A stretch of 64,000 nt of DNA. It comes from Indioceanicola profundi. Its GTDB lineage: Bacteria; Pseudomonadota; Alphaproteobacteria; Azospirillales; Azospirillaceae. The notes under the pieces are model-generated. The model made no database searches. It worked only from the letters and a program-made list of their open reading frames with translations, and had not been told where the DNA came from. Of the stretch, positions 1-64,000 are shown in pieces. The translations under genes were made by a program, and so were the position numbers. The stretch is taken from positions 957,001-1,021,000 of the forward strand of contig NZ_CP030126.1 of assembly GCF_003568845.1 (NCBI RefSeq), read 5' to 3'. The first letter of the stretch is position 1. The number at the start of each line of letters is the position of its first letter.

Positions 1-1
1 C

Positions 2-43
2 CTGGTGAATGGCAGGTTGGAGAAGGCCGCCGCCGCGGAATAG
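2..43 (+). CDS. C-terminal tail of a gene entering from the left (partial)
   Basis: Frame 2 is open from the window edge and reads LVNGRLEKAAAAE followed by TAG at 41-43. A strong intrinsic terminator lies 57 bases downstream on the same strand, which fits the end of a transcription unit. Thirteen residues are too few to name a family, so this is only a likely partial gene. Confidence 0.35.
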   Translation: MVNGRLEKAAAAE

Positions 44-100
44 GGTCCGCCCCTCCCGGACTTGAGACCGGAAGTTCCAGGTGTCCGACGACGTTGGAGA

Positions 101-138
101 TGCCCCGCAGGGTTCCGCCTGCGGGGCATTCTGCTTTC
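101..138 (+). terminator. Rho-independent terminator
   Basis: A perfect 11-bp stem (TGCCCCGCAGG at 101-111 with CCTGCGGGGCA at 118-128, loop GTTCCG) is followed by the T-rich run TTCTGCTTTCT. The orientation matches the gene tail ending at 43. Confidence 0.75.
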
Positions 139-647
139 TGGCCGCCTCTGCAGCTCCGCAGCCGCTCCGTTCCGCAGCCACCCAATGACGGCAGGGCTGG
201 CTGGGACCATGCTCAACGACGTGCGACGGAGAGTTGCTTCATCAAGATGATCAGTTCGCGAGATTGAGTGTGAAGCCCGCGGTTCAGAAAACGCGCATGG
301 TCCAGATTTTGCTTTTGAGCTGTGGCGGTCCATTCGGTATAAATCCGTGGACGCTCCGGGCACGTACCCTGGGCTCGAGCAAGATCGGTGCGCTTGTCCC
401 GACGGCCGGAAGAATATCCGCTGCTCGCGATTACCAGTTCAGAAAATCCATGGGGCTAGCATGTAAGTACTCCTCGCAGATGTGAGATCTGCAGGGGGAT
501 ATTCCATGCGGGCAGCAGTTCGGTGCAAAGATTTGCCTGAATGTTCTGCTGCCTTATGAGCTTGTGCAGACCGGGTCCGACACCTACGGCCCGGAACGGC
601 ATGAAGTGCTTTCCGTAACCGCTTGCGAGAGGCGGCACAGGGCGGAC
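139..647. other. Non-coding stretch, nothing recognised
   Basis: About 500 bases between the first terminator and the anti-sigma-like gene. The short open frames here have no ribosome site, no conserved-looking sequence and no family resemblance. I see no RNA gene and no strong promoter. Confidence 0.4.
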
Positions 648-995
648 ATGGACAAGCTGACCGATGAGTTGCTGGCTGCCTATCTGGATGGCGAGCTGAC
701 CGAGGCGGAAATCCTCCAGGTCGAAGCGGAGCTGGAGCGAAATCCGGAAGCACGGGCAAGGTTGGAAGCATTCAGGCAGGTCACTTCGCTTGTCCGCGCC
801 GTACATGCTCCGATGACGGCGGAAGCACCGTACAGGCCCGGAAAATCGGCGGATGCTAGCCATCAAGGTACCATGTCACGGCCTCCGCGTGCGCGGAGCA
901 GGCGGGCTCTACAGGCGCTGCTGGCAGCGGCATCCTGCATGCTGCGGAGAATCGGAAAGCATGGGAGGACAGGAGGAGGGCCGCGAGATCGTTGA
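648..995 (+). CDS. Anti-sigma-factor-like protein, probably truncated
   Basis: A 115-residue frame starting at the ATG at 648. Residues 1-50 (MDKLTDELLAAYLDGEL, then a glutamate-rich helix) match the N-terminal helical domain of RsiW/ChrR-type anti-sigma factors, which bind an ECF sigma factor; the HxxxCxxC zinc motif of many such proteins is absent. A weakly hydrophobic stretch (ALQALLAAASCML, about residues 85-97) could be a shortened membrane segment. The expected long extracytoplasmic part is missing, and coding-like sequence continues in another frame (about 910-1053), so this may be a frameshifted remnant. No sigma-factor gene is visible beside it. Confidence 0.4.
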   Translation: MDKLTDELLAAYLDGELTEAEILQVEAELERNPEARARLEAFRQVTSLVRAVHAPMTAEAPYRPGKSADASHQGTMSRPPRARSRRALQALLAAASCMLRRIGKHGRTGGGPRDR

Positions 996-1364
996 AGATC
1001 TCCAGGTGCTGAAGGAACTTCCGGATCATGGCTGCTACAGGCTCCGGCTGTAGAAGCCTCCGAACTTACCCGGATGTGGAAATGTTCGCTTGGCGGTGGT
1101 GGATGTCGCGTGGTCTGCCACCATATCTGGGATGCTGCGCCTTCCGAACCCGAAACTTGACAACATCATGATCCCCAGAATCTGTGGATAAGCCTGGGGA
1201 CGACATCTGCGGAAGTGGTACCTAACGAGTGTTTCTCAGGGGGTTTCGGGCCTTGCTTAAAACTTAGGCACCGTAGAATTCTACGCAGAACCGGGCGGTT
1301 TGCGGGCTTCGTGGAAGGCGGCCGATTCGGTGCCGGGAGCTGATCTGGAAGGGCCGAAAGATGC
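996..1364. other. Non-coding stretch with a DnaA-type 9-mer and a 14-bp palindrome
   Basis: No gene is supported between the anti-sigma remnant and the 3' end of the histidine kinase. Visible signals are TGTGGATAA at 1183-1191, which is the DnaA consensus read on the minus strand, and the perfect palindrome CGTAGAATTCTACG at 1272-1285. No intrinsic terminator with a T-run is seen for the kinase gene. Confidence 0.4.
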
Positions 1365-2666
1365 CTATCGGCCTGCGGCGACAGATGCTTCCGGCTGCGT
1401 TGCGCAATTGTTCCCCGCTGGCGGGTCTACCGGGAGTCTGACCGTTACAATGGTGCCGCGGCCCGGTTTGCTGGCGATGCTCATTTCACCTCCCAGCATT
1501 TCGATGAAGCGGCGGGTCAGGGGCAGGCCCAACCCTGTTCCTTTCGGATGGGCCCGGTCCAACTGACGGATTTGCCGAAAGGGCTTCATGGCGGTCGGAA
1601 TGTCGGCGGCAGCCATGCCGATGCCGGTGTCCCGGACAACCATAATGATTGCGCCCTGGGCCGCATCCGCCGCCACCTCCACCGTGACGCGACCGCCATG
1701 GGGCGTGAATTTGACCGCGTTCGACGCCAGGTTCAGAACAACCTGCCTGACCTTCTCCGGATCGGTGCGGATCATCAAAGGCTGGTCTGGAATGGTCACG
1801 TCCAGCCGCACCCCTGCGTTCGCAGCCATCTGGTTCAGCATGCGGACGCTGTCCTGGACAACGCGGCCGACATCGACCCGGCGGATTTCCAGCATCTCCA
1901 GCCCGGATTCGGCTTTGGCCAGATCAAGCGTCCCGTCGACGAGCGCCAGCATATGGCTGGCCGCGTGGTGGATGTCGTGGCTGTACTCGACATAGCGGGG
2001 ATCGCCCAGGGGGCCATAGGCCTCCGTTCGGATCAGGTCGGCAAATCCGATGACGGCGTGCAGAGGAGTCCTCAGCTCATGCGCGGCGGTGGCCATCAGC
2101 TCGCTCTTGCCCCGGCTCTCGGCCCGTGACGCCTCAAGCTGGTCGGTCAGGCGTCGCTCCGCCGCGCGGAGCAGATCGACAGCCTCCTGAAGACGCTGTG
2201 TGCGCTCCTCCAGAAGGAGTTCCAGCGTCGCGGCCTGTTCACGGGCTTCGGCCAGAGCTTGCTGCTGGCGGATGAGGTTGCCGATGCGGATCACCAGCTC
2301 GGCGCGCGGGACCGGCCGGACCAGTATGTCGGCGATCCCGGCCTCCAGCGCTTCGAGCCGGGACCGTTCATCCGCATGGTCGGGAATAGTAACGAGGACA
2401 GGCGGTTGGGGGAGGCGGGCCTGGGCCACGGCATCCGCCATGGACGCCGGACGATCCGCTGCCGGGCCGACCAGAAGGATCAGCGTCGGCGCGTGCTCCC
2501 GGCATGCATCTGTCAGTGCACTGGCATCAGCGCCAGTGACCTCCCGTACATCGTCGAAGCCGGCATGGCGGAGAAGCGCGGTTACCGACCCTTCGGTGCC
2601 GGTAGATGAGGCAATGCCCACGATCAGGATTATCGGATGCCCGCTGGACAAGATCGCCGCCGCCAT
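1365..2666 (-). CDS. Sensor histidine kinase with an N-terminal degenerate receiver domain
   Basis: A 433-residue cytoplasmic kinase if started at the ATG at 2666. The open frame reaches 2753, but residues before MAAAIL look non-coding. Residues 10-130 have a receiver-like fold pattern, but Val stands where the phospho-accepting Asp is expected (TLILLVG, about residue 66) and Arg (117) replaces the conserved Lys. A predicted coiled coil (about 130-190) leads to the HisKA box AAHELRTPL with His196, then the HATPase boxes NLASNAVKF, DTGIGM and GTGLGLPL. There are no membrane segments. It lies 97 bases downstream of moaE on the same strand; no cognate regulator is adjacent. The signal could be a partner protein binding the pseudo-receiver. 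Confidence 0.85.
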   Translation of the reverse strand: MAAAILSSGHPIILIVGIASSTGTEGSVTALLRHAGFDDVREVTGADASALTDACREHAPTLILLVGPAADRPASMADAVAQARLPQPPVLVTIPDHADERSRLEALEAGIADILVRPVPRAELVIRIGNLIRQQQALAEAREQAATLELLLEERTQRLQEAVDLLRAAERRLTDQLEASRAESRGKSELMATAAHELRTPLHAVIGFADLIRTEAYGPLGDPRYVEYSHDIHHAASHMLALVDGTLDLAKAESGLEMLEIRRVDVGRVVQDSVRMLNQMAANAGVRLDVTIPDQPLMIRTDPEKVRQVVLNLASNAVKFTPHGGRVTVEVAADAAQGAIIMVVRDTGIGMAAADIPTAMKPFRQIRQLDRAHPKGTGLGLPLTRRFIEMLGGEMSIASKPGRGTIVTVRLPVDPPAGNNCATQPEASVAAGR

Positions 2667-2763
2667 CGCCGTGTATGCATGGTTGCATCCTAGCCTCGGG
2701 ATCAGGGCTTGTCTCTCGGGAAAACCGGTCCTAGCCGCAAAGAGGGATGGCAACCGTTGCGCG

Positions 2764-3237
2764 CTACTCCTTTTTTGACCAGCGTGATGCGGCGGCGTTG
2801 TCGCTGTCCTTCGCCTCTACCCAGCGCTCGCCACTCGGCGTTTCCTCCCGTTTCCAGAACGGCGCCCTGGTCTTCAGCCAGTCGATGAGGAAATGGCATG
2901 CCTCGAAGGCGGCTTCCCGATGGGAACTGGCGCAGGCCACCAGAACGATGCGGTCGCCGGGCTCGAGCCGTCCATGGCGATGGATGATCAGGGTGGCGTC
3001 CAGGGGCCAACGCGCCCGGGCCTCCGCTTCGATGGCCTCGAGCTGGCGCTCCGTCATGCCGGGATAATGCTCCAGCGTCATGGCGCTGACGCTCCGGCCC
3101 GCTTCCGGACCCTTGGCGTGCATGTCGCGCACCAGTCCGACGAAGCTGGTCAGGCCACCGATGGCGTGATTGCCGCGGGTCAGCGCCTCCAACTCGGCGC
3201 CGACATCGAAATCCTCCGCCTGTACCCGTACCGCCAT
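2764..3237 (-). CDS. moaE: Molybdopterin synthase catalytic (large) subunit MoaE
   Basis: 157 residues. MoaE transfers sulfur from thiocarboxylated MoaD to precursor Z (cPMP) to form molybdopterin. The MoaE pattern is clear: GLTSFVGLVRD near residue 30, the EHYPGM block, HRHGRLEPGD, the ASSHREAAFEACHFLIDWLK helix and the catalytic-lysine region FWKRE. The frame extends upstream to 3405, but only the ATG at 3237 gives the normal family length. It follows moaD by 17 bases, so the two subunits are co-transcribed. Confidence 0.93.
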   Translation of the reverse strand: MAVRVQAEDFDVGAELEALTRGNHAIGGLTSFVGLVRDMHAKGPEAGRSVSAMTLEHYPGMTERQLEAIEAEARARWPLDATLIIHRHGRLEPGDRIVLVACASSHREAAFEACHFLIDWLKTRAPFWKREETPSGERWVEAKDSDNAAASRWSKKE

Positions 3238-3254
3238 GCAGGAACCTCCGGCGG

Positions 3255-3506
3255 TCAGCCGCCTGTCACAGGGGGGAACAGCGCCACCTCGTCGCCCGGC
3301 TTCACCGGATGGTCGAAGGGCACGTACTCCTGATTCACAGCGACCTTGACCACGGCCAGATTGGCAAGGGCGTCGGCATAGCCGGGGCCACGACCCTTCA
3401 GCCACTCAACCAGCCCGCCCACATCCGCGATGCCGGCCGGCGGCTCCACCGTCTCTTCGGCGAGGCCGATTTTGGTGCGCAGCCAAGCGAAATACAGAAG
3501 CTTCAT
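3255..3506 (-). CDS. moaD: Molybdopterin synthase sulfur-carrier subunit MoaD
   Basis: An 83-residue ubiquitin-fold protein that ends in the diagnostic Gly-Gly (PPVTGG), the site of thiocarboxylation. The N-terminus MKLLYFAWLRTKIG and the block PGDEVALFPPV are typical of the family. The start is set at the ATG at 3506, just downstream of the pgsA stop. Order pgsA-moaD-moaE with very short gaps points to one transcript. Confidence 0.93.
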   Translation of the reverse strand: MKLLYFAWLRTKIGLAEETVEPPAGIADVGGLVEWLKGRGPGYADALANLAVVKVAVNQEYVPFDHPVKPGDEVALFPPVTGG

Positions 3507-3516
3507 CGGATGGTCC

Positions 3517-4119
3517 TCAGCGTACGGTCTTGGCGGCAACAGGCCCACGTTTGCGCGGCGCCTCGGTGTCGAGCATGTGCTTCAGCCCGGCACGGAGATA
3601 GTCCCAGCCGGTCAGCAGGGTCAGTGCCGCCGCGGCCCACAGTCCGACATCCCCCACCATCTCCGTCGGGAACCAGGAGGGGCCGTCTCGGCCGACGATC
3701 AGCACGCCGATCGCGGCCATCTGAATGGCGGTCTTCCATTTGGCCAGACGGCTGACCGGCACGCTGACCTGAAGTCCGGCGAGATATTCCCGCAGGCCGG
3801 AAACCAGGACCTCGCGCAGCAGGATGACGACGGCGGCGAGCACCACCAGCCCGGAAATCTTCCCAACCGCGACCAGCATCATCAGGACGGCCGCTACCAG
3901 CAGCTTGTCGGCAATGGGGTCCAGGAACTTGCCGATGACGCTCTCTTCCTGCCACGCGCGGGCCAGATACCCATCGAACCAGTCGGTGACGGCCGCCGCG
4001 GCGAACAGGGCGCAGGCGGTATAGGCCGGCCAGGCGCCCTCCACGAAGAACAGCGCCACCACCACCGGAATGACGGCGATGCGGGAAAGGGTCAGTATAT
4101 TCGGCAGGCTGGTGAGCAT
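3517..4119 (-). CDS. pgsA: CDP-diacylglycerol-glycerol-3-phosphate 3-phosphatidyltransferase
   Basis: 200 residues, integral membrane enzyme that makes phosphatidylglycerol phosphate, the committed step to phosphatidylglycerol and cardiolipin. The CDP-alcohol phosphotransferase signature DG-x2-AR-x8-G-x3-D-x3-D is complete between D49 and D71 (DWFDGYLAR ... GKFLDPIAD). Several hydrophobic helices follow. The N-terminus MLTSLPNILTLSRI is classic PgsA. It lies 36 bases downstream of uvrC, an arrangement found in many bacteria. Confidence 0.95.
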   Translation of the reverse strand: MLTSLPNILTLSRIAVIPVVVALFFVEGAWPAYTACALFAAAAVTDWFDGYLARAWQEESVIGKFLDPIADKLLVAAVLMMLVAVGKISGLVVLAAVVILLREVLVSGLREYLAGLQVSVPVSRLAKWKTAIQMAAIGVLIVGRDGPSWFPTEMVGDVGLWAAAALTLLTGWDYLRAGLKHMLDTEAPRKRGPVAAKTVR

Positions 4120-4155
4120 GATGTCCGGTCGGGCTTGGGCAAAGCCGCACCCATC

Positions 4156-6087
4156 CTACCCATTCGTGCCATTGGGATGGAAGTGCGCATAAATGAGTTT
4201 TGCCACCGCTTTGCTGATCCCCTCCACATTTTCCAGATCGGCCAGCCCAGCGCGGGACACCGCACGGGCGGAGCCGAAATGGTGCAGCAGGGCCTTCTTT
4301 CGCTTCGGGCCGATATTGGGAACCTCATCCAGGGGGTTGACCCCAATGGCTTTTTCCCGCTTGGCCCGGTGCGTGCCGATGGCGAAGCGGTGCGCCTCGT
4401 CCCGCAGCCGCTGAAGGAAGTACAGGACCGGGTCCTTCGGGTCCATGCCGAAAGGCGGCCTTCCGGGCATGAAGAAACGTTCCCGTCCAGCATCGCGGTC
4501 GGGACCCTTCGCGATGGCGGCAAAGGGCACATCGTCGATGCCAAGCTCGTTGAACACCTCGACCGCCACGTTCAACTGGCCTTCGCCGCCGTCGATCAGG
4601 ATCAGGTCGGGCCAGGATTCGCCGGTGCGCTCCGGGTCCTCCTTCACCGCCCGCTCGAAGCGGCGGGTCAGCACCTCCCGCATCATGGCATAGTCGTCGC
4701 CGGCCGCACCTTCCGTCTTGATGTTGAACTTGCGGTAGGCGTTCTTGGTGAAGCCCTCCGGCCCAGCCACGATCATGCCGCCCACGGCGTGGGCGCCCTG
4801 GATATGGGAGTTGTCGTAGACCTCGATCCGCTTCGGCGGCTCCGTCAGGCCGAACACCTCTGCTACGCCAGCCAGCAGCTTGGCCTGACTGCCGGTCTCC
4901 GCCAGCCGCCGTCCATGTGCCTCCCGCGCATTCGTCAGGGCATGGTCGACCAGACGTTTCTTGTCGCCGCGCTGGGGGCGGTGCAGTTCCACCTTGTGCC
5001 CGGCCCGGACGCCCAGCGCCTCTTCCAGCAGCTCATGCTCCGCCAGATCGTGGCTGACGAGCACAAGCTCGGGGGCGGCCTTGTTCTCGTAGAACTGGGC
5101 GATGAAGGCGGCCATCACCTCCGACAGGTCCTGGGACTTGTCGTGGCTGGGGAAGTAGGCCCGGTTGCCGTAGTTGCGACCGCCGCGGAAGAAGAAGACC
5201 TGGATGCAGGTGCTGCCGCCATCCTGGTGGGCGGCGACCACGTCGGCATCGCCGACGCCTTCGACATTGATATCCTGGTGGGCCTGGATGGCGGTCAGGG
5301 CGCGGATACGGTCGCGCAGCTTGGCCGCGGTCTCGAACTCCATGCGGTCGGATGCCTCCTGCATGGCGTGGGCCAAGCGGGCCTGGATTTCGCTGCTCTT
5401 CCCCGACAGGAACGCCTTCGCCTCCGCGACCTGGGCCGCATATTCCTCGCGCGTGACCCGTTCCACGCAGGGCGCGGTGCAGCGCTTGATCTGGTACTGG
5501 AGGCAGGGGCGGGTGCGGCTGTTGAAGACTGCGTCGGCGCAATTGCGAATCTGGAAGGCGCGCTGGAGCGCGGTCATCACGCGGTTTACCGAGCCGACGC
5601 TGGCGAAGGGGCCGAAATAGTCGCCCTTCCGGTCGCGCGCCCCGCGATGCTTGGTGAGCTGCGGGTAATCCTGGTCACCGGTGATCAGGATGTGCGGGAA
5701 CGCCTTGTCGTCCCGCAGCAGCACATTGTAGCGCGGCATCAGCCGCTTGATCAGGTTCGACTCCAGCAGCAGCGCCTCGACCTCCGTATGGGTCGTGACG
5801 AACTCCATGGTGACCGTCTCGGCCACCATGCGCTGCAGCCGGACGGGGAGGCGCTGAACCTGGGTGTAGTTGGTGACCCGGCGCTTCAGGTTACGGGCCT
5901 TACCGACATAGAGCACGTCGCCATCCGCATTCATCATGCGGTACACGCCCGGAGTCTCCGGCAGGGTGCGGAGATAGCCCTTAATGGTCTCCACCCCACG
6001 GGCAATGTCGGCCGTGCCTCGGCGAGCCTTTGCGGCTGCCGGAGCGTCCACGGGGAGAGGGCTGTCGGTGTCGGCTGCGTTCTGCAT
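4156..6087 (-). CDS. uvrC: Excinuclease ABC subunit C
   Basis: 643 residues, the dual-incision nuclease of nucleotide excision repair. Domain order is standard: a GIY-YIG domain (PGVYRMM ... LYVGKA, about residues 45-125), a Cys-containing region ([13 protein letters not shown]), a UVR motif that contacts UvrB (about 230-265), the RNase-H-like endonuclease domain ([20 protein letters not shown]), and a C-terminal helix-hairpin-helix pair ([18 protein letters not shown]). The first 35 residues before the GIY-YIG domain are a low-complexity extension. It heads the uvrC-pgsA-moaD-moaE run. Confidence 0.96.
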
Positions 6088-6699
6088 GGGCGGATCATGT
6101 GGCCGATCCAGGAAGCCCGGTCAATGCGGCCGCAAGCGGCGAAATCGCATCGGGTGGCCGCCCGGCCCTAAAAGGATGGCGGAGATGCTGGCAAAGCAAA
6201 AATGTTCCGAGCCCTTATCGGCTAGCCGTCGGGGCAATGGCGCAGACGCCGTCTATCGAATCGAGGGGGTCTAATCCCTTTGGCGGGGGTGTGTGGATGT
6301 TCATCCACCAAAGCTGTGGATAAGTCTGCGAACAAGTCGGGGTGGCTGTTGTGGGACCCCAAGCGCCGCAAGGGTTTTACCGGTCTGCACAAAAAACAGG
6401 CAGAAAAATCGGGACTATTGATTTTATTGGGTTTTTTCGATGTCAACCGGTCATGCCTCTGTCACATCGTGGATTTTCAAGCTTGACAGGCATTGAAGCC
6501 ACAGTGGGCAGCACATCCGTATCGTGGTGTGTAAAACTTCGGGTCAAGGAAGGGGAGCCGCATTCCCGTCCGTAACCAATTTTTGCCAAGAGACTGCCCG
6601 AACGGCCTAATACCGGAGCCGAATACCCCGAAGTGAAAGCCGCCGGTTCCACGGCGGCCACACTCTCATCCAATCTACTTCCACCCTGTTCCGGTTGCG
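6088..6699. other. 612-base intergenic region with DnaA-type boxes and an AT-rich patch
   Basis: No gene is supported here. Around 6292-6325 there is GTGTGGATGTTCATCCACC followed by TGTGGATAA (6315-6323, a perfect DnaA 9-mer on the minus strand). From about 6391 to 6445 the sequence turns AT-rich with ATTGATTTTATTGGG and TTTTTTCG, which is unusual for this GC-rich window. A TTGACA hexamer lies at about 6483. The rest looks featureless. Confidence 0.45.
6315..6323 (-). promoter_or_regulatory. DnaA-box consensus 9-mer
   Basis: TGTGGATAA on the plus strand is TTATCCACA, the exact DnaA consensus, on the minus strand. A related sequence, TTCATCCACC, lies 20 bases upstream. It sits in a gene-free region next to an AT-rich patch. 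A single exact 9-mer is expected by chance now and then, so function is unproven. Confidence 0.35.
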
Positions 6700-7194
6700 C
6701 TACCTCGGCTCGAACTGCATCGCTACGCCGTTCATGCAGTAGCGAAGGCCCGTCGGCTCCGGTCCGTCCGGAAAAACATGGCCCAGATGACCGCCGCAAT
6801 TGGCGCAATGCACCTCGGTACGAACCATCCACAAGGTCCTGTCTTCGGAAAGCCCGACCCCGCCTTCGATCGGCGCCCAGAAGCTGGGCCAGCCGGTACC
6901 GCTCTCATACTTGGTCGCCGCCTCGAACAGAGATTCGCCGCAGCCGGCACAGGTGAAAGCGCCATCACGCTTTTCCGCGTTCAGGGGGCTGGTGCCGGCC
7001 CGCTCCGTCCCGTGACCGCGCAGAACGCGGTACTGGTCGGGCGTCAGGCGCTTCCGCCATTCCTCGTCGGTGAGCTGGAAAGGGAACTCCCCGGAATGGT
7101 CGTCACTGTCGCCGGACGCCTGTCGGGCGGCGCCCGTCCCCAGGATGCCGGCCGTGAGCGCTCCGATTCCGCCCAGGAACTGCCGCTTGGTCAT
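6700..7194 (-). CDS. msrB: Peptide-methionine (R)-S-oxide reductase MsrB, probably exported
   Basis: 164 residues. Reduces the R form of methionine sulfoxide in proteins. The MsrB core is complete: two zinc-binding CxxC pairs (FTCAGCGESLF and HCANCGGHLGHVF), SGTGWPSFW, and the catalytic cysteine in GLRYCMNGVAM. The N-terminus MTKRQFLGGIGALTAGILG, with a KR pair, a hydrophobic core and then GTGAARQA, looks like a Tat-type or Sec signal, so the enzyme may repair envelope proteins. The usual resolving Cys before GWPSF is Thr here. It lies 76 bases downstream of the DUF3616 gene. Confidence 0.92.
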   Translation of the reverse strand: MTKRQFLGGIGALTAGILGTGAARQASGDSDDHSGEFPFQLTDEEWRKRLTPDQYRVLRGHGTERAGTSPLNAEKRDGAFTCAGCGESLFEAATKYESGTGWPSFWAPIEGGVGLSEDRTLWMVRTEVHCANCGGHLGHVFPDGPEPTGLRYCMNGVAMQFEPR

Positions 7195-7270
7195 GGTCGC
7201 CTCTTCTCCGCTGCATCGATCTGGCTACAGCATACAGATGGCGACGGCGCTGCTGCTGGGCGAGGGGGGC

Positions 7271-8395
7271 TCAGGGTAGGTCGAACATGTCCAGGTCGAC
7301 GGATGCCCCGTCCTGGTGCAGCCGGCCCTCGCCCGGATTGTCGTAGGCGACAAGCAGACGCCTATGATCAGGCAGAAGGCAGAATCCCTCCGCATGATCG
7401 AAGCCATGGCCGTGCGGCACGTCCATGACCTTCACCAGCCGTTCCCGGGGGACCACCGTTTCGCCTCCGGCGTTGAGCGCGCCCGGCCAGCGCCAGATCT
7501 GCACCGGCCCGTCCAGATCCATGGTTGGGCCAGCCAGGATCAGCAGATCGTTGCCGTCCATCTTCAGGTCGCGGATGCCGAGTCCGTCCAGGTCCAGGAA
7601 GTGCTTGGCATAGCGCTCATCCTCTTCGCCCAGGCATTCCGGCCTCAGCCGGCCGGGTTTGTCCTTGGGCAGGCTGAGGGCCAGTTCCAGCACCACCGCC
7701 CATCCCCGCAGAACCGGTCCCCGCAGGCCCAGGAATACGCGGTGGATGCCATCCTCGGTCCGGTGCGCGGCGATGCCTTCCACGTCGAACCCGTTCTCCT
7801 TCGCCGGCACCTCCAGGAAGCGGCCGAGATGCTCATCCATCCGCAGGTCGCGGGTGAGGACGTTGCCATGCTTGTGGGAGAACTTCAGGCAGGCGGCGGA
7901 CAGCCTTGTACCGTCCGGGCTCGTTGCCTCCCGGTGCAGCTCGTAGGTCCCGTCCTTCGCGCGCAGACAAGGAATGCGGCCCAGGAGCCAACGATTCGGA
8001 TCGCGCTTGACCTCGGTCAGCCGTTTCAAAGCGTTCGCCGGATCATTCTCCAGCGGCTTGGGTTTCTTGCGCGCATAGGCCATGGAGCCGGTGACCCAGA
8101 GATAGTCGCCATCCATCGCCAGCCCTTCGATATCAACTTCGCCCTCGGCCCCTTCCGGGAGATCGAAGAAGTCGGCGAGGCTGTAGACACATGCCTCCCC
8201 ATAGCTCCCACCGCCATCCGCCGTGACCAGCCTCTCCACCGAGCAGGTCTCATCCGAGGCGGTCCAGAGGTAGTCGCCCGTCAGCTCAAGGGCCGAAAGA
8301 TTGTTCCGCAATGGTTCATCCACCGCCTCCGGCAGTTCATCATGATGCGGAAGGCGAAGGGTGATGGTGCGGGCGGGCGTGGCGGGTGCGGACAT
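7271..8395 (-). CDS. DUF3616-family protein
   Basis: 374 residues without signal peptide or membrane segments. Repeated blocks such as LSALELTGDYLWTASDE, VDIEGLAMDGDYLWVTGS and LGIRDLKMDGNDLLILAG recur at roughly blade-length spacing, which suggests a beta-propeller, and resemble the DUF3616 family, whose function is unknown. The block HGFDHAEGFCLLPD near the C-terminus is also family-like. The start at 8395 (MSAPATP) is chosen over the upstream in-frame ATG at 8452 because the sequence before it looks non-coding. It lies 70 bases downstream of the ubiD-family gene. Confidence 0.75.
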   Translation of the reverse strand: MSAPATPARTITLRLPHHDELPEAVDEPLRNNLSALELTGDYLWTASDETCSVERLVTADGGGSYGEACVYSLADFFDLPEGAEGEVDIEGLAMDGDYLWVTGSMAYARKKPKPLENDPANALKRLTEVKRDPNRWLLGRIPCLRAKDGTYELHREATSPDGTRLSAACLKFSHKHGNVLTRDLRMDEHLGRFLEVPAKENGFDVEGIAAHRTEDGIHRVFLGLRGPVLRGWAVVLELALSLPKDKPGRLRPECLGEEDERYAKHFLDLDGLGIRDLKMDGNDLLILAGPTMDLDGPVQIWRWPGALNAGGETVVPRERLVKVMDVPHGHGFDHAEGFCLLPDHRRLLVAYDNPGEGRLHQDGASVDLDMFDLP

Positions 8396-8465
8396 GGGCG
8401 TCTCCGATAAGGCATTGCCGGAGCTTAACACCCATCCACGCGCCGACGTCATCGGTCAGGCAGGA

Positions 8466-9977
8466 CTATTTCCAGATCGGCGTTCCCGCTCCCGGCAGGC
8501 CCAGTTTGCCCCAGATTTCGCTGACCCGATCCACCACGCCCTGGTCCATGCGCAGCACCTCGCCCCATTCGCGGTGGGTCTCGGGGGGCAGCTTATCGGT
8601 GGCATCCAGCCCGATCTTGCCGCCGAGGCCGGATTCGGGACTGGCGAAGTCCAGATAATCGATGGGCGTGCCCTCGATCACCGTGATGTCGCGGGCGGGG
8701 TCCATCTTGGTGGAGATGGCCCACATCACATCCTTCCAGTCGCGGGCGTTCACGTCATGGTCCACGACGATCACCCACTTCGTGTACATGAACTGCCGCA
8801 GGAAGGACCAGACGCCCATCATCACGCGCTTGGCATGGCCGGGATAGGCCTTCTTCATGCTGACCACGGCGATGCGGTAGCTGCACCCCTCGGGCGGCAG
8901 CCAGAAATCCACGATTTCCGGGAACTGCTGCTGGAGCAGGGGGATGAAGACCTCGTTCAGCGCCTCTCCCAGCACGCTGGGCTCGTCCGGCGGGCGGCCG
9001 GTGAAGGTGGAGAGGTAGATCGGATCGCGGCGCATGGTGATGGCCGTGACCTCGAACACCGGGAACTGCTCCACGCTGTTGTAATAGCCGGTGTGGTCGC
9101 CATACGGCCCCTCATCGGCGTACTCGTCCAGTGAGACATAGCCCTCCAGCACGATCTCCGCCGTGGCAGGAACCTTGATGGGTACGGTCCTGCAGTCCAC
9201 CAGATCCACCTTCTTGCCGCGCAGCAGGCCGGCGAACTGGTATTCGGACAGAGTATCCGGCACCGGCGTCACGGCGGCCAGGATGGTGCCGGGATCGGCG
9301 CCCAGCACGGCGGCGGCGGGAAGCGGCTCCCGCTTGCCGGCCTGCTTCCAGCGCTGATGGTGCTGCGCCCCGCCGCGGTGCTTCAGCCAGCGCATGATGG
9401 TCTTGTTCTTCCCCAGCACCTGCATGCGGTAGATGCCCAGGTTGAAGGCATCCTCCCGCTTGTCGCTGGGCCCCCTGGTCACCACCAGCGGCCAAGTGAT
9501 CAGCGGCGCCGGCTCCCCCGGCCAGCAGGTCTGGACGGGCAGGCGGGACAGGTCCACCTGATCGCCGGTCAGCACCACCTCCTGGCAGGGCGCGCGGGAT
9601 ACATTGCCCGGCCGCATGGCCATCACCGTCTTCGCCAGCGGCAGCAGGTCGAACGCCTCCCGCAGGCCGCGCGGCGGCTCCGGCTGCTTCAGGAATGCCA
9701 GGGTCTCGCCGACCTGGCGCAGCTCATGCGGCTCCCGGTCCATGCCCCAGGCCACACGCTCCACCGTGCCGAACAGGTTGATCAGCACCGGCATATCGCT
9801 ACGGGTGCCGTCCGCCTTGATCGGGTTCTCGAACAACACGGCCGGCCCGCCTTCCGCCAGCAGGCGGGTGTGGATCTCCGTCATCTCCAGCACGGTGGAA
9901 ACCGGCTCCCGCACCCGGACGAGGCGGCCTGTCTCTTCCAGGCGGGCGATGAACTCACGGAGGGAGGCATAGGGCAT
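8466..9977 (-). CDS. ubiD: UbiD-family (prenylated-FMN) decarboxylase
   Basis: 503 residues. The family decarboxylates aromatic or unsaturated acids with prenylated FMN; the best-known member acts on 3-octaprenyl-4-hydroxybenzoate in ubiquinone synthesis. Seen here: the N-terminus [30 protein letters not shown], the cofactor-region blocks [11 protein letters not shown] and [23 protein letters not shown], and the C-terminal [13 protein letters not shown] and KIGLDATDK. The last two are typical of the ubiquinone-type UbiD rather than phenolic-acid enzymes. The start at 9977 (MPYASLREF) matches the family length. A UbiX flavin prenyltransferase is not in the window. Confidence 0.9.
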
Positions 9978-10076
9978 GGGCGTGGACTTCCGTTGCAGGC
10001 GTGCAGCCTTAGTAATGGGGTGCTTGGCAGCAGACAAGCTGCGTGCCGATTTCCTGCGCGGGCGGAGACGGCCCGT

Positions 10077-10754
10077 TCAGCCGGGCGGCACCCGCCAGAC
10101 TTTGGTTTCCCGCTCCTCCCGGTCTTCCAGCTCGCGGCTGGTGGGCACGATATAGGTGGCTCGATGCTCCAGCCCCTCGCGGGGCAGATAGGTGCGGCCG
10201 GGGTCGCCGATCAGCACCAGCGTTCCGGTGGCCGCCACCGCCTTGAACCATGCCAGCGCGCGCTCGGCCAAGGGGCGCTCATAGCAGATGTCGCCGGCCA
10301 GCAGCACATCAATGCCGGGCAGCGGACTGCCGATGAGGTCCTGACAGGTGGTTTCCACCGCAAGCCCGTTCAGGGCGTCATTCAGCCGGGTCGCCGCGAT
10401 GGCGAACGGGTCGATCTCCGCTGCCATGACATGGGCGGCGCCGGACTTGGCGGCGGCCAGCGCCACCAGGCCGCCGCCGGTCGCGAAGTCCAGCACGCGC
10501 TTGCCGCGGACGATCTCCGGATGATCCAGCACATGACGGGCCAGGGCCTGTCCGCCGGCCCAGGCAAAGGCCCAGAAGGGCGGCGGCACGCCGTTCCGCT
10601 CCAGCCACGCCTCCGTCGCTTCCCAGAGCGGCGTGATCTCGGTTGCGAGGTGGAGGCGCAACTCGGGCAGCAGTGGCGCGCGACCAATTGCCGTGTGGGC
10701 ACGGACGAAGTCGAGATGGCGGCTGTCGCCGTCAAGGGGAGACCGGTCGGTCAT
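10077..10754 (-). CDS. Class I SAM-dependent methyltransferase, METTL20/ETFB-lysine methyltransferase type
   Basis: 225 residues. The SAM-binding motif I is VLDFATGGGLVALAAAKSG (about 115-133), followed by the acidic motif II AAEIDPFAI and the family block GDICYERPLAERALAWF. PPFWAFAWAGGQALARHVLD upstream is characteristic of the METTL20 family and its bacterial relatives, which methylate lysines of electron-transfer flavoprotein beta; other substrates, such as ribosomal proteins, are possible. It is 99 bases upstream of the ubiD-family gene on the same strand. Confidence 0.82.
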   Translation of the reverse strand: MTDRSPLDGDSRHLDFVRAHTAIGRAPLLPELRLHLATEITPLWEATEAWLERNGVPPPFWAFAWAGGQALARHVLDHPEIVRGKRVLDFATGGGLVALAAAKSGAAHVMAAEIDPFAIAATRLNDALNGLAVETTCQDLIGSPLPGIDVLLAGDICYERPLAERALAWFKAVAATGTLVLIGDPGRTYLPREGLEHRATYIVPTSRELEDREERETKVWRVPPG

Positions 10755-10886
10755 GCTGGCTCATTCATAATGCGGCGGCCCGGACCCGCACAGCGTAACG
10801 GCGCGGACCTGCCGTCGGCCGCGACAGGACGAAGGTAAGGCGCGGGGAGGAAGATCGACAACCGCTCCAGTCGGGATGGATTCGGC

Positions 10887-11090
10887 TCAGCTTCTGTTCT
10901 CAGGCAGGAGCGAGGGATCGTCCGGATCGACCACTGCGAGGGAAACCACGGCCGTGTTGATCAACAGCTTGCCGACATGCTCGAAATTGACGGTCACCCG
11001 GTTGCCGATAACGGACTGGACCTGCCCCAGGCCCCAGTCGGGTTGTTCCGGATGACGCACTATGCTTCCCGGCGACAGGAAATCGGTCAC
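10887..11090 (-). CDS. DUF3553 small protein
   Basis: 67 residues. The sequence PGSIVRHPEQPDWGLGQVQS, then a beta-rich stretch ending FEHVGKLLI, matches DUF3553, a small Tudor/SH3-like fold family common in alphaproteobacteria and similar to the C-terminal part of UvrD-type helicases and CarD-like modules. Its role is not established. It is transcribed away from chpT, sharing a 134-base upstream region. Confidence 0.8.
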   Translation of the reverse strand: MTDFLSPGSIVRHPEQPDWGLGQVQSVIGNRVTVNFEHVGKLLINTAVVSLAVVDPDDPSLLPENRS

Positions 11091-11224
11091 GTGTACGGTT
11101 CTCCTTCGTCTGCATCGCGCCCTGTGATAACCGTCCGGGCGCTCCCGCGAGCCATACTCACCGTCAGCCGCCCAGGATGCGGCGGCCCGCCCCGGACGGG
11201 GCCAAGCCAGGGAAGGAACCGTCC

Positions 11225-11866
11225 ATGCCAGCCATGATCGGCGTCCGCGCCATGGAACTGCTCATCTCCCGCCTCTGCCATGATCTGGTGGGTCCGGTCG
11301 GCGCGATCAACAACGGAGTCGAGCTGATCGAGGAGAGCGGCCTTGCCGGTTCGGAGGACGCGTTCGATCTGGTATCGGAAAGCGCCGAGATCGCTTCCCG
11401 CCGGCTGAAGATGTTCCGCCTAGCCTTCGGCGCAGCCGGCGCCCAGGATACGTTGGGCCTGGGCGACATCCGGGCGGTCATCGAAGGCTGGTTCCGCGGC
11501 GGGAAGGTCCGCTTCGTCTGGAGCGCCGCCAGCTTTCCGGAGACGCCCCGTGGCTTCATGAAAGTGCTTCTCTGCGCTGTTCTCCTTGCCGATGAGGCAA
11601 TGCCCCAAGGGGGAGCCCTGACCCTGACCGCCGGCAGCGGCGGCGTGCGTCTCGCGGGGGAGGGACGGGCCGCCAGCGTTCGCGAAGAGGTGCGAACCGC
11701 TCTGGAAGGCGGAAGCGTGGAGGATGATCTGACCCCGCGCGCTGTCCTTGGCTATGCCGCGGGGCGCATTGCGGCCGCATATGGTTTAGGCCTCGCCATC
11801 GAGGCGGAAGAACCTGGGCGTGTGGCCATCCGGGTCCTGCCCCAATCCGGCGCACCGCTGGTCTAG
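11225..11866 (+). CDS. chpT: Histidine phosphotransferase ChpT
   Basis: 213 residues. ChpT passes phosphate from the hybrid kinase CckA to CtrA and CpdR. Residues 10-75 form the dimerising helical hairpin with the phosphorylated His19 in ELLISRLCHDLVGPVGAINN, a ChpT hallmark. The C-terminal half is a degenerate HATPase-like fold without ATP-binding boxes, ending with a GRIAAAYGL and VAIRVLP pattern. The ATG at 11225 has an AAGGAA ribosome site 8 bases before it; the frame extends to 11177 without support. It stands directly before the cheA operon and 8 kb from ctrA. Confidence 0.9.
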   Translation: MPAMIGVRAMELLISRLCHDLVGPVGAINNGVELIEESGLAGSEDAFDLVSESAEIASRRLKMFRLAFGAAGAQDTLGLGDIRAVIEGWFRGGKVRFVWSAASFPETPRGFMKVLLCAVLLADEAMPQGGALTLTAGSGGVRLAGEGRAASVREEVRTALEGGSVEDDLTPRAVLGYAAGRIAAAYGLGLAIEAEEPGRVAIRVLPQSGAPLV

Positions 11867-12168
11867 ATACGTTTTCGTCGTCGAGGCGGAGGAAAGCCGG
11901 ATCGCCGGCGCCTTTCTGTAGCTCGGCGCACGGTTCTGTCCGCGACCGAATATAGAAAGTGGTTCTTTCCCGAACGAACGGGTAATCTCGCCCAGCCCGA
12001 TGGAAAGCAGATATGCTATCCATCGGGTTATAGTAAGGTGTATTTAACACCATTGCGCCATGATCCATGGTGGCGCCGGAGGCCCGCTACCCGCTGCAAC
12101 CAGGGGACGGCACCGGAACGACCAGAGACAGGCTCAATAACGGCGAAAACCCGACTGGGGCGAGGACC
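11867..12168. promoter_or_regulatory. cheA upstream region
   Basis: About 300 non-coding bases between chpT and cheA. AT-rich sequence from about 11950 to 12050 contains an imperfect hairpin (GATGGAAAG ... CTATCCATC), the palindrome GGTGTATTTAACACC (12038-12052) and a CtrA-type box at 12033-12047. This suggests that cheA has its own promoter and is not simply read through from chpT. Confidence 0.5.
12033..12047 (+). promoter_or_regulatory. Candidate CtrA binding site upstream of cheA
   Basis: GTAA-GGTGTAT-TTAA followed by C matches the CtrA consensus TTAA-N7-TTAA at seven of eight fixed positions with the exact 7-base spacing. It lies 122 bases before the cheA start, in the only AT-rich part of the intergenic region. 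Confidence 0.45.
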
Positions 12169-14856
12169 ATGGACGATCTGCTGAGCGAGTTCCTCACCGA
12201 AACCAATGAGAATCTTGCCGTTCTCGACGTCGAATTGGTGCGGCTGGAGCAGAACCCGAACGATCCGAACCTGCTCAGCAACATCTTTCGCCTGGTTCAT
12301 ACCATCAAGGGAACCTGCGGGTTCCTGGGGCTCCCCCGGCTGGAATCGGTCGCCCATGCCGCGGAGAACGTCCTGGGCCGGTTCCGCGACGGGGAACTGG
12401 AGGTCACACCCTATGCCGTGACCCTGATCCTGGAATCGCTGGACACCATCAAGAACATCCTGTCCGTTCTGGAGCAGACCGAGGCGGAGCCGGCGGGGTC
12501 CGACGAGGATCTGATCAACCGTCTGAATGCCATGGCCGAAGGGCGTGAGCTTCCGAAGGCCGCCGCAGCGTCGGCAGCGGAGCCCGTGGAGCCCCCCGCA
12601 CCGGCCGAGCCGGAAGAGGATGAGTTCGGCTTCGTTCCCGTTCCCGCCAGCAGGGAAGTGCTCGCGGCATCCGCCGCCGCCGCATCCCTGGCCGAAACGC
12701 GCGAGGTTGCGCCGGTGGCGGAGGCTGCCCCGCCCGCCCATCCGCAGGAACCGGTCCGCGCCGAGGCGGTGGATCACGGCCCGGCCGGAGAGGCCAAGGA
12801 ATCCGCCCTCGCCAACCAGACGATCCGCGTGCATGTGGATTTGCTGGAAAACCTGATGACCATGGTCTCGGAGCTGGTTCTGACCCGCAACCAGCTCCTC
12901 CAGATCCTGCGCGCGCAGAAGGACTCGGAATTCGCGACACCGCTGCAGCGCCTGAACCATGTGACCAGCGAGCTGCAGGAAGGCGTCATGAAGACGCGCA
13001 TGCAGCCGATCGGTAATGCCTGGGCAAAGCTGCCCCGTCTGGTCCGCGATCTGGCCCACGAACTGGGCAAGAAGATCGAGCTGCAGATGCTGGGTGCGGA
13101 GACCGAGCTGGACCGGCAGGTGCTGGAACTGATCAAGGACCCGCTGACCCACATGGTCCGCAACTCCGGCGACCATGGGCTGGAGAAGCCGGCGGATCGC
13201 GTCGCCAAGGGCAAGGCGGAGACCGGTCGCATCACCCTGAACGCCTTCCACGAGGGCGGCCACATCATCATCGAGATCAGCGATGACGGCCGCGGCCTGA
13301 ACATCGAGGCGATCAAGCGCAAGGCGATCCAGAACGGTCTCGCCACCGAGGCCGAGCTCGCCACCATGACCGACCAGCAGATCCAGGGCTTCATCATGAA
13401 GCCCGGATTTTCCACGGCCGCCGCTGTCACCAGCGTGTCCGGCCGCGGCGTCGGCATGGATGTGGTGAAGACCAACATCGAGAAGATCGGCGGCACCATC
13501 GAGATGAAGTCGGTGGAGGGCCGCGGCACCACCTTCACCATCAAGATCCCGCTGACCCTCGCCATTGTCTCCGCCCTGATCGTCGAGTGCGGCGGGGAGC
13601 GGTTCGCGATCCCGCAGATCAGCGTGATCGAGCTGGTCCGTGCCGCCAGCGACAGCGAGCACAAGATCGAGCGCATCCACGGCACGCCGGTTTTGCGCCT
13701 GCGCAACCGGCTTCTCCCCCTCGTTTCGCTCCAACGGCTGCTCAAGCTGGGCGATGACGAGGAGGACAAGCGCGAGACCTTCATCGTCGTCACGCAGGTC
13801 GGCAACTACACGTTCGGCATCATCGTCGACAAGGTGTTCGACACCGAGGAAATCGTGGTGAAGCCGGTGGCGCCGATCCTGCGCCATCTGGAGCTGTTCT
13901 CCGGCAACACGATCCTGGGCGACGGTTCGGTGATCATGATCCTGGACCCGAACGGCATCGCCATGGAGACCGGCGAAATGGCTGTCCAGGACAGCCAGAC
14001 CGCCCAGGAGCTGACCACCAAGACCTCCCGTCGGGAGGAGGACACCATGGCGCTTCTGGTCTTCACCGCTGGCGGGGAGGGCCCGAAGGCGGTGCCCCTG
14101 GCCCTGGTCGCCCGCCTGGAGGATATCGATCTCGATCAGGTGGAGCTGTCGAACGGTTCGCCGGTCGTGCAGTACCGCGGCAAGCTCATGCCCCTGGTGC
14201 CCATCGATCCCAACTGGCAGATCCGCCGCGGCGCCCGCCAGCCGGTGGTGGTGTTCGCCGATGGCGACCGCTCCATGGGCCTGGTGGTGGACGAGATCGT
14301 CGACATCGTGGACGACAAGATGCAGGTCGAGCTCGGCACCGAGCGGCCGGGCTTCCTGGGCAGCGCCATCATCGCCGGCAAGGCCACCGACGTGATTGAT
14401 GCCGGCTTCTACCTGACCCAGGCGTTCAAGGACTGGTTCGGCTCCGCCGCCCAGGACGCGAACGAGGATGGAAGGGCGCACCGGATACTGCTGGTGGATG
14501 ACAGCCCGTTCTTCCGCAACCTGCTCACCCCGATGCTTGCGGTGTCCGGCTATGATGTCCATGCGGTCGACAACGCGGACGACGCCTTGGCGCTCTGCGA
14601 GGCCGGGGAGGAGTTCGACGTCATCGTGTCCGACATCGAGATGCCGGGCATGAGCGGGCTGGACTTCGCCCGCGCGGTCCGCAGCACCGAGCGCTGGGCC
14701 GCCGTGCCGCTGGTGGCCCTGTCCAGCCATGCCAGCCCGCGTGATTTGGATCGCGGCCGTCAGGCCGGCTTCACCGACTATGTCGCCAAGTTCGACCGCG
14801 ACGCGCTGCTCTTTACCCTGCAGCATACCCTCGCCGAGACCAGAGGTGCCGCATGA
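12169..14856 (+). CDS. cheA: Chemotaxis histidine kinase CheA with C-terminal receiver domain
   Basis: 895 residues. CheA senses receptor state through CheW and phosphorylates CheY and CheB. Domain order: P1 Hpt (His44 in RLVHTIKGTCGFLG), a long acidic and alanine-rich linker (about 130-240), P3 dimerisation (LVLTRNQLLQ, LKTR-type helix), P4 HATPase (MVRNSGDHGLE, DDGRGLN, GRGVGMDVV), two CheW-like segments (about 460-600 and 625-755), and a receiver domain (about 770-895: LLVDDSPFFRN, VSDIEMPGMSG). The start is the ATG at 12169, preceded by GGGCGAGGA; the frame upstream reads like non-coding DNA. cheW begins 4 bases before its end. The receiver may act as a phosphate sink or intramolecular brake. 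Confidence 0.95.
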   Translation: MDDLLSEFLTETNENLAVLDVELVRLEQNPNDPNLLSNIFRLVHTIKGTCGFLGLPRLESVAHAAENVLGRFRDGELEVTPYAVTLILESLDTIKNILSVLEQTEAEPAGSDEDLINRLNAMAEGRELPKAAAASAAEPVEPPAPAEPEEDEFGFVPVPASREVLAASAAAASLAETREVAPVAEAAPPAHPQEPVRAEAVDHGPAGEAKESALANQTIRVHVDLLENLMTMVSELVLTRNQLLQILRAQKDSEFATPLQRLNHVTSELQEGVMKTRMQPIGNAWAKLPRLVRDLAHELGKKIELQMLGAETELDRQVLELIKDPLTHMVRNSGDHGLEKPADRVAKGKAETGRITLNAFHEGGHIIIEISDDGRGLNIEAIKRKAIQNGLATEAELATMTDQQIQGFIMKPGFSTAAAVTSVSGRGVGMDVVKTNIEKIGGTIEMKSVEGRGTTFTIKIPLTLAIVSALIVECGGERFAIPQISVIELVRAASDSEHKIERIHGTPVLRLRNRLLPLVSLQRLLKLGDDEEDKRETFIVVTQVGNYTFGIIVDKVFDTEEIVVKPVAPILRHLELFSGNTILGDGSVIMILDPNGIAMETGEMAVQDSQTAQELTTKTSRREEDTMALLVFTAGGEGPKAVPLALVARLEDIDLDQVELSNGSPVVQYRGKLMPLVPIDPNWQIRRGARQPVVVFADGDRSMGLVVDEIVDIVDDKMQVELGTERPGFLGSAIIAGKATDVIDAGFYLTQAFKDWFGSAAQDANEDGRAHRILLVDDSPFFRNLLTPMLAVSGYDVHAVDNADDALALCEAGEEFDVIVSDIEMPGMSGLDFARAVRSTERWAAVPLVALSSHASPRDLDRGRQAGFTDYVAKFDRDALLFTLQHTLAETRGAA

Positions 14857-15350
14857 GTTCCCGCCTGCCCGTTGCCGCCAAGGCCAATCTGCCGTCCGAA
14901 ATCAACACGGTCCGGAACGAGGACTTCGTAACGGCCAGCATCGCCGACCAGATGTTCGGCATTCCCGTCCTGCAGGTTCAGGACGTGCTGGGCCCGCAGA
15001 AGATCACCCGCATTCCGCTGGCTCCGCCGGAGATCGCGGGGTCGCTGAACCTGCGCGGCCGCATCGTCACCGCAGTGGATGTCCGCAAGCGGCTGGGACT
15101 GCCGCCGCGGCCTTCGGACATCAAGGGGATGAGCATCGTCGTCGACCTGAAGGGGGAACTCTATTCCCTGATGGTCGACAATGTCGGAGAGGTTCTGTCC
15201 CTCTCGGCCGAGGAGTTCGAGCGCCATCCGGCGACCATGGATCAGCGCTGGCGGGAGGTGTCGAGGGGCATCTACCGCTTGAAGAGCAACCTGCTGGTCG
15301 TACTCGAAGTGTCCCGTCTGCTGAATTTCGCCACTATCGAAGCGGCGTGA
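14853..15350 (+). CDS. cheW: Chemotaxis coupling protein CheW
   Basis: 165 residues. CheW links chemoreceptors to CheA. The fold is recognisable from FVTASIADQMFGIPVLQVQDV, ITRIPLAPPEIAGSLNLRGRIVTAVDVR and YSLMVDNVGEVLSL. It overlaps the cheA stop by 4 bases (ATGA), so translation is coupled. The first 30 residues are a short extension relative to E. coli CheW. Confidence 0.94.
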   Translation: MSSRLPVAAKANLPSEINTVRNEDFVTASIADQMFGIPVLQVQDVLGPQKITRIPLAPPEIAGSLNLRGRIVTAVDVRKRLGLPPRPSDIKGMSIVVDLKGELYSLMVDNVGEVLSLSAEEFERHPATMDQRWREVSRGIYRLKSNLLVVLEVSRLLNFATIEAA

Positions 15351-15376
15351 CCACGCCCCTCGGATGAGGTTCCTCT

Positions 15377-15742
15377 ATGAAGTCCTGCCTGGTCGTCGAT
15401 GACAGCCGCGTGGTCCGCAAGGTCGCGCGGAAGATCCTGGAGGAGCTGGGGTTCGCCTGCAACGAGGCCGAGGACGGCAAGCAGGCGATGGACATCTGCG
15501 CCGGGTCCATGCCCGATGCGGTTCTCCTGGACTGGAACATGCCGGTGCTGTCCGGCATCGAGTTCCTGCGCCGGCTCCGGAAGATGACCGGCGGCGAAGG
15601 GCCGAAGGTCATCTTCTGCACCACGGAGAACGATCTGGCCCATATCCAGGAAGCCCTGTCGGCCGGCGCCAACGAGTACATCATGAAGCCGTTCGACAGC
15701 GAAATCATCCAGACCAAGTTTCAGCAGGTCGGCCTGCTCTGA
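15377..15742 (+). CDS. cheY: Chemotaxis response regulator CheY
   Basis: 121 residues, a single receiver domain with no output domain. The acid pocket is DD at positions 8-9, the phospho-acceptor is Asp52 (VLLDWNMPVLSG), the Thr switch is in IFCTTEN and the Lys is in YIMKPF. Phospho-CheY binds the flagellar motor switch. It lies 26 bases after cheW. It could also work as a phosphate sink, as one of several CheYs in alphaproteobacteria. Confidence 0.93.
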   Translation: MKSCLVVDDSRVVRKVARKILEELGFACNEAEDGKQAMDICAGSMPDAVLLDWNMPVLSGIEFLRRLRKMTGGEGPKVIFCTTENDLAHIQEALSAGANEYIMKPFDSEIIQTKFQQVGLL

Positions 15743-15755
15743 GGCCCCGGGATAT

Positions 15756-16991
15756 GTGCGCGTGATGACCGATCTTCCCGGACGAACCGTGCCGACGGGG
15801 GCACCACAGACCGGCCATGAACCTTTCCGGGTCATGGTGGTGGACGACAGCGCGGTGATCCGCGGGCTGATCACGCGGGCGTTGGAAAGCGATCCGGAAA
15901 TCCGCGTCGTGGCGTCCGTCGCCAACGGCCAGATGGCGATCAACACGCTTCAGCGACAACCGACCATCGACGTCATCGTGCTGGATATAGAGATGCCGGT
16001 GCTTGACGGGCTCTCGGCCCTGCCGCACCTGCTCGAGGTCGATCCGCACGTCAAGATCGTCATGGCTTCCACCCTCACCGCGAAGGGAGCGGACGTGTCG
16101 CTGCGCGCTCTGCGGGCGGGGGCGGCCGACTACATCCCAAAGCCGTCGAGCACGCGGGAACTGACCGGCGCGGACAATTTCAAGCGCGAGCTGACGGAGA
16201 AGGTCAAGGCGCTGGGTCAAGCCGCGCGGCGCGCCGACCCGCGCAAGGCGACCGCCGCCGGGGAGCCTCAGGCCCGGCCGCTCCCGCGTCCGCCAGTCCA
16301 GCCTGCCGCGACCATCGTGGCGCAGCCCACCAGCGGTTACACCCTGCCGACGCCGATGCGGCTGAAGCCGGAGCCGGCGGTGGTCACGCTTCGCCCGGCC
16401 GTCGATATCCGGCCCGACGTGATCGCCATAGGAAGCTCCACCGGTGGGCCGCAGGCCCTGTTCGAGGTGCTTCAGCATCTCAAGGCCGGGATTGACCAGC
16501 CGATCCTTATCACCCAGCACATGCCGGCGACCTTCACCACCATCCTGGCCGAGCACATTACCCGCCAGTGCGGGGTGCAGTGCACGGAGGCGAAGGACGG
16601 CGAACCGGTTGTCGGTGGGCGGGCCTATGTGGCGCCCGGCGATTTCCACATGCTGATCGTCTCGAAGAACGGCCTGCCTACGATCCAGCTCACCAAGGAC
16701 CCGCCGGAGAATTTCTGTCGGCCGGCCGTGGACCCGATGCTGCGCAGCATCGTCGGATTCTGGGGGCGCAAGGTGCTGGCCGTCATCCTGACCGGCATGG
16801 GGCATGACGGTCAGAAAGGCTGCGAACAGGTGGTGCAGTCCGGCGGCAACGTGGTCGGGCAGGACGAGGCTTCGAGCGTCGTCTGGGGTATGCCCGGCGC
16901 CGTTGCCACGGCCGGCCTGTGCAGCGCCGTGCTCCCGCTCAAGGAGATTGGGCCGCACATCCGAAGGATGGCATCGAGGCGGGCAGCATGA
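15756..16991 (+). CDS. cheB: Chemoreceptor glutamate methylesterase CheB
   Basis: 411 residues. CheB removes methyl groups from chemoreceptors when its receiver is phosphorylated. The receiver covers about residues 24-145 (VMVVDDSAVIRG, VLDIEMPVLDG, DYIPKPSS), then a proline- and alanine-rich linker (about 150-215), then the esterase domain with the catalytic triad Ser in IGSSTGGPQAL, His in ITQHMPATF and Asp in GMGHDGQKG. It overlaps cheR by 4 bases. The first 20 residues have no counterpart in the family; a start at the internal ATG after VTGR (MTDLPG, 15768) is possible. Confidence 0.94.
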   Translation: MRVMTDLPGRTVPTGAPQTGHEPFRVMVVDDSAVIRGLITRALESDPEIRVVASVANGQMAINTLQRQPTIDVIVLDIEMPVLDGLSALPHLLEVDPHVKIVMASTLTAKGADVSLRALRAGAADYIPKPSSTRELTGADNFKRELTEKVKALGQAARRADPRKATAAGEPQARPLPRPPVQPAATIVAQPTSGYTLPTPMRLKPEPAVVTLRPAVDIRPDVIAIGSSTGGPQALFEVLQHLKAGIDQPILITQHMPATFTTILAEHITRQCGVQCTEAKDGEPVVGGRAYVAPGDFHMLIVSKNGLPTIQLTKDPPENFCRPAVDPMLRSIVGFWGRKVLAVILTGMGHDGQKGCEQVVQSGGNVVGQDEASSVVWGMPGAVATAGLCSAVLPLKEIGPHIRRMASRRAA

Positions 16992-17821
16992 AGGTTGAAG
17001 ACTTCGACATGTTCTGCACCCTGCTGCGCCAGCGCTCCGGTCTGGTCCTGACCAAGGACAAGGCCTATCTGCTGGAGTCGCGGCTCATGCCGGTCGCCCG
17101 GAAGTGGAACCTCAAGGGTCTGGACGAGTTGGCCGCCGCGGTCCGGACCCGCCGGGACGAGGCGCTGCTGAGGGACATGACGGAGGCGATGACGACCAAC
17201 GAGTCGTCCTTCTTCCGGGACCAGAAGCCGTTCGACCAGTTCAAATCCGTGGTGCTGCCCACCATGCTCCAGGCGCGGGCGGCCAAGCGGCAGGTCCGCA
17301 TCTGGTCGGCTGCCTGCTCCTCCGGCCAGGAGCCCTACAGCCTTGCCATGCTCCTGAACGAGGAGGGGACGAAGCTCGCCGGCTGGCGGTTCGAGATCGT
17401 CGCTACCGACCTGTCGGGCGAGATGATCACCAAGGCCCGGAACGGCATCTACACACAGTTCGAAGTTCAGCGCGGCCTGCCCATCACCCACTTGGTCAAG
17501 TATTTCAAGCAGGTGGGAGACAAGTGGCAACTGAATCAGGATCTGCGCGACCGGGTGCAGTACCGGGAGTTCAACCTGCTGAACGATCTGAGCCCGCTTG
17601 GCCAGTTCGACGTGATCTTCTGCCGCAATGTGCTGATCTATTTCGACCAGCCCACCAAGGCCAAGGTGCTGGAAGCCATGTCCCGCATCCTGGCCCCGGA
17701 CGGCGTTCTCTATCTCGGTGGGGCGGAAACGGTCCTGGGGATCACCGAGAGGTTCAAGCCCATGGAAGGCCAGCGCGGCCTTTACACCCTGGCCGGCGCT
17801 CCGGCGCGCGCGCTCGCATAG
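16988..17821 (+). CDS. cheR: Chemoreceptor methyltransferase CheR
   Basis: 277 residues. CheR methylates receptor glutamates with SAM. The N-terminal helical domain (MKVEDFDMFCTLLRQRSGLVL, then RRDEALLRDMTEAMTTNESSFFRD) is followed by the SAM-binding domain with RIWSAACSSGQEPYSLAM, IVATDLS and DVIFCRNVLIYFD. It starts inside the cheB stop codon (ATGA overlap at 16988-16991), so cheA-W-Y-B-R is one operon ending here. No receptor (mcp) or cheD is in the window. Confidence 0.95.
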   Translation: MKVEDFDMFCTLLRQRSGLVLTKDKAYLLESRLMPVARKWNLKGLDELAAAVRTRRDEALLRDMTEAMTTNESSFFRDQKPFDQFKSVVLPTMLQARAAKRQVRIWSAACSSGQEPYSLAMLLNEEGTKLAGWRFEIVATDLSGEMITKARNGIYTQFEVQRGLPITHLVKYFKQVGDKWQLNQDLRDRVQYREFNLLNDLSPLGQFDVIFCRNVLIYFDQPTKAKVLEAMSRILAPDGVLYLGGAETVLGITERFKPMEGQRGLYTLAGAPARALA

Positions 17822-17855
17822 GACGTTGGATGCGCGGCGCCGGCGCCGGTCTGGA

Positions 17856-18119
17856 TCAGACCTTCAGCCTGTCCTTGAGATCCGACATCTGGCCGGGATC
17901 GACGAGATTCAACCGTTGAAGGTCCTCGACCGAGCCGAAGGGGCCGTGTCGATCGCGATGGGCGATGATCTCGTCCGCACGGCCGGGACCGATCCCGCGC
18001 ACGCTCATCAGCTCGTCACGTCCGGCATGATTCAGATCGACGGGCTTGTTCAGCACCTGACGTTCCACGCTGGACCCGTCGATGCGGTCGCGTGGCGCTT
18101 CGCGGCGTTCGCTGGTCAT
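17856..18119 (-). CDS. Small ComEA-like helix-hairpin-helix protein
   Basis: 87 residues. The C-terminal 60 residues (VDLNHAGRDELMSVRGIGPGRADEIIAHRD ... FGSVEDLQRL, here split) are a double helix-hairpin-helix as in ComEA and related DNA-binding proteins. There is no signal peptide or membrane anchor, unlike true ComEA, so a competence role is not implied. A good ribosome site (GAGGAG) precedes the ATG at 18119. It ends 35 bases from cheR, convergent with it, and lies downstream of fliI-fliJ on the same strand. Confidence 0.75.
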   Translation of the reverse strand: MTSERREAPRDRIDGSSVERQVLNKPVDLNHAGRDELMSVRGIGPGRADEIIAHRDRHGPFGSVEDLQRLNLVDPGQMSDLKDRLKV

Positions 18120-18208
18120 TGTGGCTTCTCCTCGCTTGTTGGCGGTGGTGCGAAGTCACGCTCCAACCGGCGAGGTCCATTGCTGTCACGCGGCGGTGAG
18201 GTCCGGGG

Positions 18209-18634
18209 TCAATCCGTCTCGTCCTTGCGACGCTGGAAGCGCGTGGCGCTGATCTCGTCGAAAGTCCCGGTTTCGCGCCTCGCGCGCTCCTGCCTGCGGC
18301 GCTGGTCGCGCTCCTCCTGCGCCAGCTCGTAACGCTTCAGCTCCCGGAAAGCATCCGCCAAAGCCTCTTCCGCGTCTTCCACCCGCTGGCCGGCCTGGAG
18401 GATGGAGCGGTCCAGATTCTCCCGCCGCAGCCGCATCTGCCGCGCGTAAGCGGAGAAGGTCATGGAAACCACGATGGAGCCGGCGGCGACACGCTGCTCC
18501 TCCGCCAACTCGGTGTCCACCCGACTGCGCTCCTCCTGCAGCCGCTCCAGCAGCGTCCGGAGTTCCGTGAGCTGTCGTCGCTGCTCATCCACCTGGAGCT
18601 TGTGAAGTCGGATCAGGGGGCCGAGGTCCTTCAT
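18209..18634 (-). CDS. fliJ: Flagellar export chaperone FliJ
   Basis: 141 residues, almost entirely predicted coiled coil (heptad-rich Leu, Glu and Arg), with the N-terminal LIRLHKLQVDEQRRQL block of FliJ. FliJ works as the stalk of the FliI ATPase ring and escorts export chaperones. It begins 11 bases after fliI, the usual pairing. FliJ is poorly conserved, so the call rests mainly on context plus coiled-coil shape. Confidence 0.85.
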   Translation of the reverse strand: MKDLGPLIRLHKLQVDEQRRQLTELRTLLERLQEERSRVDTELAEEQRVAAGSIVVSMTFSAYARQMRLRRENLDRSILQAGQRVEDAEEALADAFRELKRYELAQEERDQRRRQERARRETGTFDEISATRFQRRKDETD

Positions 18635-18645
18635 GGCGACTCTCC

Positions 18646-19992
18646 TCAGCCTGCGGCGGTGCCGCCGGCATCCATGCCCAGGATCGCGCCCAACTCGGCA
18701 TAGCCGGTGGCTAGGTCGCTCTGTTCATGGATCCGCTGCTTCAGGAAGGCCTCCAGGGCGGGGGCATAGTGGATCGCCTCATCCACCTGCGGGTCGGACC
18801 CGCGCCGGTAAGCGCCGAGCCGGATCATCTCCTCCATGTCGGCATGGGTCGCCATGAGCTGGCGCGCACGCGTCACCAGCGTGTTTTCCGCCTCCGAGTT
18901 ACAGTGCGGCATGGTCCGGCTGACGGATCGGAGGATGTTGATCGCAGGGAACCGGCCGCGTTCAGCGATGCGCCGTTCCATGACGATATGGCCGTCCAGG
19001 ATGCCGCGCACGGCGTCGGCGATTGGTTCCTCCATATCGCCGCCCTCAACCAGGACCGTGAACAGGCCGGTGATGCTGCCTTCTCCGGTACCTGGGCCGG
19101 CCCGCTCCAGCAGGCGCGGAAGCTCGGCGAAGACGGTGGGCGGATACCCCTTGGTGGTCGGCGGTTCCCCGGCGGACAGTCCGATTTCCCGCTGGGCCAT
19201 GGCGAAGCGTGTCACGCTGTCCATCAGGCACAGCACATCCTGGCCCTGGTCGCGGAAATACTCCGCTACCGCCATGGTCATGTAGGCGGCCTGGCGGCGC
19301 AGCAGGGGGGGCTCATCGCTGGTGGCGACGATGACGATGCTACGCGCCAGCCCCTCGGGGCCGAGATCGTTCTCCAGGAACTCCTGCACCTCGCGGCCAC
19401 GCTCACCGATCAGGCCGATCACGCTGACCGGGGCGTCGGTGTAGCGCGCCAGCATCGACATCAGCACGGACTTGCCGACGCCGGAGCCGGCGAAGATGCC
19501 CATCCGCTGCCCGCGGCAACAGGTCAGAAAGGTGTTCAGGGCGCGCACGCCGAGATCGATCTTGGCGCCGACCCGCTTGCGGGCATGGGCTGGCGGCGGG
19601 GCGTTGCGGACGCGCACCGCCTCGGGCCCTTGGGGCAAGGGACCAAGACCGTCGATCGGCTCCCCGAGCGCGTTGATCACGCGCCCTAGCCAAGCGTGGG
19701 TGGGATGGATGGCGGCCTGACCGTCTGCCACCTCCGCCCGGCAGCCGAGGCCGATGTCGTCCAGGCTGCCGAACGGCATGAGCAACGCTCTTCCGGAGCG
19801 GAACCCCACCACTTCGCAGGGCACAACGCGACCGCCGCGTGTTATGACCCGGCACCGCCCGCCGACCGACAATCGGCGTTCCACCCCGCCGACCTCAACA
19901 AGCATGCCAAGTACAGACGTGACCCGCCCGAACACGCGCGCCGCCGGAATAGCTTCAATTTCCTGGATAATCCGGTCAGGGTCGTATTGCAC
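18646..19992 (-). CDS. fliI: Flagellum-specific export ATPase FliI
   Basis: 448 residues from the GTG at 19992. FliI energises export of flagellar subunits. Walker A is [11 protein letters not shown] (about 167-177), Walker B is [20 protein letters not shown], and the [18 protein letters not shown] and [15 protein letters not shown] blocks are typical of the FliI/type III ATPase family rather than F1-beta. The frame also allows a TTG start at 20028, but neither candidate has a good ribosome site; the GTG gives the usual family length. It is divergent from ctrA across a CtrA-box-containing region. Confidence 0.94.
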
Positions 19993-20028
19993 GGGGTCCG
20001 GTTTCCTTGGCGCGCATTGCTGTGCCAA

Positions 20029-20201
20029 ATTTATGCTGGCACTAAAATATTAACGACGGGTATTCCCTTCGGATAGCATAATGAACTAACCTCAGTTAAC
20101 CTATTTCTGTCGATCAATCGGACGGGGTTGGCCCGGCTTCTCCACCTTTGCGCGCCGGATACAGTCATATCCGGACCAGCACCGGAATTGTGAGGAACAC
20201 G
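20029..20201. promoter_or_regulatory. Shared fliI/ctrA control region with TTAAC elements
   Basis: AT-rich for this window. It contains TTAA-N7-TATT (20050-20064) and CTAA-N6-TTAACC (20086-20101), both partial matches to the CtrA consensus TTAA-N7-TTAA. Two half-sites placed between the flagellar operon and ctrA fit CtrA control of both and autoregulation, but neither site is perfect. Confidence 0.45.
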
Positions 20202-20909
20202 ATGAGAGTCCTGTTGGTCGAAGACGACAAGTCCATGGCCAGGAGTATCCAATTGATGCTGGGTACCGAAGGCTACATCGTGGACACGACCGATCTTGGC
20301 GAAGACGGCCTGGAAATCGGCAAAATCTATGACTACGACATTATCATTCTCGACTTGATGCTGCCCGACATCGACGGGTACGAGGTGCTGCGCCGTCTGC
20401 GCTCCGCCCGCGTCAACACGCCGATCCTGATCCTTTCCGGCCTGACCGAAATGGATGCCAAGATCAAGGGGCTGGGCTTCGGTGCGGACGACTATATTAC
20501 GAAGCCGTTCGACAAGCGGGAGCTGGTCGCCCGGCTTCAGGCGATCATCCGCCGCTCCAAGGGCCATTCGGAGAGCCTGATCCGGACCGGCAAGCTGGCC
20601 GTCAATCTGGAGGCCCGCACGGTGGAGGTGGATGGCAGTCCGCTGCACCTGACCGGCAAGGAGTACGGAATCCTGGAGCTGCTGTCCCTGCGCAAGGGCA
20701 CCACGCTGACCAAGGAGATGTTCCTCAACCATCTCTATGGCGGGATGGATGAGCCGGAGCTGAAGATCATCGACGTCTTCGTCTGCAAACTCCGCAAGAA
20801 GCTCACCACCGCCACCAAGGGCGAGAACTACATCGAGACGGTGTGGGGGCGCGGCTATGTGTTGCGCGATCCGCCGGCCGATGCGAAGGCCCAGCGTCAG
20901 GCGGGTTGA
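20202..20909 (+). CDS. ctrA: Cell-cycle/motility master regulator CtrA
   Basis: 235 residues, OmpR-type response regulator. The receiver has the acid pair at 8-9, phospho-acceptor Asp51 ([20 protein letters not shown]) and Lys in [12 protein letters not shown]. The winged-helix domain includes [19 protein letters not shown] and [11 protein letters not shown], diagnostic of CtrA. The ATG at 20202 is preceded by TGAGGAACACG. The C-terminus ends in KAQRQAG and lacks the terminal Ala-Ala that marks Caulobacter CtrA for ClpXP. In Rhodospirillales CtrA mainly controls motility, which matches the che and fli neighbours. Confidence 0.96.
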
Positions 20910-21010
20910 TGGGCGCCGGCCGGATTGGCATATCCTGAATCATACGGGGGTGTGTCAATCCGGCTGCTGGACTGTTGCGTGCGGACGCTGATTGTTCCGG
21001 GAGCGGTCCC

Positions 21011-22171
21011 ATGAATGGATCGACCCGGCCTTCCGGCCGGCGCGTCGTGCTGGCCGGGGCCGGACATGCGCAGCTCTATACGCTGAAGCACGCCATCGAG
21101 TTCGCCCGGCGCGGGCATGAGCTGGTTACCATCGCACCGGACCACTTCTGGTATTCGGGGCTGGCCACCGGCGTCCTCTCCGGCCTCTATACGCCAGCGA
21201 TCGACAAGGTGGATGTGGAAGCGCTGACCCGGCAGGCGGGTGGCCGCTTCATCCGCGACAGGATCACGGAAGTCGATCTGACCCGGCGCCTGGTGCATCT
21301 GGAACGGGGCGATCCCCTCAGCTTCGATGCGCTGTCCATCACGCTGGGAAGCGAACCGCATCCCGTTCCCGGTGCCGGAGGCGTTCCAGGCTGCTATAGC
21401 GTGAAGCCGATTGCCCAGATCTGCCGGCTCCGCGAGGAAATCGAAAGGCGGTTGACGGCCGATCCCTCGTCCGCGCCACGGATCGTGGTGGCCGGCGGCG
21501 GTGTTACCGCGGTGGAACTCGCGTCCAATCTCGAAGCGCTTGCCCGCCGCTTCGGCGGAAATGTCCGAGTCGTCGTGCTGGCCGGTCGCGGCGGGCCTCT
21601 GCGCCAACTTCCTCCCGCGGCAGCCAGCCTTGTTCTCGACATACTGGAGCGGCGAGGCATCTGTGTGCAGTCGGGCGCGCGGGTAGAGCGGGTGGAGCCC
21701 GGCTGCGCCATCCTGGAAGGAAGCGGGACCGCGGTTGCTTTCGACCTGTTCGTCAACGCCACCGGCCTGCAGCCCAATCCTGTTCTGAAACGCTCCGGCC
21801 TTCCAGTCGATGGCCGGGGTGCGATGCTGGTGGACGACACGTTGCGGAGCATTGCCGATCCCAACGTCCATGGCGGCGGCGACTGCATCGCCATCAGGGG
21901 ATACGAACTGCCCAGGATTGGCGTCCACGCCATCCGGGAGGCGCCGATCCTGTTCCGCAATTTACTTGCGGCCCTGGACTGCGAGCCGGCGGAGACCTAT
22001 GCCCCGCAGGCGCGCTATCTCTGGATCATGAATCTCGGCGATGAAACCGGGCTCGCCGTGCGCGGCGGGCTCTGGTGGCATGGGCGGCTTGCATTCCGCC
22101 TCAAGGATTGGATCGACCGCCGATTCCTGCGGGAATATCAGATCGCCGCCGGGAGCGACATCGTTGCCTGA
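21011..22171 (+). CDS. FAD/NAD(P)-binding oxidoreductase (NDH-2 / SelD-N-terminal-domain-like)
   Basis: 386 residues. The N-terminal FAD motif is VVLAGAGHAQLYTLKHA, a variant close to the flavoprotein domain found fused to some SelD proteins (AGxGHA). The block YSGLATGVLSGLY and a second nucleotide motif IVVAGGGVTAVELASNLEAL follow, then LFVNATGLQPNP and the FAD-contact region VHGGGDCIAI. No SelD domain and no C-terminal membrane-anchoring amphipathic helix are obvious. A single-subunit quinone reductase or sulfide-quinone-type role is possible; the substrate is not evident. The ATG at 21011 is favoured over upstream in-frame starts. Confidence 0.8.
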   Translation: MNGSTRPSGRRVVLAGAGHAQLYTLKHAIEFARRGHELVTIAPDHFWYSGLATGVLSGLYTPAIDKVDVEALTRQAGGRFIRDRITEVDLTRRLVHLERGDPLSFDALSITLGSEPHPVPGAGGVPGCYSVKPIAQICRLREEIERRLTADPSSAPRIVVAGGGVTAVELASNLEALARRFGGNVRVVVLAGRGGPLRQLPPAAASLVLDILERRGICVQSGARVERVEPGCAILEGSGTAVAFDLFVNATGLQPNPVLKRSGLPVDGRGAMLVDDTLRSIADPNVHGGGDCIAIRGYELPRIGVHAIREAPILFRNLLAALDCEPAETYAPQARYLWIMNLGDETGLAVRGGLWWHGRLAFRLKDWIDRRFLREYQIAAGSDIVA

Positions 22172-22217
22172 AGCGGCAAAGAGGCGGGCGCCCGGCCGTC
22201 TACGCCGTTGGGTTAGC

Positions 22218-22562
22218 ATGATGAAGCGGGACGTACTGGCCCTTTGGCTCGCGGCGCGTGACCGGCGGGTGCCCTGGCATGCCAAGGTCCTGGCGGCGGT
22301 GGTTGCGGCCTATGCGCTGTCGCCGATCGACCTGATCCCCGATGCTATTCCTGTGCTGGGCTATCTTGACGATCTGATCCTGGTTCCGGCCGGCATCTGG
22401 CTGGCGGTGCGTCTGATCCCTGTTGCGTTGATGACGGAACTACGGGAACGGGCGGCCGCTCTCGACCGGCCGGTCAGCCGGGCTAGCGCCGCGCTGATCC
22501 TTGCGCTCTGGCTGGCAGGAGCCGGAATCCTGGCTTGGTTCTGGTTAATCCGGCCGGAATAA
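22218..22562 (+). CDS. YkvA/DUF1232-family membrane protein
   Basis: 114 residues. The DUF1232 core [20 protein letters not shown] followed by [14 protein letters not shown] is a textbook match. Two or three membrane segments are seen: one overlapping the core, one at about 55-72, one at the C-terminus ([18 protein letters not shown]). Function of the family is not established. Two ATG codons in tandem (22218, 22221) are possible starts. It lies 46 bases after the flavoprotein gene. Confidence 0.85.
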
Positions 22563-22663
22563 CGGCCGGACCTGATATGAGCGGCCGCCCTCCAAGGTCG
22601 GAACCGGATCAATGCCCCGCCTGTTCGGCGTTCAACCGACCGAGACAAGAGAGGAACCGGACG

Positions 22664-23845
22664 ATGAAGGCGCTGTGCTGGCACGGGAAAGGCGATATCC
22701 GCTACGACACGGTTCCCGATCCGAAGATCGAGGATCCGCAGGACGCCATTATCAAGGTCACAAGCTGCGCCATCTGCGGTTCCGACCTACACCTCATGGA
22801 TGGGTACATTCCGTTCATGGAAAGCGGCGACGTGCTGGGCCATGAATGCATGGGCGAGGTGGTCGAGGTCGGCAAGGAAACGAAGAACCTGAAGGTCGGC
22901 GACCGGGTGGTGATCCCCTTCACCATCAATTGCGGCAAGTGCGACCAGTGCCGGCGCGGCAACTTCTCCGTCTGCGAGAACAGCAACCGGAACGCCAGCC
23001 TGGCCGCCAAGATGTTCGGCCATACCACCGCCGGTTTGTTCGGATATTCGCACCTGACCGGCGGCTATGCCGGCGGGCAGGCGGAATATGTGCGGGTGCC
23101 CTTCGCCGACCCGACGGCAATCAAGGTGCCGAAGACCGGACTGACCGACGATCAACTCCTGTTCCTCAGCGACATCTTCCCGACCGGCTGGCAGGCGGCG
23201 GTCCATTGCGACATCCAGCCCACGGATGTCGTCGCGATCTGGGGCTGCGGGCCGGTGGCACAGTTCGCGATCAAGAGCGCCCTGATGCTGGGCGCCCATA
23301 CGGTCATCGCCATCGACCGCGTCCCGGAACGGCTGGCCCTTGCCAAGGAGGCGGGCGCCATCACCATCAACTTCGATGAGGAGCCGGTGCTGGAGCGGCT
23401 CAATGAGCTGACCGGCGGGCGCGGACCGGATAAATGCATCGAGGCTGTGGGCATGGAGGCGCATGCCGGCCTGGGTGCGCACGGGCTGATGGGCATGTAC
23501 GACAAGGCCAAATCCACGCTGATGCTGGAGACAGAGCGGCCGGTGGCCCTGCGTGAGGCGATCTATGCCTGCCGCCCCGGCGGCATCGTCTCTGTCGCCG
23601 GGGTGTTCGGGGGACTGGCCGACAAGATTCCGCTGGGTGCCTTCATGAACAAGGGCCTGACCATGCGAACGGGCCAGACCCATGTGAAGCGCTTTACCGA
23701 TGATCTGCTGCGCCGGATCGAGGAAGGGCAGATCGACCCAACCTTCGTCATCACGCACAAGCTGGACCTAAAGGACGGGCCGGAGGCCTATCACACCTTC
23801 CGCGACAAGAAGGACGGCTGCATCAAGGTGGTGCTGCGGCCGTAA
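22664..23845 (+). CDS. Zinc-dependent alcohol dehydrogenase (formaldehyde-dehydrogenase-like)
   Basis: 393 residues, medium-chain dehydrogenase. The catalytic-zinc residues are in [17 protein letters not shown] and [12 protein letters not shown]; the structural zinc lobe is [18 protein letters not shown]. The coenzyme motif is [14 protein letters not shown] with [10 protein letters not shown], implying NAD. The insert around [20 protein letters not shown] matches the glutathione-independent formaldehyde dehydrogenase-like subgroup seen in many soil bacteria; the true substrate is unknown. AGAGAGGAAC precedes the ATG at 22664. Convergent with malQ. Confidence 0.88.
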
Positions 23846-23903
23846 GCGCCGACGTGTGGCGCTTGGCGGATTGCGACTTCCCTGTCCTGGTCGTCGCAAT
23901 CCG
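23844..23903. terminator. Two hairpins between convergent genes
   Basis: AAGCGCC/GGCGCTT (23844-23864) and an 11-bp pair CGGATTGCGAC (23867-23877) with GTCGCAATCCG (23893-23903) fill the gap between the dehydrogenase and malQ. Neither has a long T-run, so termination on both strands is plausible but not certain. Confidence 0.45.
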
Positions 23904-23921
23904 TCCTCGGCTGCCGCCAGC

Positions 23922-25442
23922 TCAGGACTGGCCGGGCAGGCGGCTGGTCCGTTCAGTCAGGGCGCGGAGCCCCTCCACGGCATGATGGTCGAATTGGCCG
24001 GGCTGCAGACGCCAGGCCCAGTTGCCGTCCGCCACGCCGGGGATGTTCATCCGGGCTTCCGTACCCAGGCCCAGCACGTCCTGCACGGGCACCACCGCCA
24101 GGCGCGCATTGGTTTCCATCGCATAGCGGATGAAGTCCCAATGTACGGCGGTATGGTTGCTGTGCAGGAAGTCCAGCATCGCCCGACCGGTATCCGAGTC
24201 CACCCCGCCCACATGGCGGAACCAGCCCAGGATCGTGTCATTGTCGTGGGTGCCGGTATAGAAGATCCGGTTCTCTGGATGCCGGCTCGAGTCCGACCGC
24301 TCCGGATGGAAATCCTCTCCCCACTCGAAGGGCAGGACGCGCATGCCGGGGAAACCGAAATGGTCCCGCAGACGCTCCACCTCATCCGTGATGATGCCGA
24401 GGTCTTCTGCAATTACCGGCACATCGCCGAACCGGTCCCGCAGGGACTGGAACAGCTCGTACCCAGGGGCGGGGACCCAGCGGCCATTGATGGCCGTTTC
24501 CTGCCCAGCGGGAATTTCCCAGTATGCCTCGAAGCCGCGGAAATGGTCGACGCGGACCAGATCGACCATCTCGAGCGTCTTGGCCATGCGGAGTTGCCAC
24601 CAGGCGAATCCTTCCGCCCGGTGCGCGTCCCAGCGGTAGAGCGGGTTGCCCCAGAGCTGGCCGGTCGCGCTGAAATAATCCGGCGGGACGCCGGCGACCA
24701 GCGTCGGGCGACCGGTATTGTCCAACTCGAACAAATGTGGCTTGGACCAGACGTCGGCGCTGTCGCCGGCGACGAAGATCGGAATGTCGCCGATGATCCT
24801 CACGCCCTTGGAATGGGCATGGGCGCGCAGCCGCTCCCACTGGCGGAAGAACAGGAACTGCTGAACCTTGATGCGGCGGATTTCCATGCCCAGGCTGTGG
24901 CGCGCCTCTGACAGGCCCATCGGGTCGCGCATGACATAGAGCGCGTTCCACTCCTGCCAGGGCCGGCCGCGATGGCGGTCCTTCAGCGCGATGAAGAGGG
25001 CGTAGTCGTCCAGCCAGTCGGCTTCATGCCGGGCGCGGAAGAGGTCGAAATCGGCCCACAGCTCATCGCTGCCGTCACGGCGCAGGAAGTTGGCGCAGAC
25101 CTCGTCCAGCGCCGCCAGCTTTGCCGAGACCACGTCGCCGTAATCCACGCCGTTTGCCCGGTTCTGCGGCAGGCGGTACTGGATAGCGCTGTCGGCCAAC
25201 CCCTCCGCGATCAGGTCGTCGAAGCTGATCAGCAGCGGATTGCCGGCGAAGGTGGAGAGGGCGGAATAAGGGGAGTTGCCGGCACTGGTGGGACCGAGCG
25301 GCAGGATCTGCCACCAGGACTGCCCGGCTTCCGCAAGCTGGTCCACGAAGTGGCGGGCCGCCGGGCCCAGGTCGCCGATGCCATGGCCACCGGGTAGGCA
25401 TGTTGGATGCAGCAGGATGCCGCTGGCGCGCTCGAGGTTCAT
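23922..25442 (-). CDS. malQ: 4-alpha-glucanotransferase (amylomaltase)
   Basis: 506 residues, GH77. MalQ moves glucan chains between maltodextrins and releases glucose. Seen: the N-terminal GILLHPTCLPGGHGIGDLG, SYSALSTFAGNPLL-type block (here SPYSALSTFAGNP), DIPIFVAGDSADVW, the nucleophile region VDLVRVDHFRGFEAYWEIP (Asp about 295), acid/base VIAEDLGIIT (Glu about 345), and FYTGTHDNDT with the third carboxylate. It is divergent from the phosphorylase-kinase-like gene with a HexR-type site between them. Confidence 0.95.
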   Translation of the reverse strand: MNLERASGILLHPTCLPGGHGIGDLGPAARHFVDQLAEAGQSWWQILPLGPTSAGNSPYSALSTFAGNPLLISFDDLIAEGLADSAIQYRLPQNRANGVDYGDVVSAKLAALDEVCANFLRRDGSDELWADFDLFRARHEADWLDDYALFIALKDRHRGRPWQEWNALYVMRDPMGLSEARHSLGMEIRRIKVQQFLFFRQWERLRAHAHSKGVRIIGDIPIFVAGDSADVWSKPHLFELDNTGRPTLVAGVPPDYFSATGQLWGNPLYRWDAHRAEGFAWWQLRMAKTLEMVDLVRVDHFRGFEAYWEIPAGQETAINGRWVPAPGYELFQSLRDRFGDVPVIAEDLGIITDEVERLRDHFGFPGMRVLPFEWGEDFHPERSDSSRHPENRIFYTGTHDNDTILGWFRHVGGVDSDTGRAMLDFLHSNHTAVHWDFIRYAMETNARLAVVPVQDVLGLGTEARMNIPGVADGNWAWRLQPGQFDHHAVEGLRALTERTSRLPGQS

Positions 25443-25515
25443 GTCTTGGATCTGGGATGGGTCGGTGGTGGCGGGCGCGCGGAACCGGGGCTGTCCGGCG
25501 GTCCCTTGCGTTGTG

Positions 25516-25543
25516 ATATTAGTAGTAGCGTTACAAGCCTCAA
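25516..25543 (-). promoter_or_regulatory. Candidate malQ promoter
   Basis: On the minus strand TTGAGG (25543-25538), a 16-base spacer and TAATAT (25521-25516) make a reasonable sigma-70-type promoter 74 bases before the malQ start. The HexR-like site lies between the two hexamers, where a bound repressor would block polymerase. Confidence 0.5.
25521..25535. promoter_or_regulatory. HexR-like operator between malQ and the phosphorylase-kinase-like gene
   Basis: AGTAGTAGCGTTACA matches the HexR consensus TGTARTWWWAYTACA in both arms (GTAGT and TTACA) but deviates at the first base and in the centre. It is the weakest of five such sites in the window. Confidence 0.45.
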
Positions 25544-25710
25544 ATCACTTTCGGATGTGAGCCGTTGTTAAGAATTGCGCGCTATCGGTGATGTCCGGCT
25601 TGCCAAGGACCGCGTTCCGGTACCAGGATTACAAAATCCATGTGCGACAGATGGCCCGACGGCCGTTTCAAGAGACATAGCCCTCGCGCCCTGCCACGGT
25701 TCGACGCCCC

Positions 25711-28700
25711 ATGACACTTCAGCTCCTTCCGCCCGGCAGCATCAGCGGTCCGGAAGCGTCCATCGCGGCGCTGGACCGGCTGTACGATCATGTCACAAAG
25801 GTGATGCTGTCGCGCCAGCACCCGGTCACCGGCCTGCTGCCGGCCAGTACGGCGATCACCGTGCATGGCAATTACACCCATGCGTGGGTCCGAGACAACG
25901 TCTACAGCGTCATCGGCGCCTGGGCACTTGGGTTGGCCTACCGCCGAAGGGGCGACCGTCCCGCTCGCGCCCGGTTGCTTGAGCAGTCGGTGCTGAAGAC
26001 CATGCGCGGCCTGCTTCAGGCCATGATGCGGCAGGCCGCGAAGGTGGAGAGGTTCAAGCACACCCAGAACCCGCTGGACAGCCTGCACGCGATCTATTCC
26101 GCCAGCACCGGGGAAACGGTGGCGCAGGATAATGGCTGGGGGCACCTCCAGATCGACGCCACCTCGCTGTTCCTGCTGATGCTGGCGCAGATGACGCGCT
26201 CCGGCCTGCCGATCCTGTACACCATGGACGAGGTGGCGTTCGTCCAGAATCTGGCCCACTACATCGGCCCGGCCTACCGCATCGCCGATTACGGCATCTG
26301 GGAGCGGGGCCGGAAGATCAATGACGGCAGGGCGGAGCTGAATGCCAGTTCCATCGGCATGGCGAAGGCGGCGCTGGAAGCCATCCAGGGCATGGACATG
26401 TTCGGGGAGGACGCGTTCGGCGCCGGCGAGGGGCGGCAGGCCGTCATCCATGTGGTCCCCGACGAGATCGCCCGCGCCCGCGCCACGCTGGAAGCGCTGC
26501 TGCCGCGCGAATCGGGTTCCAAGGAGGTGGATGCGGCGCTCCTCTCCGTGATCGGCTGGCCCGCCTTCGCGGTGGAGGACCCCGATCTGGTGGCCCGCAC
26601 CAGCGCCAACATCGCGGCCAAGCTGGAAGGGCGCTGGGGCGCCAAGCGCTTCCTGCGCGACGGGCATCAGACCGCGTTGGAAGACCATAACCGCCTGCAC
26701 TACGAAGCAGGGGAGCTGAGCCGCTTCGACGGGATCGAATCGGAATGGCCGCTCTTCTTCACCTATCGCTATGTCACGGCTCTGCTGACCGGAGACCGGG
26801 AGGCGGCGTCCGTCTACCGGAAGAAGCTGGACGGGCTGCTGGTGGAGCGGCATGGAGAACCGTTGCTGCCCGAGCTGTTCATCGTCCCTGCCGAGCTGGC
26901 AGAGGCCGAGCGGGCCGCACCGGGCAGCCAGCCGCGCGTGCCGAACGAGAATGTGCCGCTGCTCTGGGCACAGAGCCTGTATGTGGTGGGGCTGCTGCTG
27001 GAAGCGGGATTGCTCGCCCCGGCGGATATCGACCCGCTGAACCGCCGCTCACGGATCGGGCGCAAGCCGCCGGTGCCGGTTCGGCTGGTGGTGCTGGCCG
27101 AGGATGAGGATATCCGATGCAGCCTCGGCAGGTTCGGGGTGGAAGCCCAGCGTCTCGATCCCGCCGGTCCCGTCGCTGTCTGCGCGCCCGACGTGCTGAC
27201 GGAGGTGCTGGGCCACATCGGCGACTGTCCCGCACTGGGTTTGACCGGGCGGCCGCCGCGCCGTCTCGGCAGCCTCATCACGGCGCAGGCTTTCCGCCTT
27301 TCGGGCAAGCCGACCGTGTTCGTGCCGACCTTCATCGGTGAGGATGGCTTCTATTTCAGCTTCGACAACCGCTTGGTGATCCAGCGGCTTCTGACCGAGG
27401 TGGCCTATGTCAACCGGAGCTGGACCCGGTCGGAGGCGCCGCTGCTGGTGCTGCCAGTGACCCATGGCATGACGGAGTCCGCCGGTTTCGACGAGCTGGC
27501 GCGGACACTGGCCGCCCTCTCGGCGGGGCGGGTTCCGGAGTTGGCGATCCGGGGCGTGACCTTGGGGCAGGCGCTGGCCGACGCCCATACGGTCAGCCTG
27601 CACGGCGTGCCGCCGGGACGACCGCTTGCGCCCTCCAACCGCTTCGAAGTGGCGGCCGAGACCGAGGCGCTGGACCGTCCGGATCTGTCGGAGGAGGAGC
27701 AGTTGGAGCTTCTCTACCGCACGGCCGGACGCCACGGACAATGGGCCACCGTCCGAACCGCGGCTTACCGGCTTGGCCGGCATGACGAGCGGTTGCAGGA
27801 CGCGGTCAAGGAGATGGTGGTGCGCCGCAAGCGCATCATGCTGGGCCGCACCGGACAGCCCGGCGATCTGGTTGATACGCCGCTGGACAATGCCGGGGTG
27901 ATCGCCCGGCTGGCGCGAGCCTGCGCCGGCGACCCCTGCCAGGACATGTTGGCCGAGGAGATGGTGCTGTTCTGCGGGACAGCGGTGAAGGCGAACCCGG
28001 ACCTGTTCCGCCACTGCCTGACGCTCCGCCCGCTTGACCTGGTCGGACTGCTGGTGCGCAGCCTTCAACGGGACCGGAGCATCGACGAGGCGGAGGCCTG
28101 CCGGCACCTTGCCGGGGAGAGCCCGCATAACGTGGCGACGCGGCTTCGCCGGCTTATCGCTGGCTGTCCGGGGATGACGGGGGAGTTCTGTCTTCCAACG
28201 CTGAGCGGGATGGAGTCCGACCGGCCGGTCTTCGGACTGGAGGCGGAGACGGCGGGCTGGGTGGCGGGCTTCATCGCCGGCGGCTGCGACTGGGCGGCAT
28301 GGCGGGACGCAACCGGTGCGCTGCTGCCGGTGCCTCCTGACTTCTTCGCCAGGGTCTGGGAGGTGCTGCACCATTGCGATGCCCTGGTGATCGCCGATCC
28401 AGCCGAACCCGCACACCGGCTGGACAGCTTCGTGCTGCGGGCCGATGCCACGCCGGACGAGCGGGATTTCGCGTTGGCGGTGGAGCTGCTGTTGGACCGG
28501 ATCGCCGATCCCGCCTATCGACAGCTCACGGTGGAGACGCTGTGGGCCATGTCGGAGCTGCTCCGGGCCCGTTCGGACCTGCGGATCAAAGGGAGCGTCG
28601 CGGTGGACGAGCTTCTGGCCGCCGCTGTGTGCGCCCAGGGGATCGCAGACCCGGCGGAGGCATGGCGCCGCTTCCGTGCCCTTTCGCCGACGGAGGTGGC

Positions 28701-28764
28701 CGAGGCGGTTGCCGCCACCTTTCCAGCCCGTGCCGGCAGTCCAGGAGTAAGCGTAGCGGCCTGA
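25711..28764 (+). CDS. Phosphorylase kinase alpha/beta subunit-like GH15-fold protein
   Basis: 1017 residues, no signal peptide. Residues 20-450 align strikingly, from memory of the family, with the glucoamylase-like domain of animal phosphorylase b kinase regulatory subunits: HPVTGLLPAS, YTHAWVRDNVYSVIGAWALG, MRGLLQAMMRQAAKVERFKH, WGHLQIDATSLFLLMLAQMT, YGIWERG, LNASSIGMAKAALEA, SKEVDAALLSVIGWPAFAVED, LPELFIVP, LWAQSLYVVG. The C-terminal half also has PHKA-like blocks such as LAEEMVLFCGTAVKANPDLF. It is a full-length relative, not just the catalytic fold. A calmodulin or kinase gamma subunit is not present. Role here is probably binding or cleaving maltodextrin or glycogen; direct enzymatic activity is untested by sequence alone. 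The ATG at 25711 is the first in a clear coding frame. Confidence 0.85.
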   Translation: MTLQLLPPGSISGPEASIAALDRLYDHVTKVMLSRQHPVTGLLPASTAITVHGNYTHAWVRDNVYSVIGAWALGLAYRRRGDRPARARLLEQSVLKTMRGLLQAMMRQAAKVERFKHTQNPLDSLHAIYSASTGETVAQDNGWGHLQIDATSLFLLMLAQMTRSGLPILYTMDEVAFVQNLAHYIGPAYRIADYGIWERGRKINDGRAELNASSIGMAKAALEAIQGMDMFGEDAFGAGEGRQAVIHVVPDEIARARATLEALLPRESGSKEVDAALLSVIGWPAFAVEDPDLVARTSANIAAKLEGRWGAKRFLRDGHQTALEDHNRLHYEAGELSRFDGIESEWPLFFTYRYVTALLTGDREAASVYRKKLDGLLVERHGEPLLPELFIVPAELAEAERAAPGSQPRVPNENVPLLWAQSLYVVGLLLEAGLLAPADIDPLNRRSRIGRKPPVPVRLVVLAEDEDIRCSLGRFGVEAQRLDPAGPVAVCAPDVLTEVLGHIGDCPALGLTGRPPRRLGSLITAQAFRLSGKPTVFVPTFIGEDGFYFSFDNRLVIQRLLTEVAYVNRSWTRSEAPLLVLPVTHGMTESAGFDELARTLAALSAGRVPELAIRGVTLGQALADAHTVSLHGVPPGRPLAPSNRFEVAAETEALDRPDLSEEEQLELLYRTAGRHGQWATVRTAAYRLGRHDERLQDAVKEMVVRRKRIMLGRTGQPGDLVDTPLDNAGVIARLARACAGDPCQDMLAEEMVLFCGTAVKANPDLFRHCLTLRPLDLVGLLVRSLQRDRSIDEAEACRHLAGESPHNVATRLRRLIAGCPGMTGEFCLPTLSGMESDRPVFGLEAETAGWVAGFIAGGCDWAAWRDATGALLPVPPDFFARVWEVLHHCDALVIADPAEPAHRLDSFVLRADATPDERDFALAVELLLDRIADPAYRQLTVETLWAMSELLRARSDLRIKGSVAVDELLAAAVCAQGIADPAEAWRRFRALSPTEVAEAVAATFPARAGSPGVSVAA

Positions 28765-28770
28765 GACAGC

Positions 28771-29657
28771 TCAGGGCACCTCGATGCCGCGGGCAGCTTC
28801 CAGCAGCCTGTACCAGTCCTGCCGGTCCAGTTTGATGCGCGCTGCGCCCGCCGCACCGGCCAGACGGTCCAGGCGGCCGGTTCCGACCAGGGGGCGGATG
28901 CCGGCGGGATGGGTCATCAGCCAGGCAAGCGCCACCTGATCGGGCACCGCCCCGCCATGGGCCTGACCAACCTCCCAGAGGACGGCGCGGAGGCGATCAA
29001 GCTCCGGTGAGGCGGCGGGGTCCCGGAACAGCCCGCCGCCGCCCAGCGGCGACCAGGCCATCGGGACCATGCCGGTCTGCATGCAAGCGTCAAGCGTGCC
29101 ATCGAACAGGGCGTCTGGATGCTCCAGGCTGATCTCCACCTGGTTCGCCACGAGGGGCTCCTCCACGCGGGAGGCCAGCATGCGAACCTGGCTGGCGCTG
29201 AAGTTGGAGACGCCGAAGGCCAGGACCTTGCCGGATCGTTTCAGCTCCGTAATGGCTGCCGCCACCTCGTCCGGGTTCATCAGCGGGTCGGGGCGGTGGA
29301 GCAGCAGGTAGTCCAGCCGGTCAGTGCGCAGCTCCCGCAGGGACCGCTCCGCCCGTTCGATCAGGTGAACCTTGGAGAGATTGTAATGTTTGGTGCGGAC
29401 AGGGTTGCCGGGGGCATCGAACATCACCCCGATCTTGCCGATCAGCACGATCCGGTCACGTAGCCCCGGCTCGAGCGCGAGCGCTTCCCCGAACCGCCCC
29501 TCCACGGTGTAGCCGCCATAACAGTCTGCGTGGTCGAAGCTGTTGATGCCCAGATCGACGGCGGCCTTCATCCAGTCGCGCAGGCCAGGAGCATCCAGGC
29601 CCCATTGCAGCAGCCGCATGCAGCCAACGACGACAGGTGACAGGGCAGGGGCGGTCG

Positions 29658-29661
<4 letters not shown>
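28771..29661 (-). CDS. Aldo/keto reductase, YdhF-like
   Basis: 296 residues, NADPH-dependent. The tetrad is visible: Asp and Tyr in [22 protein letters not shown] (split here: [10 protein letters not shown]), Lys in VLIGKIGV, His in [11 protein letters not shown]. The blocks [22 protein letters not shown] and [10 protein letters not shown] are close to E. coli YdhF. Its ATG overlaps the glgB stop (ATGA at 29658-29661), so it is translated with glgB and is last in the hexR-glgB-AKR operon. Substrate unknown. It ends 6 bases from the stop of the phosphorylase-kinase-like gene. Confidence 0.88.
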
Positions 29662-31868
<2,207 letters not shown>

Positions 31869-31912
31869 GGCGGCAGGCTCCGGCAGGCAGGAGGGCGGAG
31901 GGGAAGGGGCCG

Positions 31913-32755
31913 TCAGGCCCGCTGGGTGGTGCGTCGCTCGCGGATCGGCCGCTTGGAGCGGACCAGGCTGTTAGTGAGCCCGGTGCCGCGCCGAAGGGCG
32001 ACGCCGACCTGCAGTACGTCCACCATCGCCAGATGGGAGAGGCGGGAGGTCATGGGCGTGTAGATGCTGGTATCCTCCTCCACATCCACCAGGAGCGACA
32101 CGGTAGCGCGTTCGGCCAGCGGGGTGCCGCCGGTGGTCAGGGCGATGACCTTCGCCCCGCTCTCCAGCGCCAGCTCGACGCTGCGCAGCAATTCCCGGGT
32201 CCGTCCGGTATGGGAAATGGCGAGCACCGCTGCCTCCGGCCCAAGGATGGCGGCGGACATGGCCTGGACATGGAAGTCGGTATAGGCCGTGCAGGGCAGG
32301 CCAAGGCGGAAGAACTTGTTCTGCGCGTCCATCGCCACGATGCCGGACGCGCCGAAGCCGTAGAATTCCAGCCGCTTCGCGGCGCAGAGGATATCCACCG
32401 CCATGCCGACGGCATCGGCATTGATCTGATTGCGGATGCGGGCGATGGCCGCCATGGAGCGGTTCAGCACCTTCGCCGCCACATCCGCGATGGGATCGTC
32501 CGGTTTCACATCTTCGTGGACATAGGGCGTGCCGGTGGCAAGGTCCTGGGCCAGGCGAAGCTTGAAATCCTGAAAGCCGGCGCAGCCGATGGCCCGGCAG
32601 AAGCGCACCACGGTGGGCTGGCTCACCGCGGCATCGCGCGCCACCTCCGCGACCGAGGCATTGACCATGGAATGCGGGCGCTTCAGCACCAGCTCGGCAA
32701 TCTTCTGCTCGGATTTGCGCAGGCCCGGCATCATCGCGCGGATGCGTTCAAGCAC
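31913..32755 (-). CDS. hexR: HexR/RpiR-family transcriptional regulator
   Basis: 280 residues. An N-terminal RpiR-type helix-turn-helix ([23 protein letters not shown], here split after residue 20: [20 protein letters not shown]) precedes a sugar-phosphate SIS domain (about 115-250: [29 protein letters not shown]). HexR represses or activates central carbon genes and is released by KDPG. The start is set at the GTG at 32755 because GGGGGAGGAG lies 7 bases before it and [20 protein letters not shown] then aligns with the HexR N-terminus; a second GTG at 32779 is weaker. First gene of a hexR-glgB-AKR operon with HexR-like operators upstream. Confidence 0.88.
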
Positions 32756-32866
32756 GCCTCGTCTCCTCCCCCTTGTCACGCCTTCGGGCTTTTATCAGCC
32801 CTTGGATCAGAACGCTTCGGGCGTGATGGCCTTTCGGCATCTTTTCAACAGGAATGCCCTGGGTTT

Positions 32867-32881
32867 TGTAGGAAAGTTACA
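32867..32881. promoter_or_regulatory. HexR-like operator, hexR side
   Basis: TGTAGGAAAGTTACA, with perfect TGTA and TACA ends and an AAA centre, differs from the HexR consensus TGTARTWWWAYTACA only at two inner positions. Its minus-strand TGTAAC doubles as the -10 of the hexR promoter. Confidence 0.65.
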
Positions 32882-32905
32882 CAAAGGTCCGTGGTGGCCA
32901 TGCAA
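32876..32905 (-). promoter_or_regulatory. Candidate hexR-glgB promoter
   Basis: Minus strand: TTGCAT (32905-32900), an 18-base spacer, TGTAAC (32881-32876). The -10 overlaps the operator at 32867-32881, which would make hexR negatively autoregulated. The 5' leader would be about 115 bases. Confidence 0.5.
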
Positions 32906-33070
32906 CTTCGAATAACGGATTTCTCTGCGCCGCTGGTAAGACCTAGCACAAGTCCGGTCACGGCGACACAAAAGACAGGATTGATCGAAAAGCAGAATAT
33001 GCCATCGGTGCATGGCTATCAGGGGCAATACTTTTGCGGGAAAACCAACCCCACCCCATCAGGAAAGCGC

Positions 33071-33099
33071 TTGCCAATCCGCCGTTTCATGATTGTAAT
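33071..33099 (+). promoter_or_regulatory. Candidate promoter of the amylase-transport operon
   Basis: TTGCCA (33071-33076), a 17-base spacer and TGTAAT (33094-33099) fit a sigma-70-type promoter. The -10 is the left arm of the HexR-like operator at 33094-33108, mirroring the hexR promoter. It leaves a leader of about 115 bases. Confidence 0.6.
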
Positions 33100-33108
33100 G
33101 TTACTACA
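33094..33108. promoter_or_regulatory. HexR-like operator, amylase side
   Basis: TGTAATGTTACTACA matches TGTARTWWWAYTACA at 14 of 15 positions, and with one more base on each side reads TTGTA...TACAA. It overlaps the predicted -10 of the amylase operon. Confidence 0.7.
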
Positions 33109-33218
33109 AGGCCATAAGCGAGGCATCGCCGCCGCATCTTCCCGTAGACGTAGGGGCATTCCAACGTCCGGAACCGCGGGTCAGCGACAAGCTTCCGGCT
33201 GGATGCGAGGGGGAAACG

Positions 33219-34742
33219 TTGCCGAATCCAAGGTTCTGGCGTGGCTCCGCGGGGAGCCTCGCGCGTCGTTGCGGCGTCGCGCTGCTGGCAATTGCCGCCC
33301 TCGGTACGGCCGCCGGCCCCGCCTTGGCGCAGAAGCCGATTCGGCCCTGGTCGGAGGACATCCTCTATTTTCTGCTCCTCGATCGCTTCGCCGACGGCAG
33401 CAAGTCGAATAACGCGGATGTGCAGCGGGATAATCCAGGCGGCTTCCATGGCGGCGACTTCGTCGGGCTGACTCAGCGGCTGGACGATCTGGCGGACCTT
33501 GGCGTTACCGCCATCTGGATCACTCCGGTGATGGAGCAGATCAAGCATCCGGTCAACAGCGGCCTGGATTTCGAACATTGGCCCCATCACGGTTACTGGG
33601 CGGACGACTTTTCCCTGATCGACCCACGCTTCGGCACCGAGGCGGAGCTGAAGGCCCTGGTGGATGCGGCCCACGACCGCGGTATCAAGGTGCTGCTGGA
33701 TACAGTCTACAACCACGCCGGCTACGGCTCCGCCTATCTCGCCAGGCCGGACGCGCGGGATCTGCTCCGCTCCACGGAATTCAATAACTGCGGACCCGAA
33801 GGGGACGACCTGACCACCTGCGTGGCCGGACTGCCGGACTTCAAGACGGAGAAGCCCGAGGTCGCCAAGTGGTTGATCGAGATGCAGATTCCCCGTGCCA
33901 AGGCGGTGGGGCTGGACGGCTATCGGCTCGACACGGTGAAGCATCTGGGTCCCGAATTCTGGGACATGCACCGGAAGATCATCGACCAGGAGCTGGGTCA
34001 GGACTTCCATCTTCTGGGTGAAATCTGGGGCGGCAGCTATCAGGTGGCGGACCCGTACTTCGAGGCGAACCGGCTGGACAGTGCGCTGGACTTCACCTTC
34101 CAGGGCGAGACGCTGTCCTGGCTCCAGGGGCGGGGGCGGACCATCGCCTTCAGCCGCTTCTTGCAGAAGCGCCACCGGGTACGCGACGGCCACATCATGG
34201 CGCACTACCTGTCCAGCCATGACGTGCCGGGGTTCCTCTATCAGCTCGACGGCGATCTGGAGCGGTTCAAGGTGGCGGCCGCGCTGCAGATGGCCAGCCT
34301 CGGCATGCCCCAGATCTATTACGGGGAGGAGGTCGGGCGGCTGGGCGGCGACTGGCCGGAGAACCGAACCGACATGCCCTGGGGCGACATGGATATCCAG
34401 CCCGGCAAGGGCAAGCCTCGGAACGAGGAGTTACGCGACTACTACAAGCGCATCATCGCAGCCCGCCGCGCCCATCCGGCCTTCTCCCACGGCGACTACA
34501 CGGAGCTGAGCACCGAGGGCGACCTGCTGGTGTTCCAGCGCAGTCACGAGCCTAGCGGTGACAGCGTCATCGTCGCTGCCAACCGGAGTAAGGCGGAGGC
34601 GGCCGCCACGATCCCGCTCCCGGAATCCTGGACGGGCAAGAGCATTACCGACGCTGTCACGGGCGAGGATCTGGGCGAGGCGGGGGCGCAGATAGCCCTT
34701 ACCGTGCCGGGACTGACCGCCCGCTATCTGGTCGTGAAGTGA
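33219..34742 (+). CDS. Secreted alpha-amylase family (GH13) glycosidase
   Basis: 507 residues starting at a TTG (33219) preceded by GAGGGGG. A Sec signal with SLARRCGVALLAIAALG and cleavage after PALAQ (about residue 38) exports it. GH13 regions: LLDTVYNHAG (about 159-168), YRLDTVKH with nucleophile Asp238, LLGEIWGG with acid/base Glu268, YLSSHD with Asp335. Most like maltodextrin- and starch-degrading amylases or cyclomaltodextrinases; substrate range is uncertain. First gene of the uptake operon; 34 bases before the ABC ATPase. Confidence 0.9.
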   Translation: MPNPRFWRGSAGSLARRCGVALLAIAALGTAAGPALAQKPIRPWSEDILYFLLLDRFADGSKSNNADVQRDNPGGFHGGDFVGLTQRLDDLADLGVTAIWITPVMEQIKHPVNSGLDFEHWPHHGYWADDFSLIDPRFGTEAELKALVDAAHDRGIKVLLDTVYNHAGYGSAYLARPDARDLLRSTEFNNCGPEGDDLTTCVAGLPDFKTEKPEVAKWLIEMQIPRAKAVGLDGYRLDTVKHLGPEFWDMHRKIIDQELGQDFHLLGEIWGGSYQVADPYFEANRLDSALDFTFQGETLSWLQGRGRTIAFSRFLQKRHRVRDGHIMAHYLSSHDVPGFLYQLDGDLERFKVAAALQMASLGMPQIYYGEEVGRLGGDWPENRTDMPWGDMDIQPGKGKPRNEELRDYYKRIIAARRAHPAFSHGDYTELSTEGDLLVFQRSHEPSGDSVIVAANRSKAEAAATIPLPESWTGKSITDAVTGEDLGEAGAQIALTVPGLTARYLVVK

Positions 34743-34776
34743 AACCGGACGAGCCGCAGAAGAAGACCTGATCCGA

Positions 34777-35898
34777 ATGGCCCAGATTATTTTCGACAAT
34801 GTTGCCAAGCGCTTCGGCGACGTTCCGGTCATCGAGAACCTGAACCTGCACATCGCGGATCAGGAATTCATGGTCTTTGTCGGCCCGTCGGGTTGCGGCA
34901 AGTCCACGGCATTGCGCATGATCGCGGGGCTGGAGGAGATCAGCGCCGGGGACCTCACGATCGGGGACCGGGTGGTGAATGATGTCCACCCCAAGGACCG
35001 CGACGTGGCCATGGTCTTCCAGTCCTACGCGCTGTATCCGCACATGACGGTGCGGGAGAACATCGCCTTCGGCCTGAAGATCCGGAAGATGCCGAAGCCG
35101 CAGATCGACGCGCTGGTCGGCGAGGCGGCGACCATGCTGGGCCTGACCGAGTATCTGGACCGCAAGCCGCGCGCCCTGTCCGGCGGCCAGCGGCAGCGCG
35201 TGGCGCTGGGCCGCGCCATCGTGCGAAAGCCCAAGGTCTTCCTGTTCGATGAGCCGCTGTCGAACCTGGACGCGGAGCTGCGCGTCACCATGCGGGCGGA
35301 AATCTCCAAGCTTCAGCGGCGGCTGAAGATCACCACGGTCTATGTCACCCATGATCAGGTGGAAGCCATGACCATGGGCGACCGCATCGCCGTTCTGGCC
35401 CCGCTGAAGCGGCACCCCGGCGGCAACCTGATGCAGGTCGGCACCCCGCTGGAGCTGTACGACCGTCCGCAGAACCTGTTCGTGGCGCGATTCATCGGCA
35501 CGCCGTCCATGAACGTGATCCAGATGGCGGTGGACGCGGACGGCACGGCCCTGCGCTACCACGACCTAGCGATCCCGGTGCCGGCCTCTTTCCGGGCCGG
35601 CATCTCCGCCCACCGCGGCAAGGCGGTGGCGGTGGGCTTCCGGCCGGAGCATGTGGGCCATGTGGAGGAGCACCAGTGGGGCGCTACCGCCCCGATCCGC
35701 GGTCAGGTCGAGATTGTGGAGACGCTCGGCCATGAGGCCATCGTTCATTTCCGGGTCGGCGAGGAAATGGTGATCGGCAAAATCCGTGGACATGGCGTCG
35801 TGCTGCCGCGGATCGGTGATCTCATCGAACTGGTGGTCAAGGCGGACGAGCTGCACCTGTTCGACGCCCAGACTGAAAAGCGCATCGCCGAAGCGTGA
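34777..35898 (+). CDS. ABC transporter ATPase, MalK/UgpC type
   Basis: 373 residues. Walker A GPSGCGKST, Q-loop VFQSYALYPHMTV, signature LSGGQRQRVALGRA, Walker B VFLFDEPLSNLDAELR and H-loop VTHDQ are intact; residues 240-373 are the MOI/TOBE regulatory domain. It energises the MalFG-type permease encoded downstream. The short insert in LAPLKRHPGGNLMQVG after the H-loop is unusual compared with E. coli MalK. An imperfect hairpin follows before malE. Confidence 0.92.
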   Translation: MAQIIFDNVAKRFGDVPVIENLNLHIADQEFMVFVGPSGCGKSTALRMIAGLEEISAGDLTIGDRVVNDVHPKDRDVAMVFQSYALYPHMTVRENIAFGLKIRKMPKPQIDALVGEAATMLGLTEYLDRKPRALSGGQRQRVALGRAIVRKPKVFLFDEPLSNLDAELRVTMRAEISKLQRRLKITTVYVTHDQVEAMTMGDRIAVLAPLKRHPGGNLMQVGTPLELYDRPQNLFVARFIGTPSMNVIQMAVDADGTALRYHDLAIPVPASFRAGISAHRGKAVAVGFRPEHVGHVEEHQWGATAPIRGQVEIVETLGHEAIVHFRVGEEMVIGKIRGHGVVLPRIGDLIELVVKADELHLFDAQTEKRIAEA

Positions 35899-35976
35899 GG
35901 CAAAAAAGGCGGAACAGCGTTCAGCAGTGACCCCGGCGCAGGACGGGGCCGCTGCTCAAGGGAGGAATGAGGAATC

Positions 35977-37239
35977 ATGCAGTTTTCGCGCAGGAACCTG
36001 ATCCTTGTGGCCGGAGCGGCCATGTTCGCGACGGCGCTGACCGTTCAGGCGGCACCTCCGGCGCTGGCACAGGGCCAGACGCTGACCGTGTGGCACGCCT
36101 ACCGCGGCGAGGAGAGGGCGGCGTTCGACAAGGCCATCAAGCTGTTCAATGAGCAGAACCAGGGCGGCGTCCAGGCCAAGGCCCTGCCGGTGCCGTTCGA
36201 CGCCTATGCCGACAAGATCTCCGCCGCCGTGCCGCGCGGCACCGGTCCGGACCTGTTCATCTTCGCGCAGGACCGGCTGGGCGGCTGGATCGAGGCCGGC
36301 AACATCATCGAGCCGATCGACTTCTATATCGAGGACGATGTCCGCGAGCGCTTCCTGCCGAACATGATGGAGGCGATGACCTATCGCGACCAGGTGTTCG
36401 GCCTGCCGTTCAAGTACGCGGCCATCGCCATGATCTACAACAAGGCGAAGGTCCAGAACCCGCCCAGGACGACGGGCGAGCTGGTGACGTGGGCCAAGGC
36501 CAACACCGACGCCTCCACCGGCCGCTATGGCTGGTCCTACACCTATGCCGACTTCTACTACCATGCCGCGCTGATGAACGGCTTCGGCGGCGGGCTCTTC
36601 ATGACCGACGGCGCTGGCACCCTGGCCGAGCCGACGGTGAACAGTCCGGCGAACGTGAAGTCGTTCGAACAGCTCATGAGCTGGTTCAAGCAGGACGGCG
36701 TCCTGCCGGCGGAACCCTCCACCGCGCTGGTCACCTCCCTGTTCAACGAGGGGAAGTCGGATATCGTCTTCTCCGGCCCGTGGTTCCTGGGCGAGGTCGC
36801 GAAGGGCATCGAGATCGGCGTCGCGCCGCTGCCGACGCTGGACGAGGCCGGCGGCGAGCCGATGCGGCCCTGGATGACGGTGGAGGGGCTGTTCGTCTCC
36901 GCCCAGTCGAAGAACAAGGACGCGGCCTATGAGCTGGCCCGCTTCCTGACCACCGACGAGGTGGCGAAGATCATGGCGCTGGAAGGCCGGCAGCAGCCCA
37001 CCAACAAGAATGTCTACAGCGATCCGGCCATTGCCAAGGACCCGATCCTGTCCGGCTTCCGCGCCCAGGCGGAAACCGCCGTCCCGATGCCGAACCTGGC
37101 GGTGATGTCGCTGATGTGGTCGCCGATGACCACGGCCATGAACAAGATCGTCAAGGGCACCGCCAGCCCGAAGCAGGCCCTGGACGAGGCGCAGCAGATG
37201 CTGGCCGCCGATATCGCCAACCTGCGTAAGAGCCGGTGA
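35977..37239 (+). CDS. malE: Maltose/maltodextrin-type extracellular binding protein
   Basis: 420 residues. A signal peptide with SRRNLILVAGAAMFATALTV and cleavage after PALAQ carries a Tat-like RR pair, so Tat export is possible. The mature part has the type-1 binding-protein pattern: LTVWHAYRGEERAAFDKAIK, VPRGTGPDLFIFAQDRLGGW, YAAIAMIYNKAKVQ, WSPMTTAMNKIVKG. MalE is most likely given the amylase and MalF/G neighbours. A ribosome site GGGAGGAATGAGG lies just before the ATG. Confidence 0.88.
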   Translation: MQFSRRNLILVAGAAMFATALTVQAAPPALAQGQTLTVWHAYRGEERAAFDKAIKLFNEQNQGGVQAKALPVPFDAYADKISAAVPRGTGPDLFIFAQDRLGGWIEAGNIIEPIDFYIEDDVRERFLPNMMEAMTYRDQVFGLPFKYAAIAMIYNKAKVQNPPRTTGELVTWAKANTDASTGRYGWSYTYADFYYHAALMNGFGGGLFMTDGAGTLAEPTVNSPANVKSFEQLMSWFKQDGVLPAEPSTALVTSLFNEGKSDIVFSGPWFLGEVAKGIEIGVAPLPTLDEAGGEPMRPWMTVEGLFVSAQSKNKDAAYELARFLTTDEVAKIMALEGRQQPTNKNVYSDPAIAKDPILSGFRAQAETAVPMPNLAVMSLMWSPMTTAMNKIVKGTASPKQALDEAQQMLAADIANLRKSR

Positions 37240-37249
37240 GACAGGGCCG

Positions 37250-39214
37250 ATGAAGGTGCGGCAGCATACAGGGTATTCGGCGCTCCTCGGCCTGTTGGCC
37301 GGGCTGGTGGTGCTGTTGGCGGCGGGCCTGTGGTTCGCCGGCCAGACCATCCAGTCCGCCCGGCAGGATGCGGAGGCGCGCAAGGCCACCGTGTCGGCCA
37401 TGAGCCTGGCCGACATGGTGGGCGCCCTGCAGGCTGCCGGGGCCGAACCGGAACAGGTTCGCGCAGCGGTGGAGACGTGGCGGCGGGGCGACCCCGGCAT
37501 CCGGGCCGTCCGGCTGATCCGCCAGTCCGGCGCCCAGCTCGTCTACTCCGACGTTCCGGCCGACCTGGAGAAGGGCGATGTTCCCCGCCGCCTGTCCCGC
37601 GAGGAGAAGCCGCTGTTCGATCTGGCCAACGCCCTGCGCGCCAATGTCGACAGCAACGCCGGCGAGGGGATCAAGCGGCTTCCGGAGATCGAGCTGGCCG
37701 CCCCGGCCGCCGACCGGCTGGGCGTATCGGTTCCGGTCTATGCCGGAGACAGCTACTGGGGCCTTGCCCAGGTGGAGCGGGAGCGGGCGGCGCCGGCCAT
37801 CGCCGCCGGAACCGGTCTGGCCGTCGGCATGGCGCTCGGCGGTCTGGTGCTGATGGCGGCGGCGGTCCTGGCGCTCCGGCGAAGGGGCGGGGCTGCCGCA
37901 TCGCGCTGGACTCTGTTCGCCATCGCCGCGGTTCTGCTGCTGGGCACGGCCGCCCTGTTCGTGCGGACGGAGACCGGCCGCGTGGCGGATGCGCGGAACG
38001 GCCAGATTGCCGAGGTGCAGCAGGTCGTCACCGGCCTTCGCGGCTCCGCTGCGGAAGGGGCCGGCATCGTGGGAGCGGGCCTGGGGGCGGGCGCCTGGGA
38101 TGTGGATATCTTCCGCCGTCCTCTCGGTCAGATTTCGCCGACGGGAGAGGTCGAGGATGCGGCCGTCCGGCAGGCGCTGACCGGCACGCTGGACGGTCTG
38201 GGGCGGCAGCTCTGGCTGACGGCGGCGCTGGCGCTGGGCATCACCGCCTTTTTCGCGCTGGGAGCCGCGGGGCGGCTGGCCGGCACGGTGCGGGAGCACC
38301 GGGACGCGTATGTCTACGTGCTGCCCGCCATCCTGGGCATGCTGTTCCTGGTCTTCTTCCCCTTCACCTACGGCGTGATGCTGTCCTTCACCGAGCGCAC
38401 CCTGTTCAACCAGTCGGTTCCGCTGACCGAACTGTGGGTGGGCTTCGCCAATTACGCCGCCATCCTGGGCGACTTCGACGTGATCCGCACCACGCCGGAC
38501 GGCTGGAGCGTGAATTACGAGAGCTTCTACTGGACGCTGTTCATCACCGTCTGCTGGACCGTCGCGAACGTGGCCATCGGCGTTGCCGTCGGGCTGGCGC
38601 TTGCGCTGGCGCTGAACACCGAGGGGCTGCGGGGCAAGGCGGTCTACCGCGTGCTGCTGATCCTGCCCTGGGCCATCCCGAACTACATCACGGCGTTGAC
38701 CTGGAAGGGCATGTTCCACCAGCAGTTCGGCGTCATCAACCAAGCCATCATGCTGTTCGGGGGCGAGCCCATCGCCTGGTTCGACAGCGTGTTCAGCAGC
38801 TTCATGACCGGTGTCATCACCAACGGCTGGCTGAGCTTCCCCTTCATGATGGTGGTGAGCCTGGGCGCGCTCTCCTCCATCCCGTCGGACATGTACGAGG
38901 CGGCGCAGCTCGACGGCGCCACACGGTGGCAGCAGTTCTGGAACATTACCCTGCCGTTGCTGAAGCCGGCGCTGATCCCGGCCATCATCCTGTCGGTGGT
39001 CTGGACCTTCAACATGTTCAACGTGATCTATCTGGTGTCGGGCGGGGAGCCCGCGGGCGCTAACGAGATCCTAATCACCAAGGCCTACAAGCTGGCGTTC
39101 GAGCGCTACCAGTACGCCTACGCCGCGGCCTATTCCTTCGTGATTTTCCTGATCCTGCTGGGCTACGGGGTCTTCCAGAACCGGGTCAGCCGGGCCACGG
39201 AACAGGTGCGGTGA
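37250..39214 (+). CDS. malF: MalF-type permease with a sensor-like N-terminal extension
   Basis: 654 residues, about 140 more than E. coli MalF. The C-terminal ~310 residues are a normal MalF core with VYVLPAILGMLFLVFFPFTYG, the EAA loop EAAQLDGATRWQQFWNITLP and the C-terminal helix. The first ~340 residues are unusual: TM1 (about 9-31), an extracytoplasmic domain of about 150 residues with VRLIRQSGAQLVYSDVP and LGVSVPVYAGDSYWGLAQVE, reminiscent of Cache sensors, two more TMs (about 185-240), a second short extracytoplasmic loop and another TM (about 315-338). It begins 10 bases after malE. Confidence 0.85.
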   Translation: MKVRQHTGYSALLGLLAGLVVLLAAGLWFAGQTIQSARQDAEARKATVSAMSLADMVGALQAAGAEPEQVRAAVETWRRGDPGIRAVRLIRQSGAQLVYSDVPADLEKGDVPRRLSREEKPLFDLANALRANVDSNAGEGIKRLPEIELAAPAADRLGVSVPVYAGDSYWGLAQVERERAAPAIAAGTGLAVGMALGGLVLMAAAVLALRRRGGAAASRWTLFAIAAVLLLGTAALFVRTETGRVADARNGQIAEVQQVVTGLRGSAAEGAGIVGAGLGAGAWDVDIFRRPLGQISPTGEVEDAAVRQALTGTLDGLGRQLWLTAALALGITAFFALGAAGRLAGTVREHRDAYVYVLPAILGMLFLVFFPFTYGVMLSFTERTLFNQSVPLTELWVGFANYAAILGDFDVIRTTPDGWSVNYESFYWTLFITVCWTVANVAIGVAVGLALALALNTEGLRGKAVYRVLLILPWAIPNYITALTWKGMFHQQFGVINQAIMLFGGEPIAWFDSVFSSFMTGVITNGWLSFPFMMVVSLGALSSIPSDMYEAAQLDGATRWQQFWNITLPLLKPALIPAIILSVVWTFNMFNVIYLVSGGEPAGANEILITKAYKLAFERYQYAYAAAYSFVIFLILLGYGVFQNRVSRATEQVR

Positions 39215-39218
39215 AGCC

Positions 39219-40145
39219 ATGACGACGATGACCGCCGCCTCCACCCCTGCAACCGGCAGCACCCGCATGCCGCGAAAGCGCTCGGCACCGCGTCACCTCG
39301 GGCTGCATCTCGGGCTGGGGCTGTTCACGCTGCTGGCCTGCTACCCGATCCTCTGGGTGATGGCGCTTGCCTTCTCCGGACAGCAGAGTCTGTCCATCGC
39401 CTCATTGCCGCCGGATGCAGGCTTCCTGGATCGGCTGCGCGCGGTCACTCCCTGGCCGGCGCAGCTATCATTGCAGAACTTCAAGGACGTTCTGACCGAG
39501 CAGCCGTTCCTGACTTGGCTGGTGAACAGCGCCATCGTGGCGGGGCTGACCACCATCGTCGGCGTCTTCCTGGCCTGCACCGCGGCCTATGCCTTCTCCC
39601 GCTTCCGGTTTCCGGGGCGGCAGTCGGGCATGATGATGTTCCTGGTGTCCCAGATGTTCCCGGGCACGCTGATGATGATCCCTCTCTACATCATCATCGT
39701 GAGCTGGCTGGGTCTGGGGAACAGCTATATCGGGCTGGTTCTGGTCTACGCGGTGACGGCCATTCCCTTCTGCGTGTGGATGCTGAAGGGCTATTTCGAC
39801 ACGATCCCCATCGAGATCGAGGAGAGCGCCATCATGGACGGCGCTTCCCGCTCCACGATCTTCTTCCGCATCATCCTGCCGCTGGCCAAGCCCGCGGTGG
39901 CGGTGACGGCGCTCTTCTCCTTCATGACCGGCTGGAACGAGTTCATCCTGGCCTCCGTCTTCATGACGGAGGAGGGGCGGTACACGGCTCCGGTCGGCCT
40001 GCGCTTCTTCGTCGGCGGGTTCTCCGCCCAGTGGGGATATTTCGCCGCCGGCTCGATCATCGTCTCGCTGCCGGTCGTGATCCTCTTTCTCTATCTGCAG
40101 AAATATCTCGTCTCCGGTCTCACGGCGGGGGGCGTGAAGGGCTAG
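39219..40145 (+). CDS. malG: MalG-type permease
   Basis: 308 residues, six predicted membrane helices and the EAA loop ESAIMDGASRSTIFFRIILP that docks on the ATPase. LACYPILWVMALAFSG and GWNEFILASVFMTEEGRYT are typical MalG. It begins 4 bases after malF. A GC-rich hairpin (GGCCCC/GGGGCC at 40149-40164) follows the stop. Confidence 0.92.
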   Translation: MTTMTAASTPATGSTRMPRKRSAPRHLGLHLGLGLFTLLACYPILWVMALAFSGQQSLSIASLPPDAGFLDRLRAVTPWPAQLSLQNFKDVLTEQPFLTWLVNSAIVAGLTTIVGVFLACTAAYAFSRFRFPGRQSGMMMFLVSQMFPGTLMMIPLYIIIVSWLGLGNSYIGLVLVYAVTAIPFCVWMLKGYFDTIPIEIEESAIMDGASRSTIFFRIILPLAKPAVAVTALFSFMTGWNEFILASVFMTEEGRYTAPVGLRFFVGGFSAQWGYFAAGSIIVSLPVVILFLYLQKYLVSGLTAGGVKG

Positions 40146-40148
40146 GGC

Positions 40149-40164
40149 GGCCCCGGACGGGGCC
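40149..40164 (+). other. Intercistronic hairpin after malG
   Basis: GGCCCC at 40149-40154, loop GGAC, GGGGCC at 40159-40164, with no T-run. Likely an mRNA-stability or processing element rather than an operon end. Confidence 0.45.
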
Positions 40165-40222
40165 GGCGGCCCGGTTCCTTGCCCGCGCGTACAGAAACAT
40201 AACACCACCAGGGAAGTGCATC

Positions 40223-41026
40223 ATGCAGCACAACTACACCAAGCTACTGGCCGGCATCCTCGGCGCGACTTTCCTCGCCACGGCGGCGCAGGCTCAGAGC
40301 GTGTCCTTCAGCGACCCGGTCGGCGACGACAAGGGCCCGGGCACCTATGTCTACCCGACCGACAGCGCCTATCTGCCGGGCGCTTTCGACCTGACCGGCC
40401 TGCGCGTCGAAAAGTCCGGCAGCGACGTGGATTTCCAGGTCGACGTGGCCGGCAACCTGAACGATCCCTGGGGCATGGGCACCGGCTTCGCCACCCAGCT
40501 CGTCTTCGTCTTCATCAACACCGGGACCGGCAAGCACAAGGACGCCCCGGCCGGCCTGAACGTCCAGCTGGAGCCCGGCTGGGACAAGGTCGTGCTGCTG
40601 TCCCCGCAGAAGCCCGCCCGCATCGGTTCCGAGATCAATGCCAAGGCGGCCAGCCTGAAGGACGACATCCTGGTTCCGCGCCGCGTGAAGGGCTCCGGCA
40701 AGACCATCGCCGGTTCGGTGAAGGCCAGCGATATCGGCTCCGGCGATCCGAGCGGCTGGAGCTATCAGGTCGTGGTGCAGTCGAACGAGGGCTTCCCCGC
40801 CGGCGGCGACCTGATGACTCGCCGCGTGAACGAGTTCGAAGGCCAGCACCGTTTCGGCGGCGGCAATGACGGCATGTGCGATCCGCACGCGATGGACATC
40901 CTGGCCGGCGGCGCTGCCGGCGGTGCGGATGAGGCTCAGGCCCAGTACGACGTGCTGAAGGCCTATGAGTGCGGCCCTGAGGGCGAGGCGGTGAAGACCG
41001 CCGTCATCCCCATGGTCAAGAAGTAA
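40223..41026 (+). CDS. Secreted glucodextranase-C/DOMON-like sugar-binding protein
   Basis: 267 residues; signal peptide with LLAGILGATFLATAAQA. The mature protein is one beta-rich module beginning VSFSDPVGDDKGPGTYVYPT, with TDSAYLPGAFDLTGLRV and WDKVVLLSPQK; this resembles the C-terminal module of glucodextranase (DUF/Glucodextran_C, CBM9/DOMON-like) but carries no catalytic domain. A periplasmic or surface maltodextrin-binding role is inferred from context. It lies between malG and the outer-membrane barrel gene. Confidence 0.75.
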   Translation: MQHNYTKLLAGILGATFLATAAQAQSVSFSDPVGDDKGPGTYVYPTDSAYLPGAFDLTGLRVEKSGSDVDFQVDVAGNLNDPWGMGTGFATQLVFVFINTGTGKHKDAPAGLNVQLEPGWDKVVLLSPQKPARIGSEINAKAASLKDDILVPRRVKGSGKTIAGSVKASDIGSGDPSGWSYQVVVQSNEGFPAGGDLMTRRVNEFEGQHRFGGGNDGMCDPHAMDILAGGAAGGADEAQAQYDVLKAYECGPEGEAVKTAVIPMVKK

Positions 41027-41045
41027 GACAACCAGGCGAGTACAC

Positions 41046-41074
41046 CCCGGGTCCCCGTCAAGAAGGGACCCGGG
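41046..41074 (+). other. Intercistronic hairpin before the barrel gene
   Basis: Perfect 10-bp stem CCCGGGTCCC (41046-41055) and GGGACCCGGG (41065-41074) with a 9-base loop, followed by TTCC and then the ribosome site GAAGGAGAG. No T-run, so read-through is likely; it may protect or stabilise flanking mRNA. Confidence 0.6.
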
Positions 41075-41092
41075 TTCCAGAAGGAGAGAATC

Positions 41093-43261
41093 ATGAGGAA
41101 GAGACTGCTGAGCGGGGTTGCCCTGCTTGGCTTTGCTGCGGCTGTGCCTGCCGGCACGGCCCAGGCGCAGGAAAGCAATCTGCGTTGGTTCGGTACCGTC
41201 TACATGAAGTTCCTGGACGGCAACCGCAATCTCCAGGGCGGTCTGGCGTCCGCCGACACCAACCCGGCCCGCGAAGGCGGCGACCAGGGTCAGGGCACGG
41301 AAGTGGATCTGAGCCTGCGCAGTCAGGTTTCCCGGCAGGTCGAGGTCGGCGCCCGCATCCAGAGCCGCTTCAGCAAGAACTACTGGGCCAATGGCGGCGG
41401 CTTCGGCAGCGACGTGTCGGTCGACGGCAACGGGCAGATTGTCCGCGGCGACGAAGCGAATCCCCTGTCCGCCCAGTACGTCAAGCTGCGCGGCGCCTTC
41501 ATCCGCCTGACGCCGGGCTATGACTGGCTGGACAGCGCGTTCCTCGGCACCAACGACATGGGCCAGTGGGACCCGTTCACGGTCGGCAAGATCCGCTACA
41601 TCGACCGCGACAACCTGGCCGCCGTCATGCTGGCCGGCTCCGCCGTCGAGGGGCAGGTCAAGTGGGACGTGGCCCGCATTTCCCTGCCGCGGCTCTGGGC
41701 CGGCCCGGGCTTCGGCTCGGGCGAGCTGTTCGCCAACGACGCCGCCTATGTCGGGCAGGTGAAGTACGCGCCCAGCTCCACCAGCAACTTTACCGTCATC
41801 GCCACCCAGACCTTCGATGGCGAGGTGGAGGCGGACAACGACATCCGCAACGGCGTCGATACCCGCAACCGCTATTCCAACACGGTCGGCGGTCTGAAGG
41901 GCCAGTATTCCGGCCTGCCTGGCGTGGACATGTCCTTCGCAGCCTATTACTCCAACACGGACATCAAGGAAGATGTCTGCGGCACGGAGTGGGGCGGCGG
42001 CTGCTCCTTCAGCCCGACCCTGCGCAAGGATGCGGACGACTTCTCCGTCGTCGCCAACATGGAAGTGGCCAGCCTCTTCGGCTCCGACTTCTCCCTGGCC
42101 GTCCAGGCCTTCCACATCGGTGCGGAGTACAACTCCCTCATGGCCGCGCGTCGTGAGAGCGACGTGCTGCTGACCGAGGGGCGCGAGGGCTTCTGGGCCA
42201 ACCACCGTCCGCTGTACAATGCCGGGTCCTCGCCGAACGGCGAGGTGATCTACTCCATCGGCTATGGCGGCTGGAACGGCCACATGGACCAGGTGGTTTC
42301 GCTCGCCACCGACAACGACCTGACCGACTTCGACGAGCGGGCGGCAGAGTCCGTTCTGGGCTGGCAGGGAGTCACCCTGGTGCCGCGCTACAGCGCCGGC
42401 GACCTGGAGCTGCAAGGCGAGGCGTCGTTCATCACCTTCGACTCCAACTGGCAGGCCTGCGGTGGCGAGAACTTCGGCACCGATTGCGCCACCTTCGCCC
42501 GCAATGACAATCTGCGGAGCTGGGGTGTCGGCGGCGACTTCCGCTCGCCCTATGCGCCGTTCCAGGACAAGACCCTCTGGATTTTCGCCCTCAACGGCAA
42601 CTACCTGCTGGACGTCGGCAACGGCGTGCAGCTGGGCGGCCGCGTGAAGTACGTGAAGGACAAGGACAACCGCGTCACCGGCGCCCGCTTCCTGGAGCAG
42701 GCGTACAACACCATCGCCTTCAACGGCGGCAACGACACCGATGCGTTCGGCACCACGCCGGCCGGTTTCATCGCTGTCAATCCGGACTGGGCGGCACTGC
42801 CGGAGGCCCAGCGGGCCGTCACCAGCACTTCGGACGACAACCGCAAGGCGGATTACTGGACTGTCGGCGGGTCCGCGGGCTACCAGCTCACCGACGATTT
42901 CTTCGCCCGGCTGGTCTATGAGTGGCAATATGTCGACCTGTTCGACGGCACCACCAACGTCCGCAACCCGGGCCTGGGCTTCGAAGGGTCGAACACGTTC
43001 GGCTATGCCGAGTACATGACCGGCGAGCACTCCGCGAACAAGTTCGCCGTGCAGGCCTCTTACTTCCTGTCCGGCTTCGAGCTCGGCGCCGATGTCCAGT
43101 ACATCGACGGCAAGTACTCGCCCGAGTTCCGGGCCGGCACCGGCCAGACGCTGCAGCGCGCGGCCAACGGCGACATCATCACGCCCTTCGGTAATATCAG
43201 CCCGAACGACGTGAACTTCGAGGTCTACCGTATGAAGGTCTTCGCCAAGGTTCAGTTCTAA
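41093..43261 (+). CDS. Outer-membrane beta-barrel protein, likely maltodextrin porin
   Basis: 722 residues. Signal peptide with LLSGVALLGFAAAVPAGTAQA, then alternating amphipathic strands such as EVGARIQSRFSKNYWANGG and GAEYNSLMAARRES, and a C-terminal strand ending VFAKVQF with the terminal Phe expected for BAM insertion. There is no plug domain or TonB box, and the length exceeds that of LamB (about 420 mature), so it is not a plain LamB. The operon context suggests uptake of long maltodextrins. A strong terminator follows. Confidence 0.8.
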   Translation: MRKRLLSGVALLGFAAAVPAGTAQAQESNLRWFGTVYMKFLDGNRNLQGGLASADTNPAREGGDQGQGTEVDLSLRSQVSRQVEVGARIQSRFSKNYWANGGGFGSDVSVDGNGQIVRGDEANPLSAQYVKLRGAFIRLTPGYDWLDSAFLGTNDMGQWDPFTVGKIRYIDRDNLAAVMLAGSAVEGQVKWDVARISLPRLWAGPGFGSGELFANDAAYVGQVKYAPSSTSNFTVIATQTFDGEVEADNDIRNGVDTRNRYSNTVGGLKGQYSGLPGVDMSFAAYYSNTDIKEDVCGTEWGGGCSFSPTLRKDADDFSVVANMEVASLFGSDFSLAVQAFHIGAEYNSLMAARRESDVLLTEGREGFWANHRPLYNAGSSPNGEVIYSIGYGGWNGHMDQVVSLATDNDLTDFDERAAESVLGWQGVTLVPRYSAGDLELQGEASFITFDSNWQACGGENFGTDCATFARNDNLRSWGVGGDFRSPYAPFQDKTLWIFALNGNYLLDVGNGVQLGGRVKYVKDKDNRVTGARFLEQAYNTIAFNGGNDTDAFGTTPAGFIAVNPDWAALPEAQRAVTSTSDDNRKADYWTVGGSAGYQLTDDFFARLVYEWQYVDLFDGTTNVRNPGLGFEGSNTFGYAEYMTGEHSANKFAVQASYFLSGFELGADVQYIDGKYSPEFRAGTGQTLQRAANGDIITPFGNISPNDVNFEVYRMKVFAKVQF

Positions 43262-43276
43262 GGCATGACCGATCGG

Positions 43277-43304
43277 GGGGCGGCCTGACGGGCCGCCCCT
43301 TTTT
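43277..43304 (+). terminator. Rho-independent terminator after the barrel gene
   Basis: GGGGCGGCC (43277-43285), loop TGACG, GGCCGCCCC (43291-43299), then TTTTT. This probably ends most transcripts of the uptake operon, leaving the next gene to read-through or its own promoter. Confidence 0.8.
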
Positions 43305-43433
43305 CCGCAGGGGCCTTCCCCGCGAATGTCTTTCGGCGAACCGCCCTGACTGCGGTATTTTCGCCCTGTATCCCTGCCCGGCTGCCCGCCCAATAATGGG
43401 ACATGGCAAAAGGGCTTCAGAGGAGTGGCTCAG

Positions 43434-44738
43434 TTGCGTGCGCGTGGTTGGAAGTATCCGGTTTCCGCCGTGGCGGCCTTGGCCGTGCTGGCCGGCTTCG
43501 CCCTTCCGGCGGCGGCGCAGCGGAACGTCACCCTGTTCACCATGACCGATCCAACCGGTGACGACGCCGGTTCGGGCGACCTGATCTATCCAGGCCGGAG
43601 CGACTTCGAGCGCGGGGATCTGGACCTGCTGTCCCTGTCGGCGGAAATGGACAAGGGCGGCACCTGGTTCACGGCGCATTTTGCCAATCCGATCCGCGAC
43701 CCGAAGGGGCAGCGCGGACGTATCGGACCGGAGATGCTGGACCGTGTCGCCCGGAACGGTTTCTATACTCTGAATCTCGACATCTACATCGATACCGACC
43801 GCAAGCCCGGTTCCGGCAACACGGCCACGGTGCCGGGCCGCGGGGTGCAGATCGACCGGGCGGATGCCTGGGAGAAGGCGGTTATCCTGACGCCCCGGCC
43901 GGAAGTTGCCCGCACCATGATGATGGCCAATGCTCGCCGCGTGCTGGAGGAGCAGCGCCGCGCCCAGACCGGCGTGGTGAGCAACCAGGACTTGGCGAAT
44001 ATCGAGGCGTCGGTGGCCGGCGCGGTGGATGACCGCTATTTCTTCCCGACGCGCGTGCAGGTGAACCGGCGGGAAATCCGCTTCTTCGTGCCGGACGGCT
44101 TCCTGGGCGGCAAGGCCAACCCGGCCTGGGCCTACACGGCGTTCGTGACCGGCGCCGATGTGGAGCCGTCCCAGGCGGCCCTCGACCTGCCGTTCAAGAA
44201 CGACCGTTTCTCGGTCCTCATGCTGCCGGCGCGGGAAGGGCGCCCGGAGGATGCCTTCGGGATCAACGGCGATCCCGCCCAGCCGGCCGTGGTGGATGTG
44301 CTGCACGGCGATGGCGCGCTGCAGAGCCGGATGCTGATGGATTACGATGTCGTAGCAGGCCGCCTGCCGCGGCTGACCGGCGTGGTGCCGACGGGCCGGA
44401 ACCAGACTGCTTGGCAGCCCTACAAGGGGCCGTCCACCGAGCTGGCCGGCGCTGCGGCGGGGGGGAAGCCGCCAGCCGAACCGAAGCCCTTCCAGCCCAC
44501 GGCCCGCGATGCCGCCGCCGCCCTGTCCGGCGCACCGATTCTGCCGGAACCGGCAGCCGACGTCCCTGCGGCTGCTCCGGCTCCCTCCACCGGGCTGGGC
44601 ATGGCGCCGCCGGCCGCGGGCGGGGACCGCCGCACGGTGGCCCAGCGCCTGCGCGAACTGACCGAATTGCGGCAGCAGAACCTGATCTCCGAGGAGGAGT
44701 ATCAGGACGCGCGGCGGCGCATCCTGTCCGGCATATGA
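43434..44738 (+). CDS. Secreted glucodextranase-C-like protein with SHOCT tail
   Basis: 434 residues from a TTG at 43434 (AGAGGAG lies 8 bases upstream); an in-frame GTG at 43425 overlaps that ribosome site and is less likely. Signal peptide with VAALAVLAGFALPAAAQ. A beta-rich module (VTLFTMTDPTGDDAGSGDLIYPG) parallels the 267-residue protein upstream but is longer. A proline- and alanine-rich linker (about 325-395) leads to a SHOCT-type C-terminal helix pair (LRELTELRQQNLISEEEYQ). Function unknown; probably envelope sugar binding. Confidence 0.7.
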   Translation: MRARGWKYPVSAVAALAVLAGFALPAAAQRNVTLFTMTDPTGDDAGSGDLIYPGRSDFERGDLDLLSLSAEMDKGGTWFTAHFANPIRDPKGQRGRIGPEMLDRVARNGFYTLNLDIYIDTDRKPGSGNTATVPGRGVQIDRADAWEKAVILTPRPEVARTMMMANARRVLEEQRRAQTGVVSNQDLANIEASVAGAVDDRYFFPTRVQVNRREIRFFVPDGFLGGKANPAWAYTAFVTGADVEPSQAALDLPFKNDRFSVLMLPAREGRPEDAFGINGDPAQPAVVDVLHGDGALQSRMLMDYDVVAGRLPRLTGVVPTGRNQTAWQPYKGPSTELAGAAAGGKPPAEPKPFQPTARDAAAALSGAPILPEPAADVPAAAPAPSTGLGMAPPAAGGDRRTVAQRLRELTELRQQNLISEEEYQDARRRILSGI

Positions 44739-44753
44739 CAGGGCGTGAAATGC

Positions 44754-44777
44754 GGGGCCGGCAGCAATCGGCCCCGT
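44754..44777 (+). terminator. Hairpin terminator candidate
   Basis: CGGGGCCG (44754-44761) and CGGCCCCG (44770-44777) with an 8-base loop, followed by TGACGCTTATTTCTTCTT. Moderately T-rich, placed between convergent genes. Confidence 0.5.
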
Positions 44778-44782
44778 GACGC

Positions 44783-45268
44783 TTATTTCTTCTTCAGGTG
44801 CGCGCAGGCATAGCGCTGTTGTAAAGCTTCGAAGAACAGTGCGGTGACGGGCAAGGCCTGCTTGTCCGGGTGCGCTTCGATATAGCTGTGCACCGTCTCG
44901 ATCTGCGTAGAGGTCTGGATATCTTCCGGCATGCAGATGCCGATCAGCTTGTCGGGTTCGGTCTGCTTGAACAGGGCAAAGACCGCCTGTTCATTCATCC
45001 CCGCTTCTACTGTCAGCAGGCCCGCGAAGGCCAGGGCTCCAATCTGGCTGCCCGTACGCAGTGCGCTGACGATCCCCTCCGTCTGTCCGACGCAGTACGA
45101 AATCTCCGCGTCGCTGCCTTCTCCGGTCCCCCGCATCACGTCGATGAAGACGGAACAGTTCTCATACCAGACCCGGGCGGTGTCGGTATCTGCGGCACGA
45201 GCCGGCGACACGGCGGCCGTTGTGGCAAGGAGAACGGCCGGGAGAAGGGCGGCGGAGCGGTGGAGCAT
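44783..45268 (-). CDS. Rap1a/Tai-family-like small secreted protein
   Basis: 161 residues with a clear signal peptide (LLPAVLLATTAAVSPARAA). The mature part has two cysteine landmarks and the helical pattern YCVGQTEGIVSALR, IGICMPEDIQTSTQI, YIEAHPDKQALPVTALFFEAL of the Rap1a/Tai domain, known as immunity proteins to a periplasmic amidase effector in type VI secretion, although many members stand alone. No effector gene is adjacent. It is divergent from zwf. Confidence 0.65.
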   Translation of the reverse strand: MLHRSAALLPAVLLATTAAVSPARAADTDTARVWYENCSVFIDVMRGTGEGSDAEISYCVGQTEGIVSALRTGSQIGALAFAGLLTVEAGMNEQAVFALFKQTEPDKLIGICMPEDIQTSTQIETVHSYIEAHPDKQALPVTALFFEALQQRYACAHLKKK

Positions 45269-45353
45269 TGAGCCTGTCCGGAAAAGGGGTGCTGACGCGC
45301 CCGGGTGCTGGTGAATGTAAGCGGGCGCCGGACGCTTTGTCCAGGCAAGGGTA

Positions 45354-45368
45354 TGTAGTGAAATTACA
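45354..45368. promoter_or_regulatory. HexR-like operator 1 upstream of zwf
   Basis: TGTAGTGAAATTACA matches TGTARTWWWAYTACA at 14 of 15 positions. It is the best match in the window, 205 bases before the zwf start. Confidence 0.75.
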
Positions 45369-45429
45369 CGAAATCGCGTTGCGTGATGGCGCGAGCTATG
45401 TGGAATTGGCGCGGCAATGTCACGGTTTC

Positions 45430-45444
45430 GGTAACGCGATTACA
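45430..45444. promoter_or_regulatory. HexR-like operator 2 upstream of zwf
   Basis: GGTAACGCGATTACA keeps GTAA and ATTACA arms and the spacing, but departs from the consensus at the first base and in the centre. It lies 129 bases before the zwf start. Confidence 0.5.
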
Positions 45445-45572
45445 TTGACCTGACCTTGCGATGGGGGCATCATCCTCGCCGGAGCTGACCTATGCCCGCG
45501 GCCGGAGCGGCCGCCCACCGCCGGACCCGCCTTCCGTAGTTTTGCAGGGACCGGCCTCAGAGAAGACGACCC

Positions 45573-47045
45573 ATGGCCGACACCTTGCCCGTCAATCCTT
45601 TCGACTTCGTTGTGTTCGGTGGGACCGGCGACCTGGCGCTCCGCAAGCTGATGCCGGCGCTCTATTACCGTGAGCGGGACCGGCAGATGACGGATTGCAG
45701 CCGCATCATCGCGGTGAGCCGCACCGACCAGAGCACGGAGCAGTACCACGCCCAGATCGCCCACGCGCTGGAGCAGTACATCCCGGAAGCCGACCGGGAT
45801 GCGGAAGTCTGGAAGCGCTTCACCGGCCGGCTGAGCTATGTGACGCTGGACGCCACAAAGCCGGACGGGTTCGGGGAGCTGTCACGCTACCTGACCGAGG
45901 CGGATGGACGGGCGCGGGTCTTCTATCTGGCGACGTCGCCGTCGCTGTTCGGCGCCATCTGCCGCAATCTGGACGCGGCGGGGCTGGTCAATGGGTCCTG
46001 CCGGGTGGTGCTGGAAAAGCCCATCGGTACTGACCGGGCCAGCGCCAACCGTATCAATGACGAGGTCGGGGCCGTCTTCCCGGAAGACCGCATCTTCCGC
46101 ATCGACCACTATCTAGGCAAGGAGTCGGTGCAGAACCTGATGGTCCTGCGCTTCGGCAACGCCTTGTTCGAGCCGCTCTGGAACTCCTCCTGGGTGGATC
46201 ATGTGCAGATCACTGTGGCGGAGAGCATCGGGGTCGAGGGGCGGGCGGATTACTATGACCGCTCCGGCGCGCTGCGGGACATGGTGCAGAACCATTTCCT
46301 CCAGCTTCTCTGCCTTGTCGCCATGGAGCCGCCGGCCAGCCTGCATGAGGACATGATCCGCAATGAGAAGATCAAGGTCCTGCGGGCTCTGCTGCCGATC
46401 ACCGCGGCGGATGTGAAAGCCAAGACCGTGCGCGGCCAGTACCGCTCAGGCGCCATCAACGGCAAGCCGGTGCCGGGCTATCCGGAGGAGCTGGGCGGGC
46501 AGTCCAACGCCGAGACGCTGGTGGCCATCAAGGCGGAGGTGGAGAACTGGCGCTGGGCCGGCGTGCCCTTCTATCTGCGCACCGGCAAGCGCATGCCGAC
46601 CCGCTGTTCCGAAATCATCATCCAGTTCAAGGCCGTGCCGCACAGCGTGTTCGGCAAGGGTGCGGGGGAGCTGCAGGCCAACCGGCTAGTGATCCGCTTG
46701 CAGCCGGACGAGGGCGTCAAGCTGTCCATCATGACCAAGGTGCCGGGGCCGGGCGGGCTGCGCCTGCGCTCCGTGCCGCTGAACCTGTCCTATGCGGAAA
46801 CCTTCAAGGACCGCTATCCGGATGCCTACGAGCGGCTCTTGATGGATGTGGTCCGGGGCAATCCGTCCCTGTTCATGCGCCGGGACGAGGTGGACGCCGC
46901 CTGGGCCTGGATCGACAGCATCCTGGCGGCCTGGGATGAGGCGGACATGAAGCCGGAACCCTATTCCGCCGGAAGCTGGGGGCCGATCAACTCCGCCCTG
47001 CTGCTCGCGCGGGATAACAGGAGGTGGCACGATGCCGAATTCTGA
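45573..47045 (+). CDS. zwf: Glucose-6-phosphate 1-dehydrogenase
   Basis: 490 residues. First enzyme of the Entner-Doudoroff and oxidative pentose routes. The coenzyme motif is VVFGGTGDLALRKL, the substrate and catalytic His is in RIDHYLGKE, and YFLTGKR-type block reads YLRTGKRMPTR. It heads zwf-pgl-edd-eda; pgl starts 14 bases before its end. Confidence 0.96.
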   Translation: MADTLPVNPFDFVVFGGTGDLALRKLMPALYYRERDRQMTDCSRIIAVSRTDQSTEQYHAQIAHALEQYIPEADRDAEVWKRFTGRLSYVTLDATKPDGFGELSRYLTEADGRARVFYLATSPSLFGAICRNLDAAGLVNGSCRVVLEKPIGTDRASANRINDEVGAVFPEDRIFRIDHYLGKESVQNLMVLRFGNALFEPLWNSSWVDHVQITVAESIGVEGRADYYDRSGALRDMVQNHFLQLLCLVAMEPPASLHEDMIRNEKIKVLRALLPITAADVKAKTVRGQYRSGAINGKPVPGYPEELGGQSNAETLVAIKAEVENWRWAGVPFYLRTGKRMPTRCSEIIIQFKAVPHSVFGKGAGELQANRLVIRLQPDEGVKLSIMTKVPGPGGLRLRSVPLNLSYAETFKDRYPDAYERLLMDVVRGNPSLFMRRDEVDAAWAWIDSILAAWDEADMKPEPYSAGSWGPINSALLLARDNRRWHDAEF

Positions 47046-47739
47046 GCCCTGCCTGCGCGCCTTCGCCGGCCGGGAGGAGATGGTCACGCGTCTGGCCGAC
47101 CGGATTGCCGGAATCGTGGCGCAGGCAGTGGCGGCTCGGGGTCGGGCGCTGCTAGTCCTGTCCGGCGGAACCACGCCGGCCACTCTCTATGAAAAGCTCT
47201 CCGGCATCGACCTTCCCTGGGACCGGGTCGAACTGACCCTGTCGGATGAGCGCTGGGTGGACCCTTCCGACCCTGCCAGCAATGAGGGCATGGTCGGGCG
47301 CACGCTGCTGAAGGGCAGGGCCGCAGGCGCGCGCCTGGTCGGGCTGAAGAGCGCCGGGGCCACGCCGGACGAGGGGCTGGCGGCGACCGGGGCGCGGCTT
47401 GCCGGACTGCACTGGCCTGCCGACCTTGTCCTGCTGGGCATGGGGGAGGATGCGCATACGGCCAGCCTGTTCCCCGGCGGGGAGGGGCTGGCGCAGGCGC
47501 TGTCGCCGGCCGAGGGCGTCCGCGTGGCCGGCATCGTTCCGGCCGCCGGCGGTCCCGCCCGCATCAGCCTGACCCGTCCGGCCCTGCTGGAGGCGCGGGA
47601 GATCGCGCTGCTGATCACCGGTGACGGCAAGCGCCGGGTCTATGAGCGGGCGCTGGAGCCAGGCCCCGTGGAAACCATGCCGGTGCGCGCCGTGCTGCAC
47701 CAGTTCCGCGTACCCGTGTCCGTCTGGTGGGCGCCCTGA
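47032..47739 (+). CDS. pgl: 6-phosphogluconolactonase (DevB type)
   Basis: 235 residues. Hydrolyses 6-phosphogluconolactone. [34 protein letters not shown] and [18 protein letters not shown] are diagnostic of the SOL/DevB family. It overlaps zwf by 14 bases and precedes edd by 25 bases. Confidence 0.95.
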
Positions 47740-47764
47740 GCGCTTGGCCCGAGGAGGAAAAGAC

Positions 47765-49600
47765 ATGCCCGTGCAAGACGCCATCCGCCGCGTGACCGAC
47801 CGGATCATCGAGCGCAGCGCCCACAGCCGCGCGCAATATCTGGAGCAGACCCGCTCCGCCGGCCATAAGGGGCCGCGGCGCGGCACGCTGGCCTGCGGAA
47901 ACCTGGCCCACGGCTTCGCAGCCTGCGGGGCCGTGGACAAGGAGCGGCTGAAGGGCGGCACCGACATCAATGTCGCCATCGTGTCCGCCTACAACGACAT
48001 GCTGTCGGCGCACCAGCCCTTCGAGCGGTTCCCCGCCATCATCAAGGAGGCGGTGCGGAACCTGGGCGGTGTGGCCCAGTTCGCGGGCGGCGTGCCGGCC
48101 ATGTGCGACGGCGTCACCCAGGGCCAGACCGGCATGGAGCTGTCGCTGTTCAGCCGCGACGTGATCGCCATGTCCACGGCCATCGCGCTCAGCCACAACA
48201 TGTTCGATGCCGCCCTTTATCTCGGCGTCTGCGACAAGATCGTGCCGGGCCTGCTGATCGGGGCGCTCAGCTTCGGGCACCTGCCGGCCATCTTCGTGCC
48301 GGCGGGGCCGATGACCTCCGGCCTGTCCAACCCGGAAAAGGCCCGCATCCGCCAGCTCTATGCCGAGGGCAAGGTGGGGCGCGATGCGCTGCTGGAATCC
48401 GAAAGCCAGTCCTACCACGGGCCGGGCACCTGCACCTTCTACGGCACGGCCAACTCCAACCAGATGCTGATGGAGATGATGGGGCTGCACCTGCCGGGCG
48501 CCAGTTTCATCAATCCGAACACGCCGCTCCGCGACGCGCTGACCGTTGCGGCGGCCGAGCGGGCGACGAAGATCACGGCGCTGGGCGACGAATACACCCC
48601 CATCGCGGAGGTGGTCGATGAGAAGGCGGTGGTGAACGGGCTGGTCGGGCTGCTGGCCACCGGCGGGTCCACCAACCACACCATCCATCTGGTGGCGATG
48701 GCCGCCGCCGCTGGGATCCGGATCGACTGGCAGGACTTCAACGACCTGTCCCAGGCGGTGCCGCTGCTCTGCCGCGTCTATCCCAACGGTATCGCGGACG
48801 TGAACCATTTCCACGCCGCCGGCGGCATCCAGTTCCTGATCTCCACCCTGCTGGATGCCGGGCTGCTGCACAAGAACGTAAAGACCGTGGCCGGTCCCGG
48901 CGGCATGGAAGCCTACCGGATGGAGGCCTTCCTGGAGGAGGGCGGCACCGGCCGGGTCACCTGGCGTCCCGCCCCGCGGGTCAGCGCCGATCCCGAGGTG
49001 GTGCGTCCCGCCGACAACCCATTCCAGCCCACGGGCGGCCTGCGCCTGCTGACCGGCAATCTGGGGCGCGCGGTCATCAAGACCTCCGCCGTGAAGCCGC
49101 AGCACCGGATCGTCGAGGCCCCGGCCAAGGTGTTCGACAGCCAGGACGCCATGCTGGCCGCCTTCAAGACGGGCGAGCTGAACCGGGATGTGGTGGTGGT
49201 CGTGCGCTTCCAGGGGCCGAAATCCAACGGCATGCCGGAGCTGCACAAGCTGACCCCACAGCTCGGCGTGCTTCAGGACAAGGGCTTCAAGGTGGCGCTG
49301 GTCACCGACGGGCGCATGTCCGGCGCCTCCGGCAAGGTCCCGGCCGCCATCCATGTGACGCCGGAATGCCTTGGCGGCGGGCCGCTGGGCAGGGTGCGCG
49401 ACGGCGATATCATCCGCCTGGATGCCGAGGCCGGCACGCTGGAGGCGCTGGTCGATCCGGCCGAGTTCGCCGCCCGTGAGATAACGGTGCCCGACCTCAC
49501 CCCCAATGGCTGGGGCATGGGCCGCAACCTGTTCGGTGCCTTCCGCGCCGCCGTGACCGGGGCGGAGCAGGGCGCCAGCTCCTTCGAAGGGATCGCCTGA
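47765..49600 (+). CDS. edd: Phosphogluconate dehydratase
   Basis: 611 residues. Dehydrates 6-phosphogluconate to KDPG, the HexR ligand. IlvD/Edd family with an Fe-S cluster; cysteine-bearing blocks are [26 protein letters not shown] and [16 protein letters not shown]. The start is the ATG at 47765, after GAGGAGGAAAAG. It abuts eda with a 1-base gap. Confidence 0.96.
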
Positions 49601-49601
49601 G

Positions 49602-50270
49602 ATGGCCCTCACCATGACCCGCCCCGCCGACGACCTCTATCGCGGCCCCACGCTCGAGGAGATTCTGGGGCTCGCCCCCGTCATCCCCGTGATCGTCATC
49701 GAGAAGCTCGAGGACGCCGTTCCGCTGGCGGAGGCGCTGGTCGAGGGCGGGCTTCCGGTGCTGGAGGTGACGCTGCGCTCCGACGCCGCCATCGAGGCGA
49801 TCGAGGCCATCGCGCAGAGCGTGCCGGGGGCCGTTGTCGGAGCCGGCACGGTGGTGGAGCCGTCCCAGGTGTTCCGCGTCCGCGACGCCGGCGCCCGCTT
49901 CATCGTCAGCCCCGGCGCCTACCCGGCCCTGACCGAAGCGGTGTTGGCCTCCGGCATTCCGTTCCTGCCGGGGGCGGCGACCCCGTCGGAGGTGATGGAT
50001 CTGCTGGCCCGCGGCTTCCGTTACCAGAAGCTCTTCCCGGCGGAGGTCGTGGGCGGCATGGGCATGCTGAAGGCCCTGGCCGCCCCGATTGCGGCGGTGA
50101 AGTTCTGCCCGACCGGCGGCGTCACGCCGGAATCGGCGCCGGACTATCTGGCCCTGCCGAACGTGGTCTGCGTCGGCGGCTCCTGGATTGCCCCGCCAAA
50201 GCTGGTGGCGGCGAAGGACTGGGCGGCGATCACCGGATTGGCCCGGCAGGCGGCGTCGCTGCGGCGCTAG
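49602..50270 (+). CDS. eda: KDPG aldolase
   Basis: 222 residues. Splits KDPG into pyruvate and glyceraldehyde 3-phosphate. [21 protein letters not shown] carries the Glu region, [10 protein letters not shown] and [14 protein letters not shown] follow, and the Schiff-base Lys is in [13 protein letters not shown] glucokinase gene, often next in such operons, is not present; instead a convergent small gene overlaps its 3' end by 41 bases. Confidence 0.96.
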
Positions 50271-50487
50271 CGCCACGGCGCGCTTGCTCCACCAGCTCGG
50301 ATATCAGCTTCAGGTTCGCTGCGAAGCCCAGCAGCATTAGGCCGCAGACCAAGGCTGCGCCGAAAAGGGTCAGGGCGGCGATCCAGGGGCCGTCCGCAAG
50401 CGCCAGCCACAGCCCCATGACCGGCGCGGCCGCAAGGCACAGCCAGCCGGCCGCGACCAGCACCGGGATCAGCAAGCGCAAGGGCAT
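50230..50487 (-). CDS. Small two-helix membrane protein
   Basis: 85 residues. Two hydrophobic segments (LLIPVLVAAGWLCLAAAPVM and ALTLFGAALVCGLMLLGFAA) and a basic C-terminal tail. No family recognised. The start at 50487 lies 92 bases upstream of and divergent from panE. It overlaps the end of eda in the opposite direction, which is tolerated but makes the 3' end less certain. Confidence 0.55.
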   Translation of the reverse strand: MPLRLLIPVLVAAGWLCLAAAPVMGLWLALADGPWIAALTLFGAALVCGLMLLGFAANLKLISELVEQARRGASAAATPPAGPIR

Positions 50488-50579
50488 GGGCTTCGGCCTT
50501 CCATCCTGTGGGAAAGGGGCTTTGGCCCTGGTCCGCCGCCCGCTATGGTTCACCCCGACAACAAATCAGGGAGGCGGTG

Positions 50580-51515
50580 ATGCGCATTCTGTTCCTGGGC
50601 GCCGGTGCGGTCGGCGGGTATTTCGGCGGGCGGCTGATGGAGCAGGGGGCGGATGTCACCTTCCTGGTGCGCCCCCGCCGTCAGGCCGAACTGCTGGAGA
50701 ACGGGCTGGTGGTGGAAAGCCCGCAGGGCAATATCCGCCTGCCGGCCCAGACCATCAAGGCGGCCAAGCCGGGCTTCGATCTGGTGGTGCTGGCCTGCAA
50801 GGCCTTCGACCTGGACAATGCCATCGAGTCCATCCGCCCGGCCATGACCGGCAACACGGTGGTGATGCCGCTGCTGAACGGGCTGAACCATATCGACCGG
50901 CTGGACGCCGCCTTCGGGGCGGAACGGGTGATGGGCGGGCTGACCCACATGCCCATCACCATGGAACCGGGCGGCACCATCCGGCACCTGAACCCCATCC
51001 ACAAGCTGGTCTTCGGCGCCCGCCAGCCCGGCCAGCAGCCGGTGGTCGATGCCCTGGCCAAGGCGTTCGACGGGGCCAAGGTGGATTGGCGCACCAGCGA
51101 GAACATCATGCTGGATCTCTGGGAGAAGTTCTTCTTCCTGGCGACCCTGGCCGGCGGCACCTGCACCATGCGCGCCTCCGTCGGCAGCATCGCCAGCCAG
51201 CCGGGCGGCGAGGCGTTCATGACCGGGCTGTTCGAGGAGTGCCGCGCCGCGGCCACGGCCGAAGGCTATCCGCCCCGCGACGAGATCGTGGCCGAGTACC
51301 AGGCGCAGATCGTCGACAAGTCCAGTAACGTCACCGCCTCCATGTACCGCGACATCTCCCGCGGGAACCGGACGGAGGCGGAGCATATCCTGGGCGATAT
51401 CGTCCGCCGGGGGACCTCGCGCGGCGTCGCCATGCCGCTGATGTCGCTGGCCCTGCTGCATCTGCGCGCCTATGAGGCGGAGCGGGAGAAGAAGGCCGCG
51501 CAGGCGGCTGGCTGA
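50580..51515 (+). CDS. panE: 2-dehydropantoate 2-reductase
   Basis: 311 residues. Makes pantoate for coenzyme A. The NADP motif is ILFLGAGAVGGYFGGRL, the catalytic Lys is in LACKAFDLDNA, NGLNHIDRL follows, and the C-terminal domain has ENIMLDLWEKFFFLA and VTASMYRDISRG. GAGGCGG precedes the ATG at 50580. Related ketopantoate reductase-like proteins act on other substrates, so panE is a family-level call. Confidence 0.88.
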   Translation: MRILFLGAGAVGGYFGGRLMEQGADVTFLVRPRRQAELLENGLVVESPQGNIRLPAQTIKAAKPGFDLVVLACKAFDLDNAIESIRPAMTGNTVVMPLLNGLNHIDRLDAAFGAERVMGGLTHMPITMEPGGTIRHLNPIHKLVFGARQPGQQPVVDALAKAFDGAKVDWRTSENIMLDLWEKFFFLATLAGGTCTMRASVGSIASQPGGEAFMTGLFEECRAAATAEGYPPRDEIVAEYQAQIVDKSSNVTASMYRDISRGNRTEAEHILGDIVRRGTSRGVAMPLMSLALLHLRAYEAEREKKAAQAAG

Positions 51516-51640
51516 CCGGCTCCGCCCGCAGCGGGTTCTGCGGGACTGCAACACCTGGACGCGCCGCCGGTTGGGAGGGGAAACCGGCGGCCGGAATAGC
51601 ACGGCCGCCTTTTGCCCGACCGTGCAGGACCCCCTCCGCC

Positions 51641-52051
51641 ATGCCGAAACGCGCCCCTTCCGTCTTCATGTGGGCCCAGGCCGTCGACCTGCTGGACCGG
51701 GTCGAGAAGATGCAGCGCCAGATGTTCCGCCCGAGCACAAGCACCGGTTCCGGCCGCCCGGCCTGGGAGCCTCCGGTGGATCTTTTCGAGACGGCGGACG
51801 AATACCGCATCCTGGTGGCGCTGCCCGGCGTATCGGCGGACCAGCTCGACGTGTTGCTTGAAGACCGCACCCTGATCGTGACAGGGGAGCGGTCATTCCC
51901 GCTGGAAGATGCGGGAAGCACCCTGATCCATCGTCTTGAACTCCCCTATGGACGGTTCGAGCGGCGCATCGAGCTGCCGCCCGGCCCGCTGACCATCGGT
52001 GCGCGCGAGCTGACCGATGGATGCCTGATGCTGGTCCTGCACAAGGGCTGA
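51641..52051 (+). CDS. Small heat-shock protein, Hsp20 family
   Basis: 136 residues. The alpha-crystallin domain spans about 45-136 (PPVDLFETADEYRILVALPG, LIVTGERSFPLEDAG, ELPYGRFERRIELP); the C-terminal IXI motif is missing because the protein stops shortly after LMLVLHKG. A holdase chaperone. It starts 33 bases before lon, so the two may form a heat-shock operon under RpoH, whose gene is also in the window. Confidence 0.88.
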   Translation: MPKRAPSVFMWAQAVDLLDRVEKMQRQMFRPSTSTGSGRPAWEPPVDLFETADEYRILVALPGVSADQLDVLLEDRTLIVTGERSFPLEDAGSTLIHRLELPYGRFERRIELPPGPLTIGARELTDGCLMLVLHKG

Positions 52052-52083
52052 ATTCTGAAATGAATGAGGAAACGAGGCGCGCC

Positions 52084-54540
<2,457 letters not shown>

Positions 54541-54560
54541 GGGCGAGGGGGAGACAGAAT

Positions 54561-54585
54561 ACCGGCCGGGCAATGCCCGGCCGGT
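54561..54585 (+). terminator. Hairpin after lon
   Basis: ACCGGCCGGGCA (54561-54572) pairs with TGCCCGGCCGGT (54574-54585), a near-perfect 25-base palindrome. The T-run is poor, so termination may be Rho-assisted. Confidence 0.5.
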
Positions 54586-54630
54586 CTGCCTCGATGCCAT
54601 GGCGTTCGGCCGCGGACGATACGGCCGATG

Positions 54631-55044
54631 TCACATGTTCTGATACGATCCGATACGGGCCACCTGACGGCGGCGGATCAGATAGACTACGGTAATGCCA
54701 AGGGCGGCACCCACCACGTCCGCCAATCCATCGGCGATTCCGCCATTGCGTTCCGGCACCAGGCTCTGCGCCAGCTCCGTAGCGCCTGCCAGAAGCGCGA
54801 GCACCGCCATCGCAAGAATGGCGCCTAACCGGCCGGGCCAAGCGATGGCGGCCATGGCGCCCAGCAGGCCGAACGCGCCGGTATGGGCCAGCTTGTCCAG
54901 ACCCATATCCTCGCTGGGGCCCATACCTGGGGTAACCAAGGCCCAGCACAGGGCCACGGACAGGCCGAACAGGCCCAGGGCTGCAAGTCGACGCAACTCC
55001 GGCGGCGGAAAGGCGATCAGGTTGAGCAGCAAGCTTGTCCTCAT
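54631..55044 (-). CDS. VanZ-like membrane protein
   Basis: 137 residues, four predicted membrane helices. DKLAHTGAFGLLGAM and GATELAQSLVPERNGGIADGLAD (here split; ELAQSLVPERNGGIADGLAD) are VanZ-family hallmarks. VanZ is linked to teicoplanin resistance in Gram-positives; most proteobacterial members have no known role. Confidence 0.82.
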   Translation of the reverse strand: MRTSLLLNLIAFPPPELRRLAALGLFGLSVALCWALVTPGMGPSEDMGLDKLAHTGAFGLLGAMAAIAWPGRLGAILAMAVLALLAGATELAQSLVPERNGGIADGLADVVGAALGITVVYLIRRRQVARIGSYQNM

Positions 55045-55129
55045 GGCGCTGGGGAACCCATAGGTCCGGTAGCGCCCATCATGGGGGGAACTGAGGCAAG
55101 GCTATGGCAGGGGAGCGGCGCGCACAAGG

Positions 55130-55366
55130 TCAGAAGAACCCCTGGAGGAAGCCCGTCAGGAAGTCCCACACCGCAATGATCATGTCGGGGACGAAAGAGC
55201 CTATCTCATACGACGCCTCATAGGCGTCAGTGGACCCGTCGGGTGCATTGCCGACGAGTCCGTCCCAGAATCCTTCGAAGATATCGCCCAGCACGGGCAT
55301 GACCCCGCGAGAGGCTTCGCCAGCCTGCTCGCCAAGGTCCCGGGCCCGGTTATCCGCTTCTTCCAT
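55130..55366 (-). CDS. Small protein of unknown function
   Basis: 78 residues, acidic N-terminus (MEEADNRARDLGEQAGEA) and a hydrophobic aromatic C-terminus ending DFLTGFLQGFF. GGAGGTGG lies 5-12 bases before the ATG at 55366, strong support for translation. No family recognised, no signal peptide. It lies 63 bases downstream of the next small gene on the same strand, so they are probably co-transcribed. Confidence 0.6.
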   Translation of the reverse strand: MEEADNRARDLGEQAGEASRGVMPVLGDIFEGFWDGLVGNAPDGSTDAYEASYEIGSFVPDMIIAVWDFLTGFLQGFF

Positions 55367-55429
55367 CGCACCACCTCCGGAATGGTGAACGGATCGGATG
55401 TCGGTTTGTGCCCGGGCCGGGCGGGGTGA

Positions 55430-55762
55430 TTATTCCGCGGCGGCCGTGTACTCGTTCTTGTGCGCCATGCTGTGCCACGCGCAGGAGTGCCGCTGAATCC
55501 AGCTCTCAACCTCCTGTGCGGTGGCATCGACGAACTGGTCGTCCTTGCCGGTCATGAATGCCAGAAGCTGGGAACTCTGTACCCAACGGCCGAAACGCCA
55601 GCGCTGGGGCTGAATGCCGCTCTCCGTCCACACATACCGGAACGGCCAGGCGATCCGGCCATCTGTATCAAGCGCAAAGAAGTAGGACACGGCATTCCCC
55701 TCAACCTTGGCCGAGGACGCAGTAGGCCGGGTGAGTAAGAGATGCGAGGCGGTAGCATGCAT
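55430..55762 (-). CDS. Small protein of unknown function
   Basis: 110 residues, rich in Trp (about six) and His, with WPFRYVWTESGIQPQRWRF and ESWIQRHSCAWHSMAHKNEY. GGAGG lies 8 bases before the ATG at 55762. No family recognised, no signal peptide or membrane segment. It precedes the 78-residue gene in the same direction. Confidence 0.6.
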   Translation of the reverse strand: MHATASHLLLTRPTASSAKVEGNAVSYFFALDTDGRIAWPFRYVWTESGIQPQRWRFGRWVQSSQLLAFMTGKDDQFVDATAQEVESWIQRHSCAWHSMAHKNEYTAAAE

Positions 55763-56197
55763 GGCGGTTCCTCCAGGTATCAGCTTTATCCATAGGTTCC
55801 GGCTGCCCGGAACGCGTCCACTTATCCCTTATGTGCGCACCCGCACGGCGAAGGGCAGCGCCCGTTAGGGTGGTCAACCTTGAGGAGGAGCTTTTGCCAC
55901 CTTCTGCGCGTCGAACTACCCCCTATAACCGCAAAAATGGGGTGGGTGCCCGCACATCTTCCCCGGTCGAACCGCCGCATGCCTGCGACGTTCTTATCCC
56001 GCCGGTTCTGTGCTCTAATGGATTTCAAGCGGGCAGAAGACCCGAATCCGGGCCGACCGACCGTAATCCGACAGCCGCTCCCTTGTTGACCTGCGCGTCA
56101 AGGCCATTTGTCCTGGCACGGTCGGCAGGAAGTGATCCGGCGGACCGGCCGGACACTGCCGGAATCAGACCACCACCCTCTTCGGAGTTGCGCGTCC
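55763..56197. other. Intergenic region upstream of the desaturase
   Basis: 435 bases shared by the divergent small genes and the desaturase. Only one element stands out: TTGAC-CTGCGC-GTCAA at 56086-56101, a 16-base palindrome 97 bases before the desaturase start. No RNA gene seen. Confidence 0.4.
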
Positions 56198-57430
56198 GTG
56201 AGCGTCCAAGAAAAGCCAACCAGCGGTCCCGACGAGTCCCGCTACCTGCCCGACGACATCGTCTATCCCTCCACCATTCCCTTTATCCTGGTCCATCTCG
56301 CCTGCTTCCTGGCGATCTGGACCGGCGTGACCTGGGAGGCGGTGGCGCTGGGCGTGTTCCTCTATTGGGCACGGCTGTTCGGGATCGGGGCCGGCTACCA
56401 CCGCTATTTCAGCCACCGCGCCTTCAAGACCAGCCGGGTCTTCCAATTCCTCCTGGCATGTCTGGCGCAGAGCACGACGCAGAAGAGCGTGCTGTGGTGG
56501 GGGGCGAAGCACCGGCATCATCACCGCTACTCCGATACCGAGCACGACGTGCACAGCCCGAAGCAGGTCGGCTTCTGGAAGGCCCATATGGGCTGGATCT
56601 TCATGCCCAAGCATGCGGATACGGACCTGAGCCAGATCGCCGACATGGCGAAGTATCCGGAGCTGCGCTTCCTGCACAAGTATGAGCAGCTGCCCAGCGT
56701 GGTTCTGGCCGTGGCCTGCTTCCTGATCGCCGGCTGGCCGGGGCTGATCGTGGGCTTCTTCTGGTCCACGGTGGCCGTGTACCACGCCACCTTCTGCATC
56801 AACAGCTTGGCCCATGTGCACGGTAAGCGTCGCTACATCACCGGCGACGACAGTCGCAATAACTGGTTCCTGGCGATCATGACCATGGGCGAGGGATGGC
56901 ACAACAACCACCACGCCTACCAGTCCGCCGCTCGCCAGGGCTTCCGCTGGTATGAGTGGGACCCGACCTACTATATCCTGAAGGCCCTGTCCTGGGTCGG
57001 CATCGTCTGGGACATGCATGAGCCGCCGAAGGCCGTGGTGCGCAATGAGCAACGCCTCGGCACCAAGGTGATCGAGAAGGCGGCCGCCCAGCTCGCTGCC
57101 AGCTTCGACACGGACAAGATCGCCGCCCGCCTGCGCGAGGCCATGGCCGAGACCTCCGCCTCCGCCGGCCATGCCCGGGTCGAGCTGGAGGAGAAGCTGG
57201 CCGCCGCCCGCAAGATGGCGGAGGAGAAGCTGGCCGGCCTGCACATGCCGAGCCTGCCGCACCTGCCCAGCGTGGAGGAGCTGCGCGGCCGCGCCGCCAA
57301 GATGTTCGCCCGCAGCCCCAGCACGGACGACATCGTTGCCCGTGCCCGCGAGATGCTGTTCGAGAGCGTCTTCCAGCAGCTCGAGCCGCAACGGGTATCG
57401 GTGAAGGCCCAGAACCGCCCGCAACGCTGA
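56198..57430 (+). CDS. Acyl-CoA desaturase (delta-9-type fatty acid desaturase)
   Basis: 410 residues from the GTG at 56198; GGAG lies 11 bases upstream. Four membrane helices and the three di-iron histidine boxes HRYFSH, HRHHH and HNNHH. The desaturase core ends near residue 290 (PTYYILKALSWVGIVWDM). The last ~115 residues form an alanine- and lysine-rich helical tail that is not part of the catalytic core (VIEKAAAQLAASFDTDKIAA, ELEEKLAAARKMAEEKLAG). It may be a membrane-surface or interaction segment. A good terminator follows. Confidence 0.9.
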   Translation: MSVQEKPTSGPDESRYLPDDIVYPSTIPFILVHLACFLAIWTGVTWEAVALGVFLYWARLFGIGAGYHRYFSHRAFKTSRVFQFLLACLAQSTTQKSVLWWGAKHRHHHRYSDTEHDVHSPKQVGFWKAHMGWIFMPKHADTDLSQIADMAKYPELRFLHKYEQLPSVVLAVACFLIAGWPGLIVGFFWSTVAVYHATFCINSLAHVHGKRRYITGDDSRNNWFLAIMTMGEGWHNNHHAYQSAARQGFRWYEWDPTYYILKALSWVGIVWDMHEPPKAVVRNEQRLGTKVIEKAAAQLAASFDTDKIAARLREAMAETSASAGHARVELEEKLAAARKMAEEKLAGLHMPSLPHLPSVEELRGRAAKMFARSPSTDDIVARAREMLFESVFQQLEPQRVSVKAQNRPQR

Positions 57431-57452
57431 AGCTGGGCTGGATGGATGTGAG

Positions 57453-57487
57453 AAGGGCGGAGCCGCGAGGCTCCGCCCTTTTCGTTT
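57453..57487 (+). terminator. Rho-independent terminator after the desaturase
   Basis: Twelve-bp stem AAGGGCGGAGCC (57453-57464) and GGCTCCGCCCTT (57469-57480), loop GCGA, then TTCGTTT. Confidence 0.8.
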
Positions 57488-57490
57488 GCG

Positions 57491-57653
57491 CGTAGGTCGG
57501 ATCGAGCCCATGGCGATGATCCGACACGGTGTCAGGACGTTGCGACGGCGCGTCAGCCCCCGCTGCGCTCGCACCGACCTACGGGGCTGGCGCTCTGGCA
57601 CCGGCATGAATGGATAATCCGTGTCGGATCGGCGCTGCGCTCGATCCGACCTG
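57491..57653. repeat. REP-like palindromic repeat cluster
   Basis: Nested inverted arms: CGTAGGTCGG (57491-57500) pairs with CCGACCTACG (57574-57583), and GATCCGACACGG (57518-57529) pairs with CCGTGTCGGATC (57619-57630). The word GCTGCGCTCG occurs twice. A related GACCGACCTACG is at 63974-63985, so this belongs to a dispersed family. Confidence 0.6.
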
Positions 57654-57668
57654 CGGCCCTGAAACGCG

Positions 57669-57697
57669 AAAGCCCCGCCGGTGAGGGCGGGGCTTTT
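57669..57697 (-). terminator. tRNA-Glu terminator
   Basis: Eleven-bp stem AAAGCCCCGCC (57669-57679) and GGCGGGGCTTT (57686-57696). On the minus strand it follows the tRNA and is trailed by TTTCGCGTTTC; it could act on both strands. Confidence 0.6.
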
Positions 57698-57710
57698 GAC
57701 GCGAAGCGGA

Positions 57711-57786
57711 TGGCGTCCCCTAGGGGATTCGAACCCCTGTTACCGCCGTGAGAGGGCGGTGTCCTAGGCCTCTAGACGAAGGGGAC
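57711..57786 (-). tRNA. tRNA-Glu(CTC)
   Basis: The minus strand reads GTCCCCTTCGTCTAGAGG, an anticodon arm with CTC (CCGCCCTCTCACGGCGG), the T-arm core GGTTCGAATCC and acceptor AGGGGAC-G-CCA. Acceptor stem GTCCCCT pairs fully with AGGGGAC, and CCA is encoded. The TTCGTCTAG D-arm is typical of glutamate tRNAs. Confidence 0.95.
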
Positions 57787-57923
57787 GAGGCCGTCTGTGT
57801 GGGGCGGGTATTTAGAGGGTCGGGCAGGGTCGGTCAACAGCTTTTTTGCATCCGCGTGAAAATCCTGCCCACCCGCTCCGGGCCGCCGGTCCGCATCGGC
57901 GCGGACGCGGCGGAAATGCTGGT

Positions 57924-58952
57924 TCAGTGGGCGAGCTCGCGGGCCGCTGAGAGCAGGGCCTGTACATCCTCCACCTTCGTGCACCACGCCGTGACAAGGC
58001 GGATCACGTTGCCTTCCCAGCGATAAAAGCCGAATTCCTTAGCTTCCAGCCCGGCGATGACCTCCTCCGGCAGGGCGATGAACACCTCGTTCGCCTCGAC
58101 AGGCGACTGGAGCTCAACGCCGGGAATGGTGCCCAGCCCTTCTGCGAGCTGGCGGGCCATGGCGTTGGCATGGGTGGCGAGGCGCAGCCACAGCCCGTCC
58201 GTCACATAGGCGTCGAGCTGGGCGGAAAGGAACCGCATCTTGCTGAACAGATGCGCCGCGCGTTTGCGGCGGTAGCCGAACTCGGCCGCCAGCTCCTTGT
58301 CGAAGAACACCACCGCCTCGGCCGCCATCGCACCATTTTTGGTAGCCCCGAAGCTCAGTACGTCTACACCGGCCCGCCATGTCACGTCGGCCGGGTGGCA
58401 GCCCAGCGAGGCCACGGCGTTGGCGAAGCGGGCGCCGTCCATATGGACCCGCATGCCATGACGCTTCGCCGCCTCGGCCAGGGCCCCGACCTCGGCCGGG
58501 CTGTAGACCGTTCCGGCTTCTGTCGCCTGGGTCAGGGACAGGGCCTTGGGTTGGACCGCATGGACGAAGCCGATATGCGCGTTGGCAAGGGCGTCGGACA
58601 GGGTACCGGCGGAAATCTTGCCGTTCTCGCCCTGCAGGGTGACCAGCTTGGCCCCGGCGGTATACATCTCCGGCGCGCCGCACTCATCCGTGTTGATGTG
58701 GCTGTCGGCATGGCAATAGACGGCGCCCCAGGGCGGCGTCAGCGCAGCCAGGGCCAGACTGTTGGCGGCTGTGCCGGTCGCCACGGGAAAGACGGCGCAG
58801 TCGGTGCCGAACAGGTCGGAAATCTTCGCCTGCACCCGCGCTGTGATCGGATCGTCGCCATAGGACGACATCGGCCCGGCCCCGTTGGCCTCGATCAGGG
58901 CCGCCACGATCTCCGGTGCCGCGCCGGTCACGTTGTCGGATTTGAAATTCAT
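57924..58952 (-). CDS. ltaE: Low-specificity L-threonine aldolase
   Basis: 342 residues, PLP fold type I. Cleaves L-threonine and allo-threonine to glycine and acetaldehyde. SYGDDPITARVQAKISDLFG, DECGAPEMYTAGAKLV, MRVHMDGARFANAVASLG and the PLP Lys in LSFGATKNGAM identify it. The ATG at 58952 (MNFKSDNVTG) is the family start; the frame upstream has no support. Confidence 0.93.
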   Translation of the reverse strand: MNFKSDNVTGAAPEIVAALIEANGAGPMSSYGDDPITARVQAKISDLFGTDCAVFPVATGTAANSLALAALTPPWGAVYCHADSHINTDECGAPEMYTAGAKLVTLQGENGKISAGTLSDALANAHIGFVHAVQPKALSLTQATEAGTVYSPAEVGALAEAAKRHGMRVHMDGARFANAVASLGCHPADVTWRAGVDVLSFGATKNGAMAAEAVVFFDKELAAEFGYRRKRAAHLFSKMRFLSAQLDAYVTDGLWLRLATHANAMARQLAEGLGTIPGVELQSPVEANEVFIALPEEVIAGLEAKEFGFYRWEGNVIRLVTAWCTKVEDVQALLSAARELAH

Positions 58953-59022
58953 TGATCCGTCCTTCGGGCGGCCATGGAACCGCCAAAGATTGCCAGGATG
59001 TTGGAAAGCAGAGTGATGGAGG

Positions 59023-59376
59023 TCACGGCTGACCCGGGACCGGCTGGGCGACACTGTCTGCCGTGGGAACGGTTACAGGCACTTCCACTGTGCCGGCGCG
59101 CGGGTCCAGGACGTGGATTTGTTCGCTGCCGTCCGGATGGGTTACGTGGTAGACCACGCGCGTGCCCAGGACCAGCATCTGCCCGATTCGGCTTCCAGCC
59201 GGCAGGGTGGAACTGATCTGCGGCGAGCTGGCCTGCGTCGGTTCCGGAGTTTTCCGGACGAAAGCACGGGGATGGGTCGGGTCGGTGGCGCGTTTGAAGA
59301 CCTCATACCCGATGAAGGCGAAGCCTGCGACTATGAGGAGGCCCATGAGCGCCAGGAGAGTTTTGATTGCCCGCAC
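59023..59376 (-). CDS. Membrane-anchored hypothetical protein
   Basis: 117 residues from a GTG at 59376 (or 107 from the ATG at 59346). One N-terminal membrane segment (LLALMGLLIVAGFAFIGYEV), a proline-rich spacer, then a small beta-rich domain (QMLVLGTRVVYHVTHPDGSE ... HVLDPRAGTV). Probably extracytoplasmic. The family resembles small DUF proteins found upstream of rluD in alphaproteobacteria, but I do not recognise it firmly. Its start overlaps the divergent rluD start. Confidence 0.6.
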   Translation of the reverse strand: MRAIKTLLALMGLLIVAGFAFIGYEVFKRATDPTHPRAFVRKTPEPTQASSPQISSTLPAGSRIGQMLVLGTRVVYHVTHPDGSEQIHVLDPRAGTVEVPVTVPTADSVAQPVPGQP

Positions 59377-60479
59377 CTGATGATTCCCGCGTTGAGCCCG
59401 GACGGCAGGATGCCTTGTCCCGCCCCGAGGCTGAAGATCTGGACGACGACCTGCTTCCGCCCGGGGAGGGCGGGGAAGAGGCCGGCGCCGCCCTGTCCGG
59501 CGGTAGCCTGTCGGTCGAGATCGCGGGCGGGGACCGGCTGGACCGCGCACTGGCGGAGGCCGTTGCGGGCGCAGGCGAGGCGGGAGCCGGCCTGTCCCGG
59601 TCGCGCCTGAAATCCCTGATCGAGCAGGGCTGTGTCGCGGTGGGCGGGCAGACCATAGTGGATGCCTCATACCGGGTCAAACCGGGCCAGACGACCACGG
59701 CCACCGTGCAGGTGCCGGAGGCCATCGCCGCCCTACCGCAGCCGCAGGACATCCCGCTGGACATCCTGTACGAGGATGACGATCTGCTGGTGATCGACAA
59801 GCCGGCCGGGCTGGTCGTGCATCCGGCTGCCGGGAACCACGATGGAACGCTGGTCAACGCCCTGCTGCACCATTGCGGCGACCGCCTGTCGGGGATCGGC
59901 GGCGTGCGCCGGCCCGGCATCGTGCACCGGCTGGACAAGGACACCAGTGGTCTGATGGTGGTGGCCAAGACCGACCGAGCGCACCAGGGTTTGTCGGCCC
60001 AGTTCGCGGATCGCACCCTGTCTCGCACCTACATCGCCGTGATCTGGGGCATGCCGGCCGTCCGCGAGGGCGAGCTGGAGGCCAATATCGGCCGCCACCC
60101 GCACGACCGGAAGCGCATGGCGGTGCTGGAAAAGGGCGGCAAGCCGGCCATCACCCTGTACCGCGTGATCAGGACGCTGGGGCTGCATGCGGCGCTGGTT
60201 GAATGCAAGCTGATGACCGGCCGCACCCACCAGATCCGGGTCCATATGACGGAGATGGGCAATCCGCTGATCGGCGACCCGCTCTATGGCAAGGTTCGTC
60301 CGTCCCGGCTGAAGAACATGCGGGCGGGAGCGCGAGAGGCGGCGCTGTCCTTCCCGCGTCAGGCGCTGCATGCCCTGGAGCTGGAGTTCGTGCACCCGGT
60401 CACGGGCGAGCACATGGACTTCAGCTCCGAGATACCAGACGATATTCAGCACTTAATCGCAGAGCTGGAAACGTTATAA
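59367..60479 (+). CDS. rluD: Ribosomal large-subunit pseudouridine synthase D
   Basis: 370 residues. RluD modifies helix 69 of 23S rRNA. An S4 RNA-binding domain at about 48-110 (LSRSRLKSLIEQGCVAVGG) and the catalytic Asp in GIVHRLDKDTSGLMVVAK, with TGRTHQIRVHM further on. The TTG at 59367 is chosen because AGGAGAG lies 6 bases upstream. The first 45 residues are an acidic extension. RluC/RluA relatives cannot be fully ruled out. Confidence 0.92.
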   Translation: MPAPDDSRVEPGRQDALSRPEAEDLDDDLLPPGEGGEEAGAALSGGSLSVEIAGGDRLDRALAEAVAGAGEAGAGLSRSRLKSLIEQGCVAVGGQTIVDASYRVKPGQTTTATVQVPEAIAALPQPQDIPLDILYEDDDLLVIDKPAGLVVHPAAGNHDGTLVNALLHHCGDRLSGIGGVRRPGIVHRLDKDTSGLMVVAKTDRAHQGLSAQFADRTLSRTYIAVIWGMPAVREGELEANIGRHPHDRKRMAVLEKGGKPAITLYRVIRTLGLHAALVECKLMTGRTHQIRVHMTEMGNPLIGDPLYGKVRPSRLKNMRAGAREAALSFPRQALHALELEFVHPVTGEHMDFSSEIPDDIQHLIAELETL

Positions 60480-60480
60480 T
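60452..60480 (+). promoter_or_regulatory. Weak candidate rpoH promoter
   Basis: TATAAT at 60475-60480 overlaps the rluD stop and has a poor -35 (CTTAAT) 17 bases upstream. It sits 74 bases before rpoH. A heat-shock-type promoter is not evident. Confidence 0.3.
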
Positions 60481-60553
60481 ATCATTGTCCGGTCCTGGCG
60501 GTGGGGTATGTGCCCCGGTCCGCCAGGAGCGGTGCCCTGAAAGGGTCCGAACC

Positions 60554-61432
60554 ATGGCGACACCTCCTGTTCCAGTCATCAACTCCGAAAGCAATCTCTC
60601 CCGCTATCTGCAGGAGATCCGCAAGTTCCCCATGCTGGAACCGGCTGAGGAGTACATGCTGGCCAAGCGCTGGCAGGAGCATGAGGACCCGGACGCTGCC
60701 CACAAGCTGGTGACCAGCCACCTGCGGCTGGTGGCGAAGATCGCCATGGGCTACCGCGGCTACGGGCTGCCGGTGTCGGAGCTGATCTCCGAAGGCAATG
60801 TGGGCATGATGCAGGCGGTGAAGCGGTTCGACCCGGACCGCGGCTTCCGGCTTGCCACTTACGCCATGTGGTGGATCAGGGCGGCCATCCAGGAATATAT
60901 CCTGCACTCCTGGTCGCTGGTGAAGATGGGCACCACGGCCGCGCAGAAGAAGCTGTTCTTCAATCTGCGCAAGCTGAAGGGCCAGATGCAGGCTATCGAG
61001 GACGGTGACTTGGCGCCCGAGACCGTGGCCGCCATCGCCAAGAAGCTGGAGGTGCCGGAGCAGGACGTGGTCAATATGAACCGCCGTCTGGCCGCCCCGG
61101 ACCACAGCCTGAACGCGCCTCTCCGCATCGACGGGGAAGGGGAGTGGCAGGACTGGCTGGTTGACGAGGAGGAGACCCAGGAGGTCCGCCTCGCCGAGCG
61201 GGAGGAACTGGGCAAGCGCAAGACGTTGTTGGCTGCTGCCATGAAGACCCTGAACGAGCGAGAGCGGCACATCCTGATCGAGCGCCGGCTGAAGGACAAT
61301 CCGACCACGCTGGAAGACCTGTCCCAGCAGTACGGCATCAGCCGCGAGCGCGTCCGCCAGATCGAAGTCCGGGCGTTCGAAAAGCTTCAGAAAAGCATCA
61401 GGACCGCGGCGCTGGAGCAGCGGCTGGCGTAA
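60554..61432 (+). CDS. rpoH: RNA polymerase heat-shock sigma factor RpoH (sigma-32)
   Basis: 292 residues. Sigma-70 regions: 1.2 LSRYLQEIRKFPML, 2 HLRLVAKIAMGYRGYGLPVSE (split here: LVAKIAMGYRGYGLP), YAMWWIRAAIQEYILHSW, the RpoH box AQKKLFFNLRKLKGQ, and region 4 LEDLSQQYGISRERVRQIEVR (split: GISRERVRQIEVRAFEKLQ). The RpoH box separates it from RpoD. It would drive hsp20-lon and other heat-shock genes. Alphaproteobacteria often have more than one rpoH. Confidence 0.95.
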   Translation: MATPPVPVINSESNLSRYLQEIRKFPMLEPAEEYMLAKRWQEHEDPDAAHKLVTSHLRLVAKIAMGYRGYGLPVSELISEGNVGMMQAVKRFDPDRGFRLATYAMWWIRAAIQEYILHSWSLVKMGTTAAQKKLFFNLRKLKGQMQAIEDGDLAPETVAAIAKKLEVPEQDVVNMNRRLAAPDHSLNAPLRIDGEGEWQDWLVDEEETQEVRLAEREELGKRKTLLAAAMKTLNERERHILIERRLKDNPTTLEDLSQQYGISRERVRQIEVRAFEKLQKSIRTAALEQRLA

Positions 61433-61444
61433 ACGCCGGAATAG

Positions 61445-61477
61445 CTTCCCCCTCTCCCCGGCGGGGAGAGGGGGAAG
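61445..61477. terminator. Perfect 15-bp inverted repeat between convergent genes
   Basis: CTTCCCCCTCTCCCC (61445-61459) pairs with GGGGAGAGGGGGAAG (61463-61477), loop GGC. It has no T-run, but very stable stems of this kind recur between convergent genes in GC-rich genomes. Bidirectional. Confidence 0.55.
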
Positions 61478-61496
61478 AGAAGACCCTTCTTCAGAC

Positions 61497-62765
61497 TTAC
61501 ACCGGCTTTACCAGCGCATGCCGCTTCTTGCCGGCGGACAGCTTAATGACCCCATCGGCGGTGAGTTGTCCGGAGGTGATCCTGGCGGCATCGTCGCTCA
61601 CCGCCTCGTCATTCACCTTCGCACCACCCTGCTTGATCAGCCGGCGGGCTTCGCCGTTCGACGCGGCGAGGCCGGACTGCGCCAGCAGGATGTAGAGCGG
61701 GATGCCGGTTTCGAGGTCGACGGCCTTCACCTCCACCGTCGGCAGCCCTTCCGCCATCGCGCCCTGCTCGAAGGTGCGGCGGGCGGTTTCTGAAGCGGCT
61801 TCGGCCGCTTCAGGGCCACGAACCAGCTTGGTCACTTCGGTGGCCAGGATCTTCTTGGCCTCGTTGATCTCCGCGCCCTGAAGGGCTTCCAGGCGGGCGA
61901 TCTCATCCAGGGGCAGTTCGGTGAACAGCTTCAGGAAGCGGCCGACATCCGCATCCTCCGTATTGCGCCAGAACTGCCAGAAGTCCCAGTCCGGGAGGCG
62001 GTCTGCGTTCAGCCACACCGCGCCGGCCGCGGTCTTGCCCATCTTGGCTCCGCTGGAGGTGGTCAGCAGCGGGCAGGTCAGGCCGAACAGGTCGGCATTG
62101 GAAATGCGCCGTCCCAGGTCCACGCCGTTGACGATGTTGCCCCACTGGTCCGACCCGCCGGTCTGAAGCACGCAACCGTAGCGGCGGTTCAACTCCACGA
62201 AGTCGTAGGCCTGGAGGATCATGTAGTTGAACTCCAGGAAGGTCAGCGGCTGCTCCCGGTCCAGGCGCAGTCGGACCGAGTCGAAGGTCAGCATGCGGTT
62301 GATCGTGAAGTGCCGGCCGATATCCCGCAGGAACGGGATGTATTCCAGCTTGTCCAGCCAGTCGGCATTGTTGACCAGCGTGGCCTGTCCCGGCCCGTCG
62401 CCGAAATTGAACAGCCGGTCGAAAACGGTCCGGATCTTGGCGATGTTCGCGTTGATCTGGTCGTTGGTGAGGAGCTGGCGCGTCTCGTCCCGGCCGGACG
62501 GATCGCCGACCTTGGTGGTGCCGCCGCCCATCAGCAGCAGGGACCTGGCGCCGCACTTGGTCAGCCAGCGCTGGATCATGGTGGGAAGCAGATGGCCCAC
62601 ATGCAGGCTGTCGGCCGTGGCATCGTAACCGTTGTAGGCCACGACGACGCCCTCGCTGAACTTCTTGTCCAGCGCCTCCACATCCGTGCACTGATGATAA
62701 TAGCCGCGCTCCAGCATGGTGCGCAGGAACTCGGACTTCACCGTGCTGGGGACGGGGGTATTCAT
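61497..62765 (-). CDS. tyrS: Tyrosyl-tRNA synthetase
   Basis: 422 residues, class I synthetase. The HIGH-type motif is SLHVGHLLP, the tyrosine-binding block is [18 protein letters not shown] (here partial), [15 protein letters not shown], and the KMSKS-type motif is GAKMGKT. A C-terminal S4 domain ([20 protein letters not shown]) is present. The start at 62765 is the first ATG at family length. Divergent from anmK. Confidence 0.96.
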
Positions 62766-62865
62766 GATCGGAACCCTTGTTGTCTGGCCTGTGTGATGGA
62801 TAGTTTGGGCGCCTCTCGTAGCACATCGCCCACGGCTGCGGCAGCCCGGTTCAGGAGGTCCACCC

Positions 62866-63942
62866 ATGCTCCGCGACGTCAAGACCGTCATCGGCCTGAT
62901 GAGCGGCACCTCGATGGACGGCATCGACGCCGCCCTGGTGCGTACCGACGGCATCGACCGGGTGGAGACCCGCCGGTTCCTGTTCACGCCCTACGCGCCC
63001 GCCTTCCGGGAGCGGCTGCGCGCCGTGATGGGCGGAAGGGGCGATGTCACCCATGTGGAGCGGGAGCTCACCGACCTGCATGCGGAGGCCGTGCGCGCCC
63101 TGTTGGCGGAGGCTGGCCTGCCGCCGGGGCAGGTGGACCTGATCGGCTTCCACGGGCAGACCATCCTGCACGCGCCCGAGGAACGGATGACATGGCAGAT
63201 CGGGGACGGGGCCCGGCTGGCCATGCTGACGGGGATATCCGTGGTGAATGACTTCCGTACGGCGGATGTGGCGGCCGGCGGGCAGGGCGCGCCGCTGGTG
63301 CCGCTGTACCATCAGGCACTTGCGGCGGGGCTGGAGCGGCCCCTGGCCGTGCTGAATATCGGCGGGGTCGCCAACGTCACCTGGCTGGGGCGGACCGCGC
63401 TGGACGTGCTGGCCTTCGACACCGGGCCGGGTAATGCGCTGGTGGACGACTGGATGCTGGCGAAGACCGGACGGCCCATGGATTCCGGGGGCGAGCTGGC
63501 GGCCACGGGGCAGATGGACCATGCAAGCCTGTCCCGGCTGATCCAGAATCCCTACTTCGCGGCCCCGGCGCCGAAGTCGCTGGACCGTGATGCCTGGGAC
63601 CGTGGCATCGTGGCAGGACTGTCGCCGGCGGACGGGGCCGCCACGCTGACAGCCTTCACCGCCGCCTCGGTGGAGGCGGCGCTGCCGCACTTCCCGGAAC
63701 CGCCGGCGCGCTGGCTGGTCTGCGGCGGCGGCCGACTGAACGGCACGCTGATGGGCATGCTGCGGGAGCGGCTGCGGGTACCGGTGGACCCGGTTGAGGT
63801 GGTGGGCTGGGACGGTGATGCCCTGGAGGCACAGGCCTTTGCCTATCTGGCCGTGCGGTCGGTGCTGGGACTTCCGCTGTCGGTGCCAGGAACGACTGGC
63901 GTGCCGAAGCCGCTGACAGGAGGCCGGCTGCATCGAATATGA
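62866..63942 (+). CDS. anmK: Anhydro-N-acetylmuramic acid kinase
   Basis: 358 residues. Phosphorylates recycled anhydro-MurNAc in peptidoglycan recycling. The signature [16 protein letters not shown] is at the N-terminus; [30 protein letters not shown] (split: [17 protein letters not shown]), [25 protein letters not shown] and [15 protein letters not shown] follow. The pairing with divergent tyrS is common in alphaproteobacteria. A REP-like element follows at the right edge. Confidence 0.95.
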
Positions 63943-63973
63943 GTGATGCCGCCTGTCGGCCACGCTTCCGCGT

Positions 63974-63985
63974 GACCGACCTACG
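63974..63985. repeat. Second copy of the palindromic repeat word
   Basis: GACCGACCTACG matches the right arm of the repeat at 57574-57583 with two extra bases. It lies just after anmK and runs toward the window edge, so the full element is cut. Confidence 0.4.
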
Positions 63986-64000
63986 CCTTCATGGTCATAG

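What the first reader, a model, noticed from the sequence alone, without database searches (positions are those of the whole stretch)
25711..28764. Full-length bacterial relative of eukaryotic phosphorylase kinase alpha/beta in a glycogen locus
Long blocks are nearly superposable on animal PHKA/PHKB through the glucoamylase-like domain, and the C-terminal half also has PHKA-like segments. In animals this is a regulatory scaffold for a kinase that controls glycogen phosphorylase. No kinase or calmodulin is encoded here. Its place beside malQ and glgB suggests an ancestral glucan-sensing or glucan-cleaving role.
Basis: partly seen in the sequence, partly recalled or inferred. Interest (0 to 1): 0.75.

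Follow-up and report, generated by a model that had tools for sequence, protein, structure and literature searches.

The report
Bacterial cousin of glycogen-control scaffold
A bacterium carries, among genes for importing and trimming starch sugars, a full-length cousin of the scaffold proteins that help switch on glycogen breakdown in animals, and the bacterial version still looks able to cut sugar chains; the protein family is already listed in databases but its bacterial job seems untested.

Summary
ORF 25711-28764 (+, 1017 aa) matches Pfam GH15 (1e-64) and KPBB_C, the phosphorylase kinase C-terminal domain (2e-39). Its only PDB sequence matches are PhK alpha and beta. The predicted structure superposes on PhK alpha over 929 residues (Z 43.8), so the match is not confined to the barrel. 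It is not unique: Pfam covers the family, found in 33 of 146 genomes sampled from the cyanobacterial phylum and 8 of 398 Pseudomonadota. The locus is a maltodextrin uptake and processing cluster (MalQ, GlgB, RpiR regulator, GH13, MalEFGK-like); GlgP lies 0.65 Mb away. Both GH15 catalytic Glu are present in 99 of 99 bacterial rows. The bacteria also keep a Tyr and an Asn shared with ordinary GH15 enzymes; human alpha lacks both at those columns. Three of eight Pseudomonadota carriers lack GlgP and two of fourteen carriers lack a PF00069 kinase, so a PhK-like role is not required. Best reading: a cytosolic GH15-type alpha-glucan enzyme on a PhK-type scaffold. Activity is unproven.

The parts
25711..28764 (+). 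PhK alpha/beta-like protein, 1017 aa, about 111 kDa, no CaaX C-terminus
25750..27018 (+). [quoted passage not shown]
   Evidence: Kribbella GH15 rows end at model residue 435-436; Pfam PF00723 spans residues 20-773 against 422 profile positions, that is with long insertions
25873..25896 (+). Tyr55 ... Trp59, Arg61, Asp62: GH15 subsite -1 motif with the Tyr-to-Asp spacing (+7) of TtGA and AgGD
   Evidence: residue roles from PMC12446779 passages
26302..26304 (+). Glu198, aligned to PHKA Glu185 (catalytic Glu)
   Evidence: Glu185/Glu371 from PMC10978961 passages
26872..26874 (+). Glu388, aligned to PHKA Glu371 (Lys in PHKB)
28072..28722 (+). KPBB_C, PhK C-terminal domain, residues 788-1004
   Evidence: PF19292 E 2.3e-39
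23922..25442 (-). MalQ (GH77 4-alpha-glucanotransferase), divergent, 268 bp away
28771..29661 (-). aldo/keto reductase, convergent (6 bp gap); this start overlaps the GlgB stop
   Evidence: start chosen by eye
29658..31868 (-). GlgB branching enzyme
   Evidence: PRK05402 1039.7 bits, cut-off 741
31913..32779 (-). RpiR-type regulator (HTH_6 + SIS)
33219..34742 (+). GH13 alpha-amylase-family enzyme (nearest named models: alpha-amylase, cyclomaltodextrinase, maltodextrin glucosidase, all below cut-off)
34777..35898 (+). MalK-like ABC ATPase
   Evidence: ABC_tran, OB_MalK
35977..37239 (+). extracellular solute-binding protein of an ABC importer (MalE-like position)
37250..39214 (+). ABC permease (MalF-like position)
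39219..40145 (+). ABC permease (MalG-like position)

Best explanation
The protein is a cytosolic, catalytically competent GH15-type alpha-glucan enzyme. Its barrel (D1) would remove glucosyl units from the non-reducing ends of maltodextrins that are imported by the neighbouring ABC system or released by debranching, working together with MalQ and GlgB. The D2-D5 part is the same scaffold found in PhK alpha/beta and probably drives oligomerisation or partner binding. In eukaryotes the same architecture became a kinase scaffold and glucan turnover was lost or reduced. Shown: architecture, predicted fold, catalytic residues, gene neighbourhood. Inferred: substrate, hydrolysis, cytosolic site (no signal peptide seen by eye), oligomerisation, direction of evolution.
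For: Both catalytic Glu are present in 99 of 99 distinct bacterial rows (89; 10 further rows among the 38; all 99 sequences differ). Tyr55, Trp59, Arg61, Asp62, Glu198, Arg199, Glu388 and Asn412 are invariant in 38 of 38 bacterial rows and shared with 3 of 3 conventional GH15s from held genomes. Of 148 near-invariant bacterial columns in residues 14-599, human alpha keeps 130 and beta 108; the nine kept by neither include His52, Tyr55, Asn412, Asn414 and Leu417. Linkage to alpha-glucan genes recurs in three arrangements: MalQ next to it and divergent in the window and the seven other Azospirillaceae-type carrier genomes seen; RpiR-GlgB-GlgX-MalQ-PhKab on one strand in L019; PhKab-GlgB-GlgX in L021 and L022 (GlgX above its curated cut-off in all three). 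It is the only GH15 match in the window's own genome, in G341 and in G214. G341 and G214 lack GlgP by two searches and G214 also lacks MalQ, so a hydrolytic exit for maltodextrins would fill a gap there.
Against: No activity is known. Human PhK alpha keeps both Glu and showed no hydrolysis of maltose, isomaltose or glycogen (PMC10978961, passages). The Gln that follows the general base in three inverting GH15s is Leu or Val in 38 of 38 rows, and the Ala named in PMC12446779 appears to align with Asn414. The window locus already has a GH13 enzyme that could take maltodextrins to glucose. No glucan-gene marker (six used) was found by BLAST in the held flanks of L017, L018, L020, L023 and L047, nor within 5 kb of any of 73 cyanobacterial loci, only 46 of which hold 5 kb on both sides; three Calothrix-type loci have GlgB 7-9 kb away. 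GlgP absence is not enriched among carriers: 5 of 8 have GlgP against 216 of 398 sampled genomes, and 10 of 10 genomes of named loci have a PF00343 match, one of them only remote. In Synechococcus, GlgP is reported as the primary route of glycogen degradation (PMC7728383, passages), although the S. elongatus control has the family.
Confidence: 0.57

Rival explanations
1. A catalytically slow or silent glucan sensor and scaffold: D1 binds chain ends and D2-D5 bind and regulate GlgB, MalQ or another glucan enzyme, as PhK alpha/beta do for the kinase.
For: The whole PhK D1-D5 architecture is kept; human alpha has both Glu but no measured activity; the Gln next to the base is replaced.
Against: The subsite -1 residues tested are invariant in all bacterial rows; no partner is shown; the cyanobacterial loci have no linked glucan gene within 5 kb.
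Confidence: 0.22
2. A GH15-type enzyme with another reaction: isomaltose- or trehalose-directed hydrolysis, or transglucosylation.
For: The closest non-PhK structures are the Kribbella isomaltose glucohydrolase (Z about 26), bacterial glucoamylase 1lf6 (Z 24.6) and dextran dextrinase 9ju0 (Z 23.0); the only NCBIfam hit is an archaeal trehalase far below its cut-off; the surroundings of the base are non-canonical.
Against: The residue before the base is Pro, as in inverting KfIG and AgGD, not the Gly of the retaining dextran dextrinase cluster; the linked genes are alpha-1,4-glucan genes.
Confidence: 0.15
3. A PhK-like regulator that works with a bacterial Ser/Thr kinase on glycogen phosphorylase.
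For: Homology to PhK alpha/beta; 12 of 14 carriers do have a PF00069 kinase; a proteomics abstract names a cyanobacterial protein 'glycogen phosphorylase kinase' (PMC6716455; not checked to be this family).
Against: 3 of 8 Pseudomonadota carriers have no GlgP; 2 of 14 carriers have no PF00069 match; no Ser/Thr kinase or GlgP in the scanned neighbourhoods.
Confidence: 0.03

Closest known systems
Human phosphorylase b kinase subunits alpha and beta (PHKA1, PHKB; PDB 8jfk)
   Same: Same order and fold along the full length; 47% (alpha) and 39% (beta) identity over D1-D2; Z 43.8 for 8jfk_A and 37.1 for 8z5t_B.
   Different: No counterpart of an alpha stretch of roughly 50 residues ahead of alpha 1040, no CaaX end, no Ser/Thr kinase gene in the scanned neighbourhood; keeps Tyr55 and Asn412, which both human subunits lack at those columns; beta also lacks the Trp, Arg and base Glu.
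Cyanobacterial GH15 + KPBB_C proteins (e.g. Calothrix NIES-3974, L059; S. elongatus rings in the PF19292 control)
   Same: Same two-domain family, 41-44% identity to the window protein, same catalytic Glu.
   Different: Closer to human PhK: 54-55% to alpha and 47-49% to beta for the three compared (L030, L059, L093). No glucan-gene marker within 5 kb.
Conventional GH15 (KfIG 5z3a, TtGA 1lf6, AgGD 1ug9)
   Same: Barrel fold and the subsite -1 residues named in PMC12446779.
   Different: They align to the barrel part only; Gln follows the base where this family has Leu or Val.

Membership tests
PhK alpha/beta-like family (Pfam PF00723 + PF19292) | GH15-type domain followed by the PhK C-terminal domain, both above curated cut-offs | tested here: met
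   219.5 bits (cut-off 22) and 135.4 bits (cut-off 27)
PhK alpha/beta-like family (Pfam PF00723 + PF19292) | Full-length D1-D5 fold | tested here: met
   929 residues, Z 43.8, on an AlphaFold2 model with pLDDT 81.9 and pTM 0.84; residues 822-857 and a few loops are below pLDDT 50
Animal PhK holoenzyme subunit | C-terminal CaaX farnesylation motif | tested here: not met
   C-terminus ...SPGVSVAA; CaaX in the human subunits from PMC10978961 passages
Animal PhK holoenzyme subunit | Partner gamma kinase and calmodulin | tested here: inconclusive
   No Ser/Thr kinase among scanned neighbours; own genome has one PF00069 match elsewhere (C1:2463175), G018 and G027 none; calmodulin was not searched for
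Animal PhK holoenzyme subunit | Controls glycogen phosphorylase | not testable with these tools
   3 of 8 carriers lack GlgP, which argues against it as the general role
GH15 glucohydrolases | Two catalytic Glu | tested here: met
   E198 and E388; 99 of 99 bacterial rows
GH15 glucohydrolases | Tyr and Arg-Asp of subsite -1 | tested here: met
   Y55, R61, D62; 38 of 38 rows and 3 of 3 conventional GH15s
GH15 glucohydrolases | Gln after the general base, described for KfIG, TtGA and AgGD | tested here: not met
   Leu389; L in 35 and V in 3 of 38 rows, so it is not filed as a canonical glucoamylase; the third GH15 (L123, trehalase-type) has a gap there too
GH15 glucohydrolases | Hydrolysis of alpha-glucosides | not testable with these tools
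   needs an enzyme assay

The most novel reading that the evidence does not exclude
The animal PhK regulatory subunits are retired glucan enzymes. A bacterial protein, most likely of cyanobacterial kind, already had the complete D1-D5 scaffold and cut maltodextrin chain ends as a phosphorylase-free exit from glycogen. After transfer to eukaryotes and duplication, alpha lost an active-site loop with its Tyr plus an Asn, and beta lost the base, while the glucan-binding pocket stayed as a sensor that tunes the kinase.
Probability: 0.24. Interest if true: 0.78.

Novelty: new member of a known kind. Interest (0 to 1): 0.5.

Why it matters
What the glucoamylase-like domains of phosphorylase kinase are for is an open question; the 2024 structure paper says their significance still requires further investigation (PMC10978961, passages). 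A single-gene bacterial relative with an intact-looking active site, no obligatory kinase and clear glucan-gene neighbours in several lineages offers a simple system in which to measure activity, map the pocket and learn what was lost on the way to animals, where PhK defects cause glycogen storage disease.

Tried and rejected
Alignment limited to the generic barrel: rejected. Antisense ORFs 25582-26853 and 27049-28416 as the real genes: rejected on codon-position GC (0.67 and 0.74 at third positions against 0.83-0.85) and on the homology of the + strand ORF. Plasmid carriage: no match for the window protein; the cyanobacterial query hit only two weak E. coli stretches, 24.6% and 27.3% identity. 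GlgP co-occurrence: no association. NCBIfam names no family for it. Searching the PDB with the trehalase-type GH15 L123 gave only pentatricopeptide-repeat hits through one short stretch, taken as spurious. Placing PHKA and PHKB on the tree: their joint branch has only 88/56 support and both are long; without PHKB and L125, PHKA falls inside the set of cyanobacterial and L017/L018/L122 rows (95/88); the outgroup-rooted D1 tree leaves it unresolved among cyanobacterial rows. L017/L018/L122 sit with four cyanobacterial rows (87/95, 88/92) but with the other Pseudomonadota (92/79), so their source is open. Only human PhK sequences were at hand, so a eukaryote-wide test was impossible. G032, of the same genus as four carriers, has MalQ but no PF19292 match. 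Rows dropped before counts: L024, L026 and L029 (same contigs as L013, L016 and L014); PHKB and L125, and the trehalase-type GH15. The script missed MalQ beside L014 because the two ORFs overlap there; and L029, the same contig, show it. Papers: PMC10978961, PMC12446779, PMC6716455, PMC11046441 and PMC7728383 were seen as passages only, others only in search listings; Pallen 2003 (PMC2323967) is not held and was seen only in a reference list. No paper on the function of bacterial PhK alpha/beta-like proteins turned up in the listings, which cover open-licence papers only.
Full report
OBSERVATION. The ORF at 25711-28764 (+) codes for 1017 aa. Pfam finds GH15 (PF00723, E 1e-64) and KPBB_C (PF19292, E 2.3e-39, residues 788-1004). 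phmmer against all PDB chain sequences returns two distinct sequences at E<=1, PhK alpha (603 bits) and beta (471 bits), each in three stretches that include the C-terminal region. A profile of 39 family members scores 1094.6 and 914.9 bits on them; the only other row up to E 10 is CobN at E 0.39, and no conventional GH15 appears. The AlphaFold2 model (pLDDT 81.9, pTM 0.84) superposes on PhK alpha over 929 residues at 3.5 A and Z 43.8, model 14-1017, and on beta over 928 residues at Z 37.1. GH15 enzymes align over about 330-360 residues at Z 18-26, mostly within model residues 1-450. Alpha residues 1051-1223 alone (PDB 8xyb) align to model residues 858-1017 at Z 18.1.

HOW COMMON IT IS. The window's genome has one PF19292 match. 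PF19292 is found in 5 of 59 genomes of relatives, own included, in 2 of 37 genera; in 8 of 398 Pseudomonadota genomes, own included, in 6 of 213 genera; and in 34 of 146 genomes of the cyanobacterial phylum, 33 above the cut-off. Those 33 genomes measure 2.3-7.3 Mb; several genomes of 5.7-6.5 Mb in the list have none. Of 14 control genomes only Synechococcus elongatus rings. The nearest named relative is Aerophototrophica crusticola (69%), then Niveispirillum and allies (60-61%). So this is a patchy alphaproteobacterial member of a known family that is more frequent in Cyanobacteria in these samples.

ACTIVE SITE. The 2024 PhK structure paper gives Glu185 and Glu371 of alpha as the catalytic pair and reports no detectable glucoamylase activity (PMC10978961, passages). 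They align with window Glu198 and Glu388; both are Glu in 89 of 89 bacterial rows, while PHKB has Lys at the second. In a D1 alignment of 38 bacterial rows, 10 of them new, with three conventional GH15s from held genomes, Tyr55, Trp59, Arg61, Asp62, Glu198, Arg199, Glu388 and Asn412 are invariant in the bacteria and shared by all three GH15s; two MAFFT modes agree. The 99 bacterial sequences behind these two counts all differ. PMC12446779 (passages) describes the corresponding Tyr (Tyr326 AgGD, Tyr337 TtGA, Tyr48 KfIG) as bonded to the general base, and an Asp seven or eight residues later; window Tyr55 to Asp62 is seven. Human alpha has a loop six residues shorter here and Gln at the Tyr column. 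One of its Tyr lies two residues further up and might substitute, so this difference needs the coordinates. Alpha also has Met for Asn412 and His for Leu417. Beta in addition lacks the Trp, the Arg and the base. Of 148 near-invariant bacterial columns in residues 14-599, 99 are kept in both human subunits, 31 in alpha only, 9 in beta only and 9 in neither (His52, Tyr55, His319, Gln320, Asn412, Asn414, Leu417, Ala420, Glu563). Against a canonical enzyme: the Gln that follows the base in KfIG, TtGA and AgGD is Leu (35) or Val (3) in 38 rows, and the Ala singled out in that paper appears to align with Asn414 (my inference from L134 and L135). The residue before the base is Pro, as in KfIG and AgGD, and not the Gly of the retaining cluster.

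SURROUNDINGS. Minus strand: MalQ (23922-25442, divergent, 268 bp away), and RpiR regulator, GlgB and aldo/keto reductase (31913-32779, 29658-31868, 28771-29661, the last two overlapping). Plus strand beyond: GH13 enzyme, MalK-like ATPase, binding protein and two permeases (33219-40145). This reads as maltodextrin import and processing; the GH13 enzyme fits no named NCBIfam model above its cut-off. The classical GlgP is at C1:1630753, about 0.65 Mb from the gene, with a remote PF00343 match on C4; the two PF08323 glycogen-synthase matches are on C4 and at C1:3253591. In relatives the link recurs in three arrangements: MalQ beside it and divergent in the seven other Azospirillaceae-type genomes seen; RpiR-GlgB-GlgX-MalQ-PhKab in L019, an alphaproteobacterium of another family; PhKab-GlgB-GlgX in L021 and L022, Pseudomonadota of another class. 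The GlgX calls are above the curated cut-off of TIGR02100 (810, 758 and 763 bits against 641). A second copy in G455 (L122) has an MFS transporter two genes on and a GH13 enzyme three genes on. No glucan-gene marker was found in the held flanks of L017, L018, L020, L023 or L047, nor within 5 kb in any of 73 cyanobacterial loci (46 with 5 kb on both sides; three Calothrix-type loci have GlgB 7-9 kb off). Pfam scans of one to three neighbours each at those five loci, and of two neighbours each at five cyanobacterial loci, also showed none.

WHAT THE GENOMES LACK. Of the eight Pseudomonadota carriers, G341, G214 and G242 have no PF00343 match and no match to the window genome's GlgP. This is no enrichment, since 216 of 398 sampled genomes have PF00343 and 10 of 10 genomes of named loci do too, Calothrix G456 only remotely. 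G341 has no PF08323 glycogen-synthase match either, and G214 and G198 have no MalQ. In G341, G214 and the window genome the PhK-like gene is the only GH15 match. Two of 14 carriers, G018 and G027, have no PF00069 kinase match. A role that needs glycogen phosphorylase or a Hanks-type kinase is thus not general, while a hydrolytic exit for maltodextrins would make sense in G341 and G214.

HISTORY. The window groups with the Azospirillaceae-type rows (100/100, 100/98). Its wider place differs: with other Pseudomonadota and L125 at 92/87, weakly with L047 and L019 (72/35), with all other Pseudomonadota except L047 inside cyanobacterial rows in the rooted tree (92/79). L017, L018 and L122 sit with four cyanobacterial rows but with Pseudomonadota. 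The three cyanobacterial proteins compared are 54-55% identical to human alpha and 47-49% to beta over D1-D2, while alpha and beta are 43% identical to each other. Without PHKB and L125, PHKA falls inside the set made of cyanobacterial and L017/L018/L122 rows (95/88). With one species of eukaryote and long branches this is a lead, not a result.

VERDICT. The family itself is known to Pfam; nine searches of an open-licence library listed no paper on its bacterial function. The most likely function is an alpha-glucan enzyme on a PhK-type scaffold (0.57), followed by a glucan sensor or scaffold (0.22) and another GH15 reaction (0.15). Interest is moderate: an ordinary family membership, with a sharp and easily tested question about what the PhK barrel was for.

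Noticed in passing
L122 6893-10078 (-) and L047 9875-13168 (+), both genome G455: One gammaproteobacterial MAG (SZUA-272) carries two copies, 46.5% identical, both with both catalytic Glu; unlike human beta, neither copy has lost the base.
   Followed up: partly
L017, L018, L122: This subgroup matches KPBB_C far better (292-297 bits) than the window protein (135 bits) and sits with cyanobacterial rows in two of three trees, suggesting gene transfer; the rooted D1 tree disagrees.
   Followed up: partly
G198 and G214 (L021, L022): Same genus and same PhKab-GlgB-GlgX order, but only G198 has a GlgP match, so GlgP can be gained or lost while this gene stays.
   Followed up: no
L024, L025: Carriers of the Azospirillaceae type include Aerophototrophica crusticola and isolate AAP38, names that point to aerobic phototrophs (inference from names); a link with phototrophy was not tested.
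   Followed up: no
window 12067-20028: Chemotaxis and flagellar-type genes lie upstream: CheA-like (12067-14856), CheR (16919-17821), FliI/EscN-type ATPase (18646-20028).
   Followed up: no
G000:C2:911998-913527: The window's genome has a second GH77 (MalQ-type) match inside a 1911-aa open frame, and G027 and G032 have a like one; probably a large fusion protein.
   Followed up: no
L125 8460-11717 (-), genome G602: A full-length member from a 2.3 Mb genome of the cyanobacterial phylum has a very long branch (2.39); fast evolution or changed function.
   Followed up: no
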